DNA of 64,000 nt. Origin: Methylobacillus gramineus. GTDB lineage: Bacteria > Pseudomonadota > Gammaproteobacteria > Burkholderiales > Methylophilaceae. A program made the translations under genes and the position numbers. Below the pieces are notes generated by a model, which was not told where the DNA came from, did not search any database, and was given only the letters and a program-made list of their open reading frames with translations. The stretch is taken from positions 62,001 through 126,000 of the forward strand of contig NZ_JAJAVE010000002.1 in NCBI RefSeq assembly GCF_020532675.1. The letters run 5' to 3'. Shown here in pieces: positions 1 to 64,000 of this stretch (within the stretch, counting starts at the first letter, position 1; each line of letters begins with the position of its first letter).

Positions 1-592
1 ACCGCAGCGGGGTGATGTAAACCCAGTGGATCACAGACCCCAACCAGTTCCAGGCACGCTCGCTACGTGTAGTATCAAGCACGACTTCGCTGGTATGACT
101 GGAGAGATACAATATGTCTCCATTGTCGAATGACACTTGGTAGAGGGGGCGGTGAGGATTGAGGCTGGATGAAATAGACCACAAATCGTGATCCAGTAAG
201 TGAATGGTGCTAATGGATTGTCCGGGTAAAAAGGCGTGGGCTGAGTGTCGAATCAATTCCAGGTTTACAGATAATACCTGGCCGCTATCCGCCCAAATGG
301 AATGCCAGCCGTCTGGCATCATTAGGTGATATACGGGTCGTGCTGACAGCATATTGAGCCTGATTTTGTCAGGTTTTCCACCAAATGTAGCCAATGCCTC
401 GGCCGGATTTACCTTGACTAGCCCAGGATTCACCGACTGCAAATGAGGAATACGTTCTTCCTGCGTCAGCCTGGGATAAGTCACGAACATCATGACCACC
501 CCAGAAATAAACCATAACAGCACCATGAACCCCAACCCTATCCCCAGCCAGCGATGCCATAGATGAAGGTTGCGTATAGAGAAGAGTTTCAT
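1..592 (-). CDS. PepSY-type transmembrane protein, N-terminal part (partial)
   Basis: The reading frame is open from an ATG at 592 to the left edge (197 codons read, no stop), so the C-terminus is missing. The N-terminus reads as a short cytoplasmic piece, then a strong membrane helix at about residues 16-38 that contains WHRWLGIGLG and VLLWFISGVVMM. This is the usual start of PepSY-associated TM (PiuB-like) proteins, followed by a periplasmic stretch with PVYHLMMPDGW and a second HWVYITPLR segment near the edge. Members often sit beside siderophore or metal TonB receptors and are thought to handle electrons or substrates at the inner membrane. The gene begins 13 nt after the stop of the preceding TonB receptor, so it is probably the third gene of the riboswitch-led operon. 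Family assignment is by pattern only. Confidence 0.75.
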   Translation of the reverse strand, partial: MKLFSIRNLHLWHRWLGIGLGFMVLLWFISGVVMMFVTYPRLTQEERIPHLQSVNPGLVKVNPAEALATFGGKPDKIRLNMLSARPVYHLMMPDGWHSIWADSGQVLSVNLELIRHSAHAFLPGQSISTIHLLDHDLWSISSSLNPHRPLYQVSFDNGDILYLSSHTSEVVLDTTRSERAWNWLGSVIHWVYITPLR

Positions 593-605
593 GGCACTTT
601 TTCAG

Positions 606-2690
606 TTAATAGCGGAATTCCGCAGTGAGCTCAAACAGCCGGGGACTCCCTATAATTTGTTGCGTGTTATAAGCTGTGGTTGCATAGAATTTATCTGTCA
701 TGTTACGTATATTGGCTCGCAAAGACACTTGCTTGTTGATGTTCCAGGCAGCGCTGGCATCATATACGGTATAGCTATCTAGCGTGCCCGTGTTGGCATT
801 GTCGCTATAGCGTTTTCCCACATAACGAGCTCCAATACCCGCCTCCCAGACTGGTGTTTCATAGTATAGCCAGGCATTGGCGACTTTCTCGGGGACGTTG
901 AGCGGGGTATTACCAGCTCGGGATACTCCTGATTGAACTAACTCATCAAAGCGAGCATTTAACAATGTAGCATTGAGGTCAACGCGCCAATGATCTACTG
1001 GAAGCAGGGTAGTTGAGAGCTCAATCCCACGTGAAGACTGTCTGCCGCCCTGTATTGATAGTGAGGCATTGTTAGGGTCTTGAGTCAGAATGTTTTCTTT
1101 GGTGATATGGAATATCGCTAATGTCATTTCCCCTTTGTTACTGGGTAGCAAGTGTTTGATACCCACTTCTTCCTGGCGCACTTTTGTCAGGTCGTAAGTA
1201 GCATTTACCAGATTCAGCCCAATCAAGTTGTTGACAGGGTCTGTGCCACGACTCAGTTGCCCGTATAGGGAGGTAGCGGGAGTGACATCAAACACCACAC
1301 CAGCCCTCCAGGTGAGAGGTGTAAATTCTTTAGCAGAATTGGTTTGTCCTGGACGAATTTCCCCAGTTTTCTCGGTATCAATATAATCCTTGCGCAAGCC
1401 CACCAGTACTTTAAGCGCATTGGTGATATTCAGAGCGTCTTCCATGAAGAATGAGTTTTGCGTGATCTGGGATTCGAAATTTCTCCTTAATGGATCATAT
1501 CCATAGCCTGGATCAAAACCAGTCAAGCTAACACTTGAATTGGCAGCATTGGAATTTGCATTCCCGTTATTTGTGAAATCAAGATGCATGGAATCCCAGC
1601 CAATCAGAAAACGATTCTGGTGCTCTGCAATATTTTCTGTCACAACAAACTCAATACGATTGCCGTATTGCTTGGTGTCATATTTAAAATTGAAAAAGCT
1701 TGAGCGATCTACTAAGGATGTAGATGCGTTATAGGTGAATTTTTCAAGATTTCGCCATTCGCGCGATGATTTAAAAAAGTAAGTTTCATTTTTTAATTGC
1801 ACTGTGGGTGATATCGCCCATTCAACCCGGGCGCGAGCACGTGTATCCGTAAACTGCAATTTATTATTGTCAATGTTGTAGTTTGATTTACGTAAAGAGT
1901 GCTGGATTTTTCCATCAATCAAAGGAATGCCGTAATTGACCATGGGAGAGTCAACTGCATGATCTAGCGAAAACCCAATGCGAAGATTGTCAGTCGGCTC
2001 AAACAGCAATGAGGTCATCAATTTTTGGCTGTCGTAGTCTCCGCGGCTGATATAGCCATTGCCTCCAAGCGCAGAGGCATCGATACGGAATGCACCAATA
2101 TGACCAATTGCACCGGTAGCGCCTACTCCTGCACGATATGCCCCATATGATCCCGCACCGATGATTGCCTCAAAAGAAGTTTCACGACTCGCTTGTTTAC
2201 GCACACTGTTAATGATGCCTCCCGCAGAACCATCACCGAACAATACAGAAGCCGGGCCGCGTAATACCTCAATGCGCTCATAGCCCCATGTATCTGAAGG
2301 ATAGTTCAGCGTACCTGTTGTTAATAACCGCACGCCATCTTCTGCCTGAGCTACTGAATTGTTGCCTGTAAAGCCACGTGACGAAAAGGCTTGCCCATTG
2401 CCAGGGCTACTGATACTGGTCATCCCAGTCGTTCTTGTAACAGCATCCCGAACATAGATATCGCCCCTCTTGTTACTTGTTTCAATATCCAATGTTTCAA
2501 CGCTGGCCGGTGTTTCCTTGGCAGTGAGTCCAAGCCGGCTACTGGTGGCGTTGACTTTATTAAGCTTTATTCCAGGTTTTTCTGCTTGGCTAGAGACAGT
2601 AATTTCTTCTAGTGTGTTTGTGTCTGCCGCATACACAGCTGTTGAGATGGTACTTATTGCTGCAATCTGGATCAGATAATTTGATTTCAT
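606..2690 (-). CDS. TonB-dependent siderophore-type receptor, copy 1
   Basis: A 694-residue outer-membrane TonB-dependent receptor. It has a signal peptide of about 21 residues ending in AVYA, a TonB-box-like EEITVSSQ just after it, a plug domain with the motifs SSRGFTGNN, RIEVLRGPASVLFGDG and GGIINSVRKQ, and a 22-strand-type barrel ending in LTAEFRY (terminal aromatic). The plug is of the FhuE/FpvA siderophore-receptor type. It lies 65 nt behind a closely similar paralogue (2756-4846) and is followed by a PepSY-type protein. The only regulator visible upstream is the cobalamin riboswitch at 5070-5258, so despite the siderophore-like sequence its real ligand may be a corrinoid or cobalt chelate. 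That ligand assignment is inference. Confidence 0.9.
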   Translation of the reverse strand: MKSNYLIQIAAISTISTAVYAADTNTLEEITVSSQAEKPGIKLNKVNATSSRLGLTAKETPASVETLDIETSNKRGDIYVRDAVTRTTGMTSISSPGNGQAFSSRGFTGNNSVAQAEDGVRLLTTGTLNYPSDTWGYERIEVLRGPASVLFGDGSAGGIINSVRKQASRETSFEAIIGAGSYGAYRAGVGATGAIGHIGAFRIDASALGGNGYISRGDYDSQKLMTSLLFEPTDNLRIGFSLDHAVDSPMVNYGIPLIDGKIQHSLRKSNYNIDNNKLQFTDTRARARVEWAISPTVQLKNETYFFKSSREWRNLEKFTYNASTSLVDRSSFFNFKYDTKQYGNRIEFVVTENIAEHQNRFLIGWDSMHLDFTNNGNANSNAANSSVSLTGFDPGYGYDPLRRNFESQITQNSFFMEDALNITNALKVLVGLRKDYIDTEKTGEIRPGQTNSAKEFTPLTWRAGVVFDVTPATSLYGQLSRGTDPVNNLIGLNLVNATYDLTKVRQEEVGIKHLLPSNKGEMTLAIFHITKENILTQDPNNASLSIQGGRQSSRGIELSTTLLPVDHWRVDLNATLLNARFDELVQSGVSRAGNTPLNVPEKVANAWLYYETPVWEAGIGARYVGKRYSDNANTGTLDSYTVYDASAAWNINKQVSLRANIRNMTDKFYATTAYNTQQIIGSPRLFELTAEFRY

Positions 2691-2755
2691 GTGTTTCTTT
2701 CAGGCAATACAAAGTCTTGGGAAGATGTGATCTTCCCAAGATAAATAGTCATGGC

Positions 2756-4846
2756 TTAGTAGCGGAACTCGGCAGTGAGCTCAAGCTGGCGTGGAGTACC
2801 TATGGTTTGTTGGGTATCACTATAGGCATAAGCAGAATAGAACTTGTCGGTCAGGTTGCGGACATTGGCACGTAGAGAGAGTTGTTTACTGATATGCCAT
2901 GCTGCGCTGGCATCGTAGACGGTATATCCAGCCATGCTGACCTCATTAGCATTATTGCCATACCGCTTACCAATATAACGTGCACCTATCCCTGCTTCCC
3001 ACTGAGTTTGCTGATAATAAACCCAGGCATTGGCTACTTTTTCTGGTACGTTTTCTGGTGTGTTGCCAGCGCGTGAGATGCCAGAGTTTCCTTCACTTAG
3101 CTCATCAAAACGGGCATTAAGGAGCGTGGCATTAAAATCTAATCGCCAATGATCTACAGGGTATAACGTCGTGGCAAACTCGATCCCACGTGACGATTGT
3201 GAGCCACCTTGGATGGAGTTGAGTGGCCTCGATGGGTCGCGTGTAATGATGTCATCCTTGGCGATATGATAAGCAGCCAATGTCCATTCCGCCTTGTGGT
3301 TTCCTAGGGATTGCTTGATGCCAATTTCTGCTTGGCGTGAACGGGTGAGGTCATATGTACTGTTAACCAGGCTCAGGCCAAGAAGGTTGGCAATTGGATC
3401 TGTACCGCGACTAGATTGCCCGTAAAGAACAGTGTCCGGAGTCAGGTTAAATACGGCTCCCACTCTCCATGTCAGCGGGGTGAACTCTTGTACTGAACTT
3501 GGACGGTCGGCTCTTAAGCTTTTATTCTCCGTATCAATATAGTCCTTGCGTAGACCGATGATGAGTTTTAAATCCTGGGTGGCATTCCATGCATTTTCTA
3601 GGTAAAACGCGTTTTGGGTGATTTGAGCGTCGTAGTTGCGTTGCAACGGATCAAAACCTGTACCAGGATCAAAGTTGGCTAAAGGCAGGCTGGAGTCAAC
3701 CGCACTAAAATTGCGACTTCCACTATGACGGAAATCCGTATGGGTTGAATCCCAGCCAATCAAGAAGCGATTTTGGTGGCCAAAGATATCTTCAGAAAGA
3801 ATGAAATCTACACGGTTGCCATATTGCTTCATGTCATGTCTGAGATTGAGATAATCCGTACGATCTACTAGCCGAGTCGTTTCGTTATAGTCATAGACCT
3901 CTAGATTGCGCCACTCACGATAAGATTTGAAAAAATAAGATTCATTTCGGATTTGGGCCGTGGGAGAGATATCCCATTCCACCTTTGCCCGAGCACGGGT
4001 ATCGGTGAATTCCATTTTGTTGTTATCAATGTTGTAATTGGCTTTGCGTAGATAATGGCGAATCTTTCCATCTACCAAGGGGGATCCGTAATTGGCTGTC
4101 GGTGATTCGTTGGCATGGTCTAAGGTAAACCCTATGCGGAGATGATCCGTTGGTGTAAAGAGCAGTGAGGTCATGATTTTCTGACTATCGTAATCTCCTC
4201 TGTCTATAAATCCATTGCCACCGAGTGCTGACGCATCAATACGGAATGCACCGATCTCACCGATTGCACCTGTTCCACCGACGCCGGCACGGTATGCTCC
4301 GCGTGTTCCAGCACCTAGTAAAGCTTCAAAAGATGATTCTCTATTCGCTTGCTTGCGAATGCTATTAATAATGCCGCCTGCAGCGCCATCACCGAATAAT
4401 ACGGAGGCAGGGCCACGCAATACCTCTATGCGCTCATAGCCCCAGGCATCTGACGGATAAGTTTGTGTGCTAGCTCCAGTGGCTAACCTGATGCCATCTT
4501 CTGCCTGCGCTACTGCATTATTGCCGGTAAAGCCACGAGATGAAAATGCCTGACCACTGCCAGGATTGCTGATATCAGTAATGCCAGTGGTACGCGTCGC
4601 AGCTTCGCGAATCGAAATATCCCCACGCTGTCTGATCGTTTGTGCATCCAATATCTCAACACTAGCTGGCGTTTCCTGAGCTGTTAACCCCAAGCGGCTC
4701 GCAGTGGAGTTTTTCTTTTTAAGGTTTAATCCCGGTTTTTCCTGAGCGGCTTGAACCTGAACCTCTTCCAATGTGGCATCTTCCGCCAGCGCCCCGCTGG
4801 AGAAAATGGCCAGCATGGAAGTCGCTAGTACATAATTTATTTTCAT
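2756..4846 (-). CDS. TonB-dependent siderophore-type receptor, copy 2
   Basis: A 696-residue outer-membrane receptor, colinear with and very similar to the next gene (606-2690) along its whole length, so the pair is a tandem duplication. Signal peptide residues 1-21 (ends GALA), TonB-box-like EEVQVQAA, plug motifs SSRGFTGNNAVAQAEDG and RIEVLRGPASVLFGDG, barrel ending LTAEFRY. The ATG at 4846 is preceded by GGGAG at a 7-nt spacing, a better ribosome site than that of copy 1. It is the first gene after the cobalamin riboswitch at 5070-5258, with a 223-nt leader. Differences between the copies concentrate in predicted extracellular loops, which would fit two related ligands. Confidence 0.92.
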   Translation of the reverse strand: MKINYVLATSMLAIFSSGALAEDATLEEVQVQAAQEKPGLNLKKKNSTASRLGLTAQETPASVEILDAQTIRQRGDISIREAATRTTGITDISNPGSGQAFSSRGFTGNNAVAQAEDGIRLATGASTQTYPSDAWGYERIEVLRGPASVLFGDGAAGGIINSIRKQANRESSFEALLGAGTRGAYRAGVGGTGAIGEIGAFRIDASALGGNGFIDRGDYDSQKIMTSLLFTPTDHLRIGFTLDHANESPTANYGSPLVDGKIRHYLRKANYNIDNNKMEFTDTRARAKVEWDISPTAQIRNESYFFKSYREWRNLEVYDYNETTRLVDRTDYLNLRHDMKQYGNRVDFILSEDIFGHQNRFLIGWDSTHTDFRHSGSRNFSAVDSSLPLANFDPGTGFDPLQRNYDAQITQNAFYLENAWNATQDLKLIIGLRKDYIDTENKSLRADRPSSVQEFTPLTWRVGAVFNLTPDTVLYGQSSRGTDPIANLLGLSLVNSTYDLTRSRQAEIGIKQSLGNHKAEWTLAAYHIAKDDIITRDPSRPLNSIQGGSQSSRGIEFATTLYPVDHWRLDFNATLLNARFDELSEGNSGISRAGNTPENVPEKVANAWVYYQQTQWEAGIGARYIGKRYGNNANEVSMAGYTVYDASAAWHISKQLSLRANVRNLTDKFYSAYAYSDTQQTIGTPRQLELTAEFRY

Positions 4847-5069
4847 TAGAGTGCTCCCAAATAGTCGTTCAATTCACAATGACTGGATGTCATGTGGATG
4901 ACGCTATGATGTTGGAAGGCAGGGAGGGAGATTCATGCTGAAATTGCATCGTGCAATTTGTTCTGGGCAGAAAATGACTTCTTGCCCAACGTCTGCAATG
5001 AATAGTGAAGAAAGCGATGAGAACTCGCCGATTTCAGGACACCCCGTCCTTGTTCGAACAACACAGCAA
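4847..5069 (-). other. Riboswitch expression platform / leader of the TonB operon
   Basis: This untranslated stretch between the riboswitch and the receptor start holds no believable gene. It contains several short inverted repeats that could form alternative hairpins, including AAATTGCA-N3-TGCAATTT around 4939-4957 and a TGGGCA/TGCCCA pair just upstream of it on the minus strand. The open frame on the plus strand here runs antisense into the riboswitch and was not accepted. The hairpins may form the switch that reads out ligand binding; this is inference. Confidence 0.45.
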
Positions 5070-5258
5070 CTTACGGCAGGTCTCCTGACTTTCGGGTCAT
5101 CATCTTGTTTGCGCCTTCCCGAATTAAAAATTCAGTGGCTAATGAATGCAAACAGACTCGCCGATTACAGTTGCGGGGGCAGTTCCGGATTAGGATTGTG
5201 ATGTCTTCACCGGATTCCCTATTATTTTTCCGGTTGAAAACCGGGAAAAACCGTAAGA
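5070..5258 (-). promoter_or_regulatory. Cobalamin (AdoCbl-type) riboswitch
   Basis: Read on the minus strand, the segment shows the ordered conserved blocks of the cobalamin riboswitch: AGGGAAT then CCGGTG, the core CTGCCCCCGCAACTGTAA, the B12-box element TAGCCACTG, GGGAAGGCG, and a final GTCAGGAGACCTGCC. The outer stem can be closed by CTTACGG against CCGTAAG (plus positions 5251-5257 and 5070-5076). It lies upstream of the two tandem TonB receptors. By family knowledge, corrinoid binding turns downstream expression off. Confidence 0.93.
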
Positions 5259-5295
5259 TAAAAAATGGTAATTTTTATTCGTAATTAAATCAATA

Positions 5296-5883
5296 TCAAC
5301 TCCCTGATAAAGGTGGAAAAGTAGGTGTTTTTTCATCGGGGTACCAGAACTTTGCATGGCAAGCTTCACACGCTTGCTGTATGTGCTCTCCTGCTCGCAT
5401 GAGTTCCTCGGGATTTTTCTGGTCGATTGCAGTGATGGCTTCATACGCAGTGGTATGCAATAAACGCGCATTTTCTATAAAAGCCTGGCGATTTTGAGCA
5501 ATCACTTGTTCTATATGTTCTGCTCCCAACTCAACAGGGTGAGATGAGGTTTCTGCGCCTGCATGTGCGACCTTTCGGCCTGTGATTAATAGCAGATTAC
5601 TTGCCTCCGCCAAATTGAGCGCATGTTGGCGCACTGTGCTCCACTCCTCATCAGTCTGAGGACTGTGATCTTCCACGCCTGCACTAGTAATTACGGTAGA
5701 TACGGAGTTCCATACATAATCCGCATTCGGATCTATGATAGAGGTCATGATTTCCTGCAGCGAGGCTTTAGGATTGAAAATCGAGTCTTCATTATGCTCG
5801 GCTGGTTTTTTGCAAGCAGCTAATGAAACGATCAAACTCAGGACGAGACCATTCAATAGAGCAGACTGAAACGGTTTTTTCAT
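5296..5883 (-). CDS. Haem c lipoprotein (cytochrome c'-like)
   Basis: A 195-residue protein. The start is set at 5883 because MKKPFQSALL opens a lipoprotein signal with lipobox LAAC (Cys24 acylated); the frame continues upstream only into the neighbour. A single haem-binding CEACH (residues 172-176) lies near the C-terminus, the arrangement typical of cytochrome c' and related helical cytochromes. The middle part is mostly helical (residues about 40-165). It is therefore probably a membrane-anchored periplasmic electron carrier or gas/ligand-binding haem protein. It is the last gene of the six-gene operon starting at 9252, beginning 2 nt after the previous stop. Exact role unknown. Confidence 0.8.
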   Translation of the reverse strand: MKKPFQSALLNGLVLSLIVSLAACKKPAEHNEDSIFNPKASLQEIMTSIIDPNADYVWNSVSTVITSAGVEDHSPQTDEEWSTVRQHALNLAEASNLLLITGRKVAHAGAETSSHPVELGAEHIEQVIAQNRQAFIENARLLHTTAYEAITAIDQKNPEELMRAGEHIQQACEACHAKFWYPDEKTPTFPPLSGS

Positions 5884-5885
5884 GA

Positions 5886-6359
5886 TTAAACAAAACCTAT
5901 AAACCGGCCGGCAAATGCCACACCAAACCACAACACTAAAGTAATAACGGCAGTGATCCTGGCAAGCCATGGATTTGGTTTTTCAAGTTTAGTGATCACG
6001 CGATACAGAGTGAGCTGGATGAATAGCGCAGCAGCTATCAAATAAATCTTGATCCAGAAGACGGGATTATCGTGATAGTGCAACGCGGCAGGGATGAAGA
6101 TTAGCAGACCCGAAAATGCGAGTAGTGCAAATCCCAGCCAGATCAGTTTTTCACTTTCTTTAGCTAATTTGGGAAGTGCTTGTTGGTAAAGGCCAAAACC
6201 AAACAGTCGTAAGCTGATGAGTACGATAGGGGCGAGCACCAAGATAATGCCGACAATATGGATAATTTGGGCAATGGCCCACAGCATGCGGTCTTGCCTG
6301 CCGATAAAAATGCCCAGACCACTGTTCTGGATAGTGCTGAAGAGTTCTAAACTTGTCAT
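5886..6359 (-). CDS. DUF6644-like membrane protein
   Basis: A 157-residue integral membrane protein with four predicted helices (about residues 25-48, 70-90, 98-118 and 130-152) and a conserved His in LWAIAQIIHIVG near helix 1. It resembles the next upstream gene (6382-6879) in size and topology, and both look like members of the DUF6644 family, which have no proven function. Multi-helix proteins with intramembrane histidines next to a c-type cytochrome may bind haem b, but no haem signature is certain here. The gene sits fifth in the putative sigma-54 operon. Confidence 0.75.
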   Translation of the reverse strand: MTSLELFSTIQNSGLGIFIGRQDRMLWAIAQIIHIVGIILVLAPIVLISLRLFGFGLYQQALPKLAKESEKLIWLGFALLAFSGLLIFIPAALHYHDNPVFWIKIYLIAAALFIQLTLYRVITKLEKPNPWLARITAVITLVLWFGVAFAGRFIGFV

Positions 6360-6381
6360 GATGAGTGCCTGTCGGGAGGTG

Positions 6382-6879
6382 TCAGTTGTAGCTCAGGTAA
6401 GGAATGAGGCGGCCAGTGATCACTACCAAGCTCCACAGGCCTAGCGATGCCCATGCCGCAAACTTGACTCCAACTGGCAGCACCGGGGCATGGCCCCAGT
6501 GCGCTACTTTTCGTCCCCACTTCAGCTCAAACCACGCAGCATTAAGGCCTGCCAGCAAGATAAAGAATAATTTCCATAGAAAGACGGGTAGCTCAATCAT
6601 CTTGGTGGCTTCGGAGACAAACAGTAATGCTCCGGTTGCCATGGTGATCGCAAAGCCGCCCAGCAACCACGGACGCAATTGCTGCAGTATCTGGGGAATA
6701 GGAACATGCCGGAACACGACGCCGACAATACGCAGATCGATAAAAAATAATAACCCGACAGAAAGGGCTAAACCAATCAGGTGCATACCTTCCACAATAG
6801 GGAAAGCAAATAGTGATTCACGCAGGGAAGTCCCGATTTCGGAATCGTAGAGCAGTTCTGCAAATGTTAATACGGACAT
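6382..6879 (-). CDS. DUF6644-like membrane protein
   Basis: A 165-residue membrane protein with four predicted helices. The first contains the conserved-looking EGMHLIGLALSVGLLFF, where the Glu-Gly-Met-His group matches the His position in its neighbour (5886-6359). The start at 6879 has AAAGG at a 5-nt spacing. It is part of the same operon; the 22-nt gap to the next gene supports co-transcription. The duplicate suggests a two-subunit membrane module that may pass electrons or a small substrate between the secreted proteins and the haem c lipoprotein. This functional idea is inference; the family is uncharacterised. Confidence 0.75.
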   Translation of the reverse strand: MSVLTFAELLYDSEIGTSLRESLFAFPIVEGMHLIGLALSVGLLFFIDLRIVGVVFRHVPIPQILQQLRPWLLGGFAITMATGALLFVSEATKMIELPVFLWKLFFILLAGLNAAWFELKWGRKVAHWGHAPVLPVGVKFAAWASLGLWSLVVITGRLIPYLSYN

Positions 6880-6969
6880 TGTCGCCTTTGAAACTCACTA
6901 ACTGCGCTATCCGGGTGGATTGGCGCAGCGGTTGAACAAGCGCTTCATGGGTGTATGTAGCGCAATGGA

Positions 6970-7938
6970 TTACTGTGTAGAGGCTCCCATGCCAAATGCC
7001 GCGTTGTTCTCTGCGCAAATGCGTTCTTCACTTTCCAGAATGACTTGCTTGCCTGCATGTTTAGCCTGGCCTACTTCAAAATGCCAGCCATTAGGCTGAT
7101 CTTTCTCTGTCCATCTACGAGCAGGAATAGTGACCGTAAAGGGGCGCGTATATACCGTAGGATCAGTTAATACGGCTTCATAGTTATATCGTTTTCCATC
7201 CGGACTAAAGATGAAGCGTTCCTGGATATGCCCGTTTTCGCTGATGAATTCCCCAGTACGCCCAAACAAGGCTTTACCGTTATGATTGCCCACGTCAACG
7301 ACGAGTGTATTGCCTTCCCAGTGCCCACGTGAATCACCGTTCCATAATTTGATGTTGTCTGGCAGGTGTGGTTTTTTGTCTAGGTGAATCAGGCGTGTAC
7401 CTGAGTTAAAGTAAAACAATACGTAATTAGGATATTGGCGAATTTCATAACCATGCCAATAAAATGATTTGGGAATACCCCCTGGCGCGCATCTGGCAAG
7501 AGGTTCTACCCATTGTTGTTCAACTGGATCGTGGAAATGCGCTTGGAATTCCTTTACCTTTTCCAAGGCCCAGGTCTGGAAAGGTACCTCGCCGTTAGCA
7601 GGGTCGCTGACGCGGCTTGGTGCACGCTGCTCACGTTTGGTTTTGGGAGCTCTGCCTGAACCAGGAATACCACCCTGGGGGTCGGTAAAATTGTTATGGT
7701 TAGCAATGGTATTAGACCAGAACCCTTGTACATCTGGCTGGCCGTCAGCCAGGAATGCTCCACTCCATTTCCCGGAAGCAATTTTGGGAAAACTGGATTC
7801 CTGGTCGATACCACCATTGGTTTGCGGTGGTGGCGCTGATGCTTTCTTTTCTTCGGCCATGCTGGACAATGCCAGAAGAGATAGGCCGCCGAGGAGAATA
7901 TACACAGCAGATTTTAGACTGAGTTTCAGTTGATTCAT
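6970..7938 (-). CDS. Secreted protein of unknown function (PDVQGFWSN family)
   Basis: A 322-residue protein with a signal peptide (residues 1 to about 28, ending SSMAEE). The mature protein begins with a low-complexity stretch and then DGQPDVQGFWSN. The C-terminal half carries NGDSRGHWEGNTLVVDV, shared almost exactly with the next gene upstream (7981-8781). The pair therefore belongs to one family of periplasmic or secreted proteins that is common in Acidobacteria and soil Proteobacteria. I do not know a proven activity. A single Cys-Ala-Pro-Gly group (RCAPGGIPKSF) lies in the centre. Third gene of the operon by transcription. Confidence 0.8.
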   Translation of the reverse strand: MNQLKLSLKSAVYILLGGLSLLALSSMAEEKKASAPPPQTNGGIDQESSFPKIASGKWSGAFLADGQPDVQGFWSNTIANHNNFTDPQGGIPGSGRAPKTKREQRAPSRVSDPANGEVPFQTWALEKVKEFQAHFHDPVEQQWVEPLARCAPGGIPKSFYWHGYEIRQYPNYVLFYFNSGTRLIHLDKKPHLPDNIKLWNGDSRGHWEGNTLVVDVGNHNGKALFGRTGEFISENGHIQERFIFSPDGKRYNYEAVLTDPTVYTRPFTVTIPARRWTEKDQPNGWHFEVGQAKHAGKQVILESEERICAENNAAFGMGASTQ

Positions 7939-7980
7939 TGTGTGGTACCTGTTGTCCGTTTTAGTACTGGTCGTCTTGGT

Positions 7981-8781
7981 TTATTTGCTGTCTGGTTTGG
8001 GCGGATAGTACTGGTCATAATCCAGAGTGAAGCGATAATCCTCAATCAGCTGAAAGTTCTTTTCGCGATGACGATGCAGGATGACACTAATATCAAAGGG
8101 ACGACTGAATACCTGGGGGTCTTCTAGCGTCGCTTTGTATTCAATGGTGTTTTTATCGAGAAACTTCCAGCGCTCAACCACGTGTAAGGCATCACTATGA
8201 AAATTACCTGCCCCATCCAGCCAGGTTTTATCATTGAAATGCCGCACATCGACTACCAATGTATCGCCTTCCCAATGGCCACGTGAATCGCCGAGCCACC
8301 AATCGTTGGGATCTTCAGGATGTTGAGTACCGTTGGTATGTATGGTGCGTACCGAATGGCCAAATTGAAACAGAACGGTTAAATCTTGAGCGCGCTGTAG
8401 TAGCTGGAATGGTTCTGGATAATAGATGCCACGTGGCGTCCCTAAAGTCCAACCTTTGGTGGCTGGATCAGCGCTGGCTCGGTTTTCAAAATTCTTTTTC
8501 TTTTGTTCAAGTGCTTTGGGCAGGTAAGGAATAACGTTACCTTCAACAATGCCAGGGCCAGGAGGAGCATCCTTCCTATTGGAGTGGGGCTCCAGATCAT
8601 AGTTTGCGGCACTGGTGGTTTGCCAGATACCAGAGAAGTCAGGCTTTCCCTTGATGCGGGGAATATCATCTTTTGCTGTGGCATTAAAAGCAATTAACGC
8701 CATGGAGACAAAAGCCGTCAATGCAAACCACTGTCTGACACGGCTTGTTGGGTGAATACGATCTACTGAAAAAACGATCAA
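7981..8781 (-). CDS. Secreted protein of unknown function (paralogue of the next gene)
   Basis: A 266-residue protein. The start at 8781 is a TTG preceded by AGGAG at 7 nt. A signal peptide or N-terminal anchor (ALTAFVSMALIAFNATA) precedes a mature domain with GKPDFSGIWQTT and LGDSRGHWEGDTLVVDV. These two motifs are the hallmarks it shares with 6970-7938. Predicted to be mainly beta structure. No catalytic motif recognised. Its place between a DUF6152-like protein and its paralogue is the arrangement I associate with uncharacterised periplasmic clusters near TonB receptors. Confidence 0.78.
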   Translation of the reverse strand: MIVFSVDRIHPTSRVRQWFALTAFVSMALIAFNATAKDDIPRIKGKPDFSGIWQTTSAANYDLEPHSNRKDAPPGPGIVEGNVIPYLPKALEQKKKNFENRASADPATKGWTLGTPRGIYYPEPFQLLQRAQDLTVLFQFGHSVRTIHTNGTQHPEDPNDWWLGDSRGHWEGDTLVVDVRHFNDKTWLDGAGNFHSDALHVVERWKFLDKNTIEYKATLEDPQVFSRPFDISVILHRHREKNFQLIEDYRFTLDYDQYYPPKPDSK

Positions 8782-8820
8782 GAAATTTCTCCTGTTGCTA
8801 TATATAAATGAGGTAGCGTG

Positions 8821-9252
8821 TTATTGAGAAACTTCTTTTGCTGTTGGAGCATCTTGTGCGCCACCTGTTTCAAATGAACGGCCATCAGCTAAAGTGGTAA
8901 TCACTGCATACCCAAAAGATTTACCGCTTTTTGCGCGATACCCCTTAATGGTGACCTCAGTACCTATCGGTAAGGTAGATTTGGCGAGACCTTTTTGTTT
9001 CAGGCTGAATGGAGTGCCAAATTCAAAGCCCCAGTTTGTGACATCACCTGCAGCACTTTGTACTTCTACGTAAATCCAGCTGTGCGGATTTACCAGTTCA
9101 AGTTTTGTGACCTTGCCTTTAATCTGGATAGGCTGGTTGCTATCGAATTCAGCTGAAAAAGCATGGTGTGCATTGGCTGGAGTAGAAGCAAAAACTGCAG
9201 CAATCAGCGTCAGGACGGCAGTTCCTAAGAGTTTCGAATTCAATATTGGCAC
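8821..9252 (-). CDS. DUF6152-like periplasmic protein
   Basis: A 143-residue protein. I chose the GTG at 9252 over an ATG at 9291 because AAGGAG sits exactly 6 nt before the GTG and the shorter form begins with a clean signal peptide ending ANA. The mature N-terminus HHAFSAEFD, then QIKGKVTKLELVNPHSWIYV, is characteristic of the DUF6152 family, a small beta-barrel-like domain. Function unknown; the two histidines at the mature N-terminus could bind a metal (inference). First gene of the six-gene operon, about 90 nt behind the predicted sigma-54 start. Confidence 0.8.
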   Translation of the reverse strand: MPILNSKLLGTAVLTLIAAVFASTPANAHHAFSAEFDSNQPIQIKGKVTKLELVNPHSWIYVEVQSAAGDVTNWGFEFGTPFSLKQKGLAKSTLPIGTEVTIKGYRAKSGKSFGYAVITTLADGRSFETGGAQDAPTAKEVSQ

Positions 9253-9568
9253 TGCTAACTCCTTAATAAAGCTAAATGATTGATCGAGCATCGCTTTCGC
9301 CTAAGCATCAATAGGTCTAAAAGGATTGCTCCAAACGTTGAGCTACAAGTTAGCATCTATCATGCCAAACACTTATATAGGTGCATTGAGATGAGGAGGA
9401 GATGTAAGTGTTTGAAAAATATGCTGTTTGCGCATCATATTTTTAACACAGAACTGCGATAGAGGCAGTGGAGCTGTTTGGAATTAAACAGATAGTGTGT
9501 TGTTGATTGTTTGTATTTGTACAGTTGAGGGTGTTTTACTGCTGGTGTGATGAATAATAAGCAGAATT
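9253..9568. other. Control region of the DUF6152 operon
   Basis: No gene is supported in this stretch. It carries the sigma-54-like promoter (9352-9368) and, about 45 bp upstream of it, an interrupted inverted repeat TGTTTGAAAA (9409-9418) and TTTTAACACA (9441-9450), separated centre to centre by about three helical turns. Within it, AAAAATATG and CATATTTTT form a perfect 9-bp pair. That is a plausible binding site for a sigma-54 activator. It also separates the operon from the terminator of the large TonB receptor gene. Confidence 0.5.
9352..9368 (-). promoter_or_regulatory. Sigma-54 promoter for the DUF6152 operon
   Basis: Minus-strand TTGGCATGATAGATGCT keeps the invariant GG (-24) and GC (-12) with exactly 10 nt between. 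TGGCATG matches the -24 element at six of seven positions and ATGC matches TTGC at three of four. The predicted start near 9341 gives a leader of about 90 nt to the GTG at 9252. Confidence 0.6.
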
Positions 9569-9596
9569 AAAAATGCCGGTATGAGCCGGCATTTTT
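9569..9596 (-). terminator. Bidirectional-looking intrinsic terminator
   Basis: AAAAATGCCGG and CCGGCATTTTT form a perfect 11-bp stem with a 6-nt loop, flanked by A and T runs on both sides. It lies 21 nt after the stop of the 882-residue TonB receptor (minus strand). Confidence 0.85.
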
Positions 9597-9616
9597 AATT
9601 GTTTACAGCAATTTTT

Positions 9617-12265
9617 TTAGAACTTGGTACGCAGTACAACACCTACATAGCGACGCTGACCAAGACCATCGTAGCCTACTGGAGCACTATTGCTATAGGT
9701 ATTGACGCTGGTGGTGTAAACCTTGTCAAAAATATTCTTGCCTACAAGATTAAATTCCCAGCTGTCTTTCTTGCCACCGATAATACCGATGCCAGCATCG
9801 GTGACAGAATAGCCAGACTGTTCACCATATTCAGACAACAAATTTTCCACGTTTTGCTTGGAGCGAATCACGGTGCTGAAGAATGCTTGTGCTTTCAGGC
9901 CTCCCCAAATTGGCTGTATGTAGTGAGCACCGATAATCCCGGTAAGTTTAGGGGCACCTACAATTTGCTTGCCAGTATTATCGCGCACACCTCCACCAAG
10001 CTCCGGTGGACGGGTTGCTGTGCTCCAGTCTTCATATTGAGCACGGTTATAAGCACCACCAAATGTAAAGCTCAAGCGATCAGAGTACAAGTATCCGCCT
10101 TCAAACTCGATGCCTGTAGCCGTAATCTCAGGAATATTACCAAGTTGTGAGCGATATCCAGTGCCGCCAGGCGCGGATGCATCTGCCACACTTGTTGTTG
10201 CTTGATAGCCCTTAACAATAGTGTGATAAATGTTCGCGTTGAACATTAATCGACGATCAAAGAACAGTCCCTTGGTACCTAATTCAAAACTGACAGATTT
10301 TTCAGGGTCAAGAGGTACAACTGTTCCGTTGTTGTTGTTGAATGAAATGGCCGGAGACTTCTCACCGCCAGCTGCAGATGCATAAAACATCAAATCGTCA
10401 TTGACTTTATAACTTGGGCTGACTAGCCAAGAGATTGAGTTGTCATTAAGTTCATCGGCCGTGTTTTTTGCGTAACTACCGATTTGAGCGTTACGAATGG
10501 CGATAGCATTTGAATCTGTCAGTGCATCGCCTCCAGTGGTCCATCTTTGGGCACTGTTATTTTTATACTCATAGGTTTTACGTAAGCCTGTGGTTAAGGT
10601 AGCCTTTTCTGTCAGATGCCAGTTCACTTGACCAAATGCGGCAAAGCTATCAGTTTCAGGAGTAAAGCGAGTGTTGAGTCGCACACCATTTAATGATTGT
10701 TGCAATAGGCCACGATTGGCTATTAAAGCATTATATTGAACGTCAGTCGCAAAAAATGCGCCAGCATCAGAACCATAAGATGCACGATTAGTTTGTGAAG
10801 TCTCGGTATGTAAATAGAATAAACCTACTTGGTAATCGTAGAGTTCACCGATGTCAGATGTCCAGCGGATTTCTTGAGAATATTGCTTGTGATCAACCAG
10901 TGTTCCGCTTTGCGCAATATCAAAACGAGTTTGCTCTTGATCATTGGTAGCGTCGAAGTTGTAGCCTCTATATGCAGTGATAGAAGTCAGCGTGTGTGAG
11001 CCAATATTCCAATCCAGTTTGGCAGATATACCGTAGTTCTTGGTTAACAATGGTTCGGCTTGACCAATATCAATCTTGTCTTTGGAGCCAATAATTGGAC
11101 TATATCCCCCAAAATAATCACGTGCTAATCTTGAGCCATAGGTGTGATTGGCAGGAGTATTGGTATTAGGCCTATACCTAGGATTACCATTTGCAAAATT
11201 GACCGGGTCATACTGGAAAGGCTTGGTGTTACTATTTTCCTTGGATTCGGCATAATCAAGACTGATTTTTGCTTTGAAATTCTCTGTTGGCGTTATCAAG
11301 AACTGAATTTTGCCGCCAAATCTATTACGTTCATGAAAACGTTGATCGGTAATGCCGCCTTCACGAGAGTTGTTAATATTCTCAATATCCCCTTCTTGGC
11401 GATCAATAAAGAACGACGTGCGATATGCGATGACATTGTCGATCAGCGCATCCGAGATTGAGCCACGTGCACGTAATGCACCTGGGAAATCACTGCCGTT
11501 CTGATTGGCACCGACCTCGGTTTCAAGATAAGTCTGGCGAGTGAAGGTTGGTTCCTTGGTGACGTAGTTGATGGCACCTAGTGTCGTATTTTTGCCTTTC
11601 AATGTGCCCTGAGGGCCACGTAGCACTTCGACGCGATCCAGATCGGTGAAGTCTTGGTAAGTCATACCAGGCAAGCTGAGATACACATCGTCAACAATCG
11701 CACCCACAGCTGCTTCCATGGACTCATCCCCCGTGGATTTGCCAATACCACGGATAGAAATACCTGAGCGACGTGCATTTGGTGTGGTGGCTGTTAGTCC
11801 TGGGGTGACGCGTGTGATGTCATCAACAGTGAAAATACGCTCCCGATCTAATCTTGGCCCACCAATCACAGAAATAGGGATGGGCACATCTTGTGCAATT
11901 TCTTCACGGTTACGTGAAGTAACCACAACAACGCCTAATGCTGCAGCATTGTCCCTAGCCGTTTGCTCCTGCTCAGTGATTGCAGCAGGTATTGCTGCTA
12001 CAGGTGTTGCTTGGGTGCTGGTTTCGGCAGCGGTAATGTTGTAGCGCTGTTTGAGTTCATTCAGTTCCCTGCTGAGTTTAGCATTCTCCTCTTGGAGAGA
12101 CTCCACAGATTTTGGGTCGTTCTCTGCAGCATGTGCATAATGGCTAAGCCCGCCCATGGCGATACCTGCCACCACAAATGCAGGCGCAGAAGATGCACCC
12201 AGGCGGGATAGCAGTTTCGCTACAGGCTTTTTATGCAAATGCCCAAGCTTGGAATTGTTCGACAT
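9617..12265 (-). CDS. Large TonB-dependent receptor with N-terminal coiled coil
   Basis: An 882-residue outer-membrane receptor. A long signal region (about residues 1-46, ending HYAHAA) is followed by a heptad-like coiled coil of about 30 residues containing ESLQEENAKLSRELNELKQ, then a TonB-box-like GVVVVTSR, a plug with SIRGIGKS and RVEVLRGPQGTLKGKN, and a barrel ending LRTKF. The RGPQGTLxGKN plug motif is typical of receptors for organic nutrients rather than of BtuB or siderophore receptors. AAAGGGA precedes the ATG at 12265. A near-perfect sigma-54 promoter (12316-12332) drives it, and it adjoins a sigma-54 operon of periplasmic proteins. Ligand unknown. The coiled coil between signal and plug is unusual and could link receptors or bind a partner. 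Confidence 0.92.
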   Translation of the reverse strand: MSNNSKLGHLHKKPVAKLLSRLGASSAPAFVVAGIAMGGLSHYAHAAENDPKSVESLQEENAKLSRELNELKQRYNITAAETSTQATPVAAIPAAITEQEQTARDNAAALGVVVVTSRNREEIAQDVPIPISVIGGPRLDRERIFTVDDITRVTPGLTATTPNARRSGISIRGIGKSTGDESMEAAVGAIVDDVYLSLPGMTYQDFTDLDRVEVLRGPQGTLKGKNTTLGAINYVTKEPTFTRQTYLETEVGANQNGSDFPGALRARGSISDALIDNVIAYRTSFFIDRQEGDIENINNSREGGITDQRFHERNRFGGKIQFLITPTENFKAKISLDYAESKENSNTKPFQYDPVNFANGNPRYRPNTNTPANHTYGSRLARDYFGGYSPIIGSKDKIDIGQAEPLLTKNYGISAKLDWNIGSHTLTSITAYRGYNFDATNDQEQTRFDIAQSGTLVDHKQYSQEIRWTSDIGELYDYQVGLFYLHTETSQTNRASYGSDAGAFFATDVQYNALIANRGLLQQSLNGVRLNTRFTPETDSFAAFGQVNWHLTEKATLTTGLRKTYEYKNNSAQRWTTGGDALTDSNAIAIRNAQIGSYAKNTADELNDNSISWLVSPSYKVNDDLMFYASAAGGEKSPAISFNNNNGTVVPLDPEKSVSFELGTKGLFFDRRLMFNANIYHTIVKGYQATTSVADASAPGGTGYRSQLGNIPEITATGIEFEGGYLYSDRLSFTFGGAYNRAQYEDWSTATRPPELGGGVRDNTGKQIVGAPKLTGIIGAHYIQPIWGGLKAQAFFSTVIRSKQNVENLLSEYGEQSGYSVTDAGIGIIGGKKDSWEFNLVGKNIFDKVYTTSVNTYSNSAPVGYDGLGQRRYVGVVLRTKF

Positions 12266-12315
12266 CTAATTATTTCCCTTTAATAGTTACAAATATTTCT
12301 TCGCGCTAAGCCAAT

Positions 12316-12332
12316 GGCAACATGTGTGCCAA
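12316..12332 (-). promoter_or_regulatory. Sigma-54 promoter for the large TonB receptor
   Basis: Minus-strand TTGGCACACATGTTGCC matches the core consensus TGGCAC-N5-TTGC at every fixed position, with GG and GC 10 nt apart. The expected start at about 12305 leaves a 40-nt leader with a good ribosome site. Confidence 0.75.
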
Positions 12333-12632
12333 AATCAACGGGACATTATTATTTTTTTCAAAAGACTGATTTTTATAGATTTTTTGTTCTGATGAATATC
12401 AGTGATGTGCGTGAAGGTTGTGGACTAAGTGTTGCAAAATACTCATCTGCTGCGTTTTCAACTGATGTTTTTACAACATTTATATTGAGATTTGTTGTTA
12501 ATTAGTCAGCTCAATGAGTGCCATATTTTCCTGGTAGGTGGTCGGATTGATTGGTGGAAAATATTTTAGATAGATGATTATTAATGGATTAATTGAACTG
12601 GTTGGAGCGGATGGCTGGAGTCAATGATGTCG

Positions 12633-12649
12633 CTGGCACGCTAGCTGCT
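12633..12649 (+). promoter_or_regulatory. Sigma-54 promoter for the rhodanese-like gene
   Basis: CTGGCACGCTAGCTGCT matches YTGGCACG-N4-TTGC except one base of the -12 box; GG and GC are 10 nt apart. Expected start about 12660, 30 nt before the ATG. Confidence 0.68.
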
Positions 12650-12689
12650 ATTCATTCGCCATCTACAATGTCCTCTAAAGGAAAATTAA

Positions 12690-13130
12690 ATGAGAGTATT
12701 ACTCAATGTGTTGTGCCTAGCTGCTGCGTTCAATATTGGATTGGTATCAGCTGCTGATGAAGCAAAACCAGCTGCACCGGTTTATAAGACCAAGAAACTT
12801 GGTAAGGCAGAAATAGACCAGTTGCTAGCTAAGCCAGAAAAGCTGGTGGTGATTGATGTACGTCGTCCTGACGAGCTGACTAAGATAGGCGGATTCCCAG
12901 TTTACCTCAGCATACAATTGGCTGATTTTGAGAAGAGCTTGGCTTATATTCCTAAAGATCGCACGATAGTGACTGTTTCAAATCACGCAGGAAGAGCCTT
13001 GAAAACAGGCGATATTCTGATTGATAAGGGTTTCAAGGTGGCTGGTGCTATTGGTGCACAGAATTATGAAGAAGAAGGTGGTAAGCTGACACGTGTTGAA
13101 GTGCCTCAACCAACCGCAGCACAAAAATAA
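12690..13130 (+). CDS. Periplasmic rhodanese-like protein lacking the catalytic cysteine
   Basis: A 146-residue protein with signal peptide (residues 1-21, ending LVSA) and a single rhodanese fold: VVIDVRRPDEL is the typical start and IVTVSNHAGRALK is the active-site loop. In active rhodaneses this loop begins with Cys; here Ser97 occupies that position, and no other Cys remains in the mature protein. It is therefore probably a binding or regulatory domain, not a sulfurtransferase. AAAGGA precedes the ATG at 8 nt. It has its own sigma-54 promoter and a stem-loop behind it, so it may be transcribed separately from the operon at 13571. Confidence 0.85.
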   Translation: MRVLLNVLCLAAAFNIGLVSAADEAKPAAPVYKTKKLGKAEIDQLLAKPEKLVVIDVRRPDELTKIGGFPVYLSIQLADFEKSLAYIPKDRTIVTVSNHAGRALKTGDILIDKGFKVAGAIGAQNYEEEGGKLTRVEVPQPTAAQK

Positions 13131-13570
13131 TTCTTTTGAATTTGATCTCTGCATACCTGTTTAAGAAAGATGTCATTTTCGAGGCAGGTATGCAGAACTT
13201 AAGCGCTGCTGCTGTTTGATTGGAAGCAGTGCATGGACTCTTTGCTGTTGTGAATGAAACATTTGACACCGCAGCTCGTTGCCCACTTTTATATCATTGA
13301 TTCAAGTGGTGACAAATTTCTGCTCTATTATTCAGATGGTTATCTGAATTTCCTTACTATATTTTCTTCCTCAATATGATTGTGCCAATGCTGGCACACT
13401 ATCTGCTGTTGTTGCCACGTTGATTATTCTGCTAATTGGCGAACCATCTGTTGAATTGCCAACAGGTCACGCCCATCAAGATTACAGAGAATGTGGCGCT
13501 ATTCAGGCGCATTGAAATGCATGGAGGCAATTCATGCTGAATAACTTAAGAACATTAACAGGAGCTGTGC
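13131..13570 (+). other. Intergenic region with stem-loop and sigma-54 promoter
   Basis: No gene is supported. It contains a perfect 12-bp inverted repeat, TCTGCATACCTG (13148-13159) and CAGGTATGCAGA (13185-13196), with a 25-nt loop and no T run. Further on is a CCACTT-N15-AAGTGG repeat near 13285-13311 and the sigma-54-like promoter at 13391-13407. The promoter lies about 165 nt before the next gene, so that operon has a long leader. Confidence 0.45.
13391..13407 (+). promoter_or_regulatory. Sigma-54 promoter for the dienelactone hydrolase-like operon
   Basis: CTGGCACACTATCTGCT has the complete TGGCAC box, CTGC in place of TTGC, and the invariant 10-nt separation of GG and GC. Orientation is toward the gene at 13571. 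Confidence 0.62.
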
Positions 13571-14461
13571 ATGGTACGTAAAACCGCAAATGACTTTCCA
13601 CCCGAGGTATTAAAGGCGTTTGATCAGTACACTCATGGTGAAATCAATCGACGTGGCTTCTTGAAAAATGTGGCCAAATTTACTGTGGCTGGTCTTTCAG
13701 CTGAAGCCCTGTTGCTTTCATTATCTCCTCAGTTTGCCCAAGCAGAGCAAATAGCGCCGGATGACAAGCGCATTACTACCAGCTGGGTAGAGTTTCCCTC
13801 TCCTAATGGCAATGGTAAGGTTAAGGGATATCTAGTAAAACCGGCTAAGTTTGCAGGCAAGCTACCAGTGGTACTTGTCGTGCATGAAAACCGTGGCCTC
13901 AATCCTCACATCCAAGATATTGCTCGTCGTGTAGCGCTGGACAATTTTATTGCGTTTGCACCGGATGCATTGAATCCGCTGGGTGGTTATCCAGGTGATG
14001 AGGACAAGGCACGTGAATTATTTGCCACTTTGGACCAGACCAAAACACGTGAAGATTTTATCGCTGCCGCAACTGCGTTGAAAACGTTGCCAGATGGTAA
14101 CGGCAAAGTCGGTGTAGTGGGCTTTTGCTATGGCGGTGGTATATCCAACTTCCTGGCGACACGCTTGCCAGATCTGGCAGCTGCAGTGCCATTCTATGGA
14201 GCCCATCCACCTGCTGAAGATGTAGCCAAGATCAAGGCACCTCTACTGGTTCAATTGGCCGAACAGGATGAGCGCATTACTTCGGGATGGCCTGCTTATG
14301 AAACTGCATTGAAAGCCGTCAATGTGAAGTATCAGGTTTACATTTATCCTGGTGTGCAACATGCATTCAATAATGATACGACACCGCGCTACGATGAGGC
14401 TGCTGCCAAATTGGCATGGCAACGCACTATCAGTTTCTTCAACCAGCATTTGCGTGCTTGA
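13571..14461 (+). CDS. Tat-exported dienelactone hydrolase-family protein
   Basis: A 296-residue alpha/beta hydrolase. Residues 26-32 (NRRGFLK) form a twin-arginine signal after a 25-residue N-terminal extension, with a hydrophobic segment and cleavage around residue 58. The hydrolase domain carries the nucleophile loop GFCYGG (Cys186), an acid in AEQDER and the catalytic His in VQHAFNND, the Cys-Asp-His triad of dienelactone hydrolases. Export of a folded enzyme of this class to the periplasm is less usual than the cytosolic form. AGGAG lies 6 nt before the ATG. It is the first gene of the operon 13571-17840. Substrate unknown; probably an ester or lactone related to the ligand of the neighbouring TonB receptor. 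Confidence 0.88.
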   Translation: MVRKTANDFPPEVLKAFDQYTHGEINRRGFLKNVAKFTVAGLSAEALLLSLSPQFAQAEQIAPDDKRITTSWVEFPSPNGNGKVKGYLVKPAKFAGKLPVVLVVHENRGLNPHIQDIARRVALDNFIAFAPDALNPLGGYPGDEDKARELFATLDQTKTREDFIAAATALKTLPDGNGKVGVVGFCYGGGISNFLATRLPDLAAAVPFYGAHPPAEDVAKIKAPLLVQLAEQDERITSGWPAYETALKAVNVKYQVYIYPGVQHAFNNDTTPRYDEAAAKLAWQRTISFFNQHLRA

Positions 14462-14475
14462 TCGGGAGTCGTTAG

Positions 14476-14991
14476 GTGGGATGGATTAACACCATAGCCC
14501 GGGTATCTGTTTTGAGTATGGCGGCTACTCATGGACTAATGGCTGCAGAGGTGGCAACGGAAGCACCGCGCGCACCTGTGCCTGCTGCAAAAGGCATACC
14601 GTTGGCGCTAGCACTTGAAGCGACACAAGCCAGTATTGAAGCTTGTGGACGTAAGGAAGGCAAAATAGGTGTCAGCATTGTGGATAGTGCAGGGGTATTG
14701 AAAGTGCTATTGGCTGCGGATGGAACCTCCCCGCGGGGTGTTAGCTCCAGTACCGATAAGGCCAGGACGGCACTTGCTTTTGGGGTGGCAACCAGCAAAT
14801 TGCATACACAAGTGGAAACAGACAAAAATCTGGCCACAAAAATCGCTGAAAATCCAGGGTATAACAGTCGCCCCGGGGGCATATTAATAAAGTCCGGCGA
14901 TCAATTGCTTGGTGCTATCGGAGTCGGAGGTGCCAAGATTGATGAAGAGTGTGCACTTGCCGGTTTAGAGAAAATCCAGTCCAGGCTATGA
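14476..14991 (+). CDS. GlcG/HbpS-like periplasmic protein
   Basis: A 171-residue protein of the GlcG/HbpS (DUF336) family. The start is a GTG at 14476 with GGGAG 7 nt upstream. A signal peptide ends at LMAAE, followed by a Pro-Ala linker. The domain shows IGVSIVDSAGVLKVLLAADG, then STDKARTALAF and the glycine-rich RPGGILIKSGDQLLGAIGV, all characteristic. Some family members bind haem or cobalamin, others have no known ligand. Its stop overlaps the start of the DsbD-type gene by ATGA, so translation is coupled. Ligand unknown here. Confidence 0.82.
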   Translation: MGWINTIARVSVLSMAATHGLMAAEVATEAPRAPVPAAKGIPLALALEATQASIEACGRKEGKIGVSIVDSAGVLKVLLAADGTSPRGVSSSTDKARTALAFGVATSKLHTQVETDKNLATKIAENPGYNSRPGGILIKSGDQLLGAIGVGGAKIDEECALAGLEKIQSRL

Positions 14992-17183
14992 AGGTGATTA
15001 AACGTATATTGGTGGATCGGCATATGGCTTGCCACGGCTGGATTGCTTCAGTTCTTTTAGTTTTGTTCAGCATCTCTGGCAATAGTGTTGCCGCAGATGC
15101 GGATGAAGCCTCAACTGAACAGGTTAAAGCCAAGCTGGTAGCTTCGGTTCAAGCTGTGCATGCTGGCGATGAAATCACTGTAGGCATCAACCAGCGCATT
15201 ATTCCACATTGGCATACCTATTGGATCAACCCAGGTGATTCTGGCATGGCGACTTCCATTGCCTGGACTTTACCTGCGGGGAGCGAAGCAGGCGATATCC
15301 AATGGCCGATACCGCATAGGTTTAATGTCGGGCCGATTACTAATTATGGCTACTCTGACGATGTAACACTTCTGACCAGCATCCGCGTACCGACCACACT
15401 GAAAGTTGGCGATCACTTCCCTGTGAGGGCCTTGGTGAACTGGTTGGTCTGTGATGACGTGTGCATCCCTCAGGAGGTAACGTTGACCTTGTCCCTCCCG
15501 GTCATTCCAGCTGGTGTAGATGGTGGCAATGGAAATGAGCTGATTGCCCAGGCCAAGCAGAAATTACCCATCACTAGTCCTTGGCAAGTTGATGCCTATG
15601 GGCAGGAGCAGGGGCCATTGCTCAAGATCCCAGGCAAAGTCCTTGAGTCTGAGAGCAAGGCGGAAGTCTGGTTTTTCCCGGAGGAGTGGGGACGTGTTTC
15701 CCATAAATCCAGGCAACCTAGAAGAATAGACCCCGATGCTTTGTGGCTGCAGTTAACAGCTGGAGATAATCCATTGCTTGCTGGAGAGTCACTTAAAGGT
15801 GTGCTGGTCATCAGCAAGCAAACCAGTAGCGGTACTCTCGCACAGGGGTACCAGCTAGATGTGAAGCTGGGGCCAGGAATTGCGGAAAAGATTGTTGACC
15901 AAGAGATGCTGGTAGAGGGTGCTGATGCTGGTGAGGATATCAGTTTTTATTCCGCACTGTTATTTGCGCTTTTAGGAGGGATCATTCTTAACCTCATGCC
16001 GTGTGTATTTCCGGTGCTGTCAATCAAAGCTTTGTCATTGTTGCATCACAGTAAGCAGTCACAAAGCCAGACGAGACGTCACGGTTGGGCCTATACCGCT
16101 GGGGTGTTGGCAAGTTTTATCGCGTTAGGTGTGGTACTGATTGTACTGAAAACTGCAGGTGGACAGGTCGGCTGGGGATTTCAGTTCCAATCTCCAATTT
16201 TTGTAGTGTTGGTAGCTTATCTGATGTTTACAGTGGGTCTTAGCCTGTCTGGTGTATTGACTATAGGCAGTTCATTCACTGGGGTTGGTTCTTCACTTGC
16301 AGATAAATCAGGGTATAGCGGCAGTTTCTTTACTGGTGTATTGGCGACAGTAGTGGCTACGCCGTGCACTGCGCCTTTCATGGGGGGAGCTCTGGGTTAT
16401 GCCCTTACCCAGCCAGCAGTTGTGTTGCTCTCAGTGTTCCTGAGCTTGGGACTAGGGCTTGCCCTGCCATATTTACTGCTTAGTCACTGGCCTAGCTTGC
16501 AGCGTTTCTTGCCCAAGCCAGGTATCTGGATGGAACGATTCAAGCAGTTGCTGGCTTTCCCTATGTATGCTGCTGCCATTTGGCTGATCTGGGTGCTGGC
16601 TCAGCAAGCAGGGGCGAACGCCGTAGCACTGGCGCTGGCAGGATTGTTACTCATTACATTGCTGGCCTGGGTTTATGAAATCACCCGGCATAGCAGCAAT
16701 AAGAAGCGTTATGCCGCGAATGCTTTCTCTTTCTTGGGCGTGCTGGTTCTGCTCTATGGGAGTTACAGCGGTATTCAGTTGTTTGCGGGGGCGATTGGTG
16801 CTGCTGATAGTAAAACTTCTGCCGGCATTGCTACAGAAAAGAACTGGGAAGTATATAGCCAGCAACGATTTAATGATCTTCGTAACCAGGGCAAACCAGT
16901 CTTTATCAACCTGACTGCGGCCTGGTGTATTACTTGCCTGGTCAATGAGCAGGTCGCCTTAAGTCAACAGAGTGTGGCTAATGCTTTTAGTAAGTCGGGT
17001 GTGACTTACCTCAAAGGAGACTGGACCAATCAGGATCAGCAGATTACACAGTTGCTTAAACAGTTTGGTCGTAGTGGTGTGCCTTTATATATTTTGTATC
17101 CGGCCGGCAAGGATGCAAAACCGCAAGTGTTGCCACAGATTCTGACGCCGGAAATTGTATTAAATGCAGTGCAGAAGTTGTGA
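14988..17183 (+). CDS. DsbD/ScsB-type thiol:disulfide interchange protein
   Basis: A 731-residue inner-membrane reductase that passes electrons from cytosolic thioredoxin to periplasmic thiols. The start at 14988 overlaps the previous stop as ATGA. It has a signal segment, then an N-terminal periplasmic domain with the Cys pair WLVCDDVCIP (Cys155, Cys159), eight predicted membrane helices with LMPCVFPVLS (Cys339) and VATPCTAPFMGG (Cys460), and a C-terminal thioredoxin domain with AAWCITC (Cys647, Cys650). The three cysteine pairs are complete. The long N-terminal domain resembles ScsB rather than classical DsbD. Its neighbours suggest it keeps a periplasmic partner, perhaps the redoxin that follows or a haem c apoprotein, reduced. 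Confidence 0.92.
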   Translation: MKVIKRILVDRHMACHGWIASVLLVLFSISGNSVAADADEASTEQVKAKLVASVQAVHAGDEITVGINQRIIPHWHTYWINPGDSGMATSIAWTLPAGSEAGDIQWPIPHRFNVGPITNYGYSDDVTLLTSIRVPTTLKVGDHFPVRALVNWLVCDDVCIPQEVTLTLSLPVIPAGVDGGNGNELIAQAKQKLPITSPWQVDAYGQEQGPLLKIPGKVLESESKAEVWFFPEEWGRVSHKSRQPRRIDPDALWLQLTAGDNPLLAGESLKGVLVISKQTSSGTLAQGYQLDVKLGPGIAEKIVDQEMLVEGADAGEDISFYSALLFALLGGIILNLMPCVFPVLSIKALSLLHHSKQSQSQTRRHGWAYTAGVLASFIALGVVLIVLKTAGGQVGWGFQFQSPIFVVLVAYLMFTVGLSLSGVLTIGSSFTGVGSSLADKSGYSGSFFTGVLATVVATPCTAPFMGGALGYALTQPAVVLLSVFLSLGLGLALPYLLLSHWPSLQRFLPKPGIWMERFKQLLAFPMYAAAIWLIWVLAQQAGANAVALALAGLLLITLLAWVYEITRHSSNKKRYAANAFSFLGVLVLLYGSYSGIQLFAGAIGAADSKTSAGIATEKNWEVYSQQRFNDLRNQGKPVFINLTAAWCITCLVNEQVALSQQSVANAFSKSGVTYLKGDWTNQDQQITQLLKQFGRSGVPLYILYPAGKDAKPQVLPQILTPEIVLNAVQKL

Positions 17184-17219
17184 TTATTACTCAATAATTA
17201 ACTAATCAAGGAGTTCATC

Positions 17220-17840
17220 ATGTTGTTACGTCAATTACTGAATATTGCTATTTTCGGTACCAGCCTGGCTTTTCTGCCGTTGGCGGCTAACGCTGCTGCC
17301 GATATTGGCAAGCCAGCTCCAGCTTTCTCCGTAAAAACTGCCAATGGTGACACATTGAGCCTGGATTCGCTCAAAGGTAAAACCGTGGTACTGGAATGGA
17401 CTAATAATGAATGTCCTTACGTGGTGAAGCATTACGGTAGCGGCAATATTCCCAATCTGCAAAAAGACGCGGTCGCTCAAGGCATCGTGTGGTTGCAGGT
17501 AATTTCTTCCGCTGAAGGGAAACAAGGACATCTTGATGGTCCGTCAGCGATTAAGCTTAATACAGAGCGCGGTGCAGCACCAAGCAAGGTATTGCTGGAT
17601 TATGATGGCAAGATCGGCAAACAATACGATGCACAAACTACCCCCCACATTTTTATTATCAATCCTGAAGGTGTATTGGTTTATAAAGGTGGTATCGACA
17701 GTATCGCGACTGCCAAAGTTGAGGACATTGCCAAGGCAGATAACTATGTCAAACTTGCTTTGGGCGAACTAGCTAGTGGCAAGAAAGTATCTCATGCCAG
17801 CACCAAACCTTATGGTTGCTCAATCAAGTATGCCAGCTAA
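17220..17840 (+). CDS. Periplasmic thioredoxin-fold (redoxin) protein
   Basis: A 206-residue protein with signal peptide (ends AANAAA) and an AhpC/TSA-type thioredoxin fold. Its active region EWTNNECPYVVKHY has a single Cys where thioredoxins have CxxC, as in the PRX-like/PrxL2 group of small periplasmic proteins. GKIGKQYDAQTTPHIFII supplies the cis-Pro loop, and a last Cys lies in YGCSIKY near the C-terminus. AAGGAG precedes the ATG. It is the last gene of the operon, 36 nt behind the DsbD-type reductase, its likely electron donor. Substrate unknown. Confidence 0.87.
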   Translation: MLLRQLLNIAIFGTSLAFLPLAANAAADIGKPAPAFSVKTANGDTLSLDSLKGKTVVLEWTNNECPYVVKHYGSGNIPNLQKDAVAQGIVWLQVISSAEGKQGHLDGPSAIKLNTERGAAPSKVLLDYDGKIGKQYDAQTTPHIFIINPEGVLVYKGGIDSIATAKVEDIAKADNYVKLALGELASGKKVSHASTKPYGCSIKYAS

Positions 17841-17861
17841 GCGGTAACTATGTTTTTCGTA

Positions 17862-17891
17862 AAAAAGGTCGGAAGTTTCCGGCCTTTTTTA
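17862..17891 (+). terminator. Intrinsic terminator after the redoxin operon
   Basis: AAAAAAGGTCGGAA and TTCCGGCCTTTTTT pair around a short loop, with one G-T wobble, followed by T-rich sequence. It closes the plus-strand operon and may also serve the minus-strand S4 gene. Confidence 0.88.
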
Positions 17892-17926
17892 TTGGTTGCC
17901 ATCAATAGCAACCAATAAGTGTGTGC

Positions 17927-18139
17927 TTATTCCTTAGCCAGTACTTCTATGGTTTCCCCCATGCACTCGACCACTTGACCAGCACGTATTTTGGCAGTCT
18001 TCCGGCTTTCTGGTTCGCCATCCACTTTGACCAGTCCTTCTGCCACCATGGCTTTACCTCTTCCGCCTGAGTCTGCAATGCCTGTCAGTTTGAGCAGGTT
18101 GCAAAGCTCAACGTATTCGTCTTTGAGAGTGAAATTCAT
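17927..18139 (-). CDS. Small S4-domain RNA-binding protein (YbcJ-like)
   Basis: A 70-residue protein that is essentially one S4 RNA-binding domain: LCNLLKLTGIADSGGRGKAMV, then EGLVKVDGEPESRKTAKI and GQVVECMGETIEVL. It matches the YbcJ/RNA-binding S4 family of about 70 residues, presumed to act on ribosomal or structured RNA in the cytosol. Convergent with the redoxin operon. No clear ribosome site before the ATG. Confidence 0.85.
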   Translation of the reverse strand: MNFTLKDEYVELCNLLKLTGIADSGGRGKAMVAEGLVKVDGEPESRKTAKIRAGQVVECMGETIEVLAKE

Positions 18140-18271
18140 GGGAGAGGTACCTGCACTAGATGGGAGAGGGGGATTACACCATGTTTTCAGCGTGCAGGTA
18201 AATTTTCTAGCATGAGGCTTTAGCGTAAAATGGTGAATTGCTCATTTGTTTGATGACGTTTAGAGACTGAC

Positions 18272-18898
18272 ATGCAAGATTTCCCCCAATTTGGCCCGGC
18301 TTTTTCCAGGGCAATGATGGCGTTTGACGCGCGTAATGCGCAAGATCCGAATCGGGTGGTGTTCAATGGTGCAGAGTATGCCAAGGAGTTGCTGTATGCA
18401 CAGCGCATGAGTGACATGCTTGCACGCTATTTACCAGAGGCTTCCGAAGCATTGCAGTTGGCAGCACGTTGTCAGCATATCGAGCGCTGGACCATTAGCC
18501 GCGCTTCATATCCCATGACACGCCCGGGGTATCATCAATGGCGCAAAAATCTCAAGGCGTACCACGCCCAGTTGGCGGGAGAGCTGATGCAGGAGGCGGG
18601 CTATGATGAGGGTATGATCAAGCGCGTGGCACAGTTGGTCAGCAAGGATGCCTCATTGGCTGATGGCGAGATGCAGGCGCTGGAAAACCTGATTGTGATG
18701 GTGTTTGTTGAGTATTACCTGGAGGAGTTTGTAGGGCAGCATCCAGAATATGATGTGCCGAAATGGAAGGATATTTTGCGCAAGACCCTGCGCAAGGTAT
18801 CACCAGAAGGACATCAGGGCTTGCTGACCAAGGTCAACTTGCCGCAAGCGTTGGTGCCCTTGATTCAGGAAGTGATGCGCGAGGAAGGCTGGTTGTGA
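18272..18898 (+). CDS. DUF4202 family protein
   Basis: A 208-residue soluble, helical protein. CQHIERWTISRASYPMTRPGYHQWR, spread over residues 70-95, is the characteristic DUF4202 pattern with conserved His, Arg and Trp, followed by a second helical part ending VIQEVMREEGWL-like residues. The function of the family is unproven; its His/Asp/Glu content suggests a metal site (inference). Its stop overlaps the GTG start of the next gene, so the two are translationally coupled. Confidence 0.85.
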   Translation: MQDFPQFGPAFSRAMMAFDARNAQDPNRVVFNGAEYAKELLYAQRMSDMLARYLPEASEALQLAARCQHIERWTISRASYPMTRPGYHQWRKNLKAYHAQLAGELMQEAGYDEGMIKRVAQLVSKDASLADGEMQALENLIVMVFVEYYLEEFVGQHPEYDVPKWKDILRKTLRKVSPEGHQGLLTKVNLPQALVPLIQEVMREEGWL

Positions 18899-19188
18899 GT
18901 GCGCATCGTGAGCGGCATCTTGTCTTGTCTGTGGGAGAGGTAGCGCTCAGGATGGGATTGCACGAGGTGCTGGTCACGCTGAATCAGGAGGCGGTTGGCC
19001 GCTTGGGATTCCGTGCCTTGGGTTCGGCCAACAACGCGGATGAGCCTCCGTTGTATCGTTTGCGCGAGGTCGATCTGGTTGCGCATTTACAAGCCCATCA
19101 TGAGGTCATCATCAATGAAGCGATTGGGATGTTTGCTCAATATACCGGCGCAAAAGTGATTGGTCTCAAGGTCTCGCGGTCATCATAA
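18895..19188 (+). CDS. Conserved-looking hypothetical protein coupled to DUF4202 gene
   Basis: A 97-residue cytosolic protein. I place the start at the GTG at 18895, which overlaps the DUF4202 stop (GTGA) and has GAGGAAGG 6 nt upstream; a longer frame exists but would lie inside the DUF4202 gene. I do not recognise the family. It shows a beta-alpha pattern (HLVLSVGEVALRMG, LVTLNQEAVGRLGF) and a C-terminal AHHEVIINEAIGMFAQYTGA segment. The coupling suggests a partner of the DUF4202 protein. Confidence 0.65.
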   Translation: MSAHRERHLVLSVGEVALRMGLHEVLVTLNQEAVGRLGFRALGSANNADEPPLYRLREVDLVAHLQAHHEVIINEAIGMFAQYTGAKVIGLKVSRSS

Positions 19189-19203
19189 AGGCAAGCTGCC
19201 TTT
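19187..19203. terminator. Short hairpin between convergent genes
   Basis: AAAGGCA-AGC-TGCCTTT, a perfect 7-bp stem with 3-nt loop followed by TTATT on the plus strand. It overlaps the stop of 18895-19188 and separates it from the convergent minus-strand operon. Confidence 0.6.
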
Positions 19204-19208
19204 GTTAT

Positions 19209-19547
19209 TCATTCTGAAGCGTGGTGGGTCAATGCGTTGGTGGGATGTGCAAAGGTGCCATCGCCATAAGCGCGCAGTACTTGAGAAATGATGACCTGGT
19301 AACCGTTAAGCCAATTGGACTGCGCCGCTTTGGCTTCCAGGTGCCTGGGGTGTTGCATCAGCTCCTGCATCCCTTGCATGGTGTGCCAATAATATACATT
19401 GCTAACGCGCCCGCTTTCCGGGTTTTCCCAAGCTTCTTCACCTATATATCCCGTGGTTTTCCGGGCAAATTCGGCAATTTCCTGATCAATTTGATAAAAG
19501 GTTTCATCAAATTGCTTTTTATCAAAAACGAATGTGGCGGAGTACAT
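19209..19547 (-). CDS. Antibiotic-biosynthesis-monooxygenase-like (ABM) small protein
   Basis: A 112-residue protein; I start it at the ATG at 19547 (MYSATFVFDKK) because a longer frame would run into cobU. The sequence fits the ferredoxin-like ABM/dimeric alpha-beta-barrel fold: an N-terminal beta strand MYSATFVF, a helix, WENPESGRVSNVYYWHTMQGM and a final HPTN segment. Such proteins bind haem or oxidise small aromatics, or have no known enzyme activity. It is the last gene of the btuM-bluB-cobU operon, 8 nt after cobU, so a link to corrinoid or flavin chemistry is possible but unproven. Confidence 0.7.
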   Translation of the reverse strand: MYSATFVFDKKQFDETFYQIDQEIAEFARKTTGYIGEEAWENPESGRVSNVYYWHTMQGMQELMQHPRHLEAKAAQSNWLNGYQVIISQVLRAYGDGTFAHPTNALTHHASE

Positions 19548-19555
19548 TGATCTGC

Positions 19556-20101
19556 CTAGCCCTTGAGCAGCAATGGCAGTCCAGCGGCTGTAAATGTCAC
19601 TTGAGGACACAGTGCGGCCACTGCCTGGTTCAGGCGACCTGCTTCATCCTGAAATTGGCGGTTGATCTCGCCCAGCGGCACGATGCCCATGCCGACTTCG
19701 TTGCTGACCAATATAATTTTTCCAGGGAGTTTTGGTAGTACATCCAGTAATGCTTGTCGCTCGGATGGCCAATCCACTCCTTCAGGCGGGGCGCATTCAG
19801 GGCATATGCATTGCGCCAGCCATAGCGTCAGGCAATCCACTAGCAGGCAGCGATTGTCGGCCGCCTGTTCGCGTAAAGTATCAGCGAGCTTGTGAGGGAC
19901 TTCTACCGTTTGCCAATGATCGGGGCGGCGTTGCTGGTGTAGTTGTACACGGTTGCCAAACTCAGAGTCATAGACCTGGGCGGTGGCAATGTAGGTGACT
20001 GCCAGCTGACTTTCTTCGGCAAGTTTTTCTGCATAAGCGCTTTTACCTGAGCGTGCACCGCCCAGGATAAGGTGCAGGGGATGGGGTTGGCTGGAACTCA
20101 T
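19556..20101 (-). CDS. cobU: Adenosylcobinamide kinase / guanylyltransferase
   Basis: A 181-residue bifunctional enzyme that phosphorylates adenosylcobinamide and transfers GMP to it, the activation step of nucleotide-loop assembly. The P-loop GGARSGKS is at residues 14-21, followed by VTYIATAQVYD, HQQRRPDHWQTVE (with the His used as GMP acceptor in the family), LLVDCLTLWL and VSNEVGMGIVP. All blocks are intact. Start chosen at the ATG at 20101 because GGAG stands 7 nt before it; a TTG at 20113 lies further upstream. It overlaps the stop region of the BtuF-like gene. Confidence 0.93.
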   Translation of the reverse strand: MSSSQPHPLHLILGGARSGKSAYAEKLAEESQLAVTYIATAQVYDSEFGNRVQLHQQRRPDHWQTVEVPHKLADTLREQAADNRCLLVDCLTLWLAQCICPECAPPEGVDWPSERQALLDVLPKLPGKIILVSNEVGMGIVPLGEINRQFQDEAGRLNQAVAALCPQVTFTAAGLPLLLKG

Positions 20102-20103
20102 GA

Positions 20104-20919
20104 TTAACTCCAATGCTTGCTATGGGCCTGCTGTACGCCCCATCGCTGGATGATGGCTTGCAGCTGTTTGAGGCCTTGGGTAATGGCAGCCGGGCCTGGT
20201 TGCAGGAGATCGGCAGATTTTATTTCGTGAATCTGGCCATGTTGCACAGCGGGGATGGTGTCCCAGCCTGGCCTTGCCAGTAGCTGCTCAGGTTGAAACT
20301 TCTTGCCGCACCAAGAGCCGATGATGATATCTGGCTGGCGGCGAATAATCTCCTCATGGTCATGAATCACCCGTTCTTTGGCCAGTCTGAATTGGCCCAG
20401 ATCAGCAAAACAGTCTTCACCTCCTGCAATTTCAATCAGTTCGCTCACCCATTTAATGCCGCTGATGATGGGATCGTTCCACTCTTCAAAATAGACCACT
20501 GGCTTGCGAGGGAGGTAGGAAGCGGTTTCTTCGACTTGATCCATCTGTTGTCGCAGCTCGCTGACCAATAGTGCCGCTTTTTCCACCGCGCCGACTAAAG
20601 CACCGATGGTAGTGATCATGCGCAGAATTTCCTCGATAGAACGTTGATTGAAGATATGGACTTCAATCCCCGCCTTGATCAGGCTAGTGGCAATATCTGC
20701 TTGCAGGTTGGAAAATCCCAGTACCAGGTCGGGTTCCAGCGCGAGAATTTTGTTGATATTGGCGCTGGTAAATGCGGATATCTTGGGTTTTTCCTTGCGC
20801 GCAATAGAGGGCCGCGTGGTAAACCCTGAGATGCCGACAATACGATCCTGCTCACCCAGCAGGTATAGAATTTCCGGTGTTTCTGCGGTGAGGCAGATGA
20901 TGCGCTGGTGCAAACTCAT
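20104..20919 (-). CDS. BtuF-like cobalamin-binding protein without signal peptide
   Basis: A 271-residue protein of the periplasmic-binding-protein fold for corrinoids and iron complexes (BtuF/FhuD class): RIICLTAETPEILYLLGEQDRIVGIS, then ALEPDLVLGF, a long linking helix, and PDIIIGSWCGKKF. The start at 20919 overlaps the bluB stop as ATGA. Unlike BtuF there is no signal peptide; residue 1 runs straight into the first strand. No ABC permease or ATPase is nearby. A cytosolic corrinoid carrier or a sensor is more likely than transport. Such signal-less homologues occur in cobalamin operons of other Proteobacteria (from memory). Confidence 0.85.
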   Translation of the reverse strand: MSLHQRIICLTAETPEILYLLGEQDRIVGISGFTTRPSIARKEKPKISAFTSANINKILALEPDLVLGFSNLQADIATSLIKAGIEVHIFNQRSIEEILRMITTIGALVGAVEKAALLVSELRQQMDQVEETASYLPRKPVVYFEEWNDPIISGIKWVSELIEIAGGEDCFADLGQFRLAKERVIHDHEEIIRRQPDIIIGSWCGKKFQPEQLLARPGWDTIPAVQHGQIHEIKSADLLQPGPAAITQGLKQLQAIIQRWGVQQAHSKHWS

Positions 20920-21581
20920 ACTGAATCTGTCCATTGATTTTCCATCATCAGCTCGGCCAATGGCCGCTCTTTCGCCCAGCCAGCCTCTACCAGCATGGGA
21001 GATGTGTAGAATTCATCGACGTAGCCCAGGCAAATGATGGCAATTGGTTTGGCTCCTGCTGGAAGATGTAGCAGTGTAGCCAGTTTTACCGGATCAAAAA
21101 TAGATACCCAGCCCATGCCTAGACCTTCCGCTCGCGCTGCCAGCCATAGGTTCTGAATCGCGCAGGCAACAGAGGCCAGATCCATTTCCGGTAGTGTGCG
21201 GCGGCCAAAAATAAAGCGCTCCCTGTTGTCACACAAGTTGGCAATCAGCAATTCACCACACTGTTTGATGCCTTCAACCTTGAGACGCAAGAATTCTGAC
21301 TCACGCTCGCCCAGTGCATGGGCGGTTTCCAACCGTTCTTCCTGCACCAGGTCATAAATTTTCTGGCGTAAGGGATCGCTGGTAATGCGGATGAAACGCC
21401 AAGGCTGCATCAAGCCTACGCTGGGAGCATGATGGGCTGCATCCAGTAGCTTGTGCAAAATCTCAGCATCGATCTTGCCAGGGCGAAAGTGGCGCATGTC
21501 GCGACGCTCCTGGATGGCGCGATATACCCCGGCCACCTGAGAATCTGGAAAAGCAAAGGGATTTTTTTCAGAGGAACTCAT
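20916..21581 (-). CDS. bluB: 5,6-dimethylbenzimidazole synthase
   Basis: A 221-residue flavin-destroying oxygen-dependent enzyme that makes the lower ligand of cobalamin from FMNH2. Nitroreductase fold with VYRAIQERRDMRHFRPG, HHAPSVGLMQPWRFI, the family-specific ERFIFGRRTLPEMD region, and GMGWVSIFDP plus LCLGYVDEF-like C-terminal strand. These patterns separate BluB from general nitroreductases. Its neighbours btuM and cobU place it in corrinoid salvage: imported cobinamide can be completed with lower ligand made here. It lies 24 nt after btuM. Confidence 0.93.
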   Translation of the reverse strand: MSSSEKNPFAFPDSQVAGVYRAIQERRDMRHFRPGKIDAEILHKLLDAAHHAPSVGLMQPWRFIRITSDPLRQKIYDLVQEERLETAHALGERESEFLRLKVEGIKQCGELLIANLCDNRERFIFGRRTLPEMDLASVACAIQNLWLAARAEGLGMGWVSIFDPVKLATLLHLPAGAKPIAIICLGYVDEFYTSPMLVEAGWAKERPLAELMMENQWTDSV

Positions 21582-21605
21582 ACTTCAAGCAAACTTAGAT
21601 GGGCT

Positions 21606-22178
21606 TTAGACACTCATGGTCCAAAGGATACGGATTTGTCGGACGAAATGCGCACCTCCCCACACCATGGCAAAGTACATCATGGAAAATCCCAGATATT
21701 CTGGCAGGTAGTTCCAGCCATGCAATAGGGTTTCATGCAGTCCATTGTTGGGGAAGCGTCCGGAAAAAAGGTAGTAGGTCTGGGTGGAAATAACGAAAGC
21801 GAGAAATGTGGTGGAGATAGTGACGAGCACATAGGGCAGCAGGGCAAAGGTATCCTGCCGCGTCGCTAGCCAGCGACCGCCCAGCCACATCACTGCGTAC
21901 GTAGGAATCATGCCCCAATAGCCATCAGTCAGGCAGAAACCCAGGTAAGGGTTAAAGGCCGCGGCACCAAAATCAATCGCGGTGGCCATCATGAAAAAGA
22001 AGATAAACCAGAGAGCACGCTGTAAAAATATCCCGCCTAGCAGAAAGATGACGGGACTGGCATCAGGCAGCGAAAAAGGAGTGAGCACATGGCTACCGCG
22101 CGTCAACAGCATAAAGAATGCCAGAATGGCTGCAATAGCCACAAACTGGACAATCTTAATCTGGGTTGGAGGTGCCAT
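21606..22178 (-). CDS. btuM: BtuM-family vitamin B12 transporter, copy 1
   Basis: A 190-residue membrane protein with about six helices. I start it at the ATG at 22178, which gives the same length as the second copy (33458-34027); an in-frame GTG at 22229 would add a hydrophobic stretch. LLTRGSHVLTPFSLPDASPVIFLLGG, in the first third, and YWGMIPTYAVMWLGGRW match that copy. Cys82 in GFCLTDGYW aligns with Cys79 there and with the essential cobalt-ligating Cys of BtuM, the solitary ECF-type transporter that decyanates B12 (family knowledge). First gene of a five-gene corrinoid salvage operon; divergent from a riboswitch-controlled receptor. Confidence 0.85.
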   Translation of the reverse strand: MAPPTQIKIVQFVAIAAILAFFMLLTRGSHVLTPFSLPDASPVIFLLGGIFLQRALWFIFFFMMATAIDFGAAAFNPYLGFCLTDGYWGMIPTYAVMWLGGRWLATRQDTFALLPYVLVTISTTFLAFVISTQTYYLFSGRFPNNGLHETLLHGWNYLPEYLGFSMMYFAMVWGGAHFVRQIRILWTMSV

Positions 22179-22358
22179 TGAAGCTAACAATATGGTTCTG
22201 TTATATAAATATAACAACCATGATAACACTGTGAGTTTAGCTCTTGAGCAAGCGAAAGCATTTTTATAGATTTATACGATAAGAAGTTGTTTCTGATATT
22301 AATATTCGTTAGCATTGCCTGCATTGTACTGTGTCGGTGCTTGCGTCACCGATAGATC
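22179..22358. other. Divergent control region, btuM operon versus riboswitch-receptor operon
   Basis: No gene is supported. It must contain promoters for both directions and holds the perfect 18-bp palindrome-like site at 22199-22216, plus a small hairpin TCGGTG/CACCGA near 22334-22351 just before the riboswitch. The sequence is AT-rich. Confidence 0.4.
22199..22216. promoter_or_regulatory. 18-bp inverted repeat, operator-like
   Basis: TGTTATAT-AA-ATATAACA is perfectly symmetric in its 8-nt arms and lies 21 bp upstream of the btuM start. The arm TGTTATA/TATAACA resembles the half-sites of Zur boxes, but the spacing is 4 rather than 1, so a different repressor, or merely a promoter -10 region, is equally possible. 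Confidence 0.4.
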
Positions 22359-22564
22359 GTGCTGGTGCCTTGTTACAAGGCTTAATGGGGAATGCGGTAA
22401 GGATGCGTCATCCAATTCCGCAGCTGTCCCTGCAACTGTGAGCGGTGAGTGAAATGTGCTGTGAGCTGGCAATGCCAAGCTCTAGCCACTGGGTGTTGAG
22501 AGAAGATCAACCTGGGAAGGCGTGCATTGAATGTTGACCCGCAAGCCAGGATACCCGCCAGCAC
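22359..22564 (+). promoter_or_regulatory. Cobalamin (AdoCbl-type) riboswitch
   Basis: Plus strand. Ordered blocks: GGTGCC, TTAATGGGGAATGCGGT, CTGTCCCTGCAACTGTGAGCGG, TAGCCACTGGGT, GGGAAGGCG and GCAAGCCAGGATACCCGCC. GTGCTGG (22359-22365) pairs with CCAGCAC (22558-22564) to close the outer stem. It lies before the 776-residue TonB receptor and is followed by about 160 nt of leader. Confidence 0.93.
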
Positions 22565-22726
22565 TGGTCGCTCTTGCCTTATTCAGGGATTGATAATGGT
22601 ACGGAAATCTTCCGTCTGGGCGACGAAAAAAGCGGCGGGGGCCGCATTGCCGTTCACTCTGGAGTCTTAGGAATCCGTGTGCGTAATCGGCTGTCCCTGC
22701 CAAATAATTGGTGTCTAGGGGAAGTC

Positions 22727-25057
22727 ATGAACATCACAGCACTGTTACCGCTTGCAATTGCGGCGACATTATTTGCTACATATGCGTTAGCCGTAGAAAC
22801 CACTCCAGCAGCTTCATCAGACCTGCAATCTACTGCCATCGCAGAAGTGCCTGCCATTGATGTCACTGGCAGTCGCACAGCCCTGCGAGATGTGCTCTCT
22901 CCAGGGGTGGTGTCAGTGGTATACCCGGATGACGTCAAGGGCGAGCATAAATCCCTGCCGGAGCTGCTGGACCAGATCCCGGGGGTCTATGTACGTCGGG
23001 TGGCGGGGACTGGGCAATATACCACCGCCAGTATTCGCGGCAGTGCACCCAGCCAGGTCAATGTCTATATCGATGGCATTCCCGTCAATACCTCCAGTGA
23101 AACCGCTGCTGATCTCTCCACCATCTCCATGTCCAATGTCGAGCGCGTTGAAGTCTATCGCGGGGTAACACCAGCACGCTTTTCCGGCGCTCCCATGGGT
23201 GGTGCAATCAATATTGTCACTAAAAAGCCAACAGGCCTAAGCGGCAGCGTGTCAGCCGGACGACGCTCATACGATGGCAAGCAGGAGAGTGCCAGCATCA
23301 CCACACCGCTGTTTGGTGGGAATCTGTTGATTGGGGTTGATGATGAGAGTAGTGAGGGGGATTTCAGGTACAAGGATTACACAGTGCAATCCTTGAATCA
23401 GATTGTGCATGGGGATGGTACGAGACCATCAACGGCTAATGTTGATGCAATCACTGGTGAACCCTACCCTGTGAATCGTAGACGTCTCAATAATAGTTTT
23501 GAGAAAAAGAATGCTCTTATTAAGTGGCAGAACCAGAAGTTAGTTGCTAAGTGGGCATACCTGGAAATGGAACGCTATTTGCCTCGTGAGATTAGTAGCA
23601 ATACTTCATATACAGATCATGCCCAAGATCTCGCATGGGTGCAGTTTGGAGAGCGTCAACGTAAACAACAGAGGCTGAACCAGAATGAGTTTTTACTAGG
23701 TTGGCGAGATAGTTTTGCCAATATGGGTGCAGGAGTTAATTTTACCTACCTTGATAAAGACCAGCGCTACCAAAATGTTGATGCTGGCGATAGTAACCCT
23801 GGCAGACGATGGATGGACTATCGCACAAAACGTTATGGTTTGTCGGGAGATCTAACTTGGGAGCTTGGACAAAATGCTTCTGTGGGTCAATTGCTGGAAT
23901 TACATGTTGATCGTTATCGTGAAACGCTTTATTCCGATATTAGTGATAATCCAGAGACTTCCGATTTTATTCCCCAATATCGGCGAGATGGAACACGTGT
24001 ACAAGCTCAGAACACTATTACGATTGCTGCGCTGGGTAATTTGCAAGTCACGCCTATTGTTCGGATGGAAAAGCTTGATGGCCCTGTGATCGGGCGTGCA
24101 TCTTCTCCACAAAGTGGACCATCCGGTAAATATGACTGGAAGCCGACAGGTAGTATTAGTCTGAAAAAGAATCTTGATACAGGTTGGCAAGTATTTAGTA
24201 GTTACGGTAATTACATTCGGTATCCGAGTTTTTATGAAATTTATGGGAATGGTTTTGATACTGTCCCCAATGCTCAGGCGGGTACCGGGGAGACTGTGCC
24301 TCTCAAGCCTGAAACTGGTCGTAATGGCGAGTTTGGTTTTGGATGGCATGGAAAGATAACAGATAGTCTCGGAGGTGATTTCAGGCTGACAATTTTTGAG
24401 CGTACGGCTAAGAATGCTATTACGCTTTATTCGGTGCCGATCGCAGCTAAATATATCAACTCAGGGGAAACCTATAATCGTGGGGTTGAAGTTGAGGGTA
24501 AATTAAGTTTTGGTCAGCGCGTCGATATTCAGTTTGCAAGCACATGGCAACAAGGATGGTACCGCGATGGGGGACTCTTTTACTATGGGGGTGCTTCAGC
24601 TCAGAGTAGGTTCCCTGATGCTGACAAGGTCAGGGTGCGTAACATGCCGGCAGTGGCTACCAATGTGCGGTTGAATCTACATTTTTTTGATGGGAGCCTG
24701 ATGACGTATATAGAAGGTAAACATACTGGCCGTCTCTATAGGGATGTGCAAAGTTGGGAAGAATCGCTCACCACTTTTGATGTTGGTACACATTACAAAA
24801 TAACTAAAGGCTGGAAGCTGTCAGCAGGTGTGAGTGACATTTTTAATCAAGGCCCTAAGCAGAAGCTAGGGGGCAGAGGAGATCAAAAACATGAGTACTC
24901 ATGGGATAGCTGCGATCCTTCTGATCCAGATTACATACTTTGCCAGTTTGGTCTTGCTCCGGGCGTTCGGTTTGATGAGGTCTATCCAATTAAAGGCAAT
25001 GTACTCTATCCGCAGCAAGGTCGTACTGCCTACTTTACTCTAGCGTATACATTTTGA
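22727..25057 (+). CDS. TonB-dependent receptor, cobalamin-regulated
   Basis: A 776-residue outer-membrane receptor. The start is the ATG at 22727, preceded by AGGGGAAG and followed by a signal peptide ending ATYALA; the same frame is open into the riboswitch but that part is not a protein. Plug motifs: EVPAIDVTGSR (TonB box region), LLDQIPGVYVRR, SIRGSAPSQVNVYIDG, RVEVYRGVTPARFSGAP and GGAINIVTKKPTG. The barrel ends AYFTLAYTF. Regulation by a cobalamin riboswitch points to a corrinoid ligand, but the sequence is only distantly like BtuB at 34144-36018. By eye the plug part is clearly more GC-rich than the barrel part from about 23370 on. Followed 90 nt later by a propeller-like gene. Confidence 0.9.
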   Translation: MNITALLPLAIAATLFATYALAVETTPAASSDLQSTAIAEVPAIDVTGSRTALRDVLSPGVVSVVYPDDVKGEHKSLPELLDQIPGVYVRRVAGTGQYTTASIRGSAPSQVNVYIDGIPVNTSSETAADLSTISMSNVERVEVYRGVTPARFSGAPMGGAINIVTKKPTGLSGSVSAGRRSYDGKQESASITTPLFGGNLLIGVDDESSEGDFRYKDYTVQSLNQIVHGDGTRPSTANVDAITGEPYPVNRRRLNNSFEKKNALIKWQNQKLVAKWAYLEMERYLPREISSNTSYTDHAQDLAWVQFGERQRKQQRLNQNEFLLGWRDSFANMGAGVNFTYLDKDQRYQNVDAGDSNPGRRWMDYRTKRYGLSGDLTWELGQNASVGQLLELHVDRYRETLYSDISDNPETSDFIPQYRRDGTRVQAQNTITIAALGNLQVTPIVRMEKLDGPVIGRASSPQSGPSGKYDWKPTGSISLKKNLDTGWQVFSSYGNYIRYPSFYEIYGNGFDTVPNAQAGTGETVPLKPETGRNGEFGFGWHGKITDSLGGDFRLTIFERTAKNAITLYSVPIAAKYINSGETYNRGVEVEGKLSFGQRVDIQFASTWQQGWYRDGGLFYYGGASAQSRFPDADKVRVRNMPAVATNVRLNLHFFDGSLMTYIEGKHTGRLYRDVQSWEESLTTFDVGTHYKITKGWKLSAGVSDIFNQGPKQKLGGRGDQKHEYSWDSCDPSDPDYILCQFGLAPGVRFDEVYPIKGNVLYPQQGRTAYFTLAYTF

Positions 25058-25147
25058 TTGAGGTTTCACCTTCTCATGCCAGAGGTAGCATACATGCGGT
25101 ACCAATAGAAAATTCTTATTCTGAGTTCATTAAAGGAGAGCAGGTAG

Positions 25148-26419
25148 ATGGCAAATACATTTTTGGCTTATAGCGTTTATTACTATGATGCATCCAATAT
25201 AGGTCGTGGTATGGCTGGTCGTATTTTGGATACTGGTAGTGCGGTAGCCGCAAGCCCTAATCTTAAAACAGGACTCAATGGCGACCCCAAGGTGGAAGGC
25301 TTTGCAGACAGTACCAATGTCTTGCGGATTGCAGTGACCGATTACGTTAATGGCGTTTCCAGGCCGGTCTCGATTTATAACGCTGTTTCTCCGACGGTTG
25401 CACCAAGCCCGGCGACTGTCACCTGGTCCAATGTAAAAAACCTCGGTGACCTGGTGAAAGTGGGCAGTTATCTGTATGCGATTGATTACGACAATGCACG
25501 CGTGGTGGAGATCAATGCGACAACCTTTGCACAAACGGGGGTCAGTTACACATTGCCTGCCAGCCTGACGCCGAGTGGCTTTGTTGCGCATGGTCAATCG
25601 CTCATCAATATAGGTGGCACGCTGTTTGGCTTATTCACTTTTGCCAATAGCGGCTGGACGACTTATGCCAATAGCCTGCTGGTGCGTTTTACCATTACCG
25701 GCGGTAGCGCAATCAGCGTGGGTGCTACTGACTACAATGCCAATCTGGCGAAAAATGCATTTGCATTTGCGAATAGTGGAAATGATCTTTATGTGACAGC
25801 GGTTGGTGGTGTGCAAGGCTCATCAGGCACGCCTAACGCTGCTTCGCGGTTGCAGAAAATTAATTACACTCTGGCTAACCTGACCACGGCGACTGTGACG
25901 GATGTGCTGAGTCCAAGTGCCACTTACCCTTACGAGTTCCGTGACATCAGCTTCAAGGGAACCACGGCCTATATCCTGATGGGCACTTATAACAGCAGCT
26001 GGCAATTGGCGGGCAAGCTGGTGAGCACAACTAACTTCACCACATTTACCACCATCAATGATTTCAGCGCTGGTGCGCCCGGCTACTTCTGGGCCGCACA
26101 ATATACTGCTGACAATGACCGCATATGGTTTGCGCGTGGCAAACAGATCCTGGTGTATGCGGCGACCAGTACCACAACCCCGGTATCTACCTTGAGCCTT
26201 ACAGCCGGCAGCTTGATCAGCACCGGTCAGCTATATGACAACCTGAATGACCTGACCTATGTGGGGGCACTGGGCACGCGGACTACACTGCGTGGGTACC
26301 GATCACCTATCCAGGTTTCTCAGTCAGCCAAAGCGGTACGAGCACGCACCATCACGGCAGGCCGTCCTGAATTGACTGAAGAAGAACAGCGTCAGTTGGA
26401 CGAAGAGTTTAGCGCTTAA
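25148..26419 (+). CDS. Propeller-like protein of unknown function next to the corrinoid receptor
   Basis: A 423-residue protein with a good ribosome site (AAAGGAGAGCAGGTAG before ATG). I do not recognise the family. Repeating beta-rich units with a tyrosine or aspartate turn, such as GSYLYAIDYDNARVVEI, GTLFGLFTFANSGW, GNDLYVTAVGG, GTTAYILMGTYNSSW and NDRIWFARGKQILVYA, suggest a six- or seven-bladed propeller. It is rich in Ser, Thr, Asn and Ala and has no Cys, as in many exported proteins, yet no signal peptide or lipobox is visible. It ends in a charged tail with LTEEEQRQLDEEF. Its place behind a riboswitch-controlled receptor recalls BtuG, the surface propeller that binds B12 in Bacteroides; homology to BtuG is not claimed. 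Confidence 0.75.
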   Translation: MANTFLAYSVYYYDASNIGRGMAGRILDTGSAVAASPNLKTGLNGDPKVEGFADSTNVLRIAVTDYVNGVSRPVSIYNAVSPTVAPSPATVTWSNVKNLGDLVKVGSYLYAIDYDNARVVEINATTFAQTGVSYTLPASLTPSGFVAHGQSLINIGGTLFGLFTFANSGWTTYANSLLVRFTITGGSAISVGATDYNANLAKNAFAFANSGNDLYVTAVGGVQGSSGTPNAASRLQKINYTLANLTTATVTDVLSPSATYPYEFRDISFKGTTAYILMGTYNSSWQLAGKLVSTTNFTTFTTINDFSAGAPGYFWAAQYTADNDRIWFARGKQILVYAATSTTTPVSTLSLTAGSLISTGQLYDNLNDLTYVGALGTRTTLRGYRSPIQVSQSAKAVRARTITAGRPELTEEEQRQLDEEFSA

Positions 26420-26433
26420 CGCAGTCATGCCCA

Positions 26434-26474
26434 CGCCATCACCCTGGCTTATCAAGTCAGGGTGATGGCGTTTT
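26434..26474 (+). terminator. Intrinsic terminator between convergent corrinoid operons
   Basis: CGCCATCACCCTG (26434-26446) and CAGGGTGATGGCG (26458-26470) form a perfect 13-bp stem with an 11-nt loop, followed by TTTT on the plus strand. It ends the receptor/propeller operon and overlaps the last codons of the convergent DUF2149 gene. Confidence 0.85.
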
Positions 26475-26768
26475 ACCTTCTGTATTTTCTATCAATACCA
26501 GTTTGCCGGTCTTGGGGTCGCGATAGACCTGTCCCACTGACTGGTAACCATTGCCCAGGTGTGAGCTTGAGCTGGCAATATCAGGGGCCTTGATTTCCTG
26601 GCCTTGCTCTATTTCCTTTGGTTTGACCAGCATGGTTTGTCCGCCAGCGCTGAGGGCGGCCAACAGGCCGCAGGCAAATACCAGCATGACATCCACCAGG
26701 TTGACCAGGCTGGCCCGTGGGTCTTCATCTTCATGGTCAAAGCGGCTGCTCAGGCGCAATTTGCTCAT
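26457..26768 (-). CDS. DUF2149 protein, ExbD/TolR-like partner
   Basis: A 103-residue protein with one membrane helix (about residues 21-42). The helix begins ASLVNLVDVMLVFACGL, which matches the ExbD/TolR pattern with the proton-carrying Asp, here Asp26. A short periplasmic part follows and reads SVGQVYRDPKTGKLVLIEN, typical of DUF2149. It overlaps the preceding channel gene by ATGA and is the last gene of the CobN-like operon. I infer that it forms a proton-driven stator with the TolQ-like protein, with the CobN-like periplasmic protein as the thing being moved or powered. Confidence 0.85.
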   Translation of the reverse strand: MSKLRLSSRFDHEDEDPRASLVNLVDVMLVFACGLLAALSAGGQTMLVKPKEIEQGQEIKAPDIASSSSHLGNGYQSVGQVYRDPKTGKLVLIENTEGKTPSP

Positions 26769-27202
26769 GATCTGGCTTCCAGTCCTTCCAGCACATCTTC
26801 ATACCAGCGACGGCGCAGCTTGCCGATTACAAGGCCGATAATGCCTGCAATCAGGCCCAGCACGGTTGCATCAAATGCCGTGGTGACGGCCTTGGCCAGT
26901 TGTGCCGGATCACCTTGTCCAAGCGCTGCCAGGCCAGGCCCGAGCGGGATGATGGTTGCCATCAGGCCCAGCATGGGCGGAATGCGGGAAAGCAGGTCTG
27001 CACGTTCCAGACGGTGTCGTGCCAGCTTGGTGACGGCGTCGATATTGCCTGAGGCGCGCATCTGGCGCAGTCCGAACAAGCGTTCACCCAGGGTAAGGCC
27101 AGCTTCCAGGACGGCGATGATGACGGAGATCACCAGAATGATAATGACAGGTTTCAATAACCAGGTAATGGCGTGATGCAAGTTATCCAGATCAAAAGGC
27201 AT
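26765..27202 (-). CDS. MotA/TolQ/ExbB-family proton channel protein
   Basis: A 145-residue inner-membrane protein with three helices: residues about 14-36 (LLKPVIIILVISVIIAVLE), 80-102 and 112-132. LGLMATIIPLGPGL and AFDATVLGLIAGIIGLVIG keep the small residues and the Thr of the ExbB/TolQ proton path. It is shorter than ExbB and lacks the large cytoplasmic loop of TolQ, as is typical of versions paired with DUF2149. It lies 41 nt after the CobN-like gene. Confidence 0.88.
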   Translation of the reverse strand: MPFDLDNLHHAITWLLKPVIIILVISVIIAVLEAGLTLGERLFGLRQMRASGNIDAVTKLARHRLERADLLSRIPPMLGLMATIIPLGPGLAALGQGDPAQLAKAVTTAFDATVLGLIAGIIGLVIGKLRRRWYEDVLEGLEARS

Positions 27203-27243
27203 AGCAGTTATTCCATATAGTTAGCTGGTGAAGGCATGGCTGG

Positions 27244-30200
27244 TTACAACCTGGGCTTGCGGGTACCAAACCATAGCCCGGCGATAAAGATGGGCAGCAA
27301 CATCAGCAGCCATTGCCAGTTGTCCTGCACAGTCTTAACGGCTATCTCATAGGCGCGGGGTTCTGCTGGTTTGGTTTCTGGTGTATTGCTTTTTTCTATA
27401 GCCGTTTTTGCCGGCGCTATCTTGGGTTTCACTTGCTCTGCTATGGGCGATTGAGCTGGCTCTTGTGTTGCAGGGCTGTTGGTATCAGCCTGGCTGGCAT
27501 AAGTTGCGGGTACTGCATCACCGCGTGCCTTGGACAAAGTCTGTTGCAATGTGTGCTGGTCGGCACTGTCCAGATATGGCATCAGCCAGTTCCACATGGG
27601 GTGATTGGGTGCTGTATGGCCACTGCCGGGTAACCCGTTTTTATTGACAAGTTTGGCCAGGTCGCTACCAAGTTGTCTTAATGTGGCTTCATCCGTGTGC
27701 CAATAGCCTTTTTCAGCAGCCACCATCATGATCGCCAGCATGTGTGCTTTGACCTGGGCGTTGTGGTCTTTTTCCAGGAATTTATCCAGGCCAAGCTTGA
27801 GTCCGTCATCCATATAGACACGCTTCACTTCGTCCCATGCCCAGTCCTTGATGATGTCGGGGCGTGTCACTTGCCAGCCCCAGAGGTTTTCCAGAAACTC
27901 CTGGCCCATGGTGCGTGCACCGGCATAACCATGTGTCATCAATGGGCGTATCCATGCGGGGTTGAGGTAACGTCCACGCAGTTCCATCAGCAGCGCTGTT
28001 TCCAATGGGTCATCACTCAGGTTATCTGCATCGGTGTGATTGAGGATACGTGCCGTGGGTCGTTTACCGGTCACGGTTTCAGTGGCCAGTGACAGGCCTC
28101 CGAGATAGTCAAAGGCATCATTGTTGTCGATGAGGCCGTATAGATTGGATGCGCGACCATGGTAGGTGTTGGTAATGCTGCCTAATGCAGTTTTGAGTAC
28201 CTCTTGCGCGGGCTGTCCCTGTGCATCCATGCCGTAAGCATGGCCCATGCGGGTCAGGTAGGCATTGCCAAGTTCATTGCGGTCTTTCCAGGTACCGGAA
28301 CGCTCTGTCAGCCGGTTGACGCCTGTACCGTAAGCACCGGGAGCATCACCGAAGATACGCCATGCAGCTTCACGGCCCGCTTGTTGTGCGGGTTGGCCAT
28401 GTTGCATATGGGCCTGGGTGCGACGTATCCATTGCAGCGCAACGCCGTTGCTCGCCAGGGGCTCACTGCCTTCCTGCAAGCTTGCAGCCAGTGGTTCCAG
28501 TGCAGTGGTCAGCGCATTGTTCAATTGCGGGTGATCGCGGCGGATCTGCTGGGCTGAGGCTGCGAGTGCCAGGCGACCCCCATTGTCTATCCACTGCATG
28601 AGGTTGGGATAGAGGTCGCGGAACAGGCCGGATGTGGTGACGATGACATCGTGCCGCGGTATATCCGGCTTGAGCTGCATTTTCTGCACAATGCCACGCG
28701 CGTTCCATTCTGGCTCTATGCCCATCAGGCTCAGGATAAAGCTAACCATGACGCCTTCATCACGTACCGCATCCGATGCCCAGAGAATGACGCCTTCACT
28801 GTCATTGACGCTATCGCGCTCACGCACCTTGGTAGCCATGCTGGCACCAATCTGGAAGCCTATCCGCGTTGGCAGGACATCGCCATCCAGTGCATGAAAG
28901 TTACGTCCTGTGGGCAGCGACTCCGGTGAACGCAAAGGGTCATTGCCCTTGCCCGGGGCAATAAAGCCGCCATCCAGTGCGTGCAGCAAGGCTTGCATTT
29001 CCAGTGCAGGAGAGGCTGCCAGCGCATCACGCGTTTTTTGGCTCACGCTGTCAGGTTGCCCACGTGCCATCGAGTCCAGCATCAATTGCAACGATTCATC
29101 CGACCACTGGCGGCCAAAGATATGCAGGCCATGGGGCATGAATTTTTCCTGCAGTTTGGTCAGGTAATGGCCAATTTCATGGGCCAGAAGATCATCGTCT
29201 GTCTGCTCATATCCAATACCACGGACTTCCAGTACATCGGCCATGCTGGCCTCAAGCTCTGCACGCAATTGCAGGGCTTCCACAAGTCGGCGCATTTCAC
29301 GCGCGGCTTCCACTTTCATGGTTTCAGAGCTTGATGATTCATAGGTCTCTACAATTTGCCGTAATTCCAGCAGCCGATCATAGAGCGGTGTGGATGTGAG
29401 GGGGGGTGTCAGGTGATCAATCATGACGGCCAGGCCTCGGCGCTTGGACTGCGTGCCTTCACCCACACCATCGACGATGTAGGGATAGATGCCGGGCAGG
29501 TCACCCGCGATGATGCGGGAGTAATCATCTGTAGCCAGCCCCACTGCCTTGCCCGGCAGAAATTCATAGGTAGAGTGGCGACCTATGTGTACCAGTGCAT
29601 CCGCCTTGAAGCTGCTTTGTAGCCAATGGTAAAACCCCAGATATTGATGTGGAGGCGGGATGGTCGTGTTGGCATGCAGTAACTCCTCATCCACTTCCCA
29701 GCCACGCGGAGGCTGCGGTCCGATGAATATATTGCCAAATTGCAGGCCTGGGATCAGCAGCTTGCGGTCATGCACCATGACTTTGCCTGGGGGCTGGCCC
29801 CAGCCTCTCAGTCCTTCTATGCCCAAACCGGCTAGCCGGGTTTTCTGCACAGTGAGTTGGCTGCAGTCCGTATGCTTGTCCAGGCATTGCAGATAGGCTT
29901 TGTTGAGCGCATCCAGTTGCTTGAGGGCATTATTACGCTCCGGGTGATCAGCGCCTTCCAGCAGGTGGCGCAGCTCGTGCATGGCCTTGTCCAGCCGGTT
30001 GCGCGCAATATCAATTTCGCCTGCTTTCTGCGCGGCTGTCAGGTCCGCATGCAGCTTGCCCAGTGGCCCCTCCACCATTTCACCGCGAACCTGCGGTGCC
30101 AGGGTAGAAAACCAGTTCATATAGGATGGCAGGTCCAGACTATTCACTTGCTGGCTCATACTTGCCAGCGCGCCATTGTCCTCAGGCAAGTTGACGCCGC

Positions 30201-31563
30201 GCTCCTGCATCAGGTCAAGCAATGCTTCTTGAGAAGCAGGCAGTGCACCGGTGGTATATCCGGCTTTTTTCAGTGCCTGCAGCATGTCAAACAGCGAAGC
30301 AGGGACATCCAGGTTGTCGGCACCGATGTTCTGGCGACCAGGCGGGTGATTGTAATAAATCAGCGCGACTTTCTTGTCCGCATTCGGCTTGGCTTGCAGC
30401 TTTTGCCAGTTAAGCACGCGTGTCACCAATGACTTGACCTCGGCAGGGAGGATTTGCGGGAGTTTCAATTCCACCCCGGTTAATTTATCCAGTGTGGCCG
30501 GGCCTGCGGCAGCGACGACGATAGGCTGTGAGCTACCCTGGATTTCAGGCATGGCCACGCGGTATTGCACCGAGTTGATCGGCAATCCATCTTCGGATAA
30601 TTGCCAGGCGGAAGCCGTGCGGTCTGTGAGTCTCATGGCTTTATACACAGGGACATCCAGTGTCTTTAGCAGCTCGGTGACAGCTTCCCGTCCCTCGGCA
30701 GCCCCGACCACAAAGTCTTGCAGTACGACCAGCCCGGTGGGGGTGGCTGGTGCCAGTAATTTTTTCAGGTTGGCAATTGCATCACGAGAAGTCTCGCCCC
30801 AGCGCGCCATGATGGTGATACATGGCATGCGACGCTGCTCGCTGGCGGCACAGATTGCATCTGCTGGTTGCGGGTCGCTGGTGCTCAAGTCCAGCACTGC
30901 CAGCATCGGCCCGGGCTGGTTATTGAGGGTTTGCTCCAGCTCCTTGCCACCACGCCGCAGTCGCAGGGTTTGTTCTGGCTGGATAGCGGGCAAGCTGGCA
31001 GCCGGATGTAGTAGCTGGCGCATGAATGTTGCCAGATTATCGTTACCACCTGCCTGCCACAGGTTATGCAATCCCAGCCACTGGCTGGCAGCCGGATGTT
31101 GCTGAGCCAGTTCTGCCACTTTTGGGGAAAGATTGTTTTGCGTCAGTGTCAGGCTTTTGGCATGTGAAAAATTGCTGACTTGCTGGCCTTGCCAGCGGCT
31201 GCGCAGTGACAGTGCGCTATCACCGTTGAAGGCAATGAAGTTCTTCGGTTTGCCTGAACCCAGTTGGTCCAGTTGTGCCTGTAATTGTTGTGAGGTTTCC
31301 GCATAAACGGCAATGGCGAATACCGCATCTGCCTGTTGTAACCAACGCTTCAGGGTGCGACTGTCGGCAGCCAGTACCTGGGATTGTGTACGCAGGATAA
31401 TCTGGTCTTTGCCCTTGCTCGCCTCAAGTGCTGTGTGAGCCGCTGTGGCAGCAGCAGGGGCTGTACGGTCTGATACCACGCCAAAAAGGGTGGCTGCTGA
31501 AGCTGGTGCGCTCAAGCAAAGCAGCAGATACAGCAGGGAAGAGCTATAGCGAAGAGTCATCAT
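27244..31563 (-). CDS. Periplasmic, membrane-anchored CobN-like chelatase
   Basis: A 1439-residue protein related to CobN, the large subunit of aerobic cobaltochelatase. The CobN-type core is clear: HIGRHSTYEFLPGKAVGL (His663), AGDLPGIYPYIVDGVGEG, then RGLAVMIDHLTPPL and IGFQIGASMATKVRERD. Classical CobN is cytosolic and works with CobS and CobT, neither seen here. This version has a signal peptide (residues 1-23, ending APASAA), a Pro/Ala/Lys-rich linker near residues 1370-1405 and a C-terminal helix WQWLLMLLPIFIAGLWF followed by a positive tail. Its core should therefore lie in the periplasm, anchored at the end. It overlaps cobB (ATGATG) and is followed by a proton-channel pair. Likely role: periplasmic metal insertion into or removal from a tetrapyrrole, or corrinoid handling. 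Confidence 0.9.
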   Translation of the reverse strand: MMTLRYSSSLLYLLLCLSAPASAATLFGVVSDRTAPAAATAAHTALEASKGKDQIILRTQSQVLAADSRTLKRWLQQADAVFAIAVYAETSQQLQAQLDQLGSGKPKNFIAFNGDSALSLRSRWQGQQVSNFSHAKSLTLTQNNLSPKVAELAQQHPAASQWLGLHNLWQAGGNDNLATFMRQLLHPAASLPAIQPEQTLRLRRGGKELEQTLNNQPGPMLAVLDLSTSDPQPADAICAASEQRRMPCITIMARWGETSRDAIANLKKLLAPATPTGLVVLQDFVVGAAEGREAVTELLKTLDVPVYKAMRLTDRTASAWQLSEDGLPINSVQYRVAMPEIQGSSQPIVVAAAGPATLDKLTGVELKLPQILPAEVKSLVTRVLNWQKLQAKPNADKKVALIYYNHPPGRQNIGADNLDVPASLFDMLQALKKAGYTTGALPASQEALLDLMQERGVNLPEDNGALASMSQQVNSLDLPSYMNWFSTLAPQVRGEMVEGPLGKLHADLTAAQKAGEIDIARNRLDKAMHELRHLLEGADHPERNNALKQLDALNKAYLQCLDKHTDCSQLTVQKTRLAGLGIEGLRGWGQPPGKVMVHDRKLLIPGLQFGNIFIGPQPPRGWEVDEELLHANTTIPPPHQYLGFYHWLQSSFKADALVHIGRHSTYEFLPGKAVGLATDDYSRIIAGDLPGIYPYIVDGVGEGTQSKRRGLAVMIDHLTPPLTSTPLYDRLLELRQIVETYESSSSETMKVEAAREMRRLVEALQLRAELEASMADVLEVRGIGYEQTDDDLLAHEIGHYLTKLQEKFMPHGLHIFGRQWSDESLQLMLDSMARGQPDSVSQKTRDALAASPALEMQALLHALDGGFIAPGKGNDPLRSPESLPTGRNFHALDGDVLPTRIGFQIGASMATKVRERDSVNDSEGVILWASDAVRDEGVMVSFILSLMGIEPEWNARGIVQKMQLKPDIPRHDVIVTTSGLFRDLYPNLMQWIDNGGRLALAASAQQIRRDHPQLNNALTTALEPLAASLQEGSEPLASNGVALQWIRRTQAHMQHGQPAQQAGREAAWRIFGDAPGAYGTGVNRLTERSGTWKDRNELGNAYLTRMGHAYGMDAQGQPAQEVLKTALGSITNTYHGRASNLYGLIDNNDAFDYLGGLSLATETVTGKRPTARILNHTDADNLSDDPLETALLMELRGRYLNPAWIRPLMTHGYAGARTMGQEFLENLWGWQVTRPDIIKDWAWDEVKRVYMDDGLKLGLDKFLEKDHNAQVKAHMLAIMMVAAEKGYWHTDEATLRQLGSDLAKLVNKNGLPGSGHTAPNHPMWNWLMPYLDSADQHTLQQTLSKARGDAVPATYASQADTNSPATQEPAQSPIAEQVKPKIAPAKTAIEKSNTPETKPAEPRAYEIAVKTVQDNWQWLLMLLPIFIAGLWFGTRKPRL

Positions 31564-32828
31564 GAAAATAAGCTGGCGATGGCGCGGGGATTGGATGGGA
31601 AATAAAAATGTAGGTAGCTTGCAGTGAGGCCACCATGGCGATAGATGGATTCGCCGGGTTTTCCTCGTTGAGTGGTGGCTGTGCTCAATGGCTCTAGTTC
31701 ACTGATGAAGCTGGAGTAATGGAAAGTGTGCGCATGCAAGCGGCCTTCTGGCAGCTCCGCGAACTGTACGCCCAGGCCCTGGAAGCGTGGTTGCATGACG
31801 GAATTGCCGGGCAAGAGCCCAAAAGTGGGAGATGCATTGATGGCCTGACTGACGGCCATCATGCCGCCACATTCAGCCAGCATGGGCATGCCGTTTTTCC
31901 ACGCTGCATGCAGAGCGCTATGCATGGCTTGGTTGCTGCTAATCTGCTCAAGATATAGCTCTGGATAACCGCCAGGCAGCCAGATGGCATCTGCATCAGG
32001 CAAGGTGTGGTCATGTAGGGGAGAGAAGAAGCGGAGAGTGGCCCCAAGTGCGCGTAGACATTCCAGATTGGCTTCGTAAATGAAACAGAACGCTTCATCT
32101 TGCGCAATCGCAATGGTTTTGCCGGCAAGCAGCGGCTCAATCGCTGATGCTACAGGAGTATTAAACTCAACCGTGGGTGGCAGTGCCAGTGAGGCGGATT
32201 CAGCCAGCATGCTGGCTGCCAAGGCAATACGAGTTTCCAGATCATGGATCTCGTTGGCGCGAAACAGGCCTAAATGGCGTTCCGGCAAGGTGAGCTCATC
32301 CTTTTTTTGTAGGGCACCCAGCCAGGCAATATGCGAGGGCAGGCTGCCTTTCAACAGGCTGGCATGATGTGGACTCCCTGTGCGGTTGGCGATGACGCCA
32401 GCGGGAATGAGCGCGGGGTAATGCGAGAGTAATCCGGCAGCAAGTGCGCCAAAGGTTTGTGCCATGCCGCTGGCGTCGATAGTGAGTGCCAAAGGCAAGT
32501 TGAATTTGACCGCAATATCCGCGCTCGATGGATTGCCGTCATAGAGCCCCATGACACCTTCGACAATGATGAGGTCGGACTGCTGTGCTGCTGCATGAAG
32601 CCTGGCTGCGATATCGGTTTCGCCACACATGGCCAGATCAAGGTTATAGACCGGTCTGCCGGTAGCGGTCTGCAAGATCATGGGATCAAGGAAGTCCGGC
32701 CCGCATTTAAACGCCTGTATTTTCAGGCCCTGGTTGCGCCAGGCTCTTGCCAGTGCTGCTGTGATAAGGGTTTTTCCCTGGTTTGAGGCTGGAGCAGATA
32801 CCAGCAGGGCGGGACAACTGACCGTCAT
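31560..32828 (-). CDS. cobB: Cobyrinate a,c-diamide synthase
   Basis: A 422-residue ATP- and glutamine-dependent amidase that makes the a and c amides of cobyrinic acid. The N-terminal P-loop domain has APASNQGKT (residues 12-20) and KCGPDFLDP; the C-terminal glutamine amidotransferase domain has WLPGGYPEL and the nucleophile loop LAECGGMMA. Start set at the ATG at 32828; a TTG at 32840 is an alternative. It overlaps the CobN-like gene by 4 nt. Its presence without the ring-building genes in this window means either that those lie elsewhere or that incomplete corrinoids are salvaged. Confidence 0.93.
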   Translation of the reverse strand: MTVSCPALLVSAPASNQGKTLITAALARAWRNQGLKIQAFKCGPDFLDPMILQTATGRPVYNLDLAMCGETDIAARLHAAAQQSDLIIVEGVMGLYDGNPSSADIAVKFNLPLALTIDASGMAQTFGALAAGLLSHYPALIPAGVIANRTGSPHHASLLKGSLPSHIAWLGALQKKDELTLPERHLGLFRANEIHDLETRIALAASMLAESASLALPPTVEFNTPVASAIEPLLAGKTIAIAQDEAFCFIYEANLECLRALGATLRFFSPLHDHTLPDADAIWLPGGYPELYLEQISSNQAMHSALHAAWKNGMPMLAECGGMMAVSQAINASPTFGLLPGNSVMQPRFQGLGVQFAELPEGRLHAHTFHYSSFISELEPLSTATTQRGKPGESIYRHGGLTASYLHFYFPSNPRAIASLFS

Positions 32829-32846
32829 GAGATCACTCAATCTGGG

Positions 32847-33461
32847 TTACCACTCAACACCAGGCATGGCCTGCACACCATTCTTGAACGCATGCTTGAC
32901 CATGGTCATGTCGGTGACGGTATCTGCGAGCTCTACCAGTTCTGGCTGTGCAGCACGGCCAGTGACAATCACGTGCTGCATGGATGGGCGCTGCGTGATA
33001 TCCGCCAGCACTTGTGACAATTCCAGGTATTTGTACTTGAGCACGATATTGAGCTCATCAAGAATGACAACGCCTACAGCAGGATCTTTTAGCGCTGCCT
33101 GCGCTGCAGCCCAGCCTTGTTGCGCTGCAGAGATATCGCGATCGCGGTTCTGCGTTTCCCAGGTGAAACCTTCTCCCATCACATGCCAGGTGACACCTGG
33201 CTGATCGCGGAAGAAAGCTTCTTCTCCTGTGTCTGAGCGGCCTTTGACAAACTGGACGACCACGGCTTTCATGCCATGGCCCAGTGCCCGTGCCAGCAGC
33301 CCAAATGCGGCAGTGGATTTGCCTTTGCCGTTACCAGTGTTTACCAGCAACAGGCCGCGTTCGACTTTGGCAGCGTCGATCTTGGCATCGACGACTGATT
33401 TTTTGCGCGCCATTCTTTCTGAATGGCGCTGATTGAGGTCAGTGTTTTTCTGCTCTGTCAT
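32847..33461 (-). CDS. cobO: Cob(I)yrinic acid a,c-diamide adenosyltransferase
   Basis: A 204-residue enzyme that attaches the adenosyl group to cob(I)alamin or its precursors (CobA/BtuR/CobO family). P-loop GNGKGKST at residues 43-50, KAVVVQFVKG, GVVILDELNIVLKYKYL, VIVTGRAAQPELVELAD and a C-terminal KHAFKNGVQA block. The start overlaps the stop of btuM copy 2 as ATGA and the end lies 18 nt before cobB. It converts imported corrinoids to the adenosyl form used by CobU. Confidence 0.95.
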   Translation of the reverse strand: MTEQKNTDLNQRHSERMARKKSVVDAKIDAAKVERGLLLVNTGNGKGKSTAAFGLLARALGHGMKAVVVQFVKGRSDTGEEAFFRDQPGVTWHVMGEGFTWETQNRDRDISAAQQGWAAAQAALKDPAVGVVILDELNIVLKYKYLELSQVLADITQRPSMQHVIVTGRAAQPELVELADTVTDMTMVKHAFKNGVQAMPGVEW

Positions 33462-34027
33462 GCCGTCTGTTTGGCATCAGATCGCAGCGCCTTCACCACA
33501 ATGTGGATGATGGCGGCAGTGGCGACATAAAATGCCAGTGTGCCTAAGTAAGATGGGTAATATTTTGCGATGCGCGGCAAGTATTCAGCCAGTGTGGGAT
33601 CCGCATAGCGACCAGACAGGAAGTAAAAACCGCCGCTGGAGAACAGGTGACACACAAAGCTGCTCGCTACGACGCTGGCGGCCAATGTGGCAATCGACTT
33701 GAATGCAAACTGGTAGTGCTTGGCAAACCAGCGACCACCCAGCCACAATGAGCCATATGCAGGAAGCAGGAAGCCATAGGCTGGCGTAGTGCAGAAATTG
33801 CTGACACCACCCCAGGTGACGGCGGCAAAGTCCAGACTGGCAGCCAAAGCCAGCAACGCTGCGAATACCCAGGCCGGACGCAGGTAAACACCTGCCAGGA
33901 AGAACACCGCCCATGAAGCGCTAGGCAAATGATTAATCGCAGCAAAGTGATGACCGCGCGTCAAAATCAGCAATGCTGCAAGCAGCAAGCCGATCAATAT
34001 CTGGTAATTTTTATTGAGTGTCAGCAT
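33458..34027 (-). CDS. btuM: BtuM-family vitamin B12 transporter, copy 2
   Basis: A 189-residue membrane protein with about six helices, with GGAG before the ATG. LTRGHHFAAINHLPSASWAVFF, in the first quarter, and YGSLWLGGRWFAKHY match the first copy at 21606-22178. Cys79 in SNFCTTPAYG is the only Cys in the first half and falls where BtuM has its cobalt-ligating cysteine (Cys80 in the studied Thiobacillus protein, from memory). Solitary BtuM proteins import B12 without an ATPase module and remove its cyanide. It lies 116 nt behind btuB and overlaps cobO, consistent with an outer-to-inner membrane B12 route. Confidence 0.87.
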   Translation of the reverse strand: MLTLNKNYQILIGLLLAALLILTRGHHFAAINHLPSASWAVFFLAGVYLRPAWVFAALLALAASLDFAAVTWGGVSNFCTTPAYGFLLPAYGSLWLGGRWFAKHYQFAFKSIATLAASVVASSFVCHLFSSGGFYFLSGRYADPTLAEYLPRIAKYYPSYLGTLAFYVATAAIIHIVVKALRSDAKQTA

Positions 34028-34143
34028 GTTAGTTTGTCTCCAGGCCGGATAAATAGTGAATAACGCCGAATTTTAACTTAAATGCATGTGCATGATCTGG
34101 TTTGTTGCAAGCCGTCATTGCATGCGACGGCTTGCTCTCCACA

Positions 34144-36018
34144 TTACATTGACGGCGAGAATCTTAATGACACAAACAGGTTGGTACCGTAAGTGCCATA
34201 GTCTCTTGCCAGCTCATACTTGCGGTCAAACAGGTTGTTGACACGAGCATTGAGTGACCAGTCGTCATTGATGCGATAGTTGGTGTAGAAGTTGACCAAG
34301 GTATAGCCCGACATGCGCACAGTATTTTCAGCATCGTTGTAACGTGCACCAGAGGATTGAATTTCACCACCCAAATCCCACGCGTTAAAATTCTTGCTGA
34401 TTGAAATAAAGCCATGCTCTTTGGCCCTGCGTGGTAGCAAATTACCATTTGCTTCATTCTCAGGGCGTTGGAAATCAGCATTGGCAGCCAGTTTGAAGCC
34501 AGCAAGTGAGGTGCGGAAGTTGAGGGTCAGTCCACGAAGCACAGCTTGGTCGATATTGATTGTTTGCAGGAGTGTGCGTGTGCCGGTACGGCTGATCAGG
34601 TTATCCACTTCATTGTGATAATAGGTAGCACTGACGAAATCACGACCATTATCGTATTGCAATCCAATTTCCTTATTGCGTGACTCTTCAGGTTTAAGGT
34701 TTGGGTTGCTGAGATAGGTAATGCCCTGAAGAATGCTAGTCGGTGAATAAAGCTGGTTGAAGGTGGGTGCCGCAAATGCCGTGCCTATACTTGCACTGGC
34801 TTTTAATGTGGATGTGATCTGATAGGCATAACCCGCATTGCCAGTGGTTTTATTGCCAAACTGGGAGTTGTCGTCATTGCGTAGATTGACTTGGAAACCA
34901 TGCTTGTCAATACGCTTTTGCCAGCCCGCAAAATAGGACTGAATATCCCGTTCGTTGACAAGTAATGGGGTGGTCGCATTGCTATCTGCTTTTTGTTCTC
35001 GCCTCTCAACACCAAGGTTTACCAAGCCGATGGGAGTCGTCAGGGTGTTCTGCCACAAATATTGGTCCTGAGTAGTCTTGAATGTACTTTCAGAGGTGGA
35101 TGTAGGCCTTTTCGTAAATGAAGACAGATCATCAGTGCTTTTTGAAAAACTCAATAAGCTTGTCCAATATTGATTGAATCGGTTTTTGCTGTGCACGGTA
35201 TAACTGGACAGGGTTTGATCCAGAAAGTAATCATAACGAGAGGTTGTGGCTGTGCTACCTGAATCGTTGAAACTACGGCTATCGGTGACGAGTACATTGA
35301 GCCCGATCTCATCATTTTCTGAGAGGTGCTGTGTGATTTTTGCAGAGATGTTCTGGTTGCGATATCCATCAGTATCTGAATTGTATGCACGGTTCGTTTT
35401 GTTTTTGATGGTGCTGATGCCATTTACATGGACTGCTCCGCCCTGCAGGCTATAACTGGTGTTGTTGATCCTGCCGTTTACGCCAGCTTCACCAATGGCG
35501 GTACCATAGTTGCCCAGGCCAACTGAAGCGTTGAATTTAGGGCTACCTTTTCCAGATTTGGTGAAAATTTGAATCACTCCACCGATGGCATCAGCCCCGT
35601 ACATGCTGCTAGCAGGTCCACGCAGAATTTCAACACGTTCAATTTGACTCAAGGGGATATGCTGTATCGCAGTTTCCCCAGTAGTAGCTGAACTGATGCG
35701 TACCCCATCCACCAAGATCAAGGTATGTGTTGGATTGGTACCACGGATGTAAATGTTGGTGGATTTTCCTACTCCGCCATTGCTGGAAGTTTCAATGCCT
35801 GGTTGCATGGCTAATAACTCGACCAGAGTAGTTTGCCCGGCTTTTTGAATCTGCTCTTCTGTGATAATTGAGATATCACCAATCACGTCGGTGACTTTTT
35901 GTTCTGCCCGGGATGCCGTAACGACGGTATCTTCCAGTCTGGTATCCGCAGCTTGCGCGGTAATCGATGTTGAGAATATTGAAGCGAGGGCGATGGTGCC
36001 CACTGAAAAACGAAACAT
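34144..36018 (-). CDS. btuB: Vitamin B12 TonB-dependent receptor
   Basis: A 624-residue receptor of BtuB size. Start at the ATG at 36018, with AGGAG 9 nt upstream and a signal peptide ending AQAA; an in-frame TTG further up was rejected. TonB box EDTVVTA (residues 29-35) is close to that of enterobacterial BtuB. Plug motifs LLAMQPGIETSSNGG, YIRGTNPTHTLILVDG and RVEILRGPASSMYGADAIGG. The barrel ends NLFVSLRFSPSM, unusual because the terminal aromatic is four residues from the end. First gene after a cobalamin riboswitch, followed by btuM, cobO and cobB, so the ligand assignment is strong. Confidence 0.93.
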   Translation of the reverse strand: MFRFSVGTIALASIFSTSITAQAADTRLEDTVVTASRAEQKVTDVIGDISIITEEQIQKAGQTTLVELLAMQPGIETSSNGGVGKSTNIYIRGTNPTHTLILVDGVRISSATTGETAIQHIPLSQIERVEILRGPASSMYGADAIGGVIQIFTKSGKGSPKFNASVGLGNYGTAIGEAGVNGRINNTSYSLQGGAVHVNGISTIKNKTNRAYNSDTDGYRNQNISAKITQHLSENDEIGLNVLVTDSRSFNDSGSTATTSRYDYFLDQTLSSYTVHSKNRFNQYWTSLLSFSKSTDDLSSFTKRPTSTSESTFKTTQDQYLWQNTLTTPIGLVNLGVERREQKADSNATTPLLVNERDIQSYFAGWQKRIDKHGFQVNLRNDDNSQFGNKTTGNAGYAYQITSTLKASASIGTAFAAPTFNQLYSPTSILQGITYLSNPNLKPEESRNKEIGLQYDNGRDFVSATYYHNEVDNLISRTGTRTLLQTINIDQAVLRGLTLNFRTSLAGFKLAANADFQRPENEANGNLLPRRAKEHGFISISKNFNAWDLGGEIQSSGARYNDAENTVRMSGYTLVNFYTNYRINDDWSLNARVNNLFDRKYELARDYGTYGTNLFVSLRFSPSM

Positions 36019-36149
36019 GACTGCAAACTCCTGAAGCAATAGCGTCCCCGCAATTGCTGATATATGAATGGAGTGTGCAGGGGCATAGCCATGAGCAACG
36101 GGCGACCGTCATCATTAGGCAGGCTGCATCCCCGCAGCACATCCTTTTT

Positions 36150-36350
36150 CATTTCCAGGCCGGTCTCCGGACTTGCAATATGCACGCTATCGCCTTCCCA
36201 TGATGGATATCACAGTGGCATGAGGATAGAGTGTGAATTGCTTACCGTTGCGGGGGCAGTACAGGAATGGTTCGGCTCTTTGACTGAACGCACCTGTTTC
36301 CCAGTTTCACCTTGACCACGGAATCGTGGATGAGGCACCTAGAAACTTGG
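36150..36350 (-). promoter_or_regulatory. Cobalamin (AdoCbl-type) riboswitch
   Basis: Minus strand. In order: GGTGCC, CTGGGAAACAGGTGCG, the core CTGCCCCCGCAACGGTAA, ATGCCACTGTGATATCC, GGGAAGGCG and GTCCGGAGACCGGCC. The outer limits are approximate. It stands about 130 nt before btuB and controls the operon running to 26457. The open frames read from its plus strand are not genes. Confidence 0.93.
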
Positions 36351-36473
36351 CCAGATTATAATGGATTCGATGCTTAGAGGGTAAAATAAGTTTCAGATAT
36401 AAGATGTTGTAATCACGTCATAAATCCTGAACTTTAGTTGACCGGTTGCAGATTTTGCAATTATAGTGGCGCC

Positions 36474-36674
36474 ATGGATTCTGATTTGATCGCTTTGGAA
36501 GAAAAACTCGGCCAGCTCATTTCGCTGTGTCATTTATTGCGTGCTGAGAATCTTGAGCTGCGGCAGGAGCTTGTCAGTGCTCAAGATGATAGCAAACAGT
36601 TAAAAGAAAATATGGCGCTTGCCACTACCAGGCTTGAAGCCCTGATTGAGCGCTTGCCGGAAGGGACCTTATGA
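36474..36674 (+). CDS. Small coiled-coil protein (TIGR02449-like)
   Basis: A 66-residue protein, started at the ATG at 36474 (MDSDLIALEEK) since the upstream part of the frame is unrelated leader. It is almost wholly a parallel coiled coil of the ZapB type: LEEKLGQLISLCHLLRAEN followed by LELRQELVSAQDD. It fits the TIGR02449 family found before zapA. It overlaps zapA by 4 nt (ATGA), so it is probably involved in cell division, but the role is inferred from the neighbour. Confidence 0.85.
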   Translation: MDSDLIALEEKLGQLISLCHLLRAENLELRQELVSAQDDSKQLKENMALATTRLEALIERLPEGTL

Positions 36675-36976
36675 GCGCGGTAAAGGGTGTTGATGTCAAT
36701 ATCATGGGCCGTGAGTTCACGATTGCCTGTACAGATGAAGAGCGTGCAGGCTTGTTGCGCTCGGTTGATTACCTTGATAAGAAAATGCGTGAGATTCGCG
36801 ATACCGGCAAGGTGGTCGGTGTGGAAAGGATTGCAGTGATGGCTGCGCTGAATATCACGCATGAGTTGCTGACTGCCGAGGTCGGTGGTTTTGACATTGG
36901 CGATTTCAAGCGTAGAATCTCTTCAATGCAGGAACAAATTGATGCCGTTGTTGGTGAGCCTAACCAGCTTTTCTAG
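36671..36976 (+). CDS. zapA: Cell division protein ZapA
   Basis: A 101-residue protein that bundles FtsZ filaments. The N-terminal domain has VDVNIMGREFTIACTDEE and LRSVDYLDKKMREIRD, then VVGVERIAVMAALNITHELL, all typical, followed by the C-terminal coiled coil. Length is standard. Directly followed by 6S RNA, the usual order in Beta- and Gammaproteobacteria. Confidence 0.95.
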   Translation: MSAVKGVDVNIMGREFTIACTDEERAGLLRSVDYLDKKMREIRDTGKVVGVERIAVMAALNITHELLTAEVGGFDIGDFKRRISSMQEQIDAVVGEPNQLF

Positions 36977-37026
36977 CACGATATCTTCCCCAGTTTTAAA
37001 AGGAAGCAGCCTGACTGATTCCTCCC

Positions 37027-37213
37027 TTTTGTTCCCCGCGGTGCTGTTTGAGCCATAGATTCCTTGAACCATAAATTTGGCCTCGGTTTCGGTCTGTTAA
37101 GTAGCTGTGTGCGCGCTCCGATGCGGGTGTACCTAATGTGGCTTTAGATCGTCACCACTTGAACCGTACAGGTTCAGGATGCCGGCTCGGATGACATTTG
37201 CGGGGAACTCCCT
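37027..37213 (+). ncRNA. ssrS: 6S RNA
   Basis: A roughly 187-nt RNA behind zapA. The terminal stem is GTTCCCCG (37031-37038) with CGGGGAAC (37201-37208). Between them are a 5' TGAGCC element, a GC-rich closing region, the central bubble, and the 3' TGAACCGTACAGGTTCA hairpin. This is the standard 6S layout that mimics an open promoter and binds the sigma-70 RNA polymerase. Ends are approximate; the zapA-ssrS order supports the call. Confidence 0.88.
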
Positions 37214-37223
37214 TACGTTGCCA

Positions 37224-37583
37224 TTATTGCAAGGCGTGATATTTCAGGTCTGCCAGGCTGATGATGTCCAATGCCCGTGCGTGCGTGGCCTCTAATATCA
37301 CCGGCGGCGCAAATCCCTCTTCAGCAGCTTCATGCCAGCGTGTAGCGCACAGGCACCAGCGGTCACCCGGTTCCAGTCCATCAAACCCGTATTCAGGTCT
37401 AGGCGTGCTGAGGTCGTTGCCCTTGGCTTTTGAAAAGATCAGGAATTCCTCGGTCATCATGGCACACACGGTATGGCTACCAATATCTTCAGGGCCTGTT
37501 TCGCAGGATCCGCTACGGGTAAAGCCAGTCAATGGGTCTGTACTGCATGGTTGTAAGGTGGTTCCAAGTACGTTGCGTGGCAT
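37224..37583 (-). CDS. DUF2237 family protein
   Basis: A 119-residue protein typical of DUF2237: NVLGTTLQPCSTDPLTGFTRSGSC at the start, HTVCAMMTEEFLIFSK, then GLEPGDRWCLCATRW and VILEATHARAL. Four conserved cysteines look like a metal or redox set. Function is unknown; it is cytosolic. It is convergent with the 6S RNA and divergent from the EVE gene. Confidence 0.9.
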   Translation of the reverse strand: MPRNVLGTTLQPCSTDPLTGFTRSGSCETGPEDIGSHTVCAMMTEEFLIFSKAKGNDLSTPRPEYGFDGLEPGDRWCLCATRWHEAAEEGFAPPVILEATHARALDIISLADLKYHALQ

Positions 37584-37648
37584 GCGGGTGCTCTGAATGA
37601 AGGGTAAGTCGAGGTATGATACGGAATCTGGATTGATTTGAGAAACTC

Positions 37649-38107
37649 ATGCGTTATTGGTTAATGAAATCGGAGCCCGGGGATGTCTCGATAGATGACC
37701 TGGCTGCTTTCCCCAATCAGAGTGTGGACTGGTATGGTGTGCGCAACTATCAGGCTCGCAACTTTATGCGGGACCAGATGCAGGTAGGGGATGGCGTATT
37801 GTTCTATCATTCAAATTGTGCGGAACCTGGCATCGTGGGTGTTGCCGAAGTCAGTACATTGGCATATCCCGATCGCTTGCAGTTCATCGAAGGTCATAAA
37901 TATTATGATCCTAAAGCGACGCCGGAAACGCCGCGCTGGTTTAATGTGGATGTCAAGCTGGTGCGTAAGACTCGCTTGCTGAGCCTGAAAGAAATGCGCG
38001 ATACGCCAGCATTGGAGAATCTGCGGATTTTGCAACGCGGTAACCGCTTGTCGATTACACCGGTGGATCCGCGCGATTGGGACACGATCTTGCATTTGCT
38101 GGCATAG
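37649..38107 (+). CDS. EVE domain protein
   Basis: A 152-residue protein that is one EVE domain: YWLMKSEPGDVSIDDL, VDWYGVRNYQARNFM, GDGVLFYHSNCAEPGIVG and YYDPKATPETPRWFNVDV. EVE domains have the PUA-like fold and bind modified bases in RNA or DNA. Length and all motifs are standard; the target is not known. Confidence 0.93.
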   Translation: MRYWLMKSEPGDVSIDDLAAFPNQSVDWYGVRNYQARNFMRDQMQVGDGVLFYHSNCAEPGIVGVAEVSTLAYPDRLQFIEGHKYYDPKATPETPRWFNVDVKLVRKTRLLSLKEMRDTPALENLRILQRGNRLSITPVDPRDWDTILHLLA

Positions 38108-38195
38108 TGTCGCTGACTGTTGCGCAACAAACATGTATGTGATGCATGATATGATTTGAATATCGAGCGCTGACTCAAATTAAAAGGAGATGATT

Positions 38196-38639
38196 ATGGG
38201 CATAAAAAAAGAAGACGGGGCACTCGATCCACATCAGGATCTTAGAAATAGTGGCCTCAAGATTACCTTGCCACGACTCAAGGTGCTGGATATTTTCCGG
38301 AATAGTGAGCAACGCCACCTGGCTGCAGAAGATGTGTACCGCATTCTGATCACTGATCATTCAGAGTTTGGCCTTGCCACGGTATATCGCGTGTTGGCGC
38401 AATTTGAACAGACCGGCCTGTTAAAGCGCAGCCAGCTGGGCAACAACAAGGCAGTCTATGAACTGAATGACGGTGAAGAACATCACGGTCACCTGGTCAG
38501 CACCAGCACTGGCGAAGTGCGCGAATTTTATGACCTGGGCATAGAAGAGCGTCTCAAGGTGATTGTGCGTGAGCTGGGATATGAGTTAACCGATTACGAC
38601 ATTACGGCTTACGGTACTCCGATAGTTAACAAAGGCTAA
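38196..38639 (+). CDS. fur: Fur-family ferric uptake regulator, cysteine-free
   Basis: A 147-residue iron-responsive repressor. I start at the ATG at 38196: the ribosome site AAAAGGAG touches an ATG 6 nt earlier, so the second ATG has the proper spacing. The winged helix has LRNSGLKITLPRLKVLDIF and the recognition helix GLATVYRVLAQFEQTGL. The metal region has EEHHGHLVSTSTGEVREFYD. No cysteine remains anywhere, so the structural Zn(Cys)4 site of classical Fur is absent; the His/Glu site is kept. Preceded by AAAAGGAGATG and followed by a terminator. Confidence 0.9.
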   Translation: MGIKKEDGALDPHQDLRNSGLKITLPRLKVLDIFRNSEQRHLAAEDVYRILITDHSEFGLATVYRVLAQFEQTGLLKRSQLGNNKAVYELNDGEEHHGHLVSTSTGEVREFYDLGIEERLKVIVRELGYELTDYDITAYGTPIVNKG

Positions 38640-38661
38640 TTGAGCTTCTGTTATCCATCAT

Positions 38662-38693
38662 AAAAAAAGCCCGCCAATCAGCGGGCTTTTTTT
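38662..38693. terminator. Strong bidirectional terminator between fur and ilvA
   Basis: AAAAAAAGCCCGC and GCGGGCTTTTTTT pair with a 6-nt loop. A run of A's and T's on either side allows it to stop both convergent genes. Confidence 0.92.
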
Positions 38694-38706
38694 ATTGCCA
38701 TGTTAT

Positions 38707-40218
38707 TTAGCCCAGAAAAAGCTTATAGGCAGGATTGTTGCTCTCATCCCAGTATGGGTAACCCAAATTGTCGAGGAATTTCCTGAACTCAAGGTCTTCA
38801 CCGGGCGGTACCTGCATGCCAACCAGCACGCGGCCGAAATCCGCACCGTGATTGCGATAATGGAACAGGCTGATATTCCAGTCATGGCGCATGCTGTCGA
38901 GGAAGTTCATCAATGCGCCTGGTTTTTCCGGAAACTCAAAACGATAGACTTGTTCATGCTCTGCTTGTGGTGCATGGCCCCCGACCAAGTGGCGCAGATG
39001 CAGCTTGGCGACTTCATTCTCGCTTAAATCCAGCGCTGGCAGGCCGTGTTGTTGTAGTTGCTTTACCAGCGTGCCAGATTCGCTAGGATCCTGGATGGCC
39101 ACGCCCACATAGATGTGCGCAGCACTGGCATCCGCGTAGCGGTAATTGAATTCAGTGATATTGCGGTTGCCAATCAGCCGACAGAACTGCTTGAACGAAC
39201 CTGGGCTTTCCGGGATCGTGACTGCAAGCACTGCCTCACGCTTTTCGCCTATCTCGGCACGTTCGGCCACAAAACGCAGGCGGTCAAAACTCATGTTGGC
39301 ACCAGACGCAATCGCAATCAGTGTTTTATCTTGTAGCTGGTGTTGCTGTGCATAGGCCTTGAGGCCGGCCAATGCCAATGCACCGGTTGGCTCCAGAATG
39401 GCGCGGGTATCCTCAAATACGTCCTTGATCGCCGCGCAGATGGCATCGTTGTCTACCAGGATCATCTCGTCTACATATTCCTGGCAAAGGCGGAACGTTT
39501 CCTCGCCAACTAGCTTGACGGCCTTGCCATCGGCAAATAACCCAACCTGATCCAGGGTGACGCGTTTGCCTTGTTGCAGCGATAGCGTCATGGCATTGGC
39601 ATCGCTGACTTCTACGCCGATAATGCGGATTTCAGGCCGTACTTGTTTGATATACGCTGCCATACCGGCGATCAGGCCACCACCACCCACCGGGCAAAAA
39701 ATGGCTTCTATCGGTTCGGGATGGGCATCCAGAATTTCTACTGCTACCGTGCCTTGACCTGCGATCACATCCGGATCATCAAACGGATGCACAAATGTGA
39801 GCTGCTGTTCTTGTTCTAGTTGCAGGGCGTGGTTATAGGCATCGGTATAGGACTCACCAGCCAATACCACTTCACCACCACGGTTGCGTACGGCATCAAC
39901 CTTGATTTTGGGGGTGGTGACGGGCATGACGATGACGGCACGGCACCCTGCATTCTTTGCCGCTAACGCTACACCCTGGGCATGATTGCCCGCAGAGGCC
40001 GTAATGACGCCACGGGCAAGCGCCTCCTTGGACAGGTTGGCCATCTTGTTGTACGCGCCACGCAGCTTGAATGAAAATACCGGCTGCATGTCTTCACGCT
40101 TGAGCAACACCGTATTGTGAATGCGGCTGGAAATGTTGCTTAAGAGATCAAGCGGTGTTTTACAGGCCACGTCGTATACGCGTGCGGTTTTGATTTTTTG
40201 CAGGTAGTTGATTTTCAT
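38707..40218 (-). CDS. ilvA: Threonine ammonia-lyase (biosynthetic)
   Basis: A 503-residue PLP enzyme that makes 2-oxobutanoate for isoleucine. Start at the ATG at 40218; a TTG 18 nt earlier is the alternative. Catalytic part: VFSFKLRGAYNKM (PLP Lys), TASAGNHAQGVALAA, the phosphate loop VGGGGLIAGMA. The C-terminal third holds two ACT-like regulatory domains (AVLAVTIPESPGSFKQFCR and VYRFEFPEKPGALMNFLD), so isoleucine inhibition is expected. Length matches IlvA of E. coli type. Divergent from rpiA. Confidence 0.96.
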   Translation of the reverse strand: MKINYLQKIKTARVYDVACKTPLDLLSNISSRIHNTVLLKREDMQPVFSFKLRGAYNKMANLSKEALARGVITASAGNHAQGVALAAKNAGCRAVIVMPVTTPKIKVDAVRNRGGEVVLAGESYTDAYNHALQLEQEQQLTFVHPFDDPDVIAGQGTVAVEILDAHPEPIEAIFCPVGGGGLIAGMAAYIKQVRPEIRIIGVEVSDANAMTLSLQQGKRVTLDQVGLFADGKAVKLVGEETFRLCQEYVDEMILVDNDAICAAIKDVFEDTRAILEPTGALALAGLKAYAQQHQLQDKTLIAIASGANMSFDRLRFVAERAEIGEKREAVLAVTIPESPGSFKQFCRLIGNRNITEFNYRYADASAAHIYVGVAIQDPSESGTLVKQLQQHGLPALDLSENEVAKLHLRHLVGGHAPQAEHEQVYRFEFPEKPGALMNFLDSMRHDWNISLFHYRNHGADFGRVLVGMQVPPGEDLEFRKFLDNLGYPYWDESNNPAYKLFLG

Positions 40219-40325
40219 TGAGGTGATGCGGTCCAAGGCTGCAGTATATGATGCAGCAGTGTATTATTCAGGGTTTGGTTCTAATGAATCTGAATTATAA
40301 AGAAAACATAAGGGTTAAAGTAAAA

Positions 40326-40985
40326 ATGGCTACACAGGACGAATTGAAGCAGCAGGTTGCCAAGGCAGCGGTTGAATATGTTAAGAGTGGCATTATCGGT
40401 GTTGGTACTGGCTCAACCGCTAATTTCTTCATTGATGAGCTGGCCAAGGTAAAGCACCGTATTGATGGCGCGGTTGCCAGCTCCGAAGCGACAGCCCAGC
40501 GTTTGCGCGGCCATGGCATTGAAGTGTTTGACCTGAATGATGTGGATGGCATGGAAATTTATGTGGACGGTGCGGATGAAATTACCGAACACATGCATAT
40601 GCTGAAGGGTGGTGGTGGTGCCTTGACGCGTGAAAAAATCGTGGCTGCATGCGCTAAGGAGTTCATCTGTATCTGTGATGAGAGTAAGCTAGTCTCTGTG
40701 ATTGGCAAGTTTCCACTGCCAGTTGAGGTGATTCCGATGGCACGTAGCCATGTAGCGCGTGAATTGGTCAAGCTCGGTGGCCAACCCAAGTTGCGCGATT
40801 TTACGACCGATAACGGTAATGTCATTCTGGATGTACACGGTTTGGAAATCCTCAATCCGGTTGAGCTGGAAACCAAGATCAACCAGATCGTTGGTGTGGT
40901 CACCAATGGCTTGTTTGCTGTGCGCCCAGCCAATGTATTACTGCTGGCAACCGCAGATGGCGTCAAGACACTGACAGCCAAGTAA
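40326..40985 (+). CDS. rpiA: Ribose-5-phosphate isomerase A
   Basis: A 219-residue enzyme interconverting ribose 5-phosphate and ribulose 5-phosphate. Start at ATG 40326 ([10 protein letters not shown]), which gives the family length; an earlier frame start was rejected. Motifs: [48 protein letters not shown] (spread over residues 80-100) and [12 protein letters not shown]. In organisms using the ribulose monophosphate cycle it supports pentose regeneration; that link is inference. Confidence 0.96.
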
Positions 40986-41067
40986 GTCACTGAAAAGCAA
41001 GAAGCGCGAGCATCCAAACATTAAATTGTCATAATCGGCAATTAAGCTATAGAGTTGACTCACAAGC

Positions 41068-41096
41068 CTGGCCGGTCATTTCAAATGACTGACCAG
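41068..41096 (+). promoter_or_regulatory. Imperfect palindrome before phoU
   Basis: CTGGCCGGTCATTTC followed by AAATGACTGACCAG folds into an almost complete stem of about 14 bp with two imperfect positions and a 1-nt centre. It lies 26 bp before the phoU start and could be an operator or a leader hairpin. Confidence 0.35.
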
Positions 41097-41121
41097 CATC
41101 AATCACGGAAGGGATCGCGTT

Positions 41122-41829
41122 ATGCAATTTGAACATACGTATAAACAATACGATGCCGAACTGGAATCGGTGCGTGCAAAAGTATTGGAAATGGGCGGTC
41201 TGGTGGAACAGCAGATTGTCAATGCGCTGGAAGCCCTGGTCACTGCCAATCTGACATTGGCCGACAAGGTAATTGCCAATGACCACAAGGTGAATGCGCT
41301 GGAAGTACAGGTGGATGAGGACTGCAGCCATATCATCGCACGTCGTCAGCCTGCTGCCGGTGATTTGCGTATGATCATGATGGTGGTCAAGACCATTACG
41401 GACCTTGAGCGTATTGGCGATGAGGCGACCAAGATTGCCCGTGTTGCCCAGAAGGTATACGAGTCCGGTCGTCTTTACACACCGCGTTTCAATGAAATCA
41501 AGACCATGGTGGGCCATGTGCGTGAAATGTTGCGTACGGCGCTGGATGCGTTTGCCCGCCTTGATGTAACCAAGACTGTTGATGTAGCGCGTCAGGATGA
41601 ACAGGTGGATGAGCAGTTTCGTGCTGCCATGCGCCAGTTGATCACGTTCATGCTGGAAGATCCGCGTACGATCTCGATGTCGCTGGAAGTATTATTTGTC
41701 GCCAAGGCGATTGAACGTATCGGCGACCATGCCAAGAATATTGCTGAATACGTGATCTACATGGTAAAAGGCAAGGACGTGCGTCATACCACGGTGCAGG
41801 AGATGGAGCGCGAAGCGCAAGAGCCCTAA
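41122..41829 (+). CDS. phoU: Phosphate-signalling protein PhoU
   Basis: A 235-residue, all-helical protein made of two three-helix repeats. LESVRAKVLEMGGLVEQQI, then the metal-site motif ITDLERIGDEATKIARVA in repeat 1 and VAKAIERIGDHAKNIAEYV in repeat 2. It links the Pst transporter to PhoR and keeps the Pho regulon off when phosphate is plentiful. The pst and phoBR genes are not in the window; the neighbours are ppx and ppk, which fits a phosphate-storage cluster. Confidence 0.96.
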   Translation: MQFEHTYKQYDAELESVRAKVLEMGGLVEQQIVNALEALVTANLTLADKVIANDHKVNALEVQVDEDCSHIIARRQPAAGDLRMIMMVVKTITDLERIGDEATKIARVAQKVYESGRLYTPRFNEIKTMVGHVREMLRTALDAFARLDVTKTVDVARQDEQVDEQFRAAMRQLITFMLEDPRTISMSLEVLFVAKAIERIGDHAKNIAEYVIYMVKGKDVRHTTVQEMEREAQEP

Positions 41830-41871
41830 CCGTCGTCGGTCAAGTTTATTATCAGGGCATAAGGCTTTACG

Positions 41872-43371
41872 TTGGGTACAAAAAAACCAGAATTTCCCGA
41901 AATCGCAGCAGTTGATCTGGGATCCAATAGTTTCAGGCTGCAGTTGGCACGTGTGTCGGATGGGCATCTGATTTTTCATGATTCCCTGCGAGAGGCGGTG
42001 CGTCTTGGTGCCGGACTTGATGAAAAAAACAATCTGGATGCAGACGCGCAGCGTCGTGCGATTGACTGTCTTAAACGATTTGGTGAACGGCTGCGTGGCC
42101 TGCCGTCACAAGCAGTGCGTGCCGTGGCTACCAATACCTTCCGTGTGGCCCGCAATGCCCCTGAATTGATGCGTGAGGCCCAGGAGGCACTGGGTTTTCC
42201 TATCGAGATCATTGCAGGCCGGGAAGAGGCCCGCATGATCTTTGTGGGCGTCAGCCACAGCCTTCCCCCAGCCACCCATAAGCGCCTGGTGATTGATATT
42301 GGTGGCGGATCCACTGAGTTCATCATTGGCCAGGGCTTGGAGCCGATAGAGATGGAAAGTCTCTATATGGGCTGTGTCAGTTACAGCATGCGTTATTTCC
42401 CAGATGGCAAACTGACCGAGGCTGCCATGGATAGGGCGCGCATCGCTGCCGCTGCTGAAATTCAAAGCATACGCAAACACTTTATGGCAGAAGGCTGGGA
42501 TGAGGCTGTCGGCTCTTCCGGCACGGCAAAGGCATTAGGCGAGATCATCCGCCTCAGTGGCTTGAGTGAAGGTGAAATCACGCGAGAGGGTTTGGAGTAT
42601 TTGCGTCAGCAATTGCTCAAGGCCAAGGAAATCAAGAAAATTGAATTGCCCGGCTTGAGTGCGGATCGTGCGGCGGTACTGCCGGGCGGGCTGGCGATTA
42701 TGACTGCTGCTTTTGATGCGCTGAAGATAGAGCGCATGACGGCTGCCAGCAGTGCTCTGCGTGAAGGCGTGCTCTATGAATTACTTGGGCGCTTGCATGA
42801 TCAGGATGTCCGCGAAGTGACCGTGAACAGCTTTATGCGTCGCTACCATGTGGATGCAGATCAGGCGGAACGGGTACGCCAAATGGCATTGATCCTGCTG
42901 GGACAAAGTGCCGATCAACTCAAGCAGATTGATGAAGACGGGGCTGCACAATATCTGACCTGGGCAGCCAAGCTGCATGAGATCGGCATTTCAATAGCCC
43001 ATGGCGCTTATCATAAGCACTCTGCCTATATCGTTGAAAATGCCGATATGCCCGGTTTTTCCAAAATGGAACAGGAAACACTGGGCATATTGGTCAGGGC
43101 GCACAGACGTTCTCTCAGCAAGCTGCAAGGCGGCTTGCCAGTCAGTCCCGATCGTTTGTTGATGATTCTGGTGCTACGGCTGGCGGTACTGTTTCACCGT
43201 AACCGTTTGCCGGATAACCGGCCAGAGCTGCAGCTCAGCATCGTCAAGACGGGCTATACGCTCTTGATTGAGCCTGGCTGGCTGGTTGATAATCCCTTAA
43301 CTGAGGCCGAGCTGGTAAATGAAATGGAATATTGGAAAGAGATAGGCTTAAGTCTTACATTGTCCTCCTGA
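41872..43371 (+). CDS. ppx: Exopolyphosphatase (Ppx/GppA family)
   Basis: A 499-residue enzyme that removes phosphate from polyphosphate ends, or pppGpp 5'-phosphate. The start is a TTG at 41872, with AAGG about 7 nt upstream. ASKHA ATPase-type motifs: AVDLGSNSFRLQLARV, IDIGGGSTEFIIGQG, MGCVSYSMRYF, VGSSGTAKALGEI. The C-terminal HD-like helical domain (ARAHRRSLSKLQGG region) is complete, as in Ppx. It is convergent with ppk. Confidence 0.95.
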   Translation: MGTKKPEFPEIAAVDLGSNSFRLQLARVSDGHLIFHDSLREAVRLGAGLDEKNNLDADAQRRAIDCLKRFGERLRGLPSQAVRAVATNTFRVARNAPELMREAQEALGFPIEIIAGREEARMIFVGVSHSLPPATHKRLVIDIGGGSTEFIIGQGLEPIEMESLYMGCVSYSMRYFPDGKLTEAAMDRARIAAAAEIQSIRKHFMAEGWDEAVGSSGTAKALGEIIRLSGLSEGEITREGLEYLRQQLLKAKEIKKIELPGLSADRAAVLPGGLAIMTAAFDALKIERMTAASSALREGVLYELLGRLHDQDVREVTVNSFMRRYHVDADQAERVRQMALILLGQSADQLKQIDEDGAAQYLTWAAKLHEIGISIAHGAYHKHSAYIVENADMPGFSKMEQETLGILVRAHRRSLSKLQGGLPVSPDRLLMILVLRLAVLFHRNRLPDNRPELQLSIVKTGYTLLIEPGWLVDNPLTEAELVNEMEYWKEIGLSLTLSS

Positions 43372-43411
43372 ATCTCTCAATGATTATCAGGGTCTTGCGG
43401 ATAGCTAGATA

Positions 43412-43442
43412 GAAAAAGGGCCGATATTATCGGCCCTTTTTC
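43412..43442. terminator. Bidirectional terminator between ppx and ppk
   Basis: GAAAAAGGGCCGAT (43412-43425) and ATCGGCCCTTTTTC (43429-43442) form a perfect 14-bp stem with a 3-nt loop, with A and T runs at its base, so it serves both convergent genes. Confidence 0.93.
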
Positions 43443-43464
43443 TATTCAAATACTGGCGGCGGAA

Positions 43465-45546
43465 TCACACCTCAGGCAATACTTCCTGCCCAAATTCAGC
43501 CATCAGCGATTGTTGTGCGCCGAAGCTTGTACGCTTGCTGGGTTTGTATTCATAAGTGCCGTCAGGCAACATTTCCCAAGCATTGGTATTGTCCTTGAGA
43601 TAAGGCTCCAGACCTTCCTTGAATACACGTTTCTTCACTTTGGCATCCAGCAGCGGAAAGCACACTTCAATGCGGCGGAAGAAGTTTCTATACATCCAGT
43701 CGGCGCTAGACAGGTAAATGTGTTCTGCACCGTTATCGTAGAAATAGAAAATGCGCGTGTGTTCGAGGAAGCGCCCGACAATGGAACGCACCTTGATGTT
43801 TTCCGAAATGCCCGGTATACCCGGACGCAAGGCGCAGACGCCACGCACGATGAGTTCAATCTGCACTCCTGCGCTTGATGCATCGTACAACGCACGGATC
43901 ACATCCGGGTCCAGCAGGGCGTTCATCTTGGCAATAATGCGTGCCTTCTTGCCAGATTTGGCAATTTCCGTTTCATTCTGTATGGCTTTCACCAGGCGCT
44001 GGTGCAGGGTAAATGGCGATTGCCAGAGGTGGCGTAGCTTGCTTGCGCGGCCAAGCCCGGTGAGCTGGGCAAATACGTCGTTCACATCCTCACTGATTTC
44101 TTCTTGGCAGGTTAGCAAGCCGAAGTCACTATATAACCTGGCGGTGCGCTGGTGGTAGTTGCCGGTGGCAAGGTGCACATAGCGGCGTAGTTTATCTTCA
44201 TCGCGGCGTACCACCATGGCCATTTTTGCGTGCGTCTTGTGACCCACCACGCCATACACCACATGAGCACCGGCATTTTCAAGCTGGGCTGCCCAGTTGA
44301 TGTTGGCTTCCTCGTCAAATCGCGCCAGCAGTTCCACCACTACCGTGACTTCCTTGCCTCGCTGCGCTGCCTCAATCAATGATTTCATCAGGGTAGAGTC
44401 TGCACTGGTACGGTAGAACGTCTGCTTGATCGCTAATACTTGCGGGTCTTCCGCAGCCTGCTTGATGAAATCAATCACCGGATTGAAAGACTGGAAGGGA
44501 TGGTGCAACAGGATGTCCTGTTTGCGGATTGCCTTGAAGATATCCGCATCCTTGGCCAATTCCTTGGGCAGGCTGGGAGTGTAGTTGGCAAACTTCAGGT
44601 CTGGCCGGTCTACACTGTCAGGAATCTGCATCAAACGGACGAGATTCACCAGGCCATTGACCTGGTAGAGATCATCCTGCGTCAAGCCAAACTGGCCGAG
44701 CAGGAATGAAGACATTTCAGCCGGGCAACTATCCGCCACCTCAAGCCTGACGGCATCACCGTACTGTCGGTGTGTCAGTTCTCCCTGCAATACCAGTCGC
44801 AAGTCCTTGGTTTCTTCATCATCCAGAATCAAGTCGCTATCTCGTGTGACCCGGAACTGGTAGCAGCCTTTTACCTGCATGCCTGAAAACAGCTCGTTGA
44901 CATGGGCGTGCAGGATGGACGAGAGGAAAACAAAACCATGGTCGCAACCGGCAATTTCACGCGGTAAACGAATCACGCGCGGGAGTGCTCGAGGTGCCTG
45001 GACAATAGCGACACCAGAGTTACGGCCAAACGCATCCTTGCCTTCCAGCTCTACCGCAAAATTCAAGCTTTTGTTGAGGACACGTGGAAAAGGATGTGCA
45101 GGATCCAGGCCAATCGGCGTCAGGATAGGCATTAGCTCGCGGAAAAAGTAGGCAGCAATCCATTCACGCTGTACGTCATTCCAGTGTCCGCGCCGGATGA
45201 AATGGATGTGTTGCTCAGCCAGTCGCGGCAATACCACTTCGTTCAGGATTTTGTACTGATGATCCACCAACTCGTGTGCTACAGGGCTGACCTTGGCAAA
45301 GGCCTGTTTGGGCAGCATGCCATCAGCACTGACATGTGGTGAGTTGTATTTAATCTGGTTTTTGAGGCCCGCAACCCGCACCTCAAAGAACTCATCCATA
45401 TTGCTGCTGAATATGCAGAGGAATTTCAGGCGCTCAAGCAGGGGGACGCGATCATCTTCGGCTTGCGCAAGCACGCGGCGATTAAAGGCAAGAATGCCCA
45501 GCTCGCGATTGATAAAGTATTCTGGGCTCAATTTGACGGGCAACAT
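43465..45546 (-). CDS. ppk1: Polyphosphate kinase 1
   Basis: A 693-residue enzyme that polymerises ATP gamma-phosphate into polyphosphate. The N-terminal domain starts YFINRELGILAFNRRVLAQA; catalytic motifs include LLHHPFQSFNPVIDFI, KTHAKMAMVVRRD and VHLATGNYHQRTARLYSDFG, which carry the phospho-histidine sites of the family, and YLSSADWMYRNFFRRIEV. Full length. With phoU and ppx it gives a phosphate storage set. Confidence 0.96.
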   Translation of the reverse strand: MLPVKLSPEYFINRELGILAFNRRVLAQAEDDRVPLLERLKFLCIFSSNMDEFFEVRVAGLKNQIKYNSPHVSADGMLPKQAFAKVSPVAHELVDHQYKILNEVVLPRLAEQHIHFIRRGHWNDVQREWIAAYFFRELMPILTPIGLDPAHPFPRVLNKSLNFAVELEGKDAFGRNSGVAIVQAPRALPRVIRLPREIAGCDHGFVFLSSILHAHVNELFSGMQVKGCYQFRVTRDSDLILDDEETKDLRLVLQGELTHRQYGDAVRLEVADSCPAEMSSFLLGQFGLTQDDLYQVNGLVNLVRLMQIPDSVDRPDLKFANYTPSLPKELAKDADIFKAIRKQDILLHHPFQSFNPVIDFIKQAAEDPQVLAIKQTFYRTSADSTLMKSLIEAAQRGKEVTVVVELLARFDEEANINWAAQLENAGAHVVYGVVGHKTHAKMAMVVRRDEDKLRRYVHLATGNYHQRTARLYSDFGLLTCQEEISEDVNDVFAQLTGLGRASKLRHLWQSPFTLHQRLVKAIQNETEIAKSGKKARIIAKMNALLDPDVIRALYDASSAGVQIELIVRGVCALRPGIPGISENIKVRSIVGRFLEHTRIFYFYDNGAEHIYLSSADWMYRNFFRRIEVCFPLLDAKVKKRVFKEGLEPYLKDNTNAWEMLPDGTYEYKPSKRTSFGAQQSLMAEFGQEVLPEV

Positions 45547-45598
45547 GATAAAAACCTCACTCTATGCCCGTAATGTGACAGTTATATGAAAAGTCGGT

Positions 45599-45871
45599 TC
45601 AAGGGCTGGGTGGAACATAGCCGGAGGCGGTATCTGCACCTTCACCGAAGAAATAAGACTCAGTCTGCTGGGATAGATATTTACGTGCTTGAGGGTCTGC
45701 CAGGCTAAGGCGGTTTTCGTTGACCAGCATGGTTTGCTGCTTCAACCAGCCTGCCCAGGCTTCCTTGGAGACATTCTCAAAAATGCGTTTGCCGAGTTCG
45801 CCAGGGTAAGGTGGGAAATCCAGACCATCTGCGTTGCGGCCAAGTTTGATGCAAAAAACGGTACGTGCCAT
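45599..45871 (-). CDS. yggX: Fe(II)-trafficking / oxidative-damage protein YggX
   Basis: A 90-residue protein of the standard YggX length. [30 protein letters not shown] spans residues 1-30, with the conserved Cys7 and the PPYPG motif, followed by [19 protein letters not shown]. It protects iron-sulfur clusters from oxidation; a cytosolic protein. It lies near sodB, another oxidative-stress gene, but is separated from it by a TonB receptor. Confidence 0.95.
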
Positions 45872-45966
45872 GATCGTATCTTAAAGAGTGACTGATAAGA
45901 CCGTCATGATAGCGCAAGCTGCACCGCGGTGCGATGGTCTATCGCCGCGGGCAGCTTGCTACTGGT

Positions 45967-48042
45967 CTAGAACTCGCCTCTCAATCCTAGCAGCAAGGAC
46001 CTTCCTCCCATGGGGGCTATATCCTTGAGGATGGACGTGTGGTCACGTATGGTTTGATCCAGCAGGTTATACGCCTTGGCAAAGGCTTCCAGCTGGAACT
46101 TCTCAGGTGTCGGCAGCTTGTAGGTGAAAGTGGCATTGACCAGCGTGTAGCCATCTGTGACCAATTCATTTTCATCCGTCCGGTTCTGCTTGAAGGCGCG
46201 GAGTACATCCAGCCTGGAACCAAAACGATTGAAGCGGTAATCCAGGCCAAATCCTAACTTCAATGGCGAAATGCGGGGCAGGGAGTCACCCGTATCCCGG
46301 TTGGTGGCACGCACATAATCACCACGCAGATTCAGGTCCAGCGTACCGACGGTGTCATACACACGGAACTTGCCTTCACCTTCCAGGCCCTTGAATACAG
46401 CCTTGGCTGAGCGAAACTCGGCTTCTGCAATCTCTGAATCCAGCTGCCCGGCCTCACCTTGCTCATTCACCAGGTTGCCGCTATTAAACAGGCCGATAAA
46501 ACTGCTGAAACGGGTGTAGTAAGGACCGAAGCTAAAGGAATTGTGCCCATCTTTCCAGCGGATCTGGGCATCTACGCCATTGGAGCGCTCTTTCTGTAAA
46601 TTGCTGGAACCAACTTCATATTGGTCGGTGGCCACATGAACCCCATCCGCATACAGTTCAAAGTAGCTGGGAGCACGCTCGTTGTGTGAAAGGTTGGTGC
46701 TCAGCGACCAATGTTTATCCAGGTTGAACAGAGCTCCAGTTGCCAGGCTGAATGGAGTAAAGGAACGGGACTGTGATGGGCCAAAATCGCCACCTCCATC
46801 CGACTCGATCTTGGCATGCTCAACCCGGCCGCCAAAAGTGAGCTTGAGTGCATCCAAGGGTAGCTCTTCATAGATATAAATAGCGCGCGTGTTGGTGCGG
46901 TTGGTCGGCACAAAGGCTTCTTCACCCAGCGCTTCGAACTTTGAATTATGGAACTGCAACCCGATCACACCGCTGAGTGGGCCTATATTGCCATGCGAGG
47001 CTTCAATCGATCCCTCTACGCCGCGATTTTTGAACGTGGTGCTGACCTCGCCATCTTCCAGCTCCTGGTGCTGGTAATCGGTATATGCCATGCGGAATTT
47101 TACCTTGTTGATGATGCTGCCAAGGTCACGTAATTCGGATGCAAAGTCCCAGCGGTCACTTTTCATGTCAATCAGCACATCAGGTTCCGCGACCGTGCCG
47201 TATTTATTGTTGAAGGTGGAATAGGACATGCCGATATAGCCGTTATCCAGTGCAATTGAGGCACCGATGGCGCCGCCATCTGCATCAGAGCCACTGTTGA
47301 CGAGGCGCCCCTTGTTTTCTCGCACAGTGCCATCGGCCAGGTTTTTACGATTGGAAACTGCATATCCGGGAATATCCAGGTCGTCGGTTTTGCGCTTGTA
47401 GGCATCGGCATGCAGGGTCAGTAAGCCGTTGCCAGCATCCAGCACCACTGCGCCATTTTTCTGGTTTTCCGCACCACCCAAACGTACTTCCCCTCGGCCG
47501 GTGATACCATCGATAGCTTGTTTGGGAATGCGGTGATCTATCGCGTTGACTACACCGCCGACGGCACTGCCGCCGTAAAGCAAGGCCGCTGGTCCGCGCA
47601 CGACGTCAATCTGTTCGATGATGAGAGGGTCTACTGCAACCGCATGGTCGAAACTGAGACTGGAGGCATCCAGTATGCCGACGCCATTTTGCATGATGCG
47701 CACCCGTTCGCCATCCATCCCGCGGATAATCGGACGAGAGGCATTGGGGCCGAAATAGGTGGAAGACACCCCGGGGATGGATTTTAAAGTCTCTCCCAGA
47801 GTGCTTTCACGGTGTAAGGAAAGTTCACGGCCGCTCAATGTAGACACGGGCACCACCAATTCATCTGAGGCAACGCCCAGTGGATTGGCAGTCACAGCGA
47901 TAGTGGGGAGTTCGATTTCAGGGCTGCTAGCTGCAGCAAGTGCTTGGTGGCTGGCAAACAGCAATGAACTGCTGCAGGCCAGGGTGACAGCAATAAAAAT
48001 CTTTTTTCGGGCAAGTGGTTGCGCCGCATGAGTGTTCTGCAT
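45967..48042 (-). CDS. TonB-dependent receptor, metal type (ZnuD-like)
   Basis: A 691-residue outer-membrane receptor. Start at the ATG at 48042, giving a signal peptide that ends LAAA; a longer frame has no signal ahead of it. Plug: LPTIAVTANPLG (TonB box region), LGETLKSIPGVSSTYFGPNAS, PIIRGMDGERVRIMQNG and DVVRGPAALLYGGSAVGG. The barrel ends LLLGLRGEF. The combination STYFGPNASRPIIRGMDG and the small Cys-containing protein upstream recall zinc or copper receptors such as ZnuD. No Zur box was recognised upstream. Metal specificity is not certain. Confidence 0.88.
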   Translation of the reverse strand: MQNTHAAQPLARKKIFIAVTLACSSSLLFASHQALAAASSPEIELPTIAVTANPLGVASDELVVPVSTLSGRELSLHRESTLGETLKSIPGVSSTYFGPNASRPIIRGMDGERVRIMQNGVGILDASSLSFDHAVAVDPLIIEQIDVVRGPAALLYGGSAVGGVVNAIDHRIPKQAIDGITGRGEVRLGGAENQKNGAVVLDAGNGLLTLHADAYKRKTDDLDIPGYAVSNRKNLADGTVRENKGRLVNSGSDADGGAIGASIALDNGYIGMSYSTFNNKYGTVAEPDVLIDMKSDRWDFASELRDLGSIINKVKFRMAYTDYQHQELEDGEVSTTFKNRGVEGSIEASHGNIGPLSGVIGLQFHNSKFEALGEEAFVPTNRTNTRAIYIYEELPLDALKLTFGGRVEHAKIESDGGGDFGPSQSRSFTPFSLATGALFNLDKHWSLSTNLSHNERAPSYFELYADGVHVATDQYEVGSSNLQKERSNGVDAQIRWKDGHNSFSFGPYYTRFSSFIGLFNSGNLVNEQGEAGQLDSEIAEAEFRSAKAVFKGLEGEGKFRVYDTVGTLDLNLRGDYVRATNRDTGDSLPRISPLKLGFGLDYRFNRFGSRLDVLRAFKQNRTDENELVTDGYTLVNATFTYKLPTPEKFQLEAFAKAYNLLDQTIRDHTSILKDIAPMGGRSLLLGLRGEF

Positions 48043-48171
48043 ATTGGTCTCGCTTGCATTCTTGAGTGTGGTCACCGACTGGTGTCGGCATGTCATCCAG
48101 CGTGAACAGCGAGCAACATTCGTGAACAATGAGTGAAACACCGCTCCAGTCCAGAAATTTGCTGCGCTGAG

Positions 48172-48474
48172 TTAGCTCACAGGAGGTGCGCGCGAGGAAT
48201 AGGCGTAGAAGGTATTGCTTTGATTGACTAATGCAGGGCTGGAGATGAAGAGGAAAGAGCCTGCCAGGCCAGCCATGCTGTAGGTAAGCCCTGGTGTTGC
48301 ATGATCCAGGCTGCTATAGGTCAGGCATTGGTCGCAAAACGAAGCGTGTGTGGATTGGTCTTGTGCAGGATGGGAGTAATCGCGAAGATGCGAGATGTCA
48401 TGCGTGACTGCGCCTTGTTGGCTGAGCAACAACAGCAGGGAAAGCACATAACCAAGAAGAACTCTACGCAACAT
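48172..48474 (-). CDS. Small exported Cys/His protein, DUF2946-like
   Basis: A 100-residue protein with an N-terminal signal or anchor (LLGYVLSLLLLLSQ), then HDISHLRDYSHP, a Cys-x2-Cys pair in SFCDQCLTYSS, and a C-terminal tail YSSRAPP. This is the look of DUF2946-like proteins that sit next to metal TonB receptors. It lies 129 nt before the receptor start. I infer a metal-binding role; nothing is proven. Confidence 0.65.
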   Translation of the reverse strand: MLRRVLLGYVLSLLLLLSQQGAVTHDISHLRDYSHPAQDQSTHASFCDQCLTYSSLDHATPGLTYSMAGLAGSFLFISSPALVNQSNTFYAYSSRAPPVS

Positions 48475-48611
48475 TGTTGCGATTCTAGCAGCATGTGATG
48501 AAAAAAAGAAACGGCCAGGACTATGAAAGGCCCGGCCGTAGAGAGTGCATCAATCGCGCAATGATTACCGTGTGAATTCACGGTGCTCAATGGCGGAGTG
48601 ATCTGTGGTCG

Positions 48612-49193
48612 TTATGCCTTGAAGTTGGCGGCAACGAAATCCCAATTGATGATATTCCAGAATTCCTCAGCATACTTGGGACGCGCATTGCGGTAATCCA
48701 CATAGTAGGCGTGCTCCCAGACATCAATGGTCAGCAGTGGTGTCTGGCCCTTGGTCAGTGGTGTTTCAGCATTGCTGGTGCTTTCCAGGCTGAGGCTGCC
48801 ATCCTTGTTCTTAACGAGCCAAGCCCAGCCCGCACCGAAAGTGGTGATGGCTTTTTGCGTGAATTGCTTCTTGAAGTCTTCAAAAGATCCAAATGCTTGA
48901 TTGATCGCATCGGCCAGCTCACCGGTGGGTGTGCCGCCGCCATTAGGCTTGAAGCCATTCCAGTAGAAGGTGTGGTTCCATACCTGTGCGGCATTGTTGA
49001 AAATGCCACCTGATGATTTAAGTACAATCTCTTCCAGAGTCGCGTTTTCGAATTCGGTATCTTTAATCAGATTGTTCAGGTTGGTGACATAGGTCTGGTG
49101 ATGCTTGCCGTAGTGGAAATCGATGGTTTCAGCGGAAATGATGGGTTCAAGTGCGTCTTTTGCATAAGGGAGGGGTGGAAGTTGATGCGCCAT
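48612..49193 (-). CDS. sodB: Superoxide dismutase, Fe-type
   Basis: A 193-residue cytosolic enzyme. Metal ligands lie in [18 protein letters not shown] and [27 protein letters not shown] and the Gln/Gly pattern FGAGWAW are usual for the iron type. AAGGAG precedes the ATG. Length and motifs are standard. Confidence 0.96.
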
Positions 49194-49351
49194 TCTGGCT
49201 CCTTGCTAATCACGTTGATGACAGAAATTTGGACAGGTATTTTGCCACAGACGCTATTTTCATGAGGTAGCGAGAATCATTTGCAAGTCAGGCCAGGTAA
49301 GGGTTTCAGGACAAAGAGAGGTGCGTAGGTGCCGCTCTTAACAACCATGGA

Positions 49352-50251
49352 TTATTTTTTGCGCGCTCTTGGGTGGGCGGCATCGTAGACTTTTGCAAGG
49401 TGCTGAAAGTCGAGGTGTGTGTATACCTGTGTGGTACTGATGTTGGCATGCCCCAGCATTTCCTGAACCGCCCTTAGATCGCTGCTGGACTGCAATACAT
49501 GGGTGGCAAAGCTGTGACGTAACATGTGCGGGTGCACATTACTGCTGATGCCCTGCTTGAGAGCCCATTGCTTGATGCGATATTGAATGGCGCGGCCGCT
49601 GATGCGTTGACCATGGCGGTTGAGGAATAGGGCTTGCTCGGACTCAGCGTTGCTGGCCACTCGAATGGAAAGCCAGGTCTGGATGGCGGTGATGGCATGG
49701 CTACCCATAGGCACGATGCGGGTTTTATTGCCCTTGCCGGTGACGGTGACCGTGCCTTCTTGCATGTTCAGGTCATGAAGGTTGAGCCCGACCAATTCAG
49801 CGAGTCGCAAGCCAGATGAATAAAATAACTCCAGAATGGCGTGGTCTCTCAGTGCTAGTGGGTCTTCACTTTTGATATTGACGAGCTGCACGGCCTGATC
49901 AATGGATAAAGCATGCGGCAGGGATTTGGGTGACTTGGGCGCACGCATGTCATGACAAGGATTTTGCGTGTAACCATGGCGCTGTGCCAGGTAATCGAAA
50001 AAGCCGCGCCAGGCGGAAAGGTGGCGCGCGATGCTTTTGCCGCCTAGTCCGCGACTGTGCAAGGTGGAGATGAATCGGCGGATGTGTGAAGGTTGCAAGG
50101 TTGCTAGCGCTTGGTCGGATGACAGTGCTAGCAACATGCGTATATCCCGGCGGTAATTTTCTATCGTGAGTCGGCTCAGGCCGCGTTCAAATTGCAGATG
50201 TTCCAGATAGGGCTGTAAAAAATCCACGGATTGGCTCGCGGCCAACTGCAT
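49352..50251 (-). CDS. xerC: Site-specific tyrosine recombinase XerC
   Basis: A 299-residue recombinase that resolves chromosome dimers at dif together with XerD. The N-terminal SAM-like core-binding domain has LQFERGLSRLTIENYRRDI. Catalytic residues: Arg in SSGLRLAEL, Lys in VTGKGNKTR, His/Arg in HPHMLRHSFATH, then LGHANISTTQVYTHL with the nucleophile Tyr. The start overlaps the preceding stop by one base (TGATG). The xerC-DUF484-dapF order is typical of this group. Confidence 0.95.
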   Translation of the reverse strand: MQLAASQSVDFLQPYLEHLQFERGLSRLTIENYRRDIRMLLALSSDQALATLQPSHIRRFISTLHSRGLGGKSIARHLSAWRGFFDYLAQRHGYTQNPCHDMRAPKSPKSLPHALSIDQAVQLVNIKSEDPLALRDHAILELFYSSGLRLAELVGLNLHDLNMQEGTVTVTGKGNKTRIVPMGSHAITAIQTWLSIRVASNAESEQALFLNRHGQRISGRAIQYRIKQWALKQGISSNVHPHMLRHSFATHVLQSSSDLRAVQEMLGHANISTTQVYTHLDFQHLAKVYDAAHPRARKK

Positions 50252-50937
50252 CAGGCAATGTGCTTCAATAGGGCGGCGCTGATCAACTCGCCGATGCGCT
50301 TGAGATACAGTGTGCCCATCTCCGGGAAAAAGCGCTTTTCATCGTCACTGGCCAGCGCTAGCAGGCCAAATACCTTCTCACTGCGCAAGGCAATCAATGC
50401 AAACGAGGCAGGCTGAACACCTGCACCAAACCAGCTGTCCAGTGCCAACCCCGGCTTGCTGCCGCAATAGGGTGTCACCAGGCTTTGAGTCCAGTTTTTC
50501 AGTTCATCATCAATGCTGCTGAACGCGGCCAAGGTGCCGTGCTCTTCTTCCTTGGGGGTGGCCCACAGACGCAGACCCACGTGAGGGACCTGAAAGTCTT
50601 CACGCAGACTGTGCTCCAGCAGGCTTATCATCACCTGGAAGTCTTGTGTTGCCAGCAGTCCAAGGCTGAGTCTATGTACCTTGTCGCTAATGACATCGTT
50701 TTCTTCCCCATGCTTTATCAATTGACTAAGCTTGACGTCAAGCACGCGTATACGGTCACGCTGGGCCAGTTGCTGGCGTTCTGCCAGTGATACGGTGCCG
50801 TGACCATGCGGGCTGGGCAGGTAAAGCTCGGAGAGTAATGTGGCGTGATGCTCGAAGAACTGAGGGTGTGCACGCAGATAACTGGTGACCTGGTATTCGC
50901 TGGCTTGGGGTTCGCCATCCTGATTGGTAAAGTCCAT
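50251..50937 (-). CDS. DUF484 family protein
   Basis: A 228-residue cytosolic protein of the DUF484 family, with a GAF-like fold. YLRAHPQFFEHHATLLSELYLPSPHGHGTVSL in its first third, then LERGH-like core and FALIALRSEKVFGLLALASDDEKRF. AAAAGGA precedes the ATG. It lies between dapF and xerC, as in many Proteobacteria; its function is not established. Confidence 0.9.
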   Translation of the reverse strand: MDFTNQDGEPQASEYQVTSYLRAHPQFFEHHATLLSELYLPSPHGHGTVSLAERQQLAQRDRIRVLDVKLSQLIKHGEENDVISDKVHRLSLGLLATQDFQVMISLLEHSLREDFQVPHVGLRLWATPKEEEHGTLAAFSSIDDELKNWTQSLVTPYCGSKPGLALDSWFGAGVQPASFALIALRSEKVFGLLALASDDEKRFFPEMGTLYLKRIGELISAALLKHIA

Positions 50938-50969
50938 GCTGATTCCTTTTGGTCTGTTGATAAGACCGG

Positions 50970-51806
50970 TTAAATATCGATTTCGCCTTCAAAGACGGTT
51001 TCTGCCGGGCCAGTCATCCACACCGGTGCATGATCACCGTCCCAGGCAATATTGAGGTCACCACCGCGGGTGCTGACCTTGACCGGGGATTGCAGCAATC
51101 CGCGGCGGATACCACTCACCACTGCGGCACAGGCTCCGGTCCCACAGGCTAGCGTTTCTCCGCTGCCGCGTTCATAGACCCGCAGGTGGATATGATGGGA
51201 ATCGACAACCTGCATAAATCCAGCGTTGACGCGTTGCGGAAACTGGGGGTGGGCTTCAATCAATGGGCCCAACACAGCGACTGGTGCGCTATCAACATCA
51301 TCCACCAGTGTCACCGCGTGTGGGTTGCCCATGGATACTGCGGAAATGGTCAACGTTGTTTCACTTGTCTGCAGCTGATAAGTCGTCGCTTCTTGAGCGG
51401 CACTGAATGGAATCTCACTGGGCGTGAAGCGCGGCTCGCCCATATTGACCTTGACCAGGCCATTGGACTCCAGGCGGGGAAAAATGATGCCACTAGCGGT
51501 TTCGACGCGGATTTCATTTTCCTTCGTCAGCCCCTTGTCATGCACAAAGCGGACAAAGCAGCGGGCACCGTTGCCGCATTGCTCCACCTCGCCGCCATCG
51601 GCATTGAAGATGCGATAGCGGAAATCTGCATCGGCAGTGCTGGCAGGCTCTACCAGCAATAGCTGGTCAAAGCCTACGCCAAAATGGCGATCTGCCAGCT
51701 TGCATATTTGTACGGGAGTCAGGCTAACCGGCTGGGTGTAGCCATCAATGACGATAAAGTCATTGCCTATGCCCTGCATTTTGGTGAATTTCAGCTTCAT
51801 TGCCAT
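50970..51806 (-). CDS. dapF: Diaminopimelate epimerase
   Basis: A 278-residue enzyme that converts LL- to meso-diaminopimelate for lysine and peptidoglycan. The two catalytic cysteines are in [11 protein letters not shown] and [26 protein letters not shown] marks the start. The ATG at 51800 (MKLKF) is an equally good start. Nearest relatives begin with [10 protein letters not shown]-like residues. Confidence 0.95.
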
Positions 51807-51888
51807 CGATCTGTAAGTGATAAGGCTATTTTAGGGGATTGATGCCTGGCTTGATAGTCGTGTTGGCGAGGCATGCATGACAACGCAT

Positions 51889-52737
51889 CTACTCGGCCGC
51901 ACTCTTGCCATGGGGTTTGGGTTGCTTGAAACGCCGATAGCTCCAGAGATATTGGGTGGGGCATTGCCTCACCAGCTGCTCAATTGCTAGGTTGATATTG
52001 TCGGCCGTTGGGTCCTTGGATAACGGCGTAATATGAATCACATAACCGCGGCCCCAGGAAAGCCGTTCGCCAACAGCTAACAGCACGGTGGCTCCGGAGG
52101 TGGCAGCCAGCTTGCCGACCAGCGTCATGGTATAGGCGGGCGTACCAAAGAAATTGGCCCAGGTGCCTTCGCCGAATTCGGGTACCTGGTCCGGCAAGAT
52201 ACCAATCGCTTCCCCCTGTTTCAGCGCTTTCAACAAACTGCGGACACCGCGCAGATTGGTGGGTGCTTGTGTAATCTGGCTGCGATTGCGACCTTCTTCA
52301 ATCAGGGGTGCCAGCCATTGCTGGCGTGCTGGCCGATAGAGCACGGTGATGGGATGGCGTGCCGCATAATAAAGTGCGCTGATTTCATAGCAGCCCAGAT
52401 GAGGCGTCAGGAAAATAATGCCTTGATGGTTGGCATGGGCCGCCTCTACATGCTCCCAGCCCCTGCATTCCCTGACCCATTTCAATACACGGTGTTGCGG
52501 GCGGAACCAGATGGCAAAAGTCTCGACCAAGCCTTTGCCCGTCTCAATAATGCTTTGCCTGACCAGGCGCCGGTAATCCTGCGCACTGCTACTGATGGCT
52601 GCGGTAGTGAGGTTCTTGCGCGTGCGGCGTGTGATCTTGATGGAAAAAAAGTATAGTATCCAGCCAGCCAGTACTCCTATGCCGTTAATGATGGGCAAAG
52701 GTAATTCGGCCAGGACACGGAGAAATGCTTTTAGCAT
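51889..52737 (-). CDS. lpxL: Lipid A lauroyl acyltransferase (LpxL/HtrB family)
   Basis: A 282-residue inner-membrane acyltransferase adding a secondary acyl chain to Kdo2-lipid A. A N-terminal helix (LPLPIINGIGVLAGWILYFF) is followed by the catalytic HX4E motif FLTPHLGCYEIS, then YRPARQQWLAPLIEEGRNRS and LPDQVPEFGEGTWANFFG. Standard length. Whether its donor is lauroyl or another chain cannot be read here. Divergent from metK. Confidence 0.92.
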   Translation of the reverse strand: MLKAFLRVLAELPLPIINGIGVLAGWILYFFSIKITRRTRKNLTTAAISSSAQDYRRLVRQSIIETGKGLVETFAIWFRPQHRVLKWVRECRGWEHVEAAHANHQGIIFLTPHLGCYEISALYYAARHPITVLYRPARQQWLAPLIEEGRNRSQITQAPTNLRGVRSLLKALKQGEAIGILPDQVPEFGEGTWANFFGTPAYTMTLVGKLAATSGATVLLAVGERLSWGRGYVIHITPLSKDPTADNINLAIEQLVRQCPTQYLWSYRRFKQPKPHGKSAAE

Positions 52738-52809
52738 GAACTTCTTTTTGAAACATAATGAGTTTGCTATTCTAGCAATCTTTTTACACGATTGATTTGG
52801 CAGGAGCTA

Positions 52810-53973
52810 ATGAGCGAATATCTGTTTACATCCGAATCCGTATCCGAAGGTCATCCCGACAAGGTAGCCGACCAGATTTCGGACAGCATTCTAGATGCTA
52901 TTCTTGAACAAGATCCTACTGCCCGTGTAGCAGCGGAAACCTTGACCAATACTGGTTTGGTGGTGCTGGCTGGTGAAATCACCACCACTGCGAACGTTGA
53001 TTACATCAAGGTCGCACGCGATACCATCAAGCGCATAGGCTACGACAATGCCGACTATGGCATAGACCACAAGAGTTGTGCAGTGCTGGTGGCTTACGAC
53101 AAACAGTCACCTGATATAGCCCAGGGTGTGGACAACGCCAATGATGATCCACTGGATCAAGGGGCGGGTGACCAGGGCTTGATGTTCGGCTATGCCTGCG
53201 ATGAAACGCCACAGCTGATGCCATTGCCGATCTGGCTTTCACACCGCCTGATGGAGCGCCAGTCTCAACTGCGCAAAGATGGCCGTTTGCCATGGTTACG
53301 TCCAGATGCCAAGAGCCAGGTGACAATCCAGTACATCGATGGCAAACCGCACAAGATTGATACGGTACTGATCTCCACCCAGCATGCGCCTGATATTACC
53401 CTGGAGTCTGTACGTGAAGCTGTGATTGAAGAAATCATCAAGCCTGCTTTGCCGCAGGAGCTGATCAAGGGTGAAATCAAGTATCTGGTCAATCCGACCG
53501 GTCGTTTTGTTATTGGTGGTCCACAAGGTGATTGTGGATTGACCGGTCGCAAGATTATCGTCGATACCTATGGTGGCGCAGCGCCTCATGGTGGTGGTGC
53601 GTTCTCCGGCAAGGATCCTTCCAAGGTGGATCGTTCTGCAGCTTACGCAGGACGTTACGTGGCCAAGAATATCGTGGCGGCTGGCCTGGCTTCACGTTGC
53701 CTGGTGCAAGTGTCCTACGCGATTGGCGTGGCGCGGCCAACCAGCGTGATGGTGGAAACCTATGGCACTGGCAAAGTGTCCAATGAGATATTAACTCAAT
53801 TGGTACTTGACCACTTTGATCTACGTCCAAAGGGCATCGTCAAAATGCTGGATCTTTTGCGTCCTATCTACTCCAAGACAGCTGCTTATGGTCATTTTGG
53901 TCGCGACGAGCCAGAATTTACCTGGGAAGCTGCTGACAAGGCTGCGCAGTTGCGCGCTGCTGCTGGCATTTAA
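52810..53973 (+). CDS. metK: S-adenosylmethionine synthase
   Basis: A 387-residue enzyme making S-adenosylmethionine from methionine and ATP. Start at ATG 52810 with AGGAG upstream; a longer frame was rejected. Motifs [46 protein letters not shown] and [20 protein letters not shown]. With ahcY and metF (55435-58083) it makes a nearly complete activated methyl cycle; the only gene in between encodes an HD-GYP protein. Confidence 0.97.
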
Positions 53974-54002
53974 TATACGACCGATACGGAGCTGGTGCAG
54001 GG

Positions 54003-55202
54003 ATGCTTAGACAAATACCCGTCAGTCAGCTACGTATCGGCATGTATCTGCACAAGCTGGATGTTACCTGGATTAACCATCCATTCTGGCGCAGTGCTTT
54101 CCGCATCACTGTCCAGTCTGAAATTGATGACCTGCTGAGTAGTGGTGTCACCGAAGTGACGATCGATACCAAAAAGGGCTCTGACGTAGAGCGTGAGGTG
54201 CGGCCTGTACCACCGCCGACCATTCCTGTGCCCAGGGCGCCACGCAAAGTCGAGATCACTGAAGAGCTGGAGCAGGCAGCCAGAATCTGCACCAAGGCCA
54301 AGCGTGAAGTGGAATTCATGTTTCACGAAGCGCGCATGGGTAAAGCGCTGGATGGTAATCAGGCCATGGCATTGGTGAGCGAGATATCATCTTCCGTTAC
54401 GCGGAATCCCAGTGCATTGATTAGTCTGGCCAGGCTGAAGAACAAGGACGACTACACCTATATGCATTCTGTGGCCGTTTGCGGGCTGATGATTGCACTT
54501 GCCATGCAGCTCGACATGAGCGAAGAAGACGTGCGCTATTGTGGGATGGCCGGTCTATTGCATGATATTGGCAAGATGGATATCCCGATGTCGGTCATCA
54601 ATAAACCCGGTAGCCTGACGGACGATGAGTTTGAGGCGATCAAACGTCATCCTGAAATTGGCCATGCCTTGCTGTCTGCGAGTGCGAATATTCATCCTAT
54701 CGTCCTGGATGTCTGCCTGCATCATCATGAAAAAATAGACGGTACAGGGTATCCGCATCAGCTCAATGCAGACAAGATCAGCCTCTATGCCCGCATGGGT
54801 GCAATCTGCGATGTCTATGATGCGATTACTTCTGATCGCGTTTATCGCAATGGCTGGCATCCTGCCGATGCGCTGCGCAAGATGACGGAATGGACCAGCG
54901 ACCACCTGGATGCCAAGATTTTCCAGGCCTTTGTGAAGAGCCTGGGGATATATCCCATCGGTTCACTGGTGCGCCTGGAGTCTGGGCGGCTTGCAGTGGT
55001 TGTGGATAAAAATCAGTCTTCACTGCTTAAGCCCAAGGTCAAGGTGTTCTTTTCCACCAAATCTAATGTAAGGCTGTTGCCCGAGGTAATTGATCTTTCC
55101 CAGCCGGGTAGCAAGGATAAAGTGGTGGCAATTGAAGATCCGGCCGATTGGAATTTTCCTGATTTCAACCAGCTATGGTCGGATGGTGTTCCTTATCTCT
55201 AG
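54003..55202 (+). CDS. HD-GYP domain protein (c-di-GMP phosphodiesterase type)
   Basis: A 399-residue protein. An N-terminal DUF3391-type domain (RQIPVSQLRIGMYLHKLDVTW) precedes a helical linker and an HD-GYP domain with LLHDIGKMDIPMSVINKPG, KRHPEIGHALL and the diagnostic HHHEKIDGTGYP. Active-site residues are complete, so it should hydrolyse c-di-GMP. No receiver or sensor domain is fused. It lies 29 nt after metK and may be co-transcribed with it. Confidence 0.93.
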   Translation: MLRQIPVSQLRIGMYLHKLDVTWINHPFWRSAFRITVQSEIDDLLSSGVTEVTIDTKKGSDVEREVRPVPPPTIPVPRAPRKVEITEELEQAARICTKAKREVEFMFHEARMGKALDGNQAMALVSEISSSVTRNPSALISLARLKNKDDYTYMHSVAVCGLMIALAMQLDMSEEDVRYCGMAGLLHDIGKMDIPMSVINKPGSLTDDEFEAIKRHPEIGHALLSASANIHPIVLDVCLHHHEKIDGTGYPHQLNADKISLYARMGAICDVYDAITSDRVYRNGWHPADALRKMTEWTSDHLDAKIFQAFVKSLGIYPIGSLVRLESGRLAVVVDKNQSSLLKPKVKVFFSTKSNVRLLPEVIDLSQPGSKDKVVAIEDPADWNFPDFNQLWSDGVPYL

Positions 55203-55214
55203 AGTGCCATCTGG

Positions 55215-55242
55215 TTACAAAAAGGCATAAACCCTCTATAAT
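55215..55242 (+). promoter_or_regulatory. Sigma-70 promoter of the ahcY operon
   Basis: TTACAA (-35, 55215-55220) and TATAAT (-10, 55237-55242) with a 16-bp spacer, a start near 55250, just at the base of the SAH riboswitch. Confidence 0.65.
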
Positions 55243-55252
55243 GCAGGTTCTA

Positions 55253-55294
55253 CCGAGGAACGTTGCAAGGACGAAACTCAATCCCCAGGCTCGG
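55253..55294 (+). promoter_or_regulatory. S-adenosylhomocysteine riboswitch (core)
   Basis: CCGAGGAACGTTGCAAGG at 55253-55270 and CCAGGCTCGG at 55285-55294 pair as in the SAH riboswitch: CCGAG/CTCGG closes the core and GTTGC belongs to the ligand pocket. The following leader to 55420 could supply the expression platform, including a GGCGTTCACC/GGTGAA pairing. By family knowledge, SAH turns ahcY on. Confidence 0.9.
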
Positions 55295-55434
55295 TTGGCG
55301 AAAGTTTGACTTTCGTAGAACGGCGTTCACCAGACTAACTCGTGCCGGACACGGGATGATGGTGAAAATGTCGCAACTGCCACCTCAGTACCTCTCCCTG
55401 CCGGCCACACTCAATCTTTTTAAGGATGAATATT

Positions 55435-56835
55435 GTGGCTGAAACCAAAGATTATGTAATTGCCGATATCGGCCTGGCCGGATGGGGTCGCAAGGAAATT
55501 GCGATCGCCGAGACCGAAATGCCCGGATTGATGGCGATTCGTGAAGAATATGCGGCTATCCAGCCTTTGCGCGGTGCGCGCATCACAGGATCTTTGCATA
55601 TGACAATCCAGACAGCCGTGCTGATTGAAACGCTGCGCGACCTGGGCGCTGAAGTCCGCTGGGCGTCATGCAACATCTACTCTACGCAAGACCATGCTGC
55701 TGCCGCGATTGCAGCACAGGATATTCCTGTGTTTGCAGTCAAAGGTGAAACCCTGGATGAATACTGGGATTACACCCACCGTATTTTCGAATGGGCCGAT
55801 GGCGGTTACAGCAACATGATTCTGGATGATGGTGGTGATGCTACCTTGTTGCTGCATCTGGGCACGCGCGCAGAGAGCGATGCAACCATTCTGAATCATC
55901 CTTCCAGTGAGGAAGAAGTCAGCCTGTTCAAAGCGATCAAGGCAAAGCTGGCACAGGATGGCAAATGGTATTCCACCCGTTTGTCCAAAATCCTCGGTGT
56001 GACCGAAGAGACCACTACTGGTGTACACAGGCTTTACCAGATGCACAAGGAAGGCAAGCTGGCTTTCCCTGCGATCAACGTCAATGACTCCGTGACCAAG
56101 TCCAAGTTTGATAACCTCTATGGTTGTCGTGAATCCTTGGTGGATGGCATCAAGCGTGCAACCGATGTCATGGTGGCAGGCAAGATTGCCGTGGTGGCTG
56201 GTTATGGCGACGTAGGCAAGGGTTCTGCCCAGGCTTTGCGTGCCCTGTCTGCCCAAGTGTGGGTGACTGAAATCGATCCCATCTGTGCGTTGCAGGCTGC
56301 GATGGAAGGCTACCGCGTAGTGACCATGGATTATGCTGCTGAACATGGCGATATCTTTGTCACGGCCACTGGTAATTATCATGTGATCACCCATGAGCAT
56401 ATGGTGAAAATGAAAAATCAGGCCATCGTCTGTAATATTGGCCACTTCGATAACGAAATCGATGTGGCCTCTATCGAGCAATACGAGTGGGACGAAATCA
56501 AGCCCCAGGTAGATCACGTGATTTTCCCGGATGGCAAGCGCATTATCCTGCTGGCCAAGGGCCGTTTGGTTAACCTCGGCTGTGGTACTGGCCATCCAAG
56601 CTATGTGATGAGCTCCTCTTTTGCCAACCAGACCATTGCGCAAATTGAGTTGTTTAGCAATACCGCTCAATATCCTGTTGGCGTTTATACTTTACCCAAG
56701 CATCTGGATGAAAAAGTGGCAGTGTTGCAACTCAGAAAGTTGAATGCACAACTGACAGTCTTGTCCGATGTTCAAGCGGCTTATATTGGTGTGGACAAGC
56801 ACGGCCCATTCAAGCCAGAGCACTATCGTTATTAA
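55435..56835 (+). CDS. ahcY: Adenosylhomocysteinase
   Basis: A 466-residue enzyme cleaving SAH into adenosine and homocysteine. I prefer the GTG at 55435: AAGGA lies 8-9 nt before it, whereas an ATG at 55426 sits directly on that ribosome site. Both agree from residue VAETKDYV on. Motifs: [12 protein letters not shown], the NAD loop [32 protein letters not shown] and [21 protein letters not shown] riboswitch-controlled. Coupled in an operon with a small membrane protein and metF. Confidence 0.95.
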
Positions 56836-56890
56836 TAGACAGTAAACCGGCCCGGCGCAGTGCCGGGTCATTCTGAAGGAGGTTGGAACT

Positions 56891-57238
56891 ATGAAGCTGC
56901 TGATTGTCTGGTTGTTGAACGCCCTGGCCTTGCTGGCCGTGGCCTATCTGGTACCTTCCATTCATGTATCCGGCCTAGGTGGTGCGCTGATAGCGGCTGC
57001 CGTGATTGGATTGGTCAATATGCTGATCAAGCCAATACTGGTGATACTGACCTTGCCGGTGACGGTGTTGACGCTGGGTCTGTTCCTGCTCGTGATCAAC
57101 GGCCTGCTGTTCTTCTTTGTTGGTCACCTGCTCAATGGCTTTGAAGTACAGGGCCTGTTGGCCGGAATTTTGGGTGCCATACTCTATAGCCTGATTTCCT
57201 GGGGATTGATTGCCCTGGTGTTGGGTGACAAAGACTAA
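56891..57238 (+). CDS. YvlD-type four-helix membrane protein (DUF360, phage-holin-like family IV)
   Basis: A 115-residue protein with four hydrophobic helices (LLIVWLLNALALLAVAYL and later ones). An exceptionally strong ribosome site (AAGGAGGT at 56876-56883) precedes the ATG. It resembles the mycobacterial-type 4-TM holin superfamily IV, whose true role is unknown and which is not phage-borne here. It sits in the ahcY-metF operon, 2 nt before metF, which is curious because no link to methyl metabolism is known. Confidence 0.88.
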   Translation: MKLLIVWLLNALALLAVAYLVPSIHVSGLGGALIAAAVIGLVNMLIKPILVILTLPVTVLTLGLFLLVINGLLFFFVGHLLNGFEVQGLLAGILGAILYSLISWGLIALVLGDKD

Positions 57239-57240
57239 CC

Positions 57241-58083
57241 ATGAAAGTGGCACCTGTGATTAGTTTTGAATTTTTTCCACCAAAAACCGCAGAAGGCATG
57301 GCCAAGCTACGTGATGCACGTGAGCAGTTGGCAGAGTTTGGCCCCAAGTTCTTTTCCGTGACCTTTGGGGCTGGTGGGTCTACTCGTGACCGTACCATGG
57401 ACACCGTGCTGGATATCCATGAGCAAGGCTATGAGGCTGCGCCACACCTTTCCTGTATTTCTGCAGATAAGCAAGAAATCCGTCATTTGCTCAAGCAATA
57501 CCAGGCCAAAGGCATCAAGCGCCTGGTAGCGCTACGCGGTGATATTCCGTCAGGTGAGGTCAGTGCGGGAGATTTCCGCTACGCCAGCGAGCTGGTGGAA
57601 TTCATCCGTGCGGAAACCGGAGACTGGTTCCAGATCGAGGTGGCGGCTTATCCAGAGTTTCACCCTGAATCCACATCACCTGCTTCCGACCTGAAGTATT
57701 TCAAGCATAAGGTCGATGCTGGCGCCAATGCGGCGATCACGCAGTATTTCTACAATGCAGATGCCTATTTCCAGTTTCTGGATCAATCTGAAAAGCTGGG
57801 GATTAGCATCCCTATTGTGCCGGGCGTTATGCCTATCTACAACTTCACACAGCTGGCACGATTCTCCAGTGTCTGCGGCGCTGAGATTCCACGTTGGCTA
57901 CGCTTGAGGTTGCAAGATTATGGGGATGACCTGGCATCCATGCGGGCATTCGGTGCCGATGTCATGGTAGACCTGTGTGAGCAGTTGCTTGCAGGCGGCG
58001 CCCCAGGCTTGCATTTCTATACCTTGAATCAAGCAGGTATTATTTCCGGCATTCTGGATCAGCTGGGCTTGGACAAACGCTAA
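57241..58083 (+). CDS. metF: Methylenetetrahydrofolate reductase
   Basis: A 280-residue FAD enzyme that makes 5-methyl-THF for methionine synthesis. VISFEFFPPKTAEGMAKL at the start, FFSVTFGAGGSTRDRT, ALRGDIPSG, and VDAGANAAITQYFYNADAY are all standard; catalytic Glu and the FAD-binding residues are present. It starts 2 nt after the membrane-protein stop. It is the last gene of the SAH-riboswitch operon. Confidence 0.96.
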   Translation: MKVAPVISFEFFPPKTAEGMAKLRDAREQLAEFGPKFFSVTFGAGGSTRDRTMDTVLDIHEQGYEAAPHLSCISADKQEIRHLLKQYQAKGIKRLVALRGDIPSGEVSAGDFRYASELVEFIRAETGDWFQIEVAAYPEFHPESTSPASDLKYFKHKVDAGANAAITQYFYNADAYFQFLDQSEKLGISIPIVPGVMPIYNFTQLARFSSVCGAEIPRWLRLRLQDYGDDLASMRAFGADVMVDLCEQLLAGGAPGLHFYTLNQAGIISGILDQLGLDKR

Positions 58084-58092
58084 TACAGGATA

Positions 58093-58114
58093 GGCACAGC
58101 CGGGAGGCTGTGCC
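58093..58114. terminator. Hairpin between metF and smg
   Basis: GGCACAGCC-GGGA-GGCTGTGCC is a perfect 9-bp stem with a GNRA tetraloop between convergent genes. The T run is weak (ATTTCA), so it may end transcription only partly. Confidence 0.6.
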
Positions 58115-58134
58115 ATTTCACATGGAGAGTCCGA

Positions 58135-58593
58135 CTAATGCAGCGTGGGCCGGTTGTCGCTGAACATCGCATCTTCAACAAACAGATAATCACTGGCTTT
58201 ATCCTGATTCCATAACGCCATCAGGACTATCCAGCGTGTTTCGTCGATACCGATTTCGGTTTGTGGTAATGCCATGGCACGATCAATTACTAACTCGCGC
58301 TGCGCGGGGCTCAGCACCTTGGCCTGTTCCAGGAACATAATGAAGCTCAGGCTTTCGCTGCTTAATTTCTTGGTTTCGATCTCACTATAAACTCTTAGCC
58401 CCAGGCCGAAACCGGTTACTTGCTCACCTGTTTCAGCAGACATGGTTTCAAGTGCACTGAACCAGTCAAAGGCGCCGTTTATATCATCCTGGTCGAAACC
58501 AGCGGCAAAGAGTTCTTTCGAAAGTGTATCGTGGTCGGGATGGATATCTGCTTCAAAGTAGTTTTCAAACATGTACACAAGGACTTCGAACAT
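58135..58593 (-). CDS. smg: Smg family protein (DUF494)
   Basis: A 152-residue cytosolic protein: MFEVLVYMFENYFEADIHP, LSKELFAAGFDQDDINGAFDWF and WIVLMALWNQDKASDYLFVEDAMF, all standard Smg. Often encoded next to dprA, def and fmt, as here. Function is not known. Confidence 0.92.
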   Translation of the reverse strand: MFEVLVYMFENYFEADIHPDHDTLSKELFAAGFDQDDINGAFDWFSALETMSAETGEQVTGFGLGLRVYSEIETKKLSSESLSFIMFLEQAKVLSPAQRELVIDRAMALPQTEIGIDETRWIVLMALWNQDKASDYLFVEDAMFSDNRPTLH

Positions 58594-58712
58594 ACATTCC
58601 CCAATCAGTAATGACCCGGGTGACCCTGCTGCAAGGATAAATTCGACTTCAGGCAGTTCTATGATTGCTTAATAGAATCGCCATCGTGTCTTTATTTATA
58701 TAATTCACAGAG

Positions 58713-59645
58713 TTAGGCGATGCGCTGGAAACGCCCTCCCGGTAGAGAGGTTACTTTATTGTCCAACTCCAGCACCAACAGCATGGCGGAAAGCCGATCA
58801 CTCGTCAAGCCGCTTCGTTCCACCAATGTGTCCATGCTGATGGGGTCATAACCCATGGCTTCAAGCAATGGATCCTGCTCGGGCAGGTGTTGTCCTGGGT
58901 TTGCATTGGGGCTACTGGCAATATCCAGTTCGTCGAGAATATCTCGTGTATTGTCCACCAGTTTTGCCCCTTGTTTAATCAACTGGTGGCATCCCTTTGA
59001 TAAAGGCGAATGAATGGAGCCAGGAATGGCAAAGACTTCACGTCCCTGTTCGGCCGCCAGCCTGGCAGTGATGAGCGATCCACTCTGGACATTGGCTTCC
59101 ACGACCAGACAGCCTCGGCTGAGGCCGCTGATAATGCGGTTCCTGCGCGGGAAATTCTGCGGTTTTGAAGGGGTCCCCAAGGGAAATTCAGAGATAATCA
59201 GACCGTGTTGTGCAATCTGGTGAGCCAGCTCCCTATGTCTGGCGGGATAGACAATGTCCAGCCCGGTGCCGACAACTGCAATGGTCTTGCCACTGACCCT
59301 GAGTGCGCCTCGATGCGCTGCACCATCAATACCTAGCGCCATGCCGCTGATAATGCATACACCATGCTGGCTTAGGGCCGCAGAAAATTCTTCAGCGTTT
59401 TTCTCACCCTGTGGGCTTGCGTTGCGGCTGCCCACTACCGCAATGCCAGGTATTTGTAGTAATGAAAGGTTGCCCTTTGCATAGAGCAATGCAGGTGGGT
59501 CGGGAATTTCCAGTAGTGATTGAGGGTAGCTTGAATCTGCGAGTGTCAGCAGGTGATTGCCAGATTGTTCCAGCCATTCCAGCGTGGCGGTACAGGCTTC
59601 AAGGTTGGGGCCCGCATTGATTTGTTGTGCGATTTTCTCGCTCAC
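58713..59645 (-). CDS. dprA: DNA processing protein DprA (5' end uncertain)
   Basis: A RecA loader for incoming single-stranded DNA in natural transformation. GIAVVGSRNASPQGEKNAEEF marks the Rossmann domain, then ISGMALGIDGAAHRGAL, a lysine/arginine-rich NFPRRNRIISGLSRG loop, and a C-terminal winged helix. The first normal start is a GTG at 59645, but the same frame continues open to about 59798 and encodes the usual DprA N-terminus (ALWISLSQIPGLGSQTLC), without any ATG, GTG or TTG. See the findings. The true protein is probably about 50 residues longer. Confidence 0.9.
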   Translation of the reverse strand: MSEKIAQQINAGPNLEACTATLEWLEQSGNHLLTLADSSYPQSLLEIPDPPALLYAKGNLSLLQIPGIAVVGSRNASPQGEKNAEEFSAALSQHGVCIISGMALGIDGAAHRGALRVSGKTIAVVGTGLDIVYPARHRELAHQIAQHGLIISEFPLGTPSKPQNFPRRNRIISGLSRGCLVVEANVQSGSLITARLAAEQGREVFAIPGSIHSPLSKGCHQLIKQGAKLVDNTRDILDELDIASSPNANPGQHLPEQDPLLEAMGYDPISMDTLVERSGLTSDRLSAMLLVLELDNKVTSLPGGRFQRIA

Positions 59646-59794
59646 TACATCGTGTAATCGGCGCAGTGGGCTAGCATAGATATTGGCTGGTGTACCGAAG
59701 GCTGCGAGCAGTTGGCAGAGTGTCTGGCTGCCTAAGCCGGGAATCTGGCTCAGGCTAATCCAGAGAGCAGCCTCCTGCTTGTCTAGGGTGCTGC

Positions 59795-60856
59795 TTATGG
59801 CGTCTCCACGATATCGAGCACGTTGATTGGTTCGGCGGCCTGCATGATCAAGGCGTAGGAGACCTTGTCAAAGGTGCGGAATATCATGGCCAGGCCGATA
59901 CGCTCGCTTGGCAGCTTGATGTTCTCTGGTTCGGCAGAAGCCTCTTTGTTTTTCTTGTCATATTTGGGATTTTTGATGACGCGCCCGGTTCTGTTGATGG
60001 CGAGCACATGACCTTTTTCCAGGCCATCGGTTTCCCCGCGGCTGATGGCAATAATGGTGTTCTTTCCTGCTTCAGCGACACCGCCATAAATCGACAGGAT
60101 ACGGCCTTTGACCGAAGTATCAGGTGCACGTGGAATAAAGTTGGTCTGCGGATTGTCCGGCGCGGCGACCAATTTGTCATTGGCAAAGATTTCTTCTTTG
60201 GCGCTGATGATAGTGCCGCTGGCGGGCTCACCATACTTGATAATGCGCGCATCCCCGAGATAAATGGCTTCTGTGCCCAGGATGGCCTTGGTTTCAGGGT
60301 CTATATAGGTCTTGCCAGGGCGGTAGATATTCCACAATATGCTCTCGCCCTCTGCGATCTTGTCTATGTATACCCGCGCACCTGGGCTCAGTACCACACG
60401 GTTTTCAGGTCCGGCAATGATATTGGGGGCATCTTTCAGCTCGTTGCTTTCAATGATGAGAGGCTGGCTGAGAAACGGTGTAATAATATTTGGCGAGATG
60501 GTGGGGATGGCTGCAGCTTCTAGCTGTTCGGTACGTATGCCGGGTTCCAGAGTGATGGTGTCGCCGGCGATGGTTTCGTGTAACAGGCGTAACTCAGGTG
60601 AGCCGCTGCTGGTATCGAGTACCACGACATCACCGGGATAGATCCAGTGTGGGTTTTTGATCTGATCCTGATTCATCTTCCAGACCTTGGGCCATTGCCA
60701 TGGGTCTTTGAGGAAGCGACCGGAAATACCCCATAGGGTATCTCCCTTGACGACAACATAACGGTCGGGGTGATTGTCCTGTAACTTCACCTCGTCGGCC
60801 ATGGCAGGCAAAATCAGGCAACAAAGCAACAGCGGCGTTATAATGTGTCTATACAT
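59795..60856 (-). CDS. LysM domain exported protein
   Basis: A 353-residue protein. Start at the ATG at 60856, with AAGG 9 nt upstream and a signal peptide ending LPAMAD. A LysM domain (YVVVKGDTLWGISGRFLKDP, residues 37-80) binds peptidoglycan; then DGDTIT-like beta strands and a long C-terminal domain with NPKYDKKNKE. It lies upstream of dprA in the smg-dprA-LysM-def-fmt arrangement; a role in envelope maintenance is inferred. Confidence 0.9.
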   Translation of the reverse strand: MYRHIITPLLLCCLILPAMADEVKLQDNHPDRYVVVKGDTLWGISGRFLKDPWQWPKVWKMNQDQIKNPHWIYPGDVVVLDTSSGSPELRLLHETIAGDTITLEPGIRTEQLEAAAIPTISPNIITPFLSQPLIIESNELKDAPNIIAGPENRVVLSPGARVYIDKIAEGESILWNIYRPGKTYIDPETKAILGTEAIYLGDARIIKYGEPASGTIISAKEEIFANDKLVAAPDNPQTNFIPRAPDTSVKGRILSIYGGVAEAGKNTIIAISRGETDGLEKGHVLAINRTGRVIKNPKYDKKNKEASAEPENIKLPSERIGLAMIFRTFDKVSYALIMQAAEPINVLDIVETP

Positions 60857-60950
60857 AGGAATAACCTTAGCCGGTGGGCGCAGATTTAATATTAATATTC
60901 TGTAACTTGCACTGGATTCTGCATTTAATCTATTAAACAATCAAGCTTTT

Positions 60951-61454
60951 ATGGCAATTTTAGACATCCTGACTTACCCCGATCCCCGCTTGTATAAAGT
61001 GGCCAGCCCTGTTGATGATGTTAACGGCGATATTAGGCGGCTGGTGCGTGATATGGCCGAAACCATGTATGACGCTCCCGGCATCGGCTTGGCGGCTACG
61101 CAAGTTGATGTGCATAAGCAGGTGATTGTGATGGACTTGTCCGAGGATAAAAGTGAGCTTAGGGTGTTCATTAACCCGCGGATACTGAATAGTTGTGGCA
61201 CCCAGGACTATGAAGAAGGTTGCCTCTCTGTCCCTGGTGTTTACGATACCGTGACGCGGGCAGAGAAGGTTACAGTGGAAGCGCTGGATGAGCATGGCAA
61301 GCCATTCACCCTGGAGGCGGAAGGTCTGTTAGCCGTGTGTATCCAGCACGAAATTGATCATTTATTGGGCAAGGTGTTCGTTGAATATTTGTCCTCCCTG
61401 AAACAGAGCCGCATCAAGAACAAGCTGAAAAAACGTCAGCGTGAGCGGGTTTGA
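60951..61454 (+). CDS. def: Peptide deformylase
   Basis: A 167-residue metal enzyme that removes the formyl group from new proteins. Motif 1 [10 protein letters not shown], motif 2 [12 protein letters not shown] (Cys ligand), motif 3 [12 protein letters not shown] (HExxH). The final basic tail is typical. Divergent from the LysM gene and followed by fmt. Confidence 0.97.
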
Positions 61455-61537
61455 TCACGCTGATTTAAAGAAGCTCAAGCTATCTGTAAGCCAAGATAGC
61501 CCCAGTTAAAGTTAGTCCCAAACTTAAAGACGTCCCA

Positions 61538-62464
61538 ATGAAAATCATATTTGCCGGTACGCCGGAATTTGCGGTGCCCGCTTTGGATGCACTGATTGCA
61601 TCCTCTCATGAAGTCAGCCTGGTGCTGACGCAGCCGGATCGGCCTGCTGGGCGGGGCATGAAATTGAGGCCGAGTCCGGTAAAGGAGCTGGCTTTGCAGT
61701 ATGACATCGCCGTTTTTCAACCTGAAACGCTGAAAGATGAAGCTGTACAGGCACGGATTGCCGCGGAAAATGTAGATGCCATGGTGGTGGCCGCATACGG
61801 ATTGATTATCCCGACCAAGGTACTTGGTATGCCGAGTCACGGGTGTTTCAATATCCATGCTTCTTTACTGCCACGCTGGCGCGGCGCTGCTCCGATACAA
61901 CGTTCTTTGTTGGCGGGAGACACTGAGACCGGTGTCACGATTATGGAGGTTGTCCCAGCACTGGATGCTGGTGCCATGATCTCGAAAGGCATCTTGTCGA
62001 TTACCGACCGTGATACTGCACAAACCCTGCATGATGGCTTGGCCAGTATTGGAGCGGCACTCATGGTACAGGCCATGGACCAGCTGCAGGCCAGTGGTCG
62101 CTTGCAAGCCGAGCCTCAGGATGAGGCTTTGGTTACCTATGCAGAGAAGCTGAATAAGGCAGAAGCGGCGATAGACTGGAACCAGAGTGCGGAAGCGCTT
62201 TCGCGGCAGGTGCGTGCATTCAACCCCTTCCCGGTCGCGCAGAGTCTGCTGCATGGCGAGGTCTGTCGGATCTGGATGGCGCAGGCTTTGCCTGGCAGTG
62301 CTACGCCGGGAGAGATAGTGGCACTGGGTGATGCCATTGCCGTGGGCTGTGCGAGTGGCTTGCTCAGGATTGAGGAATTGCAGATGCCAGGGGGTAAGCG
62401 ACTAAAGGCCAGGGATTTCCTCGCAGGGCGTGTCTTGAGTATCGGCGAACGTTTTGGTCTTTAA
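61538..62464 (+). CDS. fmt: Methionyl-tRNA formyltransferase
   Basis: A 308-residue enzyme that formylates initiator tRNA. KIIFAGTPEFAVPALDAL at the start, TQPDRPAGRGMKL, the catalytic region NIHASLLPRWRGAAPIQ and a C-terminal OB-like domain (FNPFPVAQSLLHGEV). Standard length; 83 nt after def. Confidence 0.96.
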   Translation: MKIIFAGTPEFAVPALDALIASSHEVSLVLTQPDRPAGRGMKLRPSPVKELALQYDIAVFQPETLKDEAVQARIAAENVDAMVVAAYGLIIPTKVLGMPSHGCFNIHASLLPRWRGAAPIQRSLLAGDTETGVTIMEVVPALDAGAMISKGILSITDRDTAQTLHDGLASIGAALMVQAMDQLQASGRLQAEPQDEALVTYAEKLNKAEAAIDWNQSAEALSRQVRAFNPFPVAQSLLHGEVCRIWMAQALPGSATPGEIVALGDAIAVGCASGLLRIEELQMPGGKRLKARDFLAGRVLSIGERFGL

Positions 62465-62554
62465 GCGCTTGGCGCTCAAGCTGGACTTGAATTTTTCTAT
62501 TTAGGCACGATCTAAGTAGGGAAATACTTAACTGCATTATTTAGTGAGGGTCAC

Positions 62555-63394
62555 ATGGTAGGTAACTGGTTGAAAACATCCATCTTGATGGCAGGGATCG
62601 TCGTCCTGTTCGGCTCGGTGGGGGCCGCGCTGGGTGGCGCTGGTGGCATGATGATCGCGCTGCTTCTGGCCGCGGCCATGAATGTTTACGCCTACTGGTT
62701 CTCCGACAAGGCTGTGCTGAAGATGTACAACGCACGCGAAGTTGATGCCAGCAGCGCCCCAGAGTTTTATCAAATGGTGAAGGAGCTGGCCCAGAATGCC
62801 CAGCTCCCCATGCCCAAGGTCTACATTATTGATGAGGCCCAGCCTAATGCCTTTGCAACAGGTCGTGACCCCGAACATGCTGCGGTAGCTGCAACCACAG
62901 GCATTATGCGCATCCTGACCCAGCGCGAGTTGCGCGGGGTGATGGCGCATGAGCTGGCACACGTTAAGCACCGTGATACGCTGATTTCTACGATTTCTGC
63001 CACGATTGCTGGTGCCATCTCATCGATTGCCCAGTTTGGCATGCTGTTTTCTCAAGGCAGGGATCGTGCTGTGCATCCGGCAGTGGCTATCCTCATCATG
63101 ATCCTGGCCCCAATTGCGGCCATGCTGATCCAGATGGCGATTTCTCGTGCACGCGAATTTGAGGCTGACCGTGCGGGCGCTGAGATTTCCGGCGACCCGA
63201 CAGCGCTGGCTGCAGCCCTGAAAAAAATCCACAGTTATGCTCACCAGATTCCCCTGGAGACTGCTGAGCAGCATCCAGAGACGGCGCAGATGATGATTAT
63301 CAACCCGTTGTCTACCGATGGGATCAAGGGCTTGTTCAGTACCCACCCCAACACCGAGGAACGTATCTCGCGCCTCATGGCGATGGCGAGCTGA
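62555..63394 (+). CDS. htpX: Protease HtpX
   Basis: A 279-residue inner-membrane metalloprotease of the M48 family. Two N-terminal helices ([19 protein letters not shown] and [18 protein letters not shown]), the zinc motif [14 protein letters not shown], two further helices and a downstream [15 protein letters not shown] Glu ligand. It helps degrade damaged membrane proteins. Followed by rsmB after 4 nt. Confidence 0.96.
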
Positions 63395-63398
63395 TCCC

Positions 63399-64000
63399 AT
63401 GCATATATCACAGCAGCTTGCCGCGCAAGCCGTCGGCCAGGTATTGGATGGACGTAATCTTTCAACGGTATTGGAGGATATTTTCCGTCGCCATGCCTCT
63501 ATTACTCCGCAGCAACGCGCTGTCGCACAGGACTTGAGCTACGGCACTGTCAGGTTTTACGGTCGCTTGCAGGCAGTGCTGGATCTTCTGCTACAAAAAC
63601 CGCTGACCGATGAATATATTCATCACTTGCTTTTGGTCGCTTTGTATCAGCTGTCGTTTGATCGTGCGGCTTCTCATACCGTGGTCAACCAGGCAGTGCT
63701 GGCGGCCACCAAGACCAAAAAATCCTGGGCCAAAGGCCTGGTGAATGCGGTATTGCGTAATTTCCTCCGTCAGCAGCCCGAGCTGGAAAGCCACTTGGAA
63801 GGGAATGAAGAGGCCCTTTATTCCTATCCGCAGTGGTGGATCAATAAGCTGAGGCAGCAATATCCGCAAAGCTGGCAGGCCATGCTGGAAGCGGGTAATG
63901 AACATCCGCCCATGACCCTGCGTGTCAATCGCCGCCATGGCGATGCTGACAGCTATTTGCAGGAACTGCATGGCGCTGGCCTGGCTGCGACCCTACTGGG
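63399..64000 (+). CDS. rsmB: 16S rRNA (cytosine-967-C5) methyltransferase, N-terminal part (partial)
   Basis: The frame is open from the ATG at 63399 to the right edge (200 codons). The part seen is the NusB-like RNA-binding domain: QQLAAQAVGQVLDGRNLSTV, ITPQQRAVAQDLSYGTVRFYG, SHTVVNQAVLAATKTKK and AKGLVNAVLRNFLR, then the link toward the methyltransferase domain (HPPMTLRVNRRHGD). The catalytic domain lies beyond the window. It follows htpX closely; def-fmt-rsmB order is typical. Confidence 0.95.
   Translation, partial: MHISQQLAAQAVGQVLDGRNLSTVLEDIFRRHASITPQQRAVAQDLSYGTVRFYGRLQAVLDLLLQKPLTDEYIHHLLLVALYQLSFDRAASHTVVNQAVLAATKTKKSWAKGLVNAVLRNFLRQQPELESHLEGNEEALYSYPQWWINKLRQQYPQSWQAMLEAGNEHPPMTLRVNRRHGDADSYLQELHGAGLAATLL

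Follow-up and report, generated by a model that had tools for sequence, protein, structure and literature searches.

BtuS, an exported class-I chelatase relative encoded with an ExbB/DUF2149 pair behind a cobalamin riboswitch

The window from Methylobacillus gramineus, a methanol-using bacterium, is the whole 64,000-nt stretch of DNA analysed; it carries a minus-strand operon, riboswitch-btuB-btuM-cobO-cobB-cobN-like-exbB-DUF2149, whose cobN-like gene (btuS, the name used here) is predicted to encode an exported, C-terminally anchored class-I chelatase. The explanation preferred here, tentatively and at a little under an even chance, is that BtuS is a corrin-specific periplasmic chelatase of this class, tied to the ExbB/DUF2149 pair, probably inserting cobalt and perhaps proton-driven. 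Taken separately, a corrin is the probable substrate, the chances of insertion rather than removal of metal are about even, and drive by the pair is similarly balanced. The BtuS/HmuS kind of protein is already known; as far as the literature consulted goes, the corrin variant and the pathway evidence appear to be new. PMC6460266 credits Rodionov et al. (2003) with a third CobN type, BtuS, in its second-hand definition likewise a CobN relative among B12-regulated salvage genes and distinct from CobN and ChlH. The features are:

36141..36357, minus strand: cobalamin riboswitch at the operon head (Rfam RF00174, 102.6 bits, full model)
34144..36039, minus strand: btuB-type TonB-dependent receptor, TTG start as listed (TIGR01779 and Pfam domains)
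33458..34027, minus strand: btuM, inner-membrane corrinoid transporter (phmmer to PDB 8c7p)
32847..33461, minus strand: cobO, corrinoid adenosyltransferase (PRK05986 and TIGR00708, above cut-off)
31560..32840, minus strand: cobB, cobyrinic/hydrogenobyrinic acid a,c-diamide synthase, TTG start as listed (PRK01077)
27244..31563, minus strand: btuS (cobN-like), predicted exported, C-terminally anchored class-I chelatase, 1439 aa
26765..27202, minus strand: ExbB-like proton-channel subunit, 145 aa (PF01618, 2.7e-8)
26457..26768, minus strand: DUF2149 protein, 103 aa, with an ExbD-like membrane helix and Asp26 (PF09919, 1.6e-9)
20104..20934: BtuF-like gene, apart from the operon in the same window

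Open reading frames, Pfam matches and the riboswitch all confirm the gene trio, its sizes and its operon context as given in the preliminary description. The btuB product falls under the TIGR01779 (TonB-B12) cut-off (8.1e-129, 430.9 bits; cut-off 599.7) and has Pfam receptor and plug domains, both above cut-off. Residues 2-181 of the btuM product match PDB 8c7p, ‘Cobalamin ABC transporter’ (phmmer, 7e-54), which we take to be BtuM, and cobB scores 405.8 bits against PRK01077 (cut-off 254). Although BtuM is present, no periplasmic binding protein is encoded inside the operon. The seven-gene order is conserved in all six related genomes carrying it (five of the same genus, one of the same family), one of them with broken frames, and full-length btuS is absent from 18 of 19 sampled genomes from other genera of the family.

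BtuS matches Pfam CobN-Mg_chel (PF02514; 1.1e-242, 808.7 bits, cut-off 24.5) but passes the cut-off of none of the NCBIfam models for CobN or BchH, its best CobN-model score being 615.2 bits against CobN-model cut-offs of 822 to 1926. A signal peptide precedes a complete class-I chelatase body, which a Pro/Ala-rich linker (~60 residues) connects to a C-terminal helix. Inspection by eye suggests a Sec signal peptide at the N-terminus (MMTLRYSSSLLYLLLCLSAPASA/A) and one membrane helix, WLLMLLPIFIAGLWFG, close to the C-terminus; a crude hydropathy scan of the window protein agrees with both. The periplasmic topology proposed earlier is thus borne out at the level of sequence, and a BtuS body facing the periplasm is a supported prediction. 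A C-terminal membrane helix is present in 77 of 86 aligned BtuS rows; the nine without a clear one are six from Marinobacter, two that are cut or broken (L061 and L089) and L053, which has the pair and a weak 38-residue tail. The 66 of 87 rows picked out by a crude scan of N-termini are not a count of signal peptides, since upstream starts were used for many ORFs. Genome-wide there is one PF02514 gene and one DUF2149 gene; CobT gave no match at E<=10 in the whole genome, and the best match to the ChlID/CobST-type motor model (TIGR02442) reaches only 25.5 bits over 61 positions (cut-off 779), so that the lack of a visible CobT, noted earlier for the window, extends to the genome and to motors of the ChlID type, a difference from CobNST. 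A classical CobN with a distant CobST is rejected on the single PF02514 gene, the sub-cut-off CobN scores, the negative searches for CobT and a ChlID-type motor, and a separate clade.

That clade was found in an unrooted tree (BtuS rows thinned to 41, fragment L127 omitted, Bacteroides fragilis BtuS1 absent), where BtuS groups by itself with full support, apart from CobN, HmuS and a PA1923-like group (labelled by resemblance to PA1923), and is not adjacent to CobN; the firm placement within classical CobN that had been named as counter-evidence did not occur. In the alignment, which omits four genus copies (near-duplicates L025, L026 and L029, and broken L028), no substitution of the active-site His, Glu or Asp occurs in any of the 86 BtuS rows. 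The active site is partly CobN-like, three positions matching CobN and not HmuS or BchH, and three others differing. Position 662, before the conserved His, is Arg or Lys in 86/86 BtuS and 11/11 CobN rows and Thr in all 29 BchH, PA1923-like (19/19) and HmuS rows. Asp1146 is present in all BtuS and CobN rows vs one of 28 others (one of 19 PA1923-like rows), and Asp1149 in all BtuS (86/86) and CobN rows as well as 15/19 PA1923-like rows, its HmuS counterpart being His1209. CobN of CobNST therefore shares with BtuS the class-I body, Asp1146, Asp1149 and a basic residue preceding the conserved His, whereas BtuS is exported and anchored (as predicted), forms a separate clade and has other residues at 1139, 1140 and 1142 (S, mostly N, and Y, as in the PA1923-like group; N, R and H in CobN). 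These last three positions lower confidence in a corrin substrate.

HmuS, described with a signal peptide, a C-terminal helix and ExbB-like and DUF2149 partners (PMC13227078, PMC10434189), shares all of these with BtuS; PMC10434189 has an ExbB-like HmuU and, in both P. gingivalis and P. intermedia, a DUF2149 annotation on the final gene of the hmu set. However, HmuS belongs to a different clade, and its Thr537 and His1209 correspond to Arg and Asp in the window BtuS. The resemblance to Hmu systems pointed out earlier accordingly holds as kinship of the trio, but BtuS is not HmuS, from which it departs at three active-site positions. The Hmu system is iron-regulated, whereas the btuS operon lies behind a cobalamin riboswitch, and HmuY and HmuT of Hmu are not among the window operon genes; cobalamin riboswitches precede some Bacteroides hmu-like operons according to PMC10100974. 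B. fragilis BtuS1 and BtuS2, the latter being HmuS, were assayed for heme iron. In Pseudomonas aeruginosa, PA1922-PA1925 belong to the Zur regulon; according to PMC9431628 and PMC4542158, genes for a receptor, a CobN-like protein, an ExbB/D-like protein and a DUF2149 protein follow one another there, and they are zinc-regulated, unlike the B12-controlled btuS operon. Clade, active site and gene company make a heme de-chelatase by plain transfer from HmuS less likely.

The ExbB-like subunit exceeds the cut-off of Pfam MotA_ExbB (PF01618; 34.1 bits, cut-off 22.9), with T83 and T113 conserved in 74/76 homologues. The DUF2149 protein, also above its Pfam cut-off, has a single helix with an invariant Asp, as does the small subunit of ExbB-ExbD; Asp26 sits in NLVDVMLVFACGL and is found in 75/75 aligned homologues, upholding the two partners as first described. 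A nine-sequence profile for the small subunit found no ExbD chain at E<=10, and a single-sequence fold gave a low-confidence model (pLDDT 63.8). Among the best 80 of at least 491 confirmed relatives, the pair lies downstream in 72 and btuB-like genes in 37 loci. Regulation by cobalamin, already suggested for the window, is widespread: of the genomes of 50 of these loci picked for spread, at least 47 (a lower bound) have a same-strand cobalamin riboswitch ahead of btuS; in 23/50 it lies within 320 nt of btuS, with btuS directly next.

The pair could instead energise a TonB-dependent B12 receptor while BtuS works alone, which is compatible with any role of BtuS; this is possible but doubtful. 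Such a view is held for Hmu in PMC12583661 and PMC10100974, and it is favoured by the 37 loci with btuB-like genes and by a TonB gene upstream of btuS in one genome (G179). However, a TonB profile match was found in only one of 88 loci, and a same-strand receptor match within 5 kb downstream in two of the 23 riboswitch-next loci (a one-sequence search, which can miss receptors). DUF2149 also occurs in one of 14 control genomes, that of Methanosarcina acetivorans, an organism not known to have an outer membrane. In Marinobacter, 6/6 copies have neither tail helix nor pair but retain btuB beside btuS, suggesting that the pair tracks the anchor and not the receptor. This joint loss also counts towards the pair driving BtuS; against it, BtuS survives without either in Marinobacter, so that the pair must be dispensable in some cases.

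Most carriers of btuS appear to be salvagers by the corrin-ring marker CbiC, which is absent from 46 of 51, and cytosolic CobN besides BtuS is found in two of the 51 (L114, L127). In a class-wide sample CbiC is present in 3/10 carriers vs 26/264, so carriers are not CbiC-poorer than the class; with CbiC missing from the 46 carriers and from 7/10 in this sample, a role in de novo synthesis only is ruled out. Methylovorus mays retains CobB, CobO and the entire lower part of the pathway. In three genomes of the class sample (G211, G326 and G179), all from one BtuS subclade, btuS-exbB-DUF2149 heads an aerobic B12 cluster with CobG above cut-off, a marker that is noisy class-wide (117/274 match at 1e-10; seven above cut-off, four of those without CbiC). 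CbiX gave no match above cut-off in any of the three, and no second CobN-family match was seen in G211 (2/2 candidates scored), G326 or G179 (2/5 scored each). In these clusters it is as if BtuS would perform late cobalt insertion, and since neither of the other late chelatases looked for was seen, insertion is favoured over removal, a choice that the preliminary description had left between the two and that is now narrowed; the search is complete only in G211, which lowers confidence in insertion. Zhongshania marina provides a fully searched parallel.

An HmuS-like de-chelatase, stripping cobalt or a wrong metal from imported corrinoids in the periplasm, is unlikely, although the best PDB match of BtuS and its closest assayed relative, HmuS (6.3e-110), is reported to take iron from heme (PMC12583661), which also counts against insertion. 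The shared Hmu trio and the 46 presumed salvagers are in keeping with removal. Yet His1209 of HmuS is replaced by Asp in 86/86 BtuS rows, the aerobic clusters would be left without a late chelatase, and the riboswitch would give expression at low B12, when destroying corrinoids should be useless to an auxotroph.

For a cobalt-inserting BtuS, the following scheme is proposed. When B12 is short the riboswitch would permit operon expression, and BtuB would import corrinoids into the periplasm. There the exported BtuS body, tethered by linker and single C-terminal helix to inner-membrane ExbB/DUF2149, would act on the ring, most likely placing cobalt into metal-free rings of the hydrogenobyrinic-acid type; BtuM would take the product inwards, to be finished by CobB, CobO and late enzymes. 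Acting through the linker, the pair would do with protons what the CobST motor does with ATP, and power from the proton gradient, as first suggested, is conjectural. A more far-reaching version, with rather poor chances, has BtuS-ExbB-DUF2149 as a proton-gradient periplasmic cobaltochelatase that replaces ATP-driven CobNST, completing neighbours’ metal-free corrins and performing late insertion in some aerobic producers; the ring might be exported, perhaps via the ABC-2 exporter of the same cluster, supplied with cobalt and re-imported. This export and re-import by de novo makers counts against a periplasmic corrin step. To our knowledge, the known class-I metal insertases (CobN, ChlH) are all cytosolic or located in the plastid stroma, and are driven by AAA+ ATPases. 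The AAA+ partnership of the CobNST cobaltochelatase is described in PMC7689651. If correct, the proposal would mean that cofactors can be metallated outside the cytoplasm and that an ExbB-type motor can power an enzyme instead of an outer-membrane receptor. HmuU and HmuV, which PMC13227078 calls uncharacterised, would gain a function open to testing, it would be understood why certain aerobic B12 clusters can do without CobNST, and the use of metal-free or unfinished corrinoids by many B12 auxotrophs would become likely.

It is improbable that BtuS is a carrier and not an enzyme, binding periplasmic corrinoids and passing them to BtuM or BtuCD: the operon has BtuM and no binding protein of its own, and chelatase heads are said in PMC12583661 to look like binding proteins, but the aligned BtuS rows never vary at the active-site His, Glu and Asp, the window has its separate BtuF-like gene (20104-20934), and in three Marinobacter loci read by eye binding-protein-like and transporter genes adjoin btuS anyway. 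Least probable by far is a heme or other porphyrin enzyme merely located in a B12 operon, as would suit the exported relatives of known substrate, which act on heme (HmuS, PMC12583661), since gene company and riboswitch belong to B12, Arg662 is absent from the porphyrin groups, and Asp1146 is all but confined to BtuS and CobN.

The B12 operon of the window lies on the minus strand behind a riboswitch:

36357–36141, minus strand, cobalamin riboswitch heading the B12 operon

It continues with btuB, btuM, cobO, cobB, the CobN-like gene btuS (1439 residues), an ExbB-like gene and a DUF2149 gene. Gene coordinates give 4-nt overlaps at three neighbour pairs (btuM/cobO, cobB/btuS and exbB/DUF2149), so that the genes are arranged as in one transcript. 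This seven-gene order is conserved in all six btuS-carrying relatives examined and is patchy within the family (1/19 sampled genomes of other genera). One of the six (L028, from genome G002 of the same genus) has broken frames: in this assembly btuB, btuM and cobB, together with the end of btuS, are divided among several frames, through either sequencing error or decay. Genome-wide search of the home genome identified a single PF02514 gene and a single DUF2149 gene, and no CobT, CbiC or CbiX.

In an unrooted tree of 80 rows (41 BtuS, 10 cytosolic CobN, 8 BchH, 19 ‘PA1923-like’ proteins, labelled by resemblance to the PA1922–PA1925 gene set of Pseudomonas aeruginosa, and two of HmuS, the Bacteroidota heme de-chelatase: PDB 9d26 and L129), each group is separated from the rest by a branch whose SH-aLRT support is 100. 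Midpoint drawing of this tree places BtuS with the other exported types (support 98). PMC6460266 credits Rodionov et al. 2003 with BtuS as a third CobN type, and HmuS has been structurally solved and assayed (PMC12583661); no paper on the proteobacterial BtuS clade or on periplasmic cobalt insertion was found among the open-licence literature available. L129, from the Pseudomaricurvus alkylphenolicus genome that also carries L069, is an HmuS-like protein from outside the Bacteroidota, pairing with PDB 9d26 with full support.

BtuS of the window starts with a stretch resembling a signal peptide and ends in a Pro/Ala/Glu/Lys-rich linker, one hydrophobic helix and basic residues, a layout that should place the chelatase body on the periplasmic side. 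The tail helix is present in 77 of 86 BtuS rows, with a linker (median 59 residues) that is 69% P/A/E/K/Q/S/T. This layout resembles TonB in reverse, a stiff linker joining a periplasmic body to a membrane helix able to dock in an ExbB-type channel.

A scan of a named genome collection gave at least 491 confirmed relatives, the best 80 of which (full-length, 44–81% identity) belong to Beta- and Gammaproteobacteria, Nitrospirota and Nitrospinota. ExbB and DUF2149 genes lie downstream of btuS in 72 of these 80; of the eight loci without the pair, L061 and L077 lie at contig ends and six are from Marinobacter (L080, L082, L090, L092, L106, L109). All six Marinobacter copies lack linker, tail helix, ExbB and DUF2149, btuS ending ~27 residues past the aligned body, yet retain btuB directly upstream; in the three loci read (L082, L092, L106), the next genes look btuF-, btuC- and btuD-like by eye. 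Halomonadaceae, their sister group in the tree, possess btuB as well as helix and pair. A single evolutionary event thus removed both tail helix and pair but left the receptor in place, so that the pair goes with the anchored chelatase rather than with the receptor. Marinobacter also shows that BtuS can be retained without the pair, a natural experiment on the pair's role. The co-conserved pair is a candidate energiser of BtuS. HmuU/HmuV have been assigned to powering the receptor (PMC12583661, PMC10100974), and PMC13227078 says only that they may affect HmuS activity.

Cobalamin riboswitches permit expression when B12 is short. Of the 50 genomes tested, at least 47 have one upstream of btuS on the same strand and contig, no more than 7.9 kb from the match start (within 320 nt of it in 23/50), and BtuS is therefore made under B12 shortage. 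In contrast, hmu operons are iron-regulated (PMC10434189) and PA1922–1925 are Zur-regulated (PMC4542158, PMC9431628); Bacteroides also has hmu-like operons with a cobalamin riboswitch (PMC10100974).

The ring-synthesis marker CbiC is present in 5/51 BtuS carriers, most of which are, by that marker, salvagers. In Methylovorus mays, without CbiC, the post-ring part of the pathway adjoins btuS (BluB, CobU, CobQ, CbiB, CobD, CobC, CobS and CobT), with CobO and CobB preceding it. CobN and BtuS are not mutually exclusive, since two of the 51 carriers (L114, L127) have both. In a sample of 274 genomes of the class, 10 carry the BtuS type (>1000 bits; home genome included), 29 CbiC and three both (G211, G326, G179). 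Other carriers with CbiC (G048, G049, G080) use CbiX.

In G211, G326 and G179, btuS, exbB and DUF2149 lead a one-strand cluster with cobO, cobB, cbiD, cobG, cobH, cobI, cobJ and cobL. A cobalamin riboswitch immediately precedes btuS in two of the three, bluB and cobM are each found in two (for cobM, the stretch examined of the third ends within the cluster), and cobK is on the opposite strand. CobG, over cut-off in all three, is a marker of the aerobic, metal-free route; there, CobNST adds cobalt late, at hydrogenobyrinic acid a,c-diamide (PMC7689651). No CbiX reached cut-off in these genomes and no second CobN-family match was seen, with 2/5 candidates scored in each of G326 and G179, where one could hide. 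In a parallel with all candidates scored, Zhongshania marina (L097, G077), CobG is over cut-off, BtuS is the sole PF02514 gene, there is no CbiX and the ChlID motor model reaches at best 50.8 bits; in the positive control, Azotobacter chroococcum (G067), the same searches recovered CobN and, near CbiC, a ChlID match of 337.7 bits. The cluster stretch of Z. marina shows no ABC-2 exporter; all three aerobic clusters have a pair of them, placed between cbiD and cobG:

L144, 4908–6583, minus strand, ABC-2 exporter pair
L145, 6791–8472, minus strand, ABC-2 exporter pair
L146, 6691–8381, minus strand, ABC-2 exporter pair

This pair could export the metal-free ring. As the three BtuS form one subclade, the aerobic clusters represent few independent events. 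Upstream of btuS, L146 also carries a PduO-type adenosyltransferase and a TonB gene (18064–19491, minus strand).

Fifteen chosen alignment positions were compared at the active site. The residue before the His conserved across the superfamily (HmuS H538; PMC12583661) is Arg in 86/86 BtuS, Lys in 11/11 CobN and Thr in 29/29 BchH, PA1923-like and HmuS rows. Every BtuS and CobN row carries Asp1146, against 1/28 readable others; where HmuS has His1209, BtuS and CobN invariably have Asp1149, which 15/19 PA1923-like rows share. These residues would favour a corrin over a porphyrin as substrate. However, positions 1139, 1140 and 1142 (N, R, H in CobN; S, mostly N, and Y in BtuS, like the PA1923-like group) count against that reading. 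The first His of HxGRH (659 in the window protein) is Tyr in 10/86 rows, all Marinobacter and Halomonadaceae (L080, L082, L087, L090, L092, L099, L106, L107, L109, L110).

Salvage, riboswitch, active site and aerobic clusters are most simply explained by a periplasmic chelatase that inserts cobalt into corrins. In salvagers, BtuB would admit metal-free or unfinished corrinoids for BtuS to act on, with BtuM or BtuFCD as the subsequent inward carrier.

Elsewhere in the window, a second B12 group (19556–22229, minus strand) comprises a BtuM paralogue (~34% identity to the first BtuM), a nitroreductase-family gene assigned to BluB by synteny, a BtuF-like binding protein and CobU. At 22346–26419 (plus strand), a second cobalamin riboswitch is followed by a TonB-dependent receptor (22574–25057) and a 423-aa repeat-like protein (25148–26419) without a Pfam match, which looks beta-propeller-like by eye and may be a BtuG-like capture protein. 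A third cobalamin riboswitch (5270–5058, 136 bits) precedes two TonB-dependent receptors (2756–4846, 606–2690) at 606–5270 (minus strand). An SAH riboswitch (55249–55335, plus strand; 43.2 bits) lies directly ahead of a 469-aa ORF (55426–56835), probably encoding an SAH hydrolase.
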